Shown: piece after piece, positions 1 to 33,663 of the stretch
Numbering within the stretch: the first letter of the stretch is position 1
How the letters are laid out: the number at the start of each line of letters is the position of its first letter
Assembly (NCBI GenBank): GCA_030666795.1
Contig: DAOUXC010000004.1
Span: 1 to 33,663 of the forward strand
Origin: Desulfobacteraceae bacterium
Lineage (GTDB): Bacteria > Desulfobacterota > DSM-4660 > Desulfatiglandales > Desulfatiglandaceae
Direction of reading: 5' to 3'
DNA: 33,663 nucleotides
Position numbers and translations under genes: made by a program
The notes under the pieces: model-generated
The model's database searches: none
What the model was told of the DNA's origin: nothing
The model's input: only the letters and a program-made list of their open reading frames with translations

Positions 1-141
1 TAGGAAACGGATAGGTTTTGAAGTAAAGGAAGGCCGTGCCGGTTATGGAAAGAGAGCAGCAGGGAGGAAGGCTTGATTTTTGCTAACCGGAGCGACTGAG
101 TCGCGTTTCACCGTCACGCCGAATCCCCGATTCTGCTCTTC

Positions 142-312
142 TCCGTTTCTCCGATTCCGCCCTTTGGGCGCAACCATTAACCCGTAACTCGCAACCCGTA
201 ACTCGTAACCCTTAGCCCGTCGAAGCGGAGCGAAGATCCCGCTTGCTGTGAAGCAGCAGCGGGGCATTGGGAGAAAGCCATGATTCAGGGCACACCAAAA
301 CCCCGTTTCTCA
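142..312. repeat. Long direct repeat copy 1 flanking the MNT-HEPN module; contains hairpin CCCGCT(T)GCTG-TGAAG-CAGCAGCGGG
   Basis: Near-identical to 1584-1725 (ccgattccgccctttgggcgcaacc...agcccgtcgaagcggagcgaagatcccgcttgctgtgaagcagcagcggggca.tgggagaaagccatgatt.aggg...ccccgtttctc); copy 1 has an extra short tandem aacccgtaactcg segment. Confidence 0.9.
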
Positions 313-513
313 GAAAGAGAGGTGAGGTTTTTTTCATCTTGATGGGATTCTCTGATGATTGTGTGAAGTGTGAAAGTGGCAAAGAGATGGAGTGAATGGG
401 CGTCAGGAGTTTGTCAACATAGCATGCCCCGTTAAATTCCGAACGGCAGCGAAGCGTATTTAACCGGGGTCAAAAACGTAGTCTCTTTTTTGGGTTTAAA
501 AAAATGAGTGGAA

Positions 514-535
514 ATACCACGCAAATGCGTGGTAT
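514..535. promoter_or_regulatory. Perfect 22-bp palindrome (probable operator) upstream of the MNT-HTH gene
   Basis: ATACCACGCA-AA-TGCGTGGTAT, 11 bp upstream of the ATG at 547. Confidence 0.7.
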
Positions 536-546
536 AAACACGCAAT

Positions 547-1134
547 ATGAATGCATTGAGCGAAATATTGTCATCACGCACCCGTGCAGAGATCTTCAGG
601 CTTCTCTTTGGTGCCATCGAAGAGGAGCTTTACGTTAGGGAGATTCAGCGCCGGTCCGGACTTAACGACAGAACCATACGGCAGGAACTGAGCAAGTTGG
701 TCAGGCTCGATCTGGTCAAAGGGCGAAAGGATAGTAACAGGGTCTATTATAAGGCCAATAAAGCAAATCCCTTGTATCCTGAGATCCATAAGTTGGTCCT
801 AAAAACGCTTGGCCTCGCGGACATTCTGAGGGCTGCACTCAAGGATGATCGAATTCAAATGGCATTTATTTTCGGCTCCATTGCCGAAGGTAAGGAAACC
901 GCTGATAGTGATGTGGACCTATTAGTGATTGGTGATCTGGGCCTGCGCAGGATCTCCAGTCTTCTCTCAGGTACATCAGAGAAAATCGGCAGAGAAATCA
1001 ATCCACATGTTATAAACATAAATGAGTTCCGAAAAAGAATGGAAGCGGATGATCATTTTATTTCCGGTGTAATGGAATCGCGAAAGCTCTTCATAGTCGG
1101 GGAAGAAAATGACATTAAATCAATGGGCAGATAA
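547..1134 (+). CDS. Winged-helix DNA-binding + minimal nucleotidyltransferase (MNT) protein, probable antitoxin
   Basis: N-terminal HTH-like region (REIQRRSGLNDRTIRQELSKLVRLDLVKGRK); nucleotidyltransferase motif GSIAEGKETADSDVDLLV; overlaps the HEPN ORF. Confidence 0.85.
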   Translation: MNALSEILSSRTRAEIFRLLFGAIEEELYVREIQRRSGLNDRTIRQELSKLVRLDLVKGRKDSNRVYYKANKANPLYPEIHKLVLKTLGLADILRAALKDDRIQMAFIFGSIAEGKETADSDVDLLVIGDLGLRRISSLLSGTSEKIGREINPHVININEFRKRMEADDHFISGVMESRKLFIVGEENDIKSMGR

Positions 1135-1549
1135 CGGTTGGATTAAGCCTCATAAAACAAGTACCGCTGAAATAGGCAATCTTCTTGCCATTGTCGAACG
1201 TGACCTTAAAGACGCAATAGAAGGTGGCATTTCAACTGACTGGCGTTTTGGTATTGCATACAATGCCGCTCTAAAGCTCTGCACAGTTCTTCTTTATGCT
1301 GAAGGTTACAAGGCTGAACGAACCTTGCAGCACTACCGTACTATTCAAGCTCTAACTCTCATCCTTGGTTCGGAAAGAAAAAACGATGCGAATTACCTTG
1401 ATGCCTGCCGAGCTAAAAGGAACATTGTAGAATATGATTGTATCGGAGGCGTTACGGAAAATGATGCGGATGAGCTCATTGAATTTGTGAAACAGTTGAA
1501 AGACGAAGTTGAAACCTGGCTTGAAAAAGAGCATCCGGGGCTTTTTTAG
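1109..1549 (+). CDS. HEPN-domain protein, probable toxin partner of the MNT protein
   Basis: 146 aa helical protein; C-terminal RNIVEYD HEPN-like motif; overlaps the upstream MNT gene. Confidence 0.75.
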   Translation: MTLNQWADNGWIKPHKTSTAEIGNLLAIVERDLKDAIEGGISTDWRFGIAYNAALKLCTVLLYAEGYKAERTLQHYRTIQALTLILGSERKNDANYLDACRAKRNIVEYDCIGGVTENDADELIEFVKQLKDEVETWLEKEHPGLF

Positions 1550-1583
1550 GAAAAGGGAATAAATAACGCCCATTCTCCGTCAC

Positions 1584-1725
1584 GCCGTTTCCCCGATTCC
1601 GCCCTTTGGGCGCAACCCTTAACCCTTAGCCCGTCGAAGCGGAGCGAAGATCCCGCTTGCTGTGAAGCAGCAGCGGGGCACTGGGAGAAAGCCATGATTT
1701 AGGGTAAGCAAAAACCCCGTTTCTC
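1584..1725. repeat. Long direct repeat copy 2 flanking the MNT-HEPN module
   Basis: Same as the repeat at 142-312 over about 140 bp. Confidence 0.9.
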
Positions 1726-1746
1726 GTATTGAGACCGGGGTTTTTT
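1710..1746 (+). terminator. Rho-independent terminator, possibly bidirectional
   Basis: AAAAACCCCGTTTCTC-GTATT-GAGACCGGGGTTTTTT: GC stem with U tract, and A tract on the other side. Confidence 0.75.
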
Positions 1747-1863
1747 GTGCTGAAAGCCTAACAGCAGCTCGCTGAGATTTGAATGCTTTTAAAAACCAAG
1801 ACCAAAAAGAATATCCCCTTACTAAAAAGCTGACAATAGGGTTAACCTAAAAAAGAGCTATGC

Positions 1864-1880
1864 ACGTTCTACACGAACGT
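1864..1880. promoter_or_regulatory. Inverted repeat ACGTTC-N5-GAACGT upstream of the defence operon
   Basis: Perfect 6-bp arms, 5-bp spacer, in the 577-bp gap before the DUF499 gene. Confidence 0.35.
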
Positions 1881-2126
1881 TCCCCTATCTCACACTGGAA
1901 AACCGCCTAATTAGGGCCAAATGCCCTTTCAGCTTTCAACTTTGAGCTATCACTTCGTGGCATTTGACCGGATATGACAAACTTTTAGGCAGTATATATT
2001 GCTAACGCCACTTATTTGTTGATATATTAAATTTTTTCAGAGAAATTGAAGCCAAAATAGATATGCCAGTACCCGATCGCAGGCATTTAACAACAGATCA
2101 ACATATTTAAATGGAGGTGAGATGGT

Positions 2127-5100
2127 ATGAAAACCGTTCGCGACGCCTGCCAACTCCAACCGAATGCACTGTCGATCAAGCTCAGCGACCAAGTCGAACA
2201 GCTTGATGAGTTGATTAACGCCGAAGGAAATGGTGCGGCTTTCTTCAAGAAAACCCACATCACACAGGGCATGCAGGACCTGATCAGCGAAGGCATCGCC
2301 CGGCTGGCAGGAACCTCTTCTCAGGCCATCTTTCATCTTAAACAAGCCATGGGAGGCGGTAAAACCCACCTGCTGGTCGGATTCGGTTTACTCGCCAAGC
2401 ATCCGGAACTCCGCAAAACGCACTGCGCTGGATTACCGAGTGCATCTACTTTTAAAAGCGCCGACATTGGGGCCTTCAACGGCCGCAACAATCCTGATAA
2501 TTTTTTCTGGGGGGAAATTGCAAACCAACTCGGTAAGGGAGATCAATTCAAGGCCTTCTGGACGAGTGGTCCCAAGGCCCCGGACGAGAAGGACTGGATC
2601 AAACTATTCGAGGGGGACCAACCCGTTCTTATCCTGCTTGACGAGATGCCACCGTATTTCCACTATCTTGATACCCAGAAGGTAGGTAACGGTACTGTCG
2701 CCGACATCGCCACCCGCGCATTTGCGAACCTGCTGACGGCTGCCGGCAAAAAAAATAATGTATGTGTTGTTATCTCCGATCTCACCGCTGCCTACGACAC
2801 AGGTGGAAAACTCATCAATCGAGCCCTCCAGGACGCACGCGCTGAACTTGGCCGCCAGGAACGCAGCATCACTCCGGTCGACCTGGCCGCCAATGAAATT
2901 TACGATATTTTACGCAAGCGTCTTTTCATCTCTCTTCCCGATGAGGCCGAAATCGGGGATATTGCAGAAGCCTTCGGTCGAAAACTGGAAGAGGCTGCAA
3001 AGTCCAAGACTGCAAACCGCGGCGCCGAAGCAATCTCAGATGAGATCTCCGCAACCTATCCATTCCACCCACGGCTCAAAAATATCATTGCCCTATTCAA
3101 GGAGAACGAACAATTCAAGCAGACACGTGGCCTGCTCGAACTTGCTTCACGCCTCCTCAGATCAGTTTGGGACCGCAATGCAAACGATGTCTTCCTCATC
3201 GGCCCCCAGCACTTTGACTTATCTATCCAGGAAGTTCGAGACAAGCTGACCGAATTCTCCGGCATGCGCGATGTCATAGCAAAAGATCTTTGGGACGCAC
3301 AGCAATCCGCCCACGCCCAAATCATCGACCTCCAGACCGGCAAGGAAGCGGCTACCCAGATCGGCGCATTGCTCCTTAGTGCCAGCCTTTCCACCGCCGT
3401 CAATGCAGTCAAAGGCCTTACCCGTGAGGAGATGGTCGAATGTCTTGTTTCACCTTTGCGGGAGCCGTCCGAATTTCTGACAGCCTTTGAAGAGTTGGAA
3501 AAGGTTGCCTGGTATGTGCATCACACGCCCGAGGGCCGCTATTATTTTGATAGGCAGGAAAACCTCACCAAACTACTTCAAAGCCTTGCCCATGACGCGC
3601 CTGAGAACCAGATCGATGAGCTTATTCGACACCGATTAAAGGAAATGTTCAAACCAACGCGCAAGACTTGTTACGAAGAGGTGCTACCGCTGCCGAAGTT
3701 GGAAGATGTTGCGGACAGGGTCCGCAGAGGACGAGTCTTGCTGGTGGTCAGCCCTGACTCAAAGATTCCGCCCGAGGAAGTTCAGAAGTTTTTTGAAGGA
3801 CTAAGCCAGAAGAACAACCTATGTGTTCTCACGGGTGACAAAACTGCCATGGGCAGTGTGGAAAAGGCCGCGCGCCAGCATTTTGCCGCGCAAAAGGCCG
3901 AGGGCCGCATTCCCCAGGGCCACCCGCAGAGGGAAGATCTCGAGAGGAAGCAGCAAACCTATGAACAGGATTTCAACTCCACCATCCTTGGCCTGTTCGA
4001 CAAGGTGCTCTTCCCGATCCAGCGTGCGGGCAAACCGGCCCAGCTTGCCGCCAAAGCCCTGGACATGACCCGCGACGCCACCAAGCCCTTCAATGGTGAG
4101 GAGCAGATCGAAAAAACGCTTACATCCAACCCGCTGAAGCTCTATCTCGATGTTGAAAAGGAGTTCGATGCCATAAGAGACAAGGCCCAGGATTTTCTCT
4201 GGCCCGAGAACCAGGATGACACCCGCTGGACCGATGCGGCTGACCGATATTTTGAACAGGCCGGTATGTCGTGGCTGCCACCCAAGGGTCTGGATACTCT
4301 CAAGTCCATCGCCTGCAACCGCGGGCTGTGGGAAGACCTCGGAAATGGTTATGTCACCAAACAACCAAAGAAAAAACGGACTTCAGTTCAAGTTATTGTC
4401 GAGTCAGAACCTGATGACACCGGCCGGGTTCGTCTCCGAATTAATCCACAGAATGCAGGTCCGGCTCCAAAAATATACTATGCCGAAGATGGCCCGGTCA
4501 GCGAGTCCAGCCAACAGCTTGAGGAACAAGCCTATACCACGCCCGCGTTGCGGGTAAACTTCCTGGTATGCGATCCGTCAGGCCAGTACGAGACCGGTGA
4601 CCCGGTTTCCTGGTCCAACAAGCTGGTTCTACGCAATAAGCTTACAGCAAAGGACGGCAAGCGTACTGTCGAATTATTCGTTGCTCCTATGGGCTCTATC
4701 AGGTACACCCTTGACGGCAGCGAACCCCGTGAGGGCACTGAATACGAAGGTACAATCCCCATCGGCGATGGGGAGGTGCTGTTGCGCGCCTTTGCCGAGG
4801 CAGATGGGATTGAAACCAAGGCCGAGTTCCGCTTTCCGGCCAAAGGTAAAAAGGGCATACAGATCGACGAGGTTAAACCCGGTCGCCTCATATCCCGAAC
4901 CGGACGCAAACTCGACTCGCGCGCCAAGACCTTCGAGGGTTTGAAGCAGGCGAAAGAAAAGTCTGCGACACTTGAGGGCATCGTGCTCACCGTAGGTCAA
5001 GGCAACCATATGATCGCCGTCAATGTGGGAGAAATTGAAGTGGATGCAGCGTTCATCGAGGCCTTGCTCAGCAAAGTGCTGGAGAAGTTTACGCCGGAAA

Positions 5101-5210
5101 CTCCGGTGACATTAACTTTTCGCAAGGCTCACTTTGCCTCGGGACACGATCTCAAGGACTTTGCCGCTAAGCTCGGGATTGAACTAAAGTCCGGTGATGT
5201 AGAACAATGA
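2127..5210 (+). CDS. DUF499-family ATPase (anti-phage-associated)
   Basis: 1027 aa; Walker A MGGGKTHLLVGF, Walker B VLILLDEMPPYF; first gene of the coupled DUF499-DUF3780-DUF1156 order. Confidence 0.9.
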   Translation: MKTVRDACQLQPNALSIKLSDQVEQLDELINAEGNGAAFFKKTHITQGMQDLISEGIARLAGTSSQAIFHLKQAMGGGKTHLLVGFGLLAKHPELRKTHCAGLPSASTFKSADIGAFNGRNNPDNFFWGEIANQLGKGDQFKAFWTSGPKAPDEKDWIKLFEGDQPVLILLDEMPPYFHYLDTQKVGNGTVADIATRAFANLLTAAGKKNNVCVVISDLTAAYDTGGKLINRALQDARAELGRQERSITPVDLAANEIYDILRKRLFISLPDEAEIGDIAEAFGRKLEEAAKSKTANRGAEAISDEISATYPFHPRLKNIIALFKENEQFKQTRGLLELASRLLRSVWDRNANDVFLIGPQHFDLSIQEVRDKLTEFSGMRDVIAKDLWDAQQSAHAQIIDLQTGKEAATQIGALLLSASLSTAVNAVKGLTREEMVECLVSPLREPSEFLTAFEELEKVAWYVHHTPEGRYYFDRQENLTKLLQSLAHDAPENQIDELIRHRLKEMFKPTRKTCYEEVLPLPKLEDVADRVRRGRVLLVVSPDSKIPPEEVQKFFEGLSQKNNLCVLTGDKTAMGSVEKAARQHFAAQKAEGRIPQGHPQREDLERKQQTYEQDFNSTILGLFDKVLFPIQRAGKPAQLAAKALDMTRDATKPFNGEEQIEKTLTSNPLKLYLDVEKEFDAIRDKAQDFLWPENQDDTRWTDAADRYFEQAGMSWLPPKGLDTLKSIACNRGLWEDLGNGYVTKQPKKKRTSVQVIVESEPDDTGRVRLRINPQNAGPAPKIYYAEDGPVSESSQQLEEQAYTTPALRVNFLVCDPSGQYETGDPVSWSNKLVLRNKLTAKDGKRTVELFVAPMGSIRYTLDGSEPREGTEYEGTIPIGDGEVLLRAFAEADGIETKAEFRFPAKGKKGIQIDEVKPGRLISRTGRKLDSRAKTFEGLKQAKEKSATLEGIVLTVGQGNHMIAVNVGEIEVDAAFIEALLSKVLEKFTPETPVTLTFRKAHFASGHDLKDFAAKLGIELKSGDVEQ

Positions 5211-5779
5211 CTGAAAAACCCAAAACCGTCGATTTTGGTGCGCCTGACAAGTTCGGTGCACACCTCTTCCGCATCGAGATCCCGACTGCAAGGAAAGAGG
5301 CTGTTGTTATTGTCGAGGACTACGGCTACCGTGGCCAGGAGGGCGGCGTTCCGCGAGATGAGGAGCGGGTAGTCCTCAAGCGCCCGGTCTGGTCCGCAAT
5401 CGCCGACATTGCCCGTCGCGAGTTCAACACCCGTCTCAAGGCAGCCAAGGTCCGTGTGGGGCGCTGGCACACCGGCACAAATCTGGTAGACCGCCTTTTG
5501 GGCAGGGAGTTGTGTGTGCTCGCATGGGCCGCGGAAACCGCTGACCCCGAGCAGATCCGTGTCATTTGCAGCAAGTGGGCGGCCCTCCGCCCTGAGGAAC
5601 GCTGGTGGCTCTTTGCCATGACCGTTGCCGAAGCGGGTCTGCCCGAAGACAGTCAGCGTGGTTGGCGGCGTGCGCTGTTTCATGCATTGTCCGACGGTGA
5701 AAAGCCCTCGCCCGGACGCAAGCGTCGGCCACAGCAGGAAGATTTGTTTGAATCGCCTTTGTTCAAGGATTTGAAATGA
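5207..5779 (+). CDS. DUF3780-family protein (anti-phage-associated)
   Basis: 190 aa; ATGA overlap with the upstream DUF499 gene and with the downstream DUF1156 gene; conserved position. Confidence 0.8.
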   Translation: MTEKPKTVDFGAPDKFGAHLFRIEIPTARKEAVVIVEDYGYRGQEGGVPRDEERVVLKRPVWSAIADIARREFNTRLKAAKVRVGRWHTGTNLVDRLLGRELCVLAWAAETADPEQIRVICSKWAALRPEERWWLFAMTVAEAGLPEDSQRGWRRALFHALSDGEKPSPGRKRRPQQEDLFESPLFKDLK

Positions 5780-8700
5780 GTGATACGTTAGTCCCCTTTT
5801 CTCTGAAAGATGCTCCAGCCTTGATTGAACGGTTGCTGCCAGTGCAGAAACTATCGGCCGAGGCGTATAAGGAGCAGATGGCGGGGAGCGGCAAGACTCT
5901 TACTGCCTTAGGCAGCTATTGGAAAGGCCGTAAACCCCTGATCCTCTCCAAGGCCTGTGTTCTCGGCTGCCTGCTGCCTGCCACCGATGATGCAGCGCGC
6001 GACCTGGAAATCTTCGAGAAACTGATGGCGATGGATGAAGAGTCATTTGTAGCCCGCTGGAAACGCCGCTTCAAGCCCAAAGAAATCCTTTCTACAATCT
6101 CCATAACCTGCATTGAAAATTACTTTGCTGTTGAGCCGGAAGGCATACTTCCTGAATCCTCACCCGTGGACTGGTCAAATCCGGATTATGAAAAAGTTAG
6201 AGTCACTTGGCGATCCGATCTTAAGGAATTGGAACGTCGCCGAATAGAGGGGCAAATGCTGCCCAAAATGCCCTACCGTGAACGGGTTGCAAAAGCAAAT
6301 CGGCCTGATGAAGTTGCGGATAACATTCATGACCATATTTGGAACGCAGTCAATGCCCACCTTGGAACTAATGCCCAATCGCTGCCTGATCTTGTTGAAC
6401 AGCTGGGAGTAATGCGCTATGGCCACAGGCCACGGTTTGCCGATACCTTCTGTGGATCGGGACAGATCCCTTTCGAGGCGGCACGGCTTGGTTGTGACGT
6501 GTATGCCTCGGATCTAAACCCTGTGGGCTGCATGCTTACCTGGGGCGCTTTCAACGTCATTGGAGGCACTGCAGAAAGCCGTGAAAAGCTGGCGCAGGAT
6601 CAACAGGACCTGGTAAGGCAAGTGCAGGCGGAGATCGATAATCTTGGCGTTGAGTCAGATAACAAGGGCTGGCGTGTGCGAGGGCTGGTTTATTGTGTTG
6701 AAGTAAGATGTCCTCAGAGTGGCTGGATGGTTCCTTTGCTGCCGTCCTTCGTGTTAAGCGTTGATTATTCGGTAGTAGCCGAGTTACTACCGATGCCTGA
6801 ACTCAAACGCTACGATATCAAGATTAAAAATTTCGTCAGCAAGCCAACAATGTTGTCCGCTGCTAAAGGAACTGTACAAAGTGATGGGCGGGGCAAGGAC
6901 CCGTATCTGATCCATACAGTTAACGGGACTGAATACCGCACCAAAATCTCTACCCTGCGCGGTGACTACCGTAAGGAAGACGGAAGCAACGGTAATCGTC
7001 TCAGGATGTGGGAAAAGAGTGACTTCAAACCACATCCAGACGATATATTGCAGGAGCGATTATATGGCGTGCTTTGGGCACGGCCTAAGAAAAATGGCAA
7101 GAGAGATGAATACGAGTTTCGTGCGGTCACAGCCGAAGACTTGGAACGAGAACGTATTGTCGAAGAGTTCTTGGCCAAGCACCTCACCTGCTGGCAAGCA
7201 AAGGGTTGGGTGCCGGACATGCGTATCGAGCCAGGCGACAAGACTGATGAGCCTATACGAACCCGCGGTTGGACCTATTGGCATCACCTATTCAACCCGC
7301 GACAGTTGCTGTTGGCGGGGTTTACACGTCAATATATGATGGAAGGAAACACATTCGGCTTTAATCAGTTGTTAAACTGGAACAGTCGTCTTACTCAGTG
7401 GAATTGTGCAAAAACGCGTGGCTATGGCAATACAGCTCAGACCTTCTACAATCAAGCTTTGAATACATTTCTGACATATGGAACAAGAGGTTTCGACGCT
7501 TGTGTAAGTTTGCTGAAAGTTAATTATAAGCGCAACTTATTGCGTACTACAGCAATGAGGAGCATCGAATGTAAAACAGCCTATGCCTTTAAGGAAAAAG
7601 CAGATATTTTTGTCACTGATCCCCCATACGGCGATGCCATAAAATACGAAGAAATCCTCGAGTTTTTCATTGCGTGGTTGCGCAAGAATCCACCGATGGA
7701 GTTTGCCGACTGGGTCTGGGACAGCCGCCGCTCCCTGGCCATCAAAGGTGAAGACGAAGACTTCCGCCGGGGCATGGTGGGCGCCTATAAACGGATGACC
7801 GAATGCATGCCCTATAATGGCATTCAAATCATCATGTTCACCCACCAGTCGGGTTCCATCTGGGCGGACATGGCCAATATCGTCTGGGCCTCTGGCTTGC
7901 AAGTCACGGCTGCCTGGTATGTGGTTACGGAAACCGACAGCGCCCTGCGCGCGGGGAGTTATGTCAAGGGCACCGTGCTGCTCGTCTGCCGAAAGCGCCA
8001 GGGCTCCTACAAGACTACCCGTGACGATTTGGCTTGGGAGCTCCAGGAGGAAGTAGAAGCCCAGATTGACTCACTGACCGGTCTTAATCAAGAAGCTAAA
8101 GGCCTCTACCGCGACGAGAACGTTTTCGAGGACGCAGACATCCAGATGGCTGGTTACGCGGCAGCCTTACGGGTGCTAACTCGCTACGCCGTAATCGACG
8201 GCCGTGATATGACCACCGAGGCGATCCGACCGCGGGTCAAGGGTGAGACCACCTTTGTGGACGGCCTCATATCTTTTGCCGTGGATACCGCAAACCAGTG
8301 TCTGGTGCCACAGGGCATTCCAAAAAGCAACTGGGACAGGCTCAGCGGCGCGGAACGATTCTACCTCAAGATGCTCGACATGGAAGCCCGCGGAGCCAAG
8401 ACATTGGACAATTATCAGAACTTCGCCAAGGCCTTCAAGGTGCGGGATTTCAAAACGTTCCTGGCCAGTCATAAGGCCAACGATGCCCACCTCAAAAGTG
8501 CATCGGACTTTGGCCGGTCTGAGATGGGAGAGGGATCGGAATTGTATCAGTCCGTGTTGCGTGCTGTACTCTACTCCGTGATGGAGCTTGTGAACAACGT
8601 GGACGGAAGTGAAGTTCTGTCTCACCTGACCCTCAACATCCCCAACTACTACGGCGATATGACTCAGCGCGACTTGGCAGTGGATCTGGCCGACTACCTG

Positions 8701-8787
8701 GCCAAACGCCTCGAAGAACTCCGGCCGGAAGAGGCCGCTGCCGCAAGGGTGCTCAGGGAACTGGTCAAAGGGCAGCGATTGGGATAA
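5776..8787 (+). CDS. DUF1156 family adenine-specific DNA methyltransferase
   Basis: 1003 aa; motif I FADTFCGSGQIPFEAARLGCDVYASDLNPV; motif IV FVTDPPYGDAIKYEEI. Confidence 0.92.
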   Translation: MSDTLVPFSLKDAPALIERLLPVQKLSAEAYKEQMAGSGKTLTALGSYWKGRKPLILSKACVLGCLLPATDDAARDLEIFEKLMAMDEESFVARWKRRFKPKEILSTISITCIENYFAVEPEGILPESSPVDWSNPDYEKVRVTWRSDLKELERRRIEGQMLPKMPYRERVAKANRPDEVADNIHDHIWNAVNAHLGTNAQSLPDLVEQLGVMRYGHRPRFADTFCGSGQIPFEAARLGCDVYASDLNPVGCMLTWGAFNVIGGTAESREKLAQDQQDLVRQVQAEIDNLGVESDNKGWRVRGLVYCVEVRCPQSGWMVPLLPSFVLSVDYSVVAELLPMPELKRYDIKIKNFVSKPTMLSAAKGTVQSDGRGKDPYLIHTVNGTEYRTKISTLRGDYRKEDGSNGNRLRMWEKSDFKPHPDDILQERLYGVLWARPKKNGKRDEYEFRAVTAEDLERERIVEEFLAKHLTCWQAKGWVPDMRIEPGDKTDEPIRTRGWTYWHHLFNPRQLLLAGFTRQYMMEGNTFGFNQLLNWNSRLTQWNCAKTRGYGNTAQTFYNQALNTFLTYGTRGFDACVSLLKVNYKRNLLRTTAMRSIECKTAYAFKEKADIFVTDPPYGDAIKYEEILEFFIAWLRKNPPMEFADWVWDSRRSLAIKGEDEDFRRGMVGAYKRMTECMPYNGIQIIMFTHQSGSIWADMANIVWASGLQVTAAWYVVTETDSALRAGSYVKGTVLLVCRKRQGSYKTTRDDLAWELQEEVEAQIDSLTGLNQEAKGLYRDENVFEDADIQMAGYAAALRVLTRYAVIDGRDMTTEAIRPRVKGETTFVDGLISFAVDTANQCLVPQGIPKSNWDRLSGAERFYLKMLDMEARGAKTLDNYQNFAKAFKVRDFKTFLASHKANDAHLKSASDFGRSEMGEGSELYQSVLRAVLYSVMELVNNVDGSEVLSHLTLNIPNYYGDMTQRDLAVDLADYLAKRLEELRPEEAAAARVLRELVKGQRLG

Positions 8788-8798
8788 GTGAGGATTGC

Positions 8799-9449
8799 AT
8801 GACAACACCACCGGCTCAGCCGAAAATCTACCATATCACCCATGTCGACAATCTTGCCTCGATCGTGGCTACCGGTTGTATCGAAGCGGATGCCCGGCGT
8901 GTTGGGCAGGGTGGTGGTCAGACATCCATAGGCATGACTGAAATCAAGCGGCGCCGGTTGGACGAGATAGAGGTTTCGCGCCACCCCGGTACTATGGTTG
9001 GCGAGTATGTGCCATTCTATTTTTGTCCTCGCTCTATCATGCTTTATATCCTTTATATGGGTAATCATCCTGATCTGACTTATCGTGGTGGACAGGGGCC
9101 GGTTCTGCATCTGCAGGTGGATATGGGCTCAGCCATCACGTGGGCAGATCAAAATGGGGTGCGCTGGGCTTTTTCTGACCGGAATGCCGGCAGTTATTAT
9201 GCTGATTTCCATAATAGCTGCGATGAGTTGGACAAAATAGACTGGGAGGCAGTCAGGTCAACCGATTTTCGTGATCATATGGTAAAGGAAGGCAAACAGG
9301 CGGAGTTCTTGGTCCACGACATCTGCCCCTGGCATCTGGTGGAAAAAATTGGGGTTTTGAATGAGAGGATGCACAATCAAGTCGATGCCATTCTCCGAAA
9401 TGTTCAGCATAAACCTGTCGTAAATATTGAAAGAACATGGTATTATTAA
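8799..9449 (+). CDS. darT: DarT-family (DUF4433) DNA ADP-ribosyltransferase toxin
   Basis: 216 aa; IYHITHVDNLASIVATGCI start motif, FSDRNAGSYYADF, catalytic-region KQAEFLVHD; followed by a macrodomain gene. Confidence 0.92.
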   Translation: MTTPPAQPKIYHITHVDNLASIVATGCIEADARRVGQGGGQTSIGMTEIKRRRLDEIEVSRHPGTMVGEYVPFYFCPRSIMLYILYMGNHPDLTYRGGQGPVLHLQVDMGSAITWADQNGVRWAFSDRNAGSYYADFHNSCDELDKIDWEAVRSTDFRDHMVKEGKQAEFLVHDICPWHLVEKIGVLNERMHNQVDAILRNVQHKPVVNIERTWYY

Positions 9450-9466
9450 CATATAAGGAGGTCCTC

Positions 9467-10519
9467 ATGATTGAATTGACGCAAGGTGACATACTGCAGG
9501 CTGATGCCGACGCACTGGTGAACACCGTGAATTGTGTCGGGGTCATGGGCCGCGGAATTGCCCTCCAGTTTAAGAAGAGATTTCCTGATAATTTTAAGCA
9601 TTATAAGGCGGTATGCGACAAAAAAGAACTGAAGCCGGGCAAGATGATTATCTATGACCTCAACCGACTATACAATCCTCGTTATGTGGTCAATTTTCCT
9701 ACCAAACGCCATTGGAAAGGCAAAAGCCGGATGGAGGACATCGAGGCCGGACTGCAGGCCCTTGTGGAAGAGGTGCGCAAAAGAGACATCCATTCCATTG
9801 CCATCCCTCCACTCGGCTGCGGACTTGGCGGCTTGCGCTGGGCAGATGTCCGGGCCAGGATTGAAGAAGCTTTTAAGGATCTGACAGAGGTGCGGGTTCT
9901 CCTCTATGAACCTAAAGGAGCGCCTCCTGCTGAAAAAATGGTTCATTCCAAGAAAGTTCCAAATCTGACTGTCGGGCGGGCAGCGCTGCTCGTTTTGATG
10001 CGCCGTTATCTCGCGGCAGTCATGGACCCTTTTGTGACACTTCTGGAGATCCACAAGCTGATGTATTTTATGCAGGAGGCAGGAGAAGATTTGAAACTTC
10101 AATACAACAAGGCACTCTATGGACCTTACGCGCAGAACCTGCGCCATGTTTTGACCCTTATGGAAGGACACTTCATAACCGGGTACGGTGACGCAGCGGA
10201 CAATCCAGAGCGGCAGATCAACCTGATGCCAGAGGTTCTTTCTCAGGCAGAAGATTTTCTTAATAATCATCCTTCCACTCTAAAACATCTTAAGAAGGTA
10301 GTTGATCTCATTTCCGGCTTTGAAACACCATTCGGTATGGAGCTTCTTTCTACTGTCCATTGGGTTGGAAAGCGTGAAGATGCCACAACAGCAGACCAAG
10401 CGGTCAAAAAAACCTATAGCTGGAACAACCGCAAGCGAATGTTTCGGGAAAAGCATATCAGACTCGCCTGGGACATCCTTGAACGAAAAGGATGGCTACA
10501 AAACACACAGATGGTATGA
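9467..10519 (+). CDS. darG: DarG macrodomain antitoxin
   Basis: ITQGDILQADADALVNTVNCVGVMGRGIALQFKKRFP macrodomain plus C-terminal domain; AAGGAGGT Shine-Dalgarno before ATG 9467 (the ORF track starts at 9437). Confidence 0.92.
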   Translation: MIELTQGDILQADADALVNTVNCVGVMGRGIALQFKKRFPDNFKHYKAVCDKKELKPGKMIIYDLNRLYNPRYVVNFPTKRHWKGKSRMEDIEAGLQALVEEVRKRDIHSIAIPPLGCGLGGLRWADVRARIEEAFKDLTEVRVLLYEPKGAPPAEKMVHSKKVPNLTVGRAALLVLMRRYLAAVMDPFVTLLEIHKLMYFMQEAGEDLKLQYNKALYGPYAQNLRHVLTLMEGHFITGYGDAADNPERQINLMPEVLSQAEDFLNNHPSTLKHLKKVVDLISGFETPFGMELLSTVHWVGKREDATTADQAVKKTYSWNNRKRMFREKHIRLAWDILERKGWLQNTQMV

Positions 10520-13221
10520 CCACTATCAACCGCTTCTCATCGCGCCGCCAGAGACTCGATCATGCCTTTTTAGCTGATCGGCTTCGCGGGGCAAAGTCTT
10601 ATAAACGTATCGCCGGCTATTTCCGCAGCTCGATCTTCGAACTGGTAGGGGAAGAGATCGCTTCTATCCCCAAGGTACGAATTGTCTGTAACAGCGAGCT
10701 TGATGCGGCAGATGTGGCTGTGTCGAAGCATGTGCGCGAAACAGCTCTCAAGGAACGTTGGAACGAGGCCCCTTCCGAGGTTGAGGCGCTACTCCACCGG
10801 GATCGCTACCGGCGCCTGCATGATCTCTTGACCAGCGGGCGGGTCGAGATACGGGTAGTGTCCAAAGACCGGGTTTTTATTCACGGCAAGGCTGGCGTTA
10901 TCGAAGCGTCCGACGGCAGGAAAACCTGTTTCCTTGGCTCCATCAACGAAACCAAGAGTGCGTTTTCTCAAAACTACGAGATCCTTTGGGAGGATACATC
11001 GCCGGAAGGTGTTGTCTGGGTAGAGGAGGAGTTTGAAGCCCTTTGGCAGGATGCCTATCCGCTGCCCGAGGCCATTGTCGAAGAGATCAAGCGCATCGCC
11101 GACCGTGTGGAGATCCGCTTTGAGGAGGCAAAGTCTGAAGAATTGGCCGCAGCAGCCCTCGCTGAAAGTCCCATCTATCGAGGAGGCGAAAAACTGCAGC
11201 CGTGGCAACGCTCATTTGTAACCATGTTCTTGCAGCACCGGGAGACTTACGGCAAAGCCCGCTTGCTGCTGGCCGACGAGGTAGGTGTAGGTAAAACATT
11301 GTCTCTGGCTGCAAGCGCCATGCTTTCGGTCCTGCTGGAAGATGGTCCTGTGCTTATCCTTTGCCCCTCAACCCTCACGTTGCAGTGGCAAGTGGAGCTA
11401 ACGGATAAACTTGGCATACCGAGCGCGGTTTGGTTGTCGACGAAAAAAGTATGGGTCGATCCCAAGGGGCATATTATCAAGACACGCGGGTCCGAGGACA
11501 TCGCACGTTGCCCTTTTCGCATCGCCATCGTATCGACCGGACTGATCATCCACGGGTCGGACGAACGCCAGTATCTGCTTGAACGCAAGTATGGCACAGT
11601 CGTCCTTGATGAGGCCCACAAAGCACGCAGACATGGTGGGCTGGGACAGAAGAAGAATAATCCGAACAACCTGCTCGAATTCATGCTGCAGATCGGCCCT
11701 CGCACCAAAAATCTACTCCTTGGAACGGCCACACCCATTCAGACAGAGGTACATGAACTCTGGGACTTGATGCATATTCTCAATGCGGGCGCAGATGTCG
11801 TGCTTGGCCGCGAACCTTTCGGGCATTGGTTGGACTGGGGAAAAGCACTCCCTGTGGTAAAAGGCACGGAGATCCCCACAGATGACAGGGAAGCATGGGA
11901 ATGGCTGCAAAATCCGCTACCACCGGCAAGCGAAGATGCACTGTTTGCAACCCTGCGGCTGCAACTTGGTCTATCCGATCATACTTTTTTTACGGATCGT
12001 GGCTTCGGGTCCTTGGGCTTTCTGGAACAGCAGGCGATCGGACAAGCCCTTGCGCCCGGCTTTCTGCACGAACACAACCCCATAGTCCGCCATACCGTGC
12101 TTCGCCGTCGCCAGACGCTGGAAGAGGCTGGGCTGCTGGAGAAGGTCGGCGTGGATATCCACCCGGACCCGGATGCGGCGCAGACAGCATATAGTGGAGT
12201 GGGATTTAGTGGCCTCGGTCTGTTGACAACCCTTCCTTTTGACCTTGCCTACGAGGTAGCCGAAGACTTTACCGCAGCACTGAAAAAAAGGACAAAGGCG
12301 GCCGGGTTCATGAAGACGCTGCTCCTGCAACGGATTTGTTCGAGTTTTGCCTCGGGTCGATCCACGGCAGAAAAAATGTTACGACGGGAAAATTTTGAGG
12401 ATGAAGAACAAATGAAATTAGTGGCAGACACCTTGAGTGCGCTCACGCCTGAAGAGACAATGCATCTTCGCACTATTGTGGAGGAGCTCTCACGTCCCGA
12501 AGCCCATGATCCTAAGCTCACTGCAGTTCGGTACTTTCTCACACAACATCGCACCGGCGGTAAGACCTGGCTGGAGCACGGATGCATTGTCTTCAGCCAA
12601 TACTACGACACTGTTTATTCTGTGGGTGCAGATCTGGCCAAATCTCTGCCTGGCGAGCCCGTGGGAGTCTACGCCGGCACTGGGAAGAGCGGAATATTTC
12701 GCGGCATTGACTTTGCATCTGTCGATCGCGAGGAAATCAAGAGCGCAGTAAAGAAACGTGATATTCGATTGGTTGTGGCCACAGACGCAGCCTGCGAAGG
12801 GCTGAACCTTCAAACTCTCGGTACCCTCATCAACATTGATTTACCTTGGAATCCGTCTCGGCTTGAACAGCGGCTGGGGCGCATTAAACGGTTCGGACAG
12901 GCACGGCGCACCGTGGACATGCTCAATCTTGTTTATCACGAGACCCAGGACGAGAAGGTATACCAGGTTATTTCGCGCCGCATGAAAGATCGCTATGACA
13001 TATTTGGCGGTCTACCGGACACCATCGAAGACGACTGGATCGAAAGCATTGAGAAGCTGGAGGAAATGATGGACGAATACATCCATTTCCGCCAGCAAGC
13101 CCGCAATGTATTTGAGATGCGGTATCAGGAAACCATTGATCCTGACAAAGATCGCTGGGAATTGTGTTCACGGGTATTGGCGCGGAGGGATGTTGTGGAC
13201 CGTCTTTCGGTTCCTTGGTGA
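10516..13221 (+). CDS. PLD-domain + SNF2-like helicase anti-phage protein
   Basis: PLD-like FIHGKAGVIEA...CFLGSINETKSAF; ADEVGVGKT, VVLDEAHKARR, ATDAACEGLNLQTLGTLINIDLPWNPSRLEQRLGRIKRFGQ; start at 10516 gives an ATGA overlap with darG. Confidence 0.92.
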   Translation: MTTINRFSSRRQRLDHAFLADRLRGAKSYKRIAGYFRSSIFELVGEEIASIPKVRIVCNSELDAADVAVSKHVRETALKERWNEAPSEVEALLHRDRYRRLHDLLTSGRVEIRVVSKDRVFIHGKAGVIEASDGRKTCFLGSINETKSAFSQNYEILWEDTSPEGVVWVEEEFEALWQDAYPLPEAIVEEIKRIADRVEIRFEEAKSEELAAAALAESPIYRGGEKLQPWQRSFVTMFLQHRETYGKARLLLADEVGVGKTLSLAASAMLSVLLEDGPVLILCPSTLTLQWQVELTDKLGIPSAVWLSTKKVWVDPKGHIIKTRGSEDIARCPFRIAIVSTGLIIHGSDERQYLLERKYGTVVLDEAHKARRHGGLGQKKNNPNNLLEFMLQIGPRTKNLLLGTATPIQTEVHELWDLMHILNAGADVVLGREPFGHWLDWGKALPVVKGTEIPTDDREAWEWLQNPLPPASEDALFATLRLQLGLSDHTFFTDRGFGSLGFLEQQAIGQALAPGFLHEHNPIVRHTVLRRRQTLEEAGLLEKVGVDIHPDPDAAQTAYSGVGFSGLGLLTTLPFDLAYEVAEDFTAALKKRTKAAGFMKTLLLQRICSSFASGRSTAEKMLRRENFEDEEQMKLVADTLSALTPEETMHLRTIVEELSRPEAHDPKLTAVRYFLTQHRTGGKTWLEHGCIVFSQYYDTVYSVGADLAKSLPGEPVGVYAGTGKSGIFRGIDFASVDREEIKSAVKKRDIRLVVATDAACEGLNLQTLGTLINIDLPWNPSRLEQRLGRIKRFGQARRTVDMLNLVYHETQDEKVYQVISRRMKDRYDIFGGLPDTIEDDWIESIEKLEEMMDEYIHFRQQARNVFEMRYQETIDPDKDRWELCSRVLARRDVVDRLSVPW

Positions 13222-13263
13222 ATGATTCAGTGAAAAGATAAAAATTATGAGAAAAAAGTATAA

Positions 13264-13316
13264 AAGGAGACATCCTTCAATAATCAAATAACCCGATAAC
13301 ATACGATTGTAAGGAG
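13264..13316 (+). repeat. RAYT-associated dispersed repeat, type A extension
   Basis: gagacatccttcaataatcaaataacccgataacatacgattgtaagg matches the core family. Confidence 0.85.
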
Positions 13317-13326
13317 GGAATGCAAA

Positions 13327-13351
13327 GGGGCGGCCCTTTAAGGACCGCCCC
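13327..13351. terminator. Terminator-like GC hairpin after the defence operon
   Basis: GGGGCGG-C-CC-TTTAA-GG-A-CCGCCCC; no U tract. Confidence 0.4.
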
Positions 13352-13382
13352 TGGGATGAGGGAGTTGAAATGTGCGGTGTTG

Positions 13383-13619
13383 TTAATGAACCGCAATCTT
13401 TTTCGGCTTTTTTTCCTCAGGCTTTGGAATTTCCACTTTCAAAAGACCATCTTTGTAATCGGCATCGATTTTGTCAGGGTCTAAGCCTTCAGGTAGTGCA
13501 AAAGACCTGTGAAATTTTCCGAAGGCCCTTTCTTTCCGATGATAGTTTTCCTCTTTTACCTCATTTTCATAAGAACGTTCCCCTGAAAGCGGGACGCTCT
13601 TTAATAATTTAATTGACAT
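13383..13619 (-). pseudogene. 5'-truncated Hsp20/alpha-crystallin small heat-shock protein remnant
   Basis: GERSYENEVKEENYHRKERAFGKFHRSFALPEGLDPDKIDADYKDGLLKVEIPK matches the C-terminal half of Hsp20; N-terminal part absent. Confidence 0.85.
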
Positions 13620-13693
13620 GAAAAGGGGTCGTAGTCGGCTGGTTTAACAAGCAAGTTCAGTCAATATAACGCTCATGATTTTGAAGTGATTGT

Positions 13694-14362
13694 ATGGGAA
13701 GGATAATACAGCCAAAGGGAACTAAAGGCAGTCTAAGGTGGATTCAGCATGTTGTTAATGAGTGTCCCGATGTGTTGAGCAAGCTGGTGATTGATTCAAT
13801 TGGAGCTGGTAAAGAAAAGTCCATTGAATGGCTTTCCCCAAAAGCAGATGATGACTATTCGGAATATCGCGATCAGGACTTCCTTGATCTTCTGGGAATC
13901 AAACTTTCCACAACAAGCCTTAATGATTTCTGGCCAAAACAGGGCCCGCAATGGGATGCATTAGGCCGAATTGAAGACAAGGCATATTTCCTTGTAGAAG
14001 CAAAAGCCCATGTTTCGGAAATAATCTCTTCATCACAAGCAAAATCAGCAAAATCCAAAGCATTGATAAACAATAGCCTGTATGAAACCGGAAAATATCT
14101 GAAACTGAATCCAAATATCGATTTATCAAAGAGATTCTATCAATATTCGAATAGACTGGCTCATCTCTATTTACTCAGAGAACTGAATAATATTCCCGCT
14201 TACCTGGTCTTTGTATATTTCATTAGCGATTATACTCATGTTCCAACGACCAGGGAGGAATGGAAAGATGCACTCCAGTTGATGTATGCCACTTTAGGCA
14301 CTCACAAACACAAACTGTCAAAATATGTCATTGATGTTTTAATAGACGTGAAGAATTTATAA
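13694..14362 (+). CDS. Hypothetical protein, possible PD-(D/E)XK nuclease-like fold
   Basis: WDALGRIEDKAYFLVEAKAHVSEI resembles a D-...-ExK nuclease core; 222 aa. Confidence 0.5.
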   Translation: MGRIIQPKGTKGSLRWIQHVVNECPDVLSKLVIDSIGAGKEKSIEWLSPKADDDYSEYRDQDFLDLLGIKLSTTSLNDFWPKQGPQWDALGRIEDKAYFLVEAKAHVSEIISSSQAKSAKSKALINNSLYETGKYLKLNPNIDLSKRFYQYSNRLAHLYLLRELNNIPAYLVFVYFISDYTHVPTTREEWKDALQLMYATLGTHKHKLSKYVIDVLIDVKNL

Positions 14363-14481
14363 GCCATAATGGAGGTCAATAATGTTCCTCCAATCACTAT
14401 GAATTTCCAACAATCCCTTTGAGTTTGGTGCATAAACACGGCGGCTGAAGGCCTGCTTTATATGAAAAATAAGGGAATAGA

Positions 14482-14754
14482 ATGGATGAAATTGAAATAA
14501 AATTTACTCCTCAGGAAAGATGTTTGATCCTTGACGAGACTTTCGCCGGGCCGGATCTAACAAAAAGGCTAAAAATCTCGGAGATCAAAGGAAAGCACCT
14601 TATTGTAAAATATTCGACTTATGATCTTGAGGAATTAGTCGGATTTATAGCAGCAGAGGCAAATCACACGGAGGACAAAAAAATTGGTAAAAAGCTCGAT
14701 AGGCTTTTTGAAAGGCTGTCTCGTATCCTTGAGAAAGAAATCGAAAATCAATGA
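14482..14754 (+). CDS. Hypothetical 90-aa protein
   Basis: Open frame in the coding direction; no family recognised. Confidence 0.45.
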   Translation: MDEIEIKFTPQERCLILDETFAGPDLTKRLKISEIKGKHLIVKYSTYDLEELVGFIAAEANHTEDKKIGKKLDRLFERLSRILEKEIENQ

Positions 14755-14796
14755 ATTACATTTCAGATAACATTCGCTTGTGAAAGAATAGGTTTT

Positions 14797-14910
14797 GAAA
14801 AGATGGGGACGTTCGTGACATATTGACATGCTATGACTCTTGGCGCGAACCAATAATAAAGGGGACATCCTGAAATAATCAAATAACTTGACATCATACA
14901 ATTGTAAGGC
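14797..14910 (+). repeat. Composite dispersed repeat: GGGGACGTTCGTGA unit + core + type A extension
   Basis: gaaaagatggggacgttcgtgacatattgacatgctatgactcttggcgcgaaccaataataaaggggacatcctgaaataatcaaataacttgacatcatacaattgtaag; upstream half repeated at 18197. Confidence 0.9.
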
Positions 14911-15005
14911 TGGTCGGCCCGGCGGACCAAGGGACAACTGCAAAAGGGTAAATCGGTTGCTTAGGGTCTAAGCAGCACAAAGCTAATAACACGGGGTCAA
15001 CTACG

Positions 15006-15290
15006 ATGGCTGACGCAATCTGCCCAAAATGTGGATATCAGCAACCTGAAGGAAATGCAGAATGCCAGAAATGTGGCATCATCTTCAGAAAATATGCGGA
15101 AAAACAAGAGATGGAACAGATTGAAGTCGGAAGCAAAGCAGATTGGTTGGTCAAAACGGCGATCTATTCCTGTATCTCACTCGGAGTATTCCTCTTTGTT
15201 TTATTTATCGCCTTGTATGTAATTCCCACGCTTTTTCCAGATATTGGGACCAGGAAGTATATCAATGCGATCATAGATTTGCTTTTTTAG
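15006..15290 (+). CDS. Zinc-ribbon membrane protein
   Basis: CPKCGYQQPEGNAECQKCG plus a C-terminal transmembrane segment. Confidence 0.7.
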   Translation: MADAICPKCGYQQPEGNAECQKCGIIFRKYAEKQEMEQIEVGSKADWLVKTAIYSCISLGVFLFVLFIALYVIPTLFPDIGTRKYINAIIDLLF

Positions 15291-15305
15291 TCCGTTTCTG
15301 TGTTG

Positions 15306-15399
15306 TAAAGGGGGACATCCTCAAATAATCAAATAACTCAAGATAGAATGAAAGAATGGGGGTTGCGCCTACACTCTTTCCAAATGCCATGACGGATTA
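15306..15399 (+). repeat. Dispersed repeat, type B extension (HNH-gene 5' stub)
   Basis: aagggggacatcctcaaataatcaaataactcaagatagaatgaaagaatgggggttgcgcctacactctttccaaatgccatgacggat. Confidence 0.88.
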
Positions 15400-15423
15400 A
15401 TCAAAAGTCAACCGGTGACCCCT

Positions 15424-17811
15424 TTATTCGATGCTTGCTATAAGTCTTTTTGTGTCCGGTATCCATTCCGGATCCACTGAGAGGGCGTCAATTCCTGCTT
15501 CGAGAAAGAGAGTCATCAAATGTCTCGATTTTACGAAATTCTGTCCGCCAATGACCACACGGGAACCCGCATCGTGGGCGATGTCAACGGCTTTTTTCAA
15601 TTCGTCCCCGAAATCCGGATCTTCTTTGTTTCTCTCGACAGCGTTTTCGAGCGCCCCTTTCTTGTTGAGAAAGAGATGACGAAGTTTCCGCGCCGGGAAA
15701 AAAATTCCATAAAAACGAGAGCTCAAGGACTTCAGGTCTTTTATGTTGTCAGGAAAATCACACGAAAGATGCAACTTGAAATCTCCCCGGCCACGGGAAA
15801 CCCCTTCTTCATCCAGGATCGCGAGGACTCGATCTGCTTTCTCGACGCTCATGCAGTAGGTAATCATGGCCTCGATATTCTTTAGGCCGAGGACCTCTCG
15901 CGCTCGCCTTAAGGCCCGACACTCAAGAACGAAAGCCTCTTGGAAATGGTCGCTCAGGTATCTTGAGGCACCGCGAAATCCGAATCGAGGATCCTCTTTT
16001 TGCGGTTCGAACCATTTTCCTCCTATTAAGGCCGCATACTCCTCCCCAGGGAAATCGCTTAACCGGACAACAACGGGCGCCGGGTAACGGGATGCGGCGA
16101 TTTCAGCCACAGCTTCTGAAAGCTGATCAACAAAATAGTCCTCCTTTGTCACGAATCCTTTTGTTATGGCTTCTATCTCCTGGATTTCTTCCTCATCCCT
16201 TACTCTCTCGGGATGGCGCAGGGCCATGGGATGGACGCGAATGGTGTGCTTAAAAATAGTATTCAGCCGTACCATCCCGATCCCGTCACAGGGGATCCTC
16301 CACCACTGGTAGGCAGCATCTTCGCTTGCAGCATTCATCAAAACAGAAAGGTCCGTATGGGGAATTTTGTCTAAAGGAATCTGTTTTTCGGTAGATTCCA
16401 AAATGCCGTTGTAAACAAACCCTTCCTCGCCTTCAACGCAAGACAGGGTGATTTCCTGCCCTGTATTCAGAACCTCGGTAGCCTTCAGGGTCCCGACAAT
16501 AGCAGGAATGCCGAGCTCCCGGCTGATAATGGCACTATGAGAGTTTCTTCCGCCAAAATCGTTCACGATTCCTTTGACGTGCTTGCCCCTTATAGCCGTG
16601 ACCCAATGCGTATTTGCAGATTCTGAAACAAGAATGGAGGATTCTCTCAGTTGATTGATTTTCCTGTAGCTCTCTATCAATGAAACGACGCCTGTCTCGA
16701 CCCCGTCCCCCACGCTGATACCATTCAAAAGCGGTTCCTTTTTCACGTTTAGCCGCTTTAAGGTCAGGGATTTTGTTTTGGCGAGGTCTTTCCCCGTTAC
16801 GGGCCGGGCCTGAACAATATATAGCTCGTTATCCATACCGTCTTTTGCCCACTCAATATCCATGGGCCTGCCATAAAGTTTTTCAATCAGGCACGCCCAG
16901 CGCGCCAGACGAATAATCTCTTCGTCTTTTAGGACGAAACGCTCTTTTTCTTCAAGGGGAGTTTCCACGTTGCTTGTCCCTCCATCCTTTCCGGAGGCGA
17001 AGATGCATTTCAGCCCCTTGTCCCCAAGGGCCTTTTCCACAATAGGGACGAGTCGTTCTCCCGCCAAAAGGGGCTTGAAGACCTTGTAGATATCCGGGAC
17101 GACCACACCCTGGACCACATTTTCTCCTAACCCCCAAGAGGCACTTATCAGAACGATGTCCGGGAACCCACTTCTCTTGTCCATCGAGAACATCACGCCT
17201 GCGCTCCCGCTGTCGGCGCGCAGCATTCTCTGAACACCGAGGGAGATAGAAACCTGCATGTGGTCGAACCCCATTTCTTCCCTGTAAATGATCGCTCTCT
17301 CCGAGAAAAGTGAAGCGTAACAACGCACACATGCTTGCATCAATGCTTCTTTTCCTCTCACATTCATAAAGCTTTCGAGCATTCCTGCGAAACTGGCTTG
17401 GGGCAAATCTTCGGCAGTTGCACTGCTCCTGACGGCGACAGCAGGACTATCATCTCCCTGCGATTTGGAAAGATGCTCATGGGCCTTTTCCATTTCTTGG
17501 GCTAATCTCGCTGGAAACCGGGCGGATTTGAAAAGGTGATGAATGGATCTGCTCACTTCCTCGGCAGAAATCCTCTCTTTTCTATAATCTTCGAAAAGCG
17601 ATTGCATCTCTGTTTCCATATTGTTGTTGTGAATGAAATCCTTGTATGCTTGTGCCGTCGTGGCAAATCCCTGTGGAAAGGGTATCTCATGCTGCTTGAG
17701 ATTTCGCATCATGTCACCCAGGGTGGCGTTTTTGGCTCCCACCGTTTCGACATCTTCATGTGCTACATCTTCGAGCCAGCGGATATACTCCTCATTTTTT
17801 TTAAAAAACAT
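15424..17811 (-). CDS. Phosphoenolpyruvate synthase-like protein
   Basis: ATP-grasp/PPDK N-domain (GAKNATLGDMM, AVRSSATAEDLPQASFAGMLESF), phosphohistidine region GGRNSHSAIISRELGIPAIVGT, PEP-utiliser C-domain; AGGGAGA Shine-Dalgarno before MFFKK at 17811. Confidence 0.9.
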   Translation of the reverse strand: MFFKKNEEYIRWLEDVAHEDVETVGAKNATLGDMMRNLKQHEIPFPQGFATTAQAYKDFIHNNNMETEMQSLFEDYRKERISAEEVSRSIHHLFKSARFPARLAQEMEKAHEHLSKSQGDDSPAVAVRSSATAEDLPQASFAGMLESFMNVRGKEALMQACVRCYASLFSERAIIYREEMGFDHMQVSISLGVQRMLRADSGSAGVMFSMDKRSGFPDIVLISASWGLGENVVQGVVVPDIYKVFKPLLAGERLVPIVEKALGDKGLKCIFASGKDGGTSNVETPLEEKERFVLKDEEIIRLARWACLIEKLYGRPMDIEWAKDGMDNELYIVQARPVTGKDLAKTKSLTLKRLNVKKEPLLNGISVGDGVETGVVSLIESYRKINQLRESSILVSESANTHWVTAIRGKHVKGIVNDFGGRNSHSAIISRELGIPAIVGTLKATEVLNTGQEITLSCVEGEEGFVYNGILESTEKQIPLDKIPHTDLSVLMNAASEDAAYQWWRIPCDGIGMVRLNTIFKHTIRVHPMALRHPERVRDEEEIQEIEAITKGFVTKEDYFVDQLSEAVAEIAASRYPAPVVVRLSDFPGEEYAALIGGKWFEPQKEDPRFGFRGASRYLSDHFQEAFVLECRALRRAREVLGLKNIEAMITYCMSVEKADRVLAILDEEGVSRGRGDFKLHLSCDFPDNIKDLKSLSSRFYGIFFPARKLRHLFLNKKGALENAVERNKEDPDFGDELKKAVDIAHDAGSRVVIGGQNFVKSRHLMTLFLEAGIDALSVDPEWIPDTKRLIASIE

Positions 17812-18196
17812 CGATGTCTCCCTTTCGTTTCTATGGCACATTTCGTTGCCATGGCAGCAAACAAAAAACCCTAAAGGTCACAGCGAGCCGCCAGCCTTGT
17901 GACGAGACGCAGTTTCCTGTCTCTGATCATACCATAAGCCATCCGTTCAGCTGGTGCATAAAACAATGCTGTGTGGTAGGCTAAAAATTTACATAAAAAA
18001 ATTCCCTTAAAATAGACGTTGTGGTAATCCTGAAAATCGAAGGAAGGTATCCCGTGAATCACTCCATTAAATTATCACAAGCAGTGTGGCAAAGCAAATA
18101 GTACATCTGTCCGCAGCAACTTATCCGAAAGTTGCAGGAAGGTGAAAAAGATGAAGAACCGCCGCCGCGAAGCTCAAAACAGAAAGGAAGCCACAC

Positions 18197-18312
18197 ATGA
18201 AAAGATGGGGACGTTCGTGAAATATTGACATGCTATGACTCTTGGCGCGAACCAATAATAAAGGGGACGTCCTTCAATAATCAAATAACTCAAGATAGAA
18301 TGAAAGAATAGG
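18197..18312 (+). repeat. Composite dispersed repeat: GGGGACGTTCGTGA unit + core + start of type B extension
   Basis: Near-identical to 14797-14880, then ctcaagatagaatgaaagaatagg. Confidence 0.9.
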
Positions 18313-18369
18313 TGACATTGAGGCAGACAGGATTCAACTAAAGTGTTTACCTAATACGTTAATAAAATA

Positions 18370-18398
18370 TTGACATTTTAACACATCGTGGATATCCT
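18370..18398 (+). promoter_or_regulatory. Candidate sigma70 promoter for the XRE-ImmA/IrrE gene
   Basis: TTGACA-N17-TATCCT upstream of the start at 18514. Confidence 0.45.
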
Positions 18399-18513
18399 TT
18401 TTAAAACCACAAAATTCAAAAAACAATGCAACAGCCAGGCTTTGTTGGTTCGTATGGAGGCCTGGATTGGGCAGGTGTCTCTTCTGTTGAAATCATTGGA
18501 GTGGAGGATACCC

Positions 18514-19635
18514 ATGGGTAGACCTGTTAAAAATGAATATTTACCGGACAGTGTGTCGCCCCCGGGTGAAACACTGTTAGAGACTATTGGAGCACTTGGA
18601 ATGTCTCAGGCTGATTTGGCAGATCGAACAGGGCGTTCCAAGAAAATGATCAATGAAATTATAAAAGGCAAGGCCCCAATAACAGCCCGAATGTCCCTGG
18701 AACTGGAACGGGTTTTAGGGGTGCCGGCATCCTTCTGGAATAATCGGGAGCGTCATTATCGTGAAGCACTGGCCCGGATTGAAGAGCAGGATCGCCTGCA
18801 GACACAGGTAAAATGGCTTGATTCATTTCCGGTCAATGCCATGGTGAAATGGGGATGGATCGAGAAATTTAAAGAGAAGGTTCTTCAGCTTCAAGAGGTC
18901 CTGAGATTCCTTGGCATTGCATCACCGGATCAGTGGTCAACCGTCACTGAGAGTTTAGGTCGTCAAGTGGCCTTTAGAAAGTCAGAGGCATTTGAGGTCG
19001 ATAATTATGCTCTCATTGCCTGGCTTCGTAAAGGGGAACTTGATGCAAAACAAATTCATTGCGAAAGATACGATGAAAACATGTTTCGAGCGACACTCAA
19101 GGCCATTCGGATCTTGACCGTTAAGCCCCCTCAAGTTTTTCAAAAGAAAGTAACTGAAATGTGTTCGGCCTGTGGCGTTGCGGTTGTCTTTGTACCGGAA
19201 TTGCCAAAAACCAGAGTCAGTGGAGCGACCCGCTGGCTGAAACCCAATAAGGCGCTGATTCAATTAAGCCTGCGATACAAATCAGATGATCATTTGTGGT
19301 TTTCTTTTTTCCACGAAGCCGGGCATATTATCAAACACGGAAAAAAAGAAATATTTATTGAAGGGACATCAATGGAAATGGCTGCAAAAAAAGAAGATGA
19401 GGCAAACCGATTTGCGGCGGATTGTCTGATTCCACCTTCAGAGTATAAACGCATGGTTGGAAACAGCCCGTATTCAAAAGCAAAGATTAAAGCATTTGCA
19501 AGACAGCTTGGTATTGCGCCGGGAATTGTGGTGGGGCGTCTTCAGCATGACAAATATTTACCTGTCACACATTGTAATGATTTGAAAAAACGGTTTGAAT
19601 GGGCGCGATCACAAGGGAGTCGGGCACGTCCTTAA
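18514..19635 (+). CDS. HigA-like XRE HTH + ImmA/IrrE metallopeptidase protein
   Basis: HTH (MSQADLADRTGRSKKMINEIIKGKAPI) and HEAGH zinc motif; GGAGTGGAGG Shine-Dalgarno before ATG 18514. Confidence 0.88.
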   Translation: MGRPVKNEYLPDSVSPPGETLLETIGALGMSQADLADRTGRSKKMINEIIKGKAPITARMSLELERVLGVPASFWNNRERHYREALARIEEQDRLQTQVKWLDSFPVNAMVKWGWIEKFKEKVLQLQEVLRFLGIASPDQWSTVTESLGRQVAFRKSEAFEVDNYALIAWLRKGELDAKQIHCERYDENMFRATLKAIRILTVKPPQVFQKKVTEMCSACGVAVVFVPELPKTRVSGATRWLKPNKALIQLSLRYKSDDHLWFSFFHEAGHIIKHGKKEIFIEGTSMEMAAKKEDEANRFAADCLIPPSEYKRMVGNSPYSKAKIKAFARQLGIAPGIVVGRLQHDKYLPVTHCNDLKKRFEWARSQGSRARP

Positions 19636-19723
19636 ATAATTCAATAACTCAGGATGGAATGAAAGAATAGGGGTTGTGTCTTCGCTCTTGACAAACGGCA
19701 TGACGGATATAGATCAAAGAGTT
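19621..19723 (+). repeat. Dispersed repeat, type B extension (HNH-gene 5' stub); encodes the 3' end of the upstream gene
   Basis: gggcacgtccttaaataattcaataactcaggatggaatgaaagaataggggttgtgtcttcgctcttgacaaacggcatgacggatatagatcaaagagtt. Confidence 0.88.
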
Positions 19724-19768
19724 TCAAAAATGGGCGCGCGTATTCGCGGACGAGGCGGCTGTTTTTGT
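19718..19768 (+). repeat. Second short repeat, copy 1, fused to the type B repeat
   Basis: agagtttcaaaaatgggcgcgcgtattcgcggacgaggcggctgtttttg, compare 24092-24141. Confidence 0.8.
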
Positions 19769-19782
19769 AAAAGACACAGGTG

Positions 19783-21387
19783 TCAGGATTCAAAAACGCC
19801 GGCTTTGAGTTTACAGTACTCGGTGTAGGTACACACGTGGTCAGCGAAACCAACGCCGGCATCATCATATAGACCGTAGGCGGCATCGATACCCTCCTGT
19901 TTTAGAATGTCTATTTCATCCTCGTAGCGCACCGATGCAACGATCTGGCCCCGGTAATCTCTACTCTTCATCTGTTGAATCGCGAAAATAACCGCATCGA
20001 GATCACGTAAAGCCAACATGACCACCTGCACCCGGCCTCTTGCAGGATCGACCCGTTCCCAAAAATCACTGTCTTTGGCATCGCCATAAATTACATTTCT
20101 TCCCTGTTTTCGATGCCTCTCCACCGTTTCATTAGAGAAGTCCAGACCGATCACCACATTGCCGTAGCGCCGCCTCATTTCTTTGTATGCACTTGTTCCT
20201 ACGCCCCCCATGCCGAGTATCACAATTTCAGACTCTCCGGTTTCTATGATCTCATCTTCAGGCAGGCGTTTCGCGGTCTCAAAGCGTTTCAGGAATTCTG
20301 AAGCATGCGCGTAAATTTTGTGAGCGGCGGTATTCAACTGCGCCGCCCCTATATACGTTATCGAGAGCGCAATAGCGATGATGACAAGCCAGTCGCTACT
20401 CATCCAGCCGTTTGCCACACCGATGGCTCCAACAATCAGACCGAACTCGCTGTAATTGGCAAGACCAAGCGATGCGAGGATCGATGTCCGCGCACGAAGC
20501 CTGAATCGCGTCAGGATTATGAAAAACAGTGCGAACTTGAACGGCATTGCAAGCGCCAGCAGCAGCGCAATCGATATGCCCATCAGCGACGGTGTGCCTG
20601 AAATGCCGATATTTAAAAAGAATCCAACAAGAAACAGATCTTTAAATCCAAGCAACCTGTCAGCAAGTTCTGTCGCTTTTGGATTATTGGCCAGGAGCAT
20701 GCCAAACACGAGCGCCCCCAGGTCGCCTTTTAAATCGACCATTTCAAAGCTAATATACCCGGCGGTTGTCATCAGTATGCCAAACAGCACCAGAAGCTCT
20801 CCATGACCGCATTGAGCCATTAATCTGGTCAGCAGCGGTCTTACGAGAATAAGCAATACCAGGAGGGCTGCCATCCAGGGAGAAGGGAGTTTTCCGGTAG
20901 AGGCCGATAGAAAGACAACCGCGATAATGTCCTGCATGATCAGGATACCGATTGCCGCGGCAGCATGGCGGGAAGCCATCTCTTTCCTGTTTTCGAGTAC
21001 TTTTACAGCAAAAACTGTACTCGAAAAACTCAGGGTGAACGCTATAAGTATTGCAGTTTGCCAGCTTAGATTTCGAAAAAGAGGCATCTCTGCAACACCA
21101 AGAATCCAGACCCCGAACCCGAAAACCGCAACGGTGATAAGCATGTGGATTGTCGTACCGGCCCATACTTCGGGCCTGGCAAGGGTTTTCAACTTCAGCT
21201 TAAGTCCAATGGTAAAAAGGAGCAGCGTAACTCCGATATCTGCAATTTTTACAAGGAGTTCGCCGCCTTCAACACCGAGTCCGTTAAGGACAAAACCGGC
21301 GACAAGATATCCTACAAGGGGCGGCAGACCAACCCTGCTGGACGCAGCGCCAAATATAAAAGCGGCAACAATCCAAAATGGCTCCAT
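19783..21387 (-). CDS. KefB-like CPA2 monovalent cation:proton antiporter with TrkA-N domain
   Basis: Multiple TM segments, C-terminal EIVILGMGGVGTSAYKEMRRRYG Rossmann domain; GGAGGAG Shine-Dalgarno before MEPFW at 21387. Confidence 0.88.
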   Translation of the reverse strand: MEPFWIVAAFIFGAASSRVGLPPLVGYLVAGFVLNGLGVEGGELLVKIADIGVTLLLFTIGLKLKLKTLARPEVWAGTTIHMLITVAVFGFGVWILGVAEMPLFRNLSWQTAILIAFTLSFSSTVFAVKVLENRKEMASRHAAAAIGILIMQDIIAVVFLSASTGKLPSPWMAALLVLLILVRPLLTRLMAQCGHGELLVLFGILMTTAGYISFEMVDLKGDLGALVFGMLLANNPKATELADRLLGFKDLFLVGFFLNIGISGTPSLMGISIALLLALAMPFKFALFFIILTRFRLRARTSILASLGLANYSEFGLIVGAIGVANGWMSSDWLVIIAIALSITYIGAAQLNTAAHKIYAHASEFLKRFETAKRLPEDEIIETGESEIVILGMGGVGTSAYKEMRRRYGNVVIGLDFSNETVERHRKQGRNVIYGDAKDSDFWERVDPARGRVQVVMLALRDLDAVIFAIQQMKSRDYRGQIVASVRYEDEIDILKQEGIDAAYGLYDDAGVGFADHVCTYTEYCKLKAGVFES

Positions 21388-21639
21388 TGGAACTCCTCCT
21401 TGAATAGTATTTTCTAAAGATTGAAAAGGAACTGATATTGATGCTTTATAAAATCCAAGCACATATCGACAATTCTATGAAAAGGGATCAAGTCTAAGCC
21501 TGACTCTTGCTCGTCCGGTAAGGGGACGGGGAAATATAAAATGGTACATAGCTGTTCATCTTGAATGCTTGCGAATTCGTTTTTATTTTAGGTTATAAAA
21601 CATATGTTATGTATTTTCAAGAACGTGAAAAGATACTTG

Positions 21640-21692
21640 TAAAGGGGGACGTCCTTAAATAGTCAAATAACTTGACAGAATACTATTGTAAG
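21640..21692 (+). repeat. Dispersed repeat, type A, directly 5' of the RAYT gene
   Basis: aaagggggacgtccttaaatagtcaaataacttgacagaatactattgtaag. Confidence 0.92.
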
Positions 21693-21700
21693 AGTAATTT

Positions 21701-22714
21701 GTGGTCATGCCCAGGACAGCCCGACTCGATAGCCCCGGCCTCTTGCATCATATCATGATAAGGGGAATAGAGCGCCGCAGGATATTTAATGATGATAAAG
21801 ATCGTAAAAACTTTCTTGAACGGCTTTCTATTCTCCTGCCGGAAACCAGGACCCAATGCTATGCATGGGTATTCATGCCTAATCACACCCATTTTCTTTT
21901 CAGAAGTGGTTCCTCAGGCATTTCCACCTTGATGAGAAGACTTTTAACAGGCTATGCGGTATCTTATAACAGAAGGCATAAGCGGCATGGTCAGCTTTTC
22001 CAAAACAGATATAAATCCATCATATGCCAGGAAGACGCATATCTGCAGGAACTGGTCAGGTATATTCATTTGAATCCTCTAAGGGCAAAAGTGGTGGTTG
22101 ATCTGAAGGCCCTTGATAGCTACGCCTATTGTGGGCATAGTGTTTTGATGGGAAAGAAAAAAATAGAATGGCAGGATATTGAATATGTGTTGGGGTATTT
22201 TGGAAAGAGAACCGGAACCGCTCGAAAGAGGTACCGGTCCTATATTGAGGAAGGTATTCCCTTGGGAAGGCGTCCCGAGCTGGTGGGGGGTGGTTTGATC
22301 AGGAGTCTGGGGGGATGGGATGAATTAAAGAAGGTGCGTTTGACAGGACAGGATCGTATCAAGAGTGATCAGCGGATATTAGGAGTGAGCGATTTTGTCC
22401 AGGAAGTTCTTTTTGAATCGGGAGAAAATTTCACACGGAAATATAAATTCAAAAGTCGTGGTTTTAATTTTGAAAAGGTCGTTGATAAAGTATCTTTATT
22501 ATTTAAGTTGGAAAAGGATTACATAATCGGAAAAGGCAGGCAAAAGGACAGGGTCCGGGCCAGGGACCTGGTTTGCTATTGGTCTGCGAATGAACTGGGA
22601 ATCTCTATGGCGGATTTAGCAAAAAGATTTGGACTAACACTTGCGGCAGTGAGTTACGCAGTAAAAAGGGGAGAAGAAACAGCAAAGGAGGGCGGTTACC
22701 TGCTGGATGATTAA
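21701..22714 (+). mobile_element. REP-associated tyrosine transposase (RAYT, IS200/TnpA_REP-like)
   Basis: RTARLDSPGLLHHIMIRGIERRRIF...CYAWVFMPNHTHFLFR (HUH-type NHTHF)...GQLFQNRYKSIICQEDAYLQELVRYIHLNPLRAKVV. Confidence 0.93.
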
Positions 22715-22745
22715 GTTATTTGAATATTTAAGGACGTGCCCTTTA
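22712..22745 (-). repeat. Dispersed repeat core in inverted orientation at the RAYT 3' end
   Basis: Reverse complement aaagggcacgtccttaaatattcaaataacttaa; contains the RAYT stop codon. Confidence 0.9.
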
Positions 22746-22763
22746 CAGAAGCATTTCGAAAAA

Positions 22764-22877
22764 ATTGCCGTGAATCTGGCCTACTACCTGGCCAAATGCC
22801 TCGAAGAATTGCGCCCGGAAGAGGCTGGCGCCGCAAGGGTGCTATGGGAACTGGTCAAGGGCCGACGATTAGGATAA
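22764..22877 (+). pseudogene. 3' remnant of a second DUF1156 methylase gene
   Basis: Reads IAVNLAYYLAKCLEELRPEEAGAARVLWELVKGRRLG*, 30/37 residues identical by eye to the C-terminus of the intact DUF1156 protein (8674-8787). Confidence 0.92.
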
Positions 22878-22946
22878 CATGCTTGGCAAGTCGATAAGAT
22901 CCTGAGTATTTTTTGGAGTAGGTTGGGGTGAAGGGGGAGGAATTTG

Positions 22947-23984
22947 ATGAGTCACAATCTTACTGAAAGAACAGAGTTCCTGCTATACCAGACCGATGAT
23001 GGCCATACACGTATTGAGACGCGAATGCAGGATGAGACCGTCTGGCTTTCGCTAAACCAGATGACAGAACTGTTCCAGCGAGATAAATCGGTTATTTCAA
23101 GACATATAGCCAATGTATATAAAGAGGGAGAACTCGACCGTGAGGCAACTGTTGCAAAATTTGCAACAGTTCAGACGGAAGGGAGCCGGGAGGTCTCACG
23201 CGATGTTGAATTTTTCAATCTCGATGTCATCATCTCAGTCGGCTATCGCGTCAAATCCCACCGGGGCACCCAGTTTCGTATCTGGGCTACGCGACGCCTG
23301 CGTGAATACATTATCAAGGGTTTTACCCTGGATGACGAACGACTGAAACAGGCAGGCGAAGGCAATTATTTTGATGAACTGCTGGCGCGGATCCGGGATA
23401 TTCGATCCTCTGAAAAGGTCTTTTGGAGAAAGGTCCTGGATATCTACGCCACCAGTATCGACTATGACCCTGATACAGATCTTTCCCGTGAATTTTTTGC
23501 TGTAGTGCAGAACAAAATGCACTGGGCTGCACATGGTCACACGGCCGCGGAAATTATTGTTGAGCGTGCTGATGCCTCAAAGGAAAAAATGGGGCTGACT
23601 TCATGGACAGGTGACAAGCCGTCAGTTGCTGATGCTGAGATAGCCAAAAACTACCTGCGTGAGCAAGAGCTGAAAATCCTGAACCGGATCGTAATGGCCT
23701 ATCTTGAACTTGCCGAAATACAGGCCCTTAATCAGAACCCCATGTACATGCGTGACTGGATTACAAAACTTGATGATTTTTTAAAACTAAGTCAACGAGA
23801 TATCCTTTCACACGCGGGTAAAGTAAGCCATGACGAGGCAGTTGCCATTGCCAGGGCTGAATATGAAAAATACCGGGAAAAACACCTGAATGACCCTTCA
23901 CCTGTGGAGAAGGATTTTCTGAAAGCTGTAAAGGAAATAAAACGCATTGAGGCCGGAAAGAAAGGGAAAAAGAAGACATCTTGA
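22947..23984 (+). CDS. RhuM family protein
   Basis: FLLYQTDDGHTRIETRMQDETVWLSLNQMTELFQRDKSVISRHIANVYKEGEL; GGGAGGA Shine-Dalgarno. Confidence 0.9.
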   Translation: MSHNLTERTEFLLYQTDDGHTRIETRMQDETVWLSLNQMTELFQRDKSVISRHIANVYKEGELDREATVAKFATVQTEGSREVSRDVEFFNLDVIISVGYRVKSHRGTQFRIWATRRLREYIIKGFTLDDERLKQAGEGNYFDELLARIRDIRSSEKVFWRKVLDIYATSIDYDPDTDLSREFFAVVQNKMHWAAHGHTAAEIIVERADASKEKMGLTSWTGDKPSVADAEIAKNYLREQELKILNRIVMAYLELAEIQALNQNPMYMRDWITKLDDFLKLSQRDILSHAGKVSHDEAVAIARAEYEKYREKHLNDPSPVEKDFLKAVKEIKRIEAGKKGKKKTS

Positions 23985-24031
23985 ATCACGGATATCATTG
24001 ATGTCACTCATATTCAAAAAATGAAAGGCTT

Positions 24032-24060
24032 GGGGACAATCCTTAAATAATCAAATAACT
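24032..24060 (+). repeat. Dispersed repeat core
   Basis: ggggacaatccttaaataatcaaataact. Confidence 0.85.
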
Positions 24061-24091
24061 TTTAATCAGCCTGCTGAAAAATGGACATAAA

Positions 24092-24141
24092 AGAGTTTCA
24101 AGAAAGGGCGCTCGTATTCACGGACGAGGCGGCTGTTTTTG
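24092..24141 (+). repeat. Second short repeat, copy 2
   Basis: agagtttcaagaaagggcgctcgtattcacggacgaggcggctgtttttg, compare 19718-19768. Confidence 0.8.
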
Positions 24142-24535
24142 AAGTTGTAATGAAGGTAGGGGACATCCCGTTTAAATATCAAAACAAGAATCATTTAACG
24201 GGACATGCTATCGTGACAAATTCTTGATGCCCACACGCCAAACCTCAACCGCATTGACAAAATCGTCAGATAATTCCATAAGAATAAAGCGACCTTGGTC
24301 TCAAGCGCACATCTGATCCAATCTTGTTTATCCGGAAAGCGGACCGGGAAATACGAAGCGGCAAGGGATGGAATTTGTGACCGGAGGGGGATAAATCTAC
24401 GCCTGGCTTTTGCAGTGTATAGATAACAATCAAACGTACTCTTGACCTGTTCATGGGATGATAAATTCTCTTTTTATAATTTCGATCAGGGATTAAATGG
24501 CTTAGTAAGAAACGACTTAGAAAGGAGGGAGTACA

Positions 24536-25048
24536 ATGGCAGAAGTGGACTTCAGAGTTTTTCGAGACCTTAGCTACGGGCTCTATATCGTTACCTCGAG
24601 AGATGGTGAAAAGATCAACGGACAGATCGTAAATACGGTCATCCAGGTGACTTCTGATCCACCCAGGGTTGCCGTAATTATCAACAAGAAAAACCTGACA
24701 CATGAATTCATCATGAGCAGCAAGGTTTTTGCTGCCATGGTGCTCGATGAAAATGTTTCAATGGCTTTTCTTGGTCCTTTTGGATTCCGCTCCGGAAGGG
24801 ACATAAATAAATTTGAAAAAGCGGCTTTTAAAAAGGGAGATACCGGTTCCCCGATTGTTATGGAAAACACCCTGTCAACAATCGAGGCAAACGTTATTGA
24901 TAACATTGATCTTGGAACGCACACGATTTTCGTAGGTGATGTGGTGAACTCCGAGGTGCTGAAAGAGGGGAGTCCGTTAACCTATAAGCACTACCATGAG
25001 CATTTAAAGGGGAAAACACCACCGAATGCGCCAAGCTTCAAGGGATAG
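24536..25048 (+). CDS. Flavin reductase-like FMN-binding domain protein
   Basis: FRVFRDLSYGLYIVTSRDGEKINGQIVNTVIQVTSDPPRVAVIINKKNLTHEFI; GAAAGGAGGGA Shine-Dalgarno. Confidence 0.85.
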   Translation: MAEVDFRVFRDLSYGLYIVTSRDGEKINGQIVNTVIQVTSDPPRVAVIINKKNLTHEFIMSSKVFAAMVLDENVSMAFLGPFGFRSGRDINKFEKAAFKKGDTGSPIVMENTLSTIEANVIDNIDLGTHTIFVGDVVNSEVLKEGSPLTYKHYHEHLKGKTPPNAPSFKG

Positions 25049-25195
25049 CTTTCTTCAAGAAAAGGGGAGGCCCATCTCAACCCCTCATAAAGAGTAGTGA
25101 AAAGTGTAAAGGGGTACAAGGCGCAGGGGCAAAAACTTTTAATGGGTGCCCCCCCTTATTATTCACCGGCTTTAACCAAGACCATACCTACCGTA

Positions 25196-25235
25196 TGCAC
25201 ATAAAATTGTGCATCACTGCACATGAAACTGTGCA
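25196..25235. promoter_or_regulatory. Tandem palindromic upstream activator-like sites
   Basis: TGCACA-TAAAAT-TGTGCA and TGCACA-TGAAAC-TGTGCA, 22 bp centre-to-centre. Confidence 0.7.
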
Positions 25236-25285
25236 TCCCACGATACTCAAAATATATTTATGAATAATATCAATGGTTTAATTTC

Positions 25286-25301
25286 TGGCATGTCTGTTGC
25301 A
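25286..25301 (+). promoter_or_regulatory. Sigma54-type (-24/-12) promoter
   Basis: TGGCATGTCTGTTGCA against consensus TGGCACGNNNNTTGCW, one mismatch. Confidence 0.72.
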
Positions 25302-25461
25302 TCCGCAATTGAGCTGCATTCATAATTTTTAAGACAAACGTCTGATTATATTTTTTCAATGAAACATCTGAAATGCTGACAAAACTCTAACAATATTAGC
25401 TTACGTCATTCTTATGAAGGTTTGGAAACAACATTTCTGAAAAGGAAAGAGGAGCTAGAGC

Positions 25462-26778
25462 ATGAAATCAGTGTTTGCGATTTTCAATGAATCTGAAGAA
25501 ACGGGTCTGCTGAAAGAGACAATCGCCCAGGAGTTTAACATCAATGTCATTACCTCATTCAATGACCTTAATGACACCAGCCTTAATGAAGCCGACATTG
25601 CCCTTATAGACCAGGACATTTCCCAACCACCCGTTAGAGATATTGTTAAAAGAATTTTGGAGGCATCTTACCTCCCGGTGATCTTACTTGCAAATAGCGA
25701 CAACGCCATCGGTGCAATAGATGCCATCCGGGATGGCGCCTATAATTACCTCATTAAGACAAAAGATTGTCATCAAATAATCAACCTCGTCATTAAAGAT
25801 GCCATTAACAAGTCCTCCGAGAAAGCCCAGATGAGGCAAACCATCGTTGATTTGAAAAAAAGAGTGGCTGAACTGGAAGGGAAATTGAGCAAAGCAGGGA
25901 CAAAAGACACAACGGTATCTTCTGCGAAAAACACTCAAGGCGGTATTATTGATGATGTTGTTGACAGCTTAAAACGCGGAGAAATCAATTTGCCCTCACT
26001 TCCAAAGATAGGGATAGAGTTCAAAAAATTAATGGATAAAGGCGGTGATTTTCAAGAAGTCGCGGATCTTTTAAAGCAGGACATGGCAATTTCATCCAAG
26101 CTGATCAGCGTATCCAACTCTGCTTATTACCGGGGTATGACTCCAAACCGGACAACGGAACAGGCTGTCGGGCGCTTGGGTCTGAACCTCACCCGGCAGT
26201 ATGTCGATGCGATATTCAACCGAAGCTTATATGCCACTTCAAACAAAAAGTACGTGGAAGTCATAGAACGACTGTGGAAACATGCCTTCTCGTGCGCGTT
26301 TTCTTGTCAATGCGTCACCGAGGCGCTCGACCTCACTTTAAGGGACGATGCTTTTTCAATAGGATTGTTTCACGACATCGGAAAGCTGTTTCTTATTCAA
26401 ATCATTTCCGAGATGGAAACCAAGGGTAAATTTTCAGAGGAGGTTGACATGGAGGATCTGATCAATACCCTTTCCGCCCATCACGGCAGTTTCGGTTCCA
26501 GCCTGCTCAAGCGATGGGGGTTTTCTGAACAGTGCGTTCAAGCCGCCCGGTACTGTGACGATATTAAGGCCGCGGATCCTATTTCTAAAGAGCTTATTGT
26601 CGTGCATTTCTCCAACGTGCTGGTGGGGACGATGGGATATGACTTTGAAGATCCGGAAAAAATAGACCTCGAAAGCTTAGAATCCACTCATCTCCTTGGC
26701 CTGGATTCTTCAGCTATTTCCGAAATAAGAAACAAGGTCAAAGGGTACATGGAGGGAGAATTAATAGATTGTCTGTGA
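25462..26778 (+). CDS. Receiver-like N-terminal domain + HDOD domain protein
   Basis: REC-like N-terminus (EADIALIDQDIS...LPVILLANSDNAIGAIDAIRDGAYNYLIK); HDOD LPSLPKIGIEFKKLM..., FHDIGKLF. Confidence 0.87.
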   Translation: MKSVFAIFNESEETGLLKETIAQEFNINVITSFNDLNDTSLNEADIALIDQDISQPPVRDIVKRILEASYLPVILLANSDNAIGAIDAIRDGAYNYLIKTKDCHQIINLVIKDAINKSSEKAQMRQTIVDLKKRVAELEGKLSKAGTKDTTVSSAKNTQGGIIDDVVDSLKRGEINLPSLPKIGIEFKKLMDKGGDFQEVADLLKQDMAISSKLISVSNSAYYRGMTPNRTTEQAVGRLGLNLTRQYVDAIFNRSLYATSNKKYVEVIERLWKHAFSCAFSCQCVTEALDLTLRDDAFSIGLFHDIGKLFLIQIISEMETKGKFSEEVDMEDLINTLSAHHGSFGSSLLKRWGFSEQCVQAARYCDDIKAADPISKELIVVHFSNVLVGTMGYDFEDPEKIDLESLESTHLLGLDSSAISEIRNKVKGYMEGELIDCL

Positions 26779-26801
26779 TAAATTCAGCTCAACGTAAAGA
26801 C

Positions 26802-26905
26802 AAGGGCACGTCCTTAAATAATCAAAGAAATCAGGATAGGATGAAAGAACAGGGTCGCGTCTATACTCTTGACAAACGGCATGACGAATATAGATCAAAG
26901 AGTTC
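26802..26905 (+). repeat. Dispersed repeat, type B, continuous with the HNH endonuclease 5' end
   Basis: agggcacgtccttaaataatcaaagaaatcaggataggatgaaagaacagggtcgcgtctatactcttgacaaacggcATGacgaatatagatcaaagagtt. Confidence 0.88.
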
Positions 26906-27186
26906 GAGTTGCAGTTTTTAACTGGCTGGATGAGCAAGTTGGCATGTATGGTGATGTATTGCCGCGTTCGATATTAGCACAGGGCCTTGAGTTTGAGGGT
27001 CAGCATGTCCCATTGGTTGCAACCACAGGGATTTTCAAGCCTAAAATACTCCGCCAAATGCCCCTTTCCATTACAACTACACCGGAAGGACCTTACGAAG
27101 ACAGTTTTGGCTCCGACGGTTTGCTTTTGTATCGTTATCGCGGAACCGATCCACAGCACCGGGTCACAAATTTCAGGCAAAAGTAA
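26881..27186 (+). pseudogene. N-terminal fragment of an HNH-type restriction endonuclease family protein
   Basis: MTNIDQRVRVAVFNWLDEQVGMYGDVLPRSILAQGLEFEGQHVPLVATTGIFKPKILRQMPLSITTTPEGPYEDSFGSDGLLLYRYRGTDPQHR; the HNH half is absent. Confidence 0.8.
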
Positions 27187-27224
27187 GCTTTACTACCGGG
27201 TAATCGTCTGCTATAGGATGGTAC

Positions 27225-27410
27225 ATGAAATTTTTGGAAAAAATATTTGGTAAGCCGGAGCCCATTCCCAAGCTCGGTAGAAATGATATGTGCTGGTGCG
27301 GAAGCGGAAAGAAATACAAGCATTGTCATCTGGAGTCCGATGAGAAAAGGCGCTCCAAATTCAGAACTGCAACGTGTACAACAGCATCTTGACGAAAGTA
27401 AAGGGCTGAG
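27225..27410 (+). CDS. Short SEC-C metal-binding motif protein
   Basis: [61 protein letters not shown]; not in the ORF track. Confidence 0.7.
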
Positions 27411-27500
27411 TTTCATCCCCTGGGTCTTCTGAGTAAACAAGTGTCTTTACATGTCAATCCCCAAAAATAGCCAAATAAAGCGCCCCGCCGCAATCAGCGT

Positions 27501-27523
27501 GAAGGGGGACGTCCTTCATTTAG
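27501..27523 (+). repeat. Degenerate dispersed repeat core inside the 5' part of the hydrolase ORF
   Basis: gaagggggacgtccttcatttag. Confidence 0.75.
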
Positions 27524-27546
27524 CCTGTCGGTCATGCGGCACCTCT

Positions 27547-28392
27547 TTGAAGTTGTGTGTCCTCGTTTTGCTCAGCTGGTTGATCGCCGGCTGCTCAAGC
27601 CACCTTTTTTACCAACCGCGTCCTTATCCGACCGAGATGCTGCGCGCGTTGAAGGAAAATCCCCGCCTCACCCCGCTCTCATATCCCACGGGTGCCGGCA
27701 GGCAGGTGGTTTTTTATATGGCCCCTGCCGGAGCGCGGCATAATCCACCGTCCCGGGTGTGGTTACTGTTCGGCGGTCTCAGGTCGAACGCTCTTGAATG
27801 GATACAATGGTTTGCCGGCTATTCTGATCCACAGGCCGGGTTCCTCCTTTTCGAATACCCCGGCTACGGCCTTTGCGAAGGCTACAGCCGCGATCATCTC
27901 ATTCTGGAATCTTCGCTCACGGCCCTCGACACCCTGGCGACAAAACTTGCCATGTCTCCGAAGCGGTTGCATGATAGCCTTTTTCTTTTGGGTCATTCCT
28001 TTGGCTGTGCAGCAGCCCTGCAGCTTGCCTGCCAGGTGCCCGTGCGGGGGCTGGTTCTCATCTCACCCTTTACGACGCTGGCCGATATGGGCCGATTACA
28101 ATATGGGCCGGTTGCGGGCACCCTGGCCCATTTTTTCATGTTTGAACGCTACGACAACCGCGCCCGAATGAAGGCGTTGGCATCCCGCCCCGATCCGCCC
28201 CCGGTGACCGTCATCCACGGTCAGGCGGATGAAGTCGTGCCGGTGTGGATGGCCCGGGATCTGGTGCGAAATTATCCGGCCCTGGCCGCCTTTTATGAAA
28301 TCCCCGCTCTCGAACATTCCGGAGTTTTTTCCAACCATCTGCCGCTGACCCACAACGCCATGCGCAAATATAAATGTGACGCCCCTAAATAA
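27547..28392 (+). CDS. Alpha/beta hydrolase, probable lipoprotein
   Basis: Lipobox-like LIAGC; LFGGLRSNALEW, LLGHSFGCAAALQL nucleophile elbow, VTVIHGQADEVVP. The ORF extends to 27451, but the upstream part overlaps repeat sequence; start uncertain (TTG 27547 proposed). Confidence 0.82.
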   Translation: MKLCVLVLLSWLIAGCSSHLFYQPRPYPTEMLRALKENPRLTPLSYPTGAGRQVVFYMAPAGARHNPPSRVWLLFGGLRSNALEWIQWFAGYSDPQAGFLLFEYPGYGLCEGYSRDHLILESSLTALDTLATKLAMSPKRLHDSLFLLGHSFGCAAALQLACQVPVRGLVLISPFTTLADMGRLQYGPVAGTLAHFFMFERYDNRARMKALASRPDPPPVTVIHGQADEVVPVWMARDLVRNYPALAAFYEIPALEHSGVFSNHLPLTHNAMRKYKCDAPK

Positions 28393-28474
28393 CCAAATAA
28401 TTTGACAACTTACAGCTGTAACCTTAACTTTTAATATTGGCTGGGACAGCACGAATCGATAGTCCCGACTCCGT
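28375..28474 (+). repeat. Dispersed repeat, type A, continuing into a decayed RAYT 5' stub
   Basis: gacgcccctaaataaccaaataatttgacaacttacagctgtaac...ggctgggacagcacgaatcgatagtcccgactcc, compare RAYT start atgcccaggacagcccgactcgatagccccggcc. Confidence 0.82.
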
Positions 28475-28521
28475 GTATAAATAAAGGCGCAGGGCGCAGG
28501 GTATAGGGGAGGGCTCTTATC

Positions 28522-28845
28522 ATGCAGAAGAAAAAAACCGTATTCATAATCATGGTGGCTGCTTTATTTGTTTTCGCAACATCTCAGTTTTTGCTTGCAG
28601 GCGAAAGAATCGTAAAGTTGACAGTTCCAGGGTGTGTCTGACCCGGCACGGCCGCCGGGGTAGGTTCTATCCTGAAAGGTGTCGATGGTGTTTCAAATTT
28701 TGAAACAGACACAAAAAATCACACGGCAACCGTATGGTTTGATGATGAAAAGACAGGTGTTTCAGCAATAGAAAAAGCCCTTGCTCATGGAGGTTATCCT
28801 GTGGAGGGGAAAGCGCAGTTTTTGAATTCGCGCTATCAGCCATAA
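28522..28845 (+). CDS. MerP-like heavy-metal-associated domain protein with predicted selenocysteine (in-frame TGA at 28639-28641)
   Basis: Frame reads MQKKKTVFIIMVAALFVFATSQFLLAGERIVKLTVPGCVUPGTAAGVGSILKGVDGVSNFETDTKNHTATVWFDDEKTGVSAIEKALAHGGYPVEGKAQFLNSRYQP*; signal peptide, HMA pattern on both sides of the TGA; hairpin GGGTAG-GTT-CTATCC after the TGA; Shine-Dalgarno GGGGAGGG. Confidence 0.82.
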
Positions 28846-29093
28846 GCTTTCGGCTTTCAGCAAAAGGCATTAAAAACAAGGCGTTGGCTGATTGCTGACC
28901 GTTGAAAGCTCCATCCAGAAATTGGTTGTTTATGGATGGACACTAAGTAGTAAGAGAGTGGGGATGTCTCTTGGAGAAGTGTCTATGCGATTGGAGATAG
29001 GTCTTTTACCATGGGGATCTCTTCTGAAAGGGGTGAGGACACCGCCGGCGTCTGTCTTTCAGGTTTAAATATCGCGGGAATGAGAGGAATACC

Positions 29094-29936
29094 ATGACTT
29101 CAAAACCAAAATCCATGACCCAGGAAGCGGCCAAGGCCTTTCTGGATTCCCATTCAGTTGAGGAATACATCCTTCTCGATGTTCGTCAGGACTGGGAGTA
29201 TGAGGAGTTTCACCTTCCCGGAGCCACATTGATTCCTCTACCTGTGTTAGCGGATCATCTGGCTGAAATGGCTCGCGACAAGCCAACCATCGTTTACTGT
29301 GCATCCGGCGGCCGGAGTGCTGCTGCCGCCAACCTTTTGAGTGGGCAGCGATTCAAGGAGGTTTATAACCTCCTGGGTGGAGTCATGGCGTGGCGGAATG
29401 AATACGCGGTGGGTCCGTTTGAACTGGGTACGGGCTATTTCTCGGGCAAAGAGACCCCTCTGGAAATTCTGGCCCTTGCCTTCAAGATGGAAGACAATCT
29501 GGGCTCTTTCTATGCTGAAATTGCATCCTCGGCAAGCAGTCTCGATGTCAAAAAGACCCTTACAAAGTTGGCCGGTTTCGAGAAAGGACATAAGGCTAAG
29601 GTCTTTGCCGTGGCCAAAGCCTTTGAGCCCTCCCTGGAGGACATGGGGGAATTTGCAAAGGGAACTTACGCGGACGCCCTGGAGGGGGGGATGGGTGCTG
29701 AAGCATTCCTTGAGGCGAACAGGGAGTATTTTCAAACGCCCAAAGGTACGCTGGAAGCGGCCATGATGTTTGAAGCGCAGGCCTTGGATCTCTATATGCG
29801 CTGCGCGGAAAGCGCATCGTTTGAGAAGGCCGTGACCGTGCTTCACCAATTGGCCCAGGAGGAGAAGGCACACCTCAAGATCCTGGCAAAGCTCATGGAG
29901 ACCTTGCATGACTCGCGTAAAGGGGGACATCCTTAA
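29094..29936 (+). CDS. Rhodanese + rubrerythrin/ferritin-like fusion protein
   Basis: Rhodanese active loop YCASGGRS; C-terminal ferritin-like region (EILALAFKMEDNLGSFYAEIA...EEKAHLKIL). Confidence 0.9.
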   Translation: MTSKPKSMTQEAAKAFLDSHSVEEYILLDVRQDWEYEEFHLPGATLIPLPVLADHLAEMARDKPTIVYCASGGRSAAAANLLSGQRFKEVYNLLGGVMAWRNEYAVGPFELGTGYFSGKETPLEILALAFKMEDNLGSFYAEIASSASSLDVKKTLTKLAGFEKGHKAKVFAVAKAFEPSLEDMGEFAKGTYADALEGGMGAEAFLEANREYFQTPKGTLEAAMMFEAQALDLYMRCAESASFEKAVTVLHQLAQEEKAHLKILAKLMETLHDSRKGGHP

Positions 29937-30025
29937 ATAATCAAATAACTCAAGATAGGATGAAAGAATAGGGGTTGCGTCTACACTCTTGACAAACGGT
30001 ATGACGGATATAGATAAAAGAGATC
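29919..30025 (+). repeat. Dispersed repeat, type B (HNH-gene 5' stub); encodes the 3' end of the rhodanese-rubrerythrin gene
   Basis: aaagggggacatccttaaataatcaaataactcaagataggatgaaagaataggggttgcgtctacactcttgacaaacggtatgacggatatagataaaagag. Confidence 0.92.
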
Positions 30026-30117
30026 GGGAAAGATGAAATGACAATGAGCTTTCCGTGTTGAGAGCCCATGAAATTTCAGGGTAAGTATTTAAGATCCTGA
30101 AGTCATAATGAAATCGA

Positions 30118-31839
30118 TTATCGGTCGATTGGAATAAAAAAAGGCGTACCATCCAGCCAGTACAGGTTAAACCCATCAAGGGATCCATTGGAATCTCTGA
30201 CAGGAGAAAAATTCCCCGGAGAGTCTTCAATAATAACCGGTTTTGTTGTGAAAGGATTTTTCAGGTCTTTGGATGTGACCCACTTCATGATTTCGGCGTC
30301 GTTAGCGTCTTGGGCATCGTGTTTGAGTTTGGTGTTGATCGCAGGCAGCGTGTCAGGTAAAGTAAGAATAATATCTTGAAAATCATAACTCACATTTCTT
30401 TTGATCACTTCCGCATCAATTTTTTCAAAAACAAACAAATAGGATATCGAGAATACAATGAAACAGACAGCTAATGAACAATAGAAAAACCGTGTTACCG
30501 CGGGTGACGTGTTCTTTTTATAAGGCAACCCATAATCCCTGAATAAAAAGGCCAAAATCGGTAAGCAGATCATCAGCAGGATAGTCAGGTGAACTGTGGC
30601 ACGCAGAAGAGCACTCTTTTTGGTATGCATTGTAGCACGAAAGGGCGTTGTCTTATCAAATCTGAAAACCAGGTCTTCACTCATTTCTGTGCTCGATATT
30701 TTACCTGTCAACTTCGTTATCACGCATCGGTCCCACATAAACTTTTCAGCATAAGGATGGCCGATGGAATCACGATCAAATATCCGGTGATCTGTATCAG
30801 GAATAACATTATGAAGAAAATGGGAATTTTTGCGCTTGTTTCTCAAAAACGTGGTGCTTCCTAAAACATGTGTGCCCAGAAAAGAGGTTCGCGTCACTTC
30901 ATCCTGCCGGCTATTGGCACTCAAGTTGTAGATATAAGATCCCTCTTTTCGCTCAAACACGTTGCAGTATTCTTTCTTCAAGCTGTAGTTACCCGGAGTC
31001 GCCTCATTCTCAGCGATTACAAACAATTCAAGATAAAGGTCCGAACCTGCCAGCGACGTCAGTCGCATGGGATAAACGGGGTGATCACATTTAAATTGAA
31101 TCATTAGCGGGTGAGGCATGGATATCCCATTGGTTTTTCTTTTTAGTCTGGCCGCAACAAAAAACCATTTTTTGTCTATGTAATCGTCGATAAGCGCCAG
31201 AGACTGATCCGCAAATTTCATAAACCCGTTATCCGCCAGCCAGGAATTAAGAACCGAGCTTTTCCCCGACTCAATAACAAACACCTGATAACTGCCGATA
31301 ACTTGAGTGCTTATGACCTTTGTTCGACTGAGCGCGTGAACTGCCCCGGGGCTTTTGAACGCGCCAAAATGCCCTTTAAGTATTCCATAAGAGATGAAGA
31401 GAATGAGGGCCAGCAACAGAGTTTTGATGGCGGCTTTTTTTCCGCCAAAAAAGTAGGAAATACCAACGACAAAAATGATCAAAAGACAAATCAGGTAGGG
31501 GACTATGGAAGAAGTTTCCTTATGAATAATTTCCGGCCCCGTATTGAGAGAAAGGGTTTTTAAAAAGCCCGGGGAGACTTTTTCAAATCTTTCAGGGATG
31601 CTGGGAACCGGTAAAATCCAGGCAAGTTTTTTTCCCTCACCATGGACGGCGGCTTCAACAATGAGTGTTTCTTTGCCGTCTAAGTACTTGACAATAGAAC
31701 GCTGTATCGGCATTTCGGGCATTTTCCCGGTGACTGTAACAGGAGGGACATAACAACCATCTGCCAGACAATGACCGCACAGCGAAAGAAAAACAACAGA
31801 AAAAACCCATACACCCAACATGTCTCTTGTTCTCATCAT
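30118..31839 (-). CDS. DUF2330-like membrane protein
   Basis: Signal peptide, ADGCYVPPVTVTGKMPEMPIQRSIVKYLDGKETLIVEAAVHGEGKKLAWILPVPSIPERFEKV, TM segments; AAAGGAGA Shine-Dalgarno before ATG at 31839. Confidence 0.75.
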   Translation of the reverse strand: MMRTRDMLGVWVFSVVFLSLCGHCLADGCYVPPVTVTGKMPEMPIQRSIVKYLDGKETLIVEAAVHGEGKKLAWILPVPSIPERFEKVSPGFLKTLSLNTGPEIIHKETSSIVPYLICLLIIFVVGISYFFGGKKAAIKTLLLALILFISYGILKGHFGAFKSPGAVHALSRTKVISTQVIGSYQVFVIESGKSSVLNSWLADNGFMKFADQSLALIDDYIDKKWFFVAARLKRKTNGISMPHPLMIQFKCDHPVYPMRLTSLAGSDLYLELFVIAENEATPGNYSLKKEYCNVFERKEGSYIYNLSANSRQDEVTRTSFLGTHVLGSTTFLRNKRKNSHFLHNVIPDTDHRIFDRDSIGHPYAEKFMWDRCVITKLTGKISSTEMSEDLVFRFDKTTPFRATMHTKKSALLRATVHLTILLMICLPILAFLFRDYGLPYKKNTSPAVTRFFYCSLAVCFIVFSISYLFVFEKIDAEVIKRNVSYDFQDIILTLPDTLPAINTKLKHDAQDANDAEIMKWVTSKDLKNPFTTKPVIIEDSPGNFSPVRDSNGSLDGFNLYWLDGTPFFIPIDR

Positions 31840-31984
31840 TTCTCCTTTCGGATAATGTGACTCCAATCGACCGTGTGAGGCAGTATTTCAAATTTCCCGG
31901 CTTGGATTAAGCTGTCAATAGAGGAGTTGCCTGTCTTAATGGATAGTCATAATTCTATACTCTTTTAAAAGTGAGGTCAAATCC

Positions 31985-32135
31985 GGGTGAGACAAAGCTG
32001 AAAAGGAGAAAAGGGGAATCGGGGACGGAAGAAAGAGGACGGAGGACGGACGACAGACGACGGAAGGCGGAGGAAAGAGTGAGCAGACGACAGAAGGCAG
32101 ACGGCAGAAGACTGACGGCAGAGGGCGGAGGACCC
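31985..32135 (+). repeat. Purine-rich degenerate heptamer-period repeat array
   Basis: ggacgga ggacgga cgacaga cgacgga aggcgga ...cagacgg cagaaga ctgacgg cagaggg cgga. Confidence 0.85.
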
Positions 32136-32636
32136 CAGTGAAATAGGACTACAAAAACATTTCACGGGGCACCGCATGGCGGCATCTTCGACAGGCAGAG
32201 GACAGATTACAGGCAGCAGATAGCAGAAGAAACAAGGCTGAAACGGGTAAAAAAAAAGGTTTCCAAAACAATTTCAAAAATTCTTTTGTTTTATGTTTTA
32301 GACGCAGTATATCTTAACAATAGTGAAAATTTTATTAAGTGCTAATCTTGCTTTGAAATATAAAGGGAGCTTGGTTTTCAAGACAGGAAGTCTTTTTGGA
32401 ACCTCTTTTACGGCACTTCTGCCTCTTGACGATATCAACGAGAAGTTGATGAGGTTTCTCATTGCGCCTGATCTTGGCTTTTAGAGCGCAAGGAGTAAAG
32501 AATGCCAAATGTCTTAATAGAAGTAAGCAACAATATTCAACTGAAATTGAAAGCGAAATAATTGAGGACGGATCAGCTCGGTAGAGCGCATCTTGAGAAA
32601 GGAAAACGAAAGCTGAAAAGCTCGGCTCGCTCGGGA

Positions 32637-33260
32637 TTAGTTCTTTTTCCTTGCCTTTTCCTCAGCTGTGGATCGGATCGACTCCGCTTTTTTCCACATT
32701 TCCTGGTAGTCCTTGCGTAAACGGGAGTTAGCAGCCCAGACCCCCTCCATATATTCCCGCTCCTTCTCAGTAATCAGTCGAAGCGTCTGTAAGTCGGAGT
32801 GCTCGCGGATAACACTTCCCGCAGGCACCCGCGTAAAGGCAGGCACTGTCACTCTTTTGGCAACAGCCCCCATGCCTATCCATATATGGTCTTCCATGGT
32901 GACTTTGTACAGAGAAGCCCCTAAAGCCAAAAAACACTCCCGCCCAATGGTACACGGCCCGTGGATGATCACGCCGTGGGCTACAGTGGTCTTGGGGCCG
33001 ATGATTACCGAAGTGCCCGTATCGCTGTGGACAATAACGCCGTCCTGAATGTTGACCTCCGAATCGATCTGAATGGGTAAGACTTTCCCGTCAGGACCCC
33101 GCTGGTCGGCACGAATAACGGCCAATGGTCCCACGAACACATCCCCGGAAATCCGGACATTGCCGATGATCTGGGCCGAAGGGTCAATCAGCGCCGTAGG
33201 GTCGATTTGGGGATAATCGCCTGCCAGGTTGGGTCGTATGTTGTATGGTAATGATGTCAT
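32637..33260 (-). CDS. Gamma-carbonic anhydrase-like left-handed beta-helix (hexapeptide) protein
   Basis: IIGNVRISGDVFVGPLAVIRADQRGP...NIQDGVIVHSDTGTSVIIGPKTTVAHGVIIHGPCTIGRECFLALGASLYKV; GGAGGG Shine-Dalgarno before MTSLPY at 33260. Confidence 0.87.
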   Translation of the reverse strand: MTSLPYNIRPNLAGDYPQIDPTALIDPSAQIIGNVRISGDVFVGPLAVIRADQRGPDGKVLPIQIDSEVNIQDGVIVHSDTGTSVIIGPKTTVAHGVIIHGPCTIGRECFLALGASLYKVTMEDHIWIGMGAVAKRVTVPAFTRVPAGSVIREHSDLQTLRLITEKEREYMEGVWAANSRLRKDYQEMWKKAESIRSTAEEKARKKN

Positions 33261-33412
33261 GTCCCGCCCTCCGTGCCAGGGCTTCCTGATTCTGTCAGGC
33301 AAACCCGGAAGTGGTGCTTTTTTCGGATTTAAGGTCTCCTCAATATAACGCAATTAAAGTTGTGATGCAAATTCTTATTGCGTCTTCTATTTTATAAAGG
33401 GGGACGTAAGGG

Positions 33413-33663
33413 TCGGAGGCAAAGCTGAAACGGAGAAAGGGGGAATCGGGGACGGAGGAAAGAGGACAGAAGGCAGACGGCAGAAGACTGACGGCAGAGG
33501 GCGGAAGGCAGATGGCGGACCGCAAAGCAGAATCGGAGAGTGGGAGAAACGGGGAAACGGGGACGGAGGAAAAAGGACAGAGGACGGAGGAGGGAAGGCG
33601 GAGGCAAAGCTGAAGCGGAGAAAGGGGGAAAAGGGGAATCGGGGACGGAGGAAAGAGGACAGA
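33413..33663 (+). repeat. Purine-rich degenerate heptamer-period repeat array, continues past the window end
   Basis: ggaggcaaagctgaaacggagaaagggggaatcggggacggaggaaagaggacaga..., module recurs at 33599 and at 31989. Confidence 0.88.

Follow-up and report, generated by a model that had tools for sequence, protein, structure and literature searches.

A relic of a second DUF1156 methylase gene next to a RhuM gene, and the exchangeable-cargo position after DUF1156 in Type-2 BREX-related loci

The segment at positions 22764-22877 (forward strand) of the DNA analyzed here, a 33,663-bp stretch that we call the window, is the remnant 3' end of a DUF1156 methylase gene: the final 37 codons, with the stop, of a second copy, no longer functional, of a gene that is intact elsewhere in the window. 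Comparison with related loci further establishes that the position directly after DUF1156 is a real site of exchangeable cargo. An intact RhuM gene follows the relic, and we favor a scenario, while regarding the case as almost evenly balanced, in which the relic is the dead end of a second Type-2 BREX-related (BR) DUF1156 gene, this copy most likely had RhuM as its cargo and the rest was lost by a repeat-linked rearrangement.

The intact Type-2 BR locus

The region 2127-13221 is a Type-2 BR system with darTG embedded between methylase and helicase, and its genes form one tightly packed operon on the forward strand. The operon opens with the gene for a DUF499 ATPase (2127-5210; PF04465, E 3e-24; full-length match to PADLOC DUF499), followed by a standalone DUF3780 gene (5207-5779; PF12635, E 1.5e-72) and the gene for the adenine methylase, an N6-methylase with N-terminal DUF1156 (5776-8787; PF06634, E 8e-20; full-length match to PADLOC DUF1156_MTase). 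Next come darT (8799-9449), which starts 11 bp past the methylase stop codon, and darG with its macro domain (9437-10519), and the last gene encodes the PLD/HKD nuclease-helicase (10492-13221; PF13091, SNF2 and Helicase_C). All of the named core parts of a Type-2 BR system are accounted for by these genes.

Just upstream of the operon, at 547-1549, an MNT-like nucleotidyltransferase gene (PDC-M05A) is accompanied by a small partner that, judged by its position only, is perhaps a HEPN toxin. When window positions 2127-8787 were compared with the related locus L016, DUF499 and DUF3780 were 93-94% identical (best segment) and the methylase only 72%, a pattern that would fit replacement of the methylase or of its target-recognition part.

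Identity of the relic

The translation of 22764-22877 is exactly the peptide quoted in the earlier note on this DNA, where it was taken to be the preserved end of a DUF1156 homologue, and both the translation and a genome search bear this out. Against the homologous segment of the intact methylase gene (8674-8787), 30 of the 37 residues and the stop are identical (31/38 symbols counting the stop), so the identity that had been estimated by eye was right. Aligned at the nucleotide level, the two segments share 95 of 114 bases, and blastn aligns 111 bp at 84.7% identity (E 7e-30). When the full methylase was searched in six frames against the whole genome (370 contigs, 3.36 Mb), the intact gene and the relic were the only matches, the latter with E 5.6e-9, which excludes a chance match. 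The relic's exact sequence was not present in the viral contigs.

Of other pieces of a second system we found none. Comparison of the intergenic DNA around the relic with all proteins of 80 related loci recovered nothing but the relic: no remnant of DUF499, DUF3780, helicase, darT or any other core gene lies in the flanking DNA, where the earlier note had hoped for DUF499 or helicase fragments within a few kb. A whole-genome search (the genome is 92% complete) likewise revealed no second copy or remnant of DUF1156, DUF499 or the helicase elsewhere, and the weak helicase matches that it did return are generic SNF2-type. Measured as a Type-2 BR system, then, the second copy consists of the last 37 codons of its methylase. 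The proposal that a second, diverged system had been destroyed here is upheld as far as a diverged and decayed DUF1156 end is concerned, but no second piece of such a system survives. The data do not establish that a whole second system, rather than part of a methylase gene, was ever present; that it was is our best guess.

Decay and kinship of the relic

With ten relatives as the reference for polarizing changes, about 11 of the 19 base differences between relic and intact gene fall on the relic branch, 6 on the branch of the window's intact copy and 2 are ambiguous. Five of the six changes on the intact branch are silent, whereas the relic branch has 6 amino-acid changes. Two of these, R28W and Q34R, affect positions that are invariant in the ten relatives and a third, D7Y, a position at which most of the ten agree on D. 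Because it is changed at residues that relatives keep, and because no other core-gene remnant lies nearby or in the genome, the relic is without any function of its own.

These changes also bear on a 56-codon open frame (22707-22877, forward strand) that runs from the stop codon of the upstream RAYT gene into the relic. The ATG of this frame overlaps the RAYT stop codon, a point in favor of a translated and useful small protein, but the changes at conserved residues in its relic part argue against selection. In addition, no homologue with the RAYT-relic junction was found, and RAYT units in relatives end at their inverted repeat without such an extension. There is no sign that the frame is a gene, and we consider it highly improbable that it is anything other than a chance opening.

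To judge from its divergence, the relic is dead and old, having changed well beyond what a recent duplication would show: the window's intact copy differs from the L016 copy to nearly the same extent (96 of 114 bases identical) as it does from the relic, and the relic is therefore not a recent duplicate. Its nearest kin among about 70 relatives is nevertheless the window's own intact copy, and a glycine at codon 33, common to these two alone among 32 sequences compared, suggests that they are close kin. This kinship, together with the lack of other core fragments, would fit an old duplication limited to the 3' end of the window's own DUF1156 gene and placed beside RhuM, in which case no second system was ever here. 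We think such a history unlikely. It requires a duplication that dates back as far as the split from the L016 copy and whose end coincides exactly with the stop codon by chance. Furthermore, a tree of the 111-bp ends pairs the window copy with L016 (61%) and not with the relic, although its support is weak and its placement of the relic is not firm.

The RAYT unit and its repeats

Upstream, the relic adjoins a RAYT unit (21640-22747, forward strand) in which a Y1-type transposase gene (21701-22714; PF01797 Y1_Tnp, E 1e-12) lies between inverted repeats of about 35 bp (21638-21673 and 22713-22747, 92% identical). The unit is a discrete 1.1-kb element, and complete units recur at unrelated places in related genomes with 73-75% identity. 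Its end lies 17-20 bp before the relic, in agreement with the earlier estimate of about 20 bp after the inverted repeat. The Y1 HUH transposase gene with flanking inverted REP-like repeats is what is expected of a RAYT/REP element; the copy number of the repeat is low, as the 3.36-Mb genome has 12 copies (up to 3 mismatches), of which the window holds 10, whereas REP copies usually number more than 100 per genome according to the available text of PMC2817692.

The 10 window copies of this 28-bp RAYT-associated repeat, GGGGACRTCCTTAAATAATCAAATAACT, are spread over 13263-29958, almost all of them intergenic and in the same orientation, and the remaining 3.3 Mb holds the other 2. Two of the window copies have longer common flanks (14796-14888 and 18198-18290, 96% identical over 93 bp). 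Two further features of the window were recorded: a gene at 18388-19635 for an HTH plus IrrE-type peptidase protein that resembles PD-Lambda-2 subunit B (E 1.6e-44), and degenerate, purine-rich, tandem-like 14-bp repeats (about AGACGGCAGAAGGC) within 31960-33663, in two blocks at 32020-32241 and 33447-33663.

A simple insertion of the RAYT unit into a second methylase gene is not enough to explain the truncation. No methylase homology exists to the left of the unit, so a deletion is needed as well. The next copy of the short repeat lies after RhuM (24033-24060, forward strand) and, together with the RAYT unit, brackets the segment formed by relic and RhuM; the repeats may have acted as breakpoints. 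When the order Na/H exchanger, RAYT, RhuM, flavin reductase was looked for in 40 relatives, the search recovered only the RAYT unit, pieces of RhuM, copies of short repeats and, once, a weak match to the flavin reductase. On the contig with that match (G003), neither RhuM nor the relic nor the exchanger adjoins the reductase, and the comparison yielded no empty site.

The cargo position after DUF1156

The 80 related loci come from a set of 84,980 species genomes, and 68 of them hold both methylase and helicase. Counting a slot as filled when at least 300 bp separate these two genes, the position after DUF1156 is filled in 27 of the 68 loci, with at least 9 different kinds of cargo. DarTG is present in 6 loci besides the window and Schlafen/DUF4062-HATPase proteins in another 6, while MNT or MNT-HepT and PDC-M28C with a P-loop protein occur in 2 loci each. 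The remainder includes Fic plus Uma2, a protein with an AbiJ-type N-terminal domain, GmrSD, DUF3800, an OLD-like ATPase plus DUF4276, an AbiEii-like protein and unknowns. Many inserts start only a few bases past the stop codon of the methylase gene; the gap is usually 11-20 bp, and gaps of 50-200 bp occur (L039, L030 and L047).

The junction before the methylase is filled as well, in 17 of 73 loci, by DarTG, AlbA-HATPase, Uma2, a YhcG-type nuclease, PIN and others. In a divergent Type-2 BR branch (L089, L093, L133, L135, L136 and L138), darTG precedes the methylase and follows DUF3780, and DarTG also stands before the methylase on four viral contigs. Since DarTG is found both after and before the methylase in relatives, it entered two different junctions, which suggests that it was recruited separately at least twice. 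The idea that the slot after DUF1156 holds exchangeable cargo is thus confirmed with respect to the many unrelated kinds of gene that fill it, but RhuM was not among the cargo seen elsewhere.

RhuM beside the relic

The RhuM-family gene is intact (22947-23984, forward strand; PF13310, E 1e-114; PDC-S05, E 2e-155), with an ATG at 22947; its listed start is a TTG at 22944. Sequence comparison revealed no relative whose structure is known. As noted earlier, it follows the relic in the way that darT follows the intact gene, starting 69 bp past the stop codon rather than 11. The spacer between them (22878-22946) holds the ribosome-binding site of RhuM; a promoter-like match at 22883-22912 is weak and not above chance. 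Homology between the relic and the intact gene ends exactly at the stop codon, which is what a swap of cargo predicts. The spacer GTGAGGATTGCATG, conserved in DarTG-bearing relatives, is not in the relic and has been replaced, and the approximately 70 bp before RhuM match nothing, neither the spacer after the intact gene nor that after any related DUF1156 gene.

RhuM genes elsewhere keep similar company. The closest that we found (L140, 75% identity) is flanked in a compact operon by a Type III methylase gene, which ends 2 bp upstream of it, and by the gene for the partner restriction helicase, with which it overlaps by 4 bp. Others directly follow HsdS (L095, L100 and L104), a Type III methylase (L106) or HsdR (L107), and several of the matches to RhuM on plasmids coincide in part with a gene annotated as a Type I methylase. 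With such positions after methylase and HsdS genes, it is plausible that RhuM could serve as cargo behind DUF1156. In the window RhuM does not lie between same-strand genes of one host system, as it has only the relic upstream and no host gene downstream.

A DUF1156 gene followed by RhuM, which the earlier note had expected in related genomes, did not turn up. There was no such pair in tblastn searches with RhuM of the 80 genome loci and 9 viral contigs, nor in RhuM searches of genomes known to carry Type-2 BR (10 further genomes; 32 genomes), and the flanks of RhuM relatives contained no DUF1156 neighbor. A joined DUF1156-RhuM query of the plasmid collection gave no record covering 80%, the best places covering one part only. 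Moreover, RhuM is common in the lineage, being present in 46 of 118 relatives and in 19 of the 32 genomes with a Type-2 BR locus, and its position here may therefore be due to chance. The relic would then be a genuine leftover of a second DUF1156 gene and RhuM an unrelated neighbor, the two brought together by later insertions and deletions in a repeat-rich stretch. The bracketing of the segment by repeats and the RAYT unit fits with this, as does the base composition (GC3 is 0.47 for RhuM and 0.58-0.66 for the core genes). Chance alone would however have to place the two genes on the same strand at a distance of only 69 bp and make the homology break off exactly at the stop codon, the usual starting point of cargo, and would do so for a gene that habitually follows methylase and specificity genes. 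We regard this coincidence as possible but rather doubtful.

Discussion

Our best guess remains a second, destroyed system with RhuM as its cargo. This is plausible given the variety of cargo in the slot, the end of homology at the stop codon and the habit of RhuM to follow methylase and specificity genes of other restriction systems. Against it, besides the missing pair in other genomes, the 69-bp gap is longer than is usual, though longer gaps occur, and the GC3 of RhuM differs from that of the core genes, though cargo may have an origin of its own; base composition does not decide whether RhuM and the relic arrived together. In this scenario the second Type-2 BR copy would have had RhuM after its methylase stop codon, where the intact copy has darTG. 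A rearrangement in the stretch rich in RAYT repeats would then have removed everything upstream of the last 37 codons as well as the expected helicase, and RhuM would have survived by itself, served by a ribosome-binding site of its own. That RhuM was the cargo, that a full second system existed and that a repeat-linked rearrangement removed it are the parts of this account that we infer.

More generally, we tentatively propose, as an idea that may well prove wrong, that Type-2 BR systems possess permanent docking sites for cargo, one directly after the stop codon of the methylase gene and another before this gene, through which modules of unrelated abortive or toxin types are exchanged, and that the relic records a past RhuM-bearing version. 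In the host system, following the account available in PMC12839542, the methylase would mark self DNA and the helicase-nuclease would attack unmarked DNA. By analogy with known families, the modules in the slots would act as second-line toxins or nucleases if the first line fails. If this is correct, the relic preserves a pairing of RhuM with BR that is absent from every present-day genome searched. The scrap itself is ordinary genome decay, and it matters through the comparison that it prompted, with varied modules at the methylase junction and DarTG at two junctions in two branches.

There is precedent for several elements of this proposal. Payne and colleagues are said, in a 2024 preprint, to have chosen candidates for their location within other defense systems. 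The RhuM described here matches PDC-S05, a PADLOC defense candidate, and is in this respect like those guilt-by-embedding candidates, but its host system is a 37-codon relic and its embedding would be inferred. Selection of defense candidates for lying inside other defense systems is likewise how the guilt-by-embedding preprint is cited in the available text of PMC12255303. RhuM has been proposed as a toxin in the slot taken by Doc in restriction-modification (R-M) neighborhoods, according to the accessible portion of Anantharaman et al. 2013 (PMC3710099). In those R-M loci RhuM occurs beside PrrC and Doc, and no DUF1156 system is named as a host of RhuM in that portion.

The Type-2 BR system, a BREX-related system centered on DUF499, was defined in PMC12839542, and as far as the available text describes it all named core parts are present in the window operon, including a DUF499 ATPase with an Fn3-like C-terminal region; the window locus differs in having darTG inside the operon. 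The available main text of that paper mentions nuclease effectors in core loci, and DarT, ADP-ribosylation and RhuM are not mentioned there. Embedding of defense genes in host systems is itself already known, from DarTG2 in a Type I R-M system (PMC12255303) and from nucleases in BREX/BR loci (PMC12839542), as the available texts report. In the RRDM island of EPEC, darTG lies between the modification/specificity part and the helicase-nuclease part, as it does in the window, but the host there is a Type I R-M system (between hsdS and hsdR) and here it is Type-2 BR; the site in EPEC was termed a potential recombination hotspot by the authors (PMC12255303). The slot in Type-2 BR thus extends the idea of embedding from Type I R-M and Hma systems and offers a concrete place in which to seek new defense genes.
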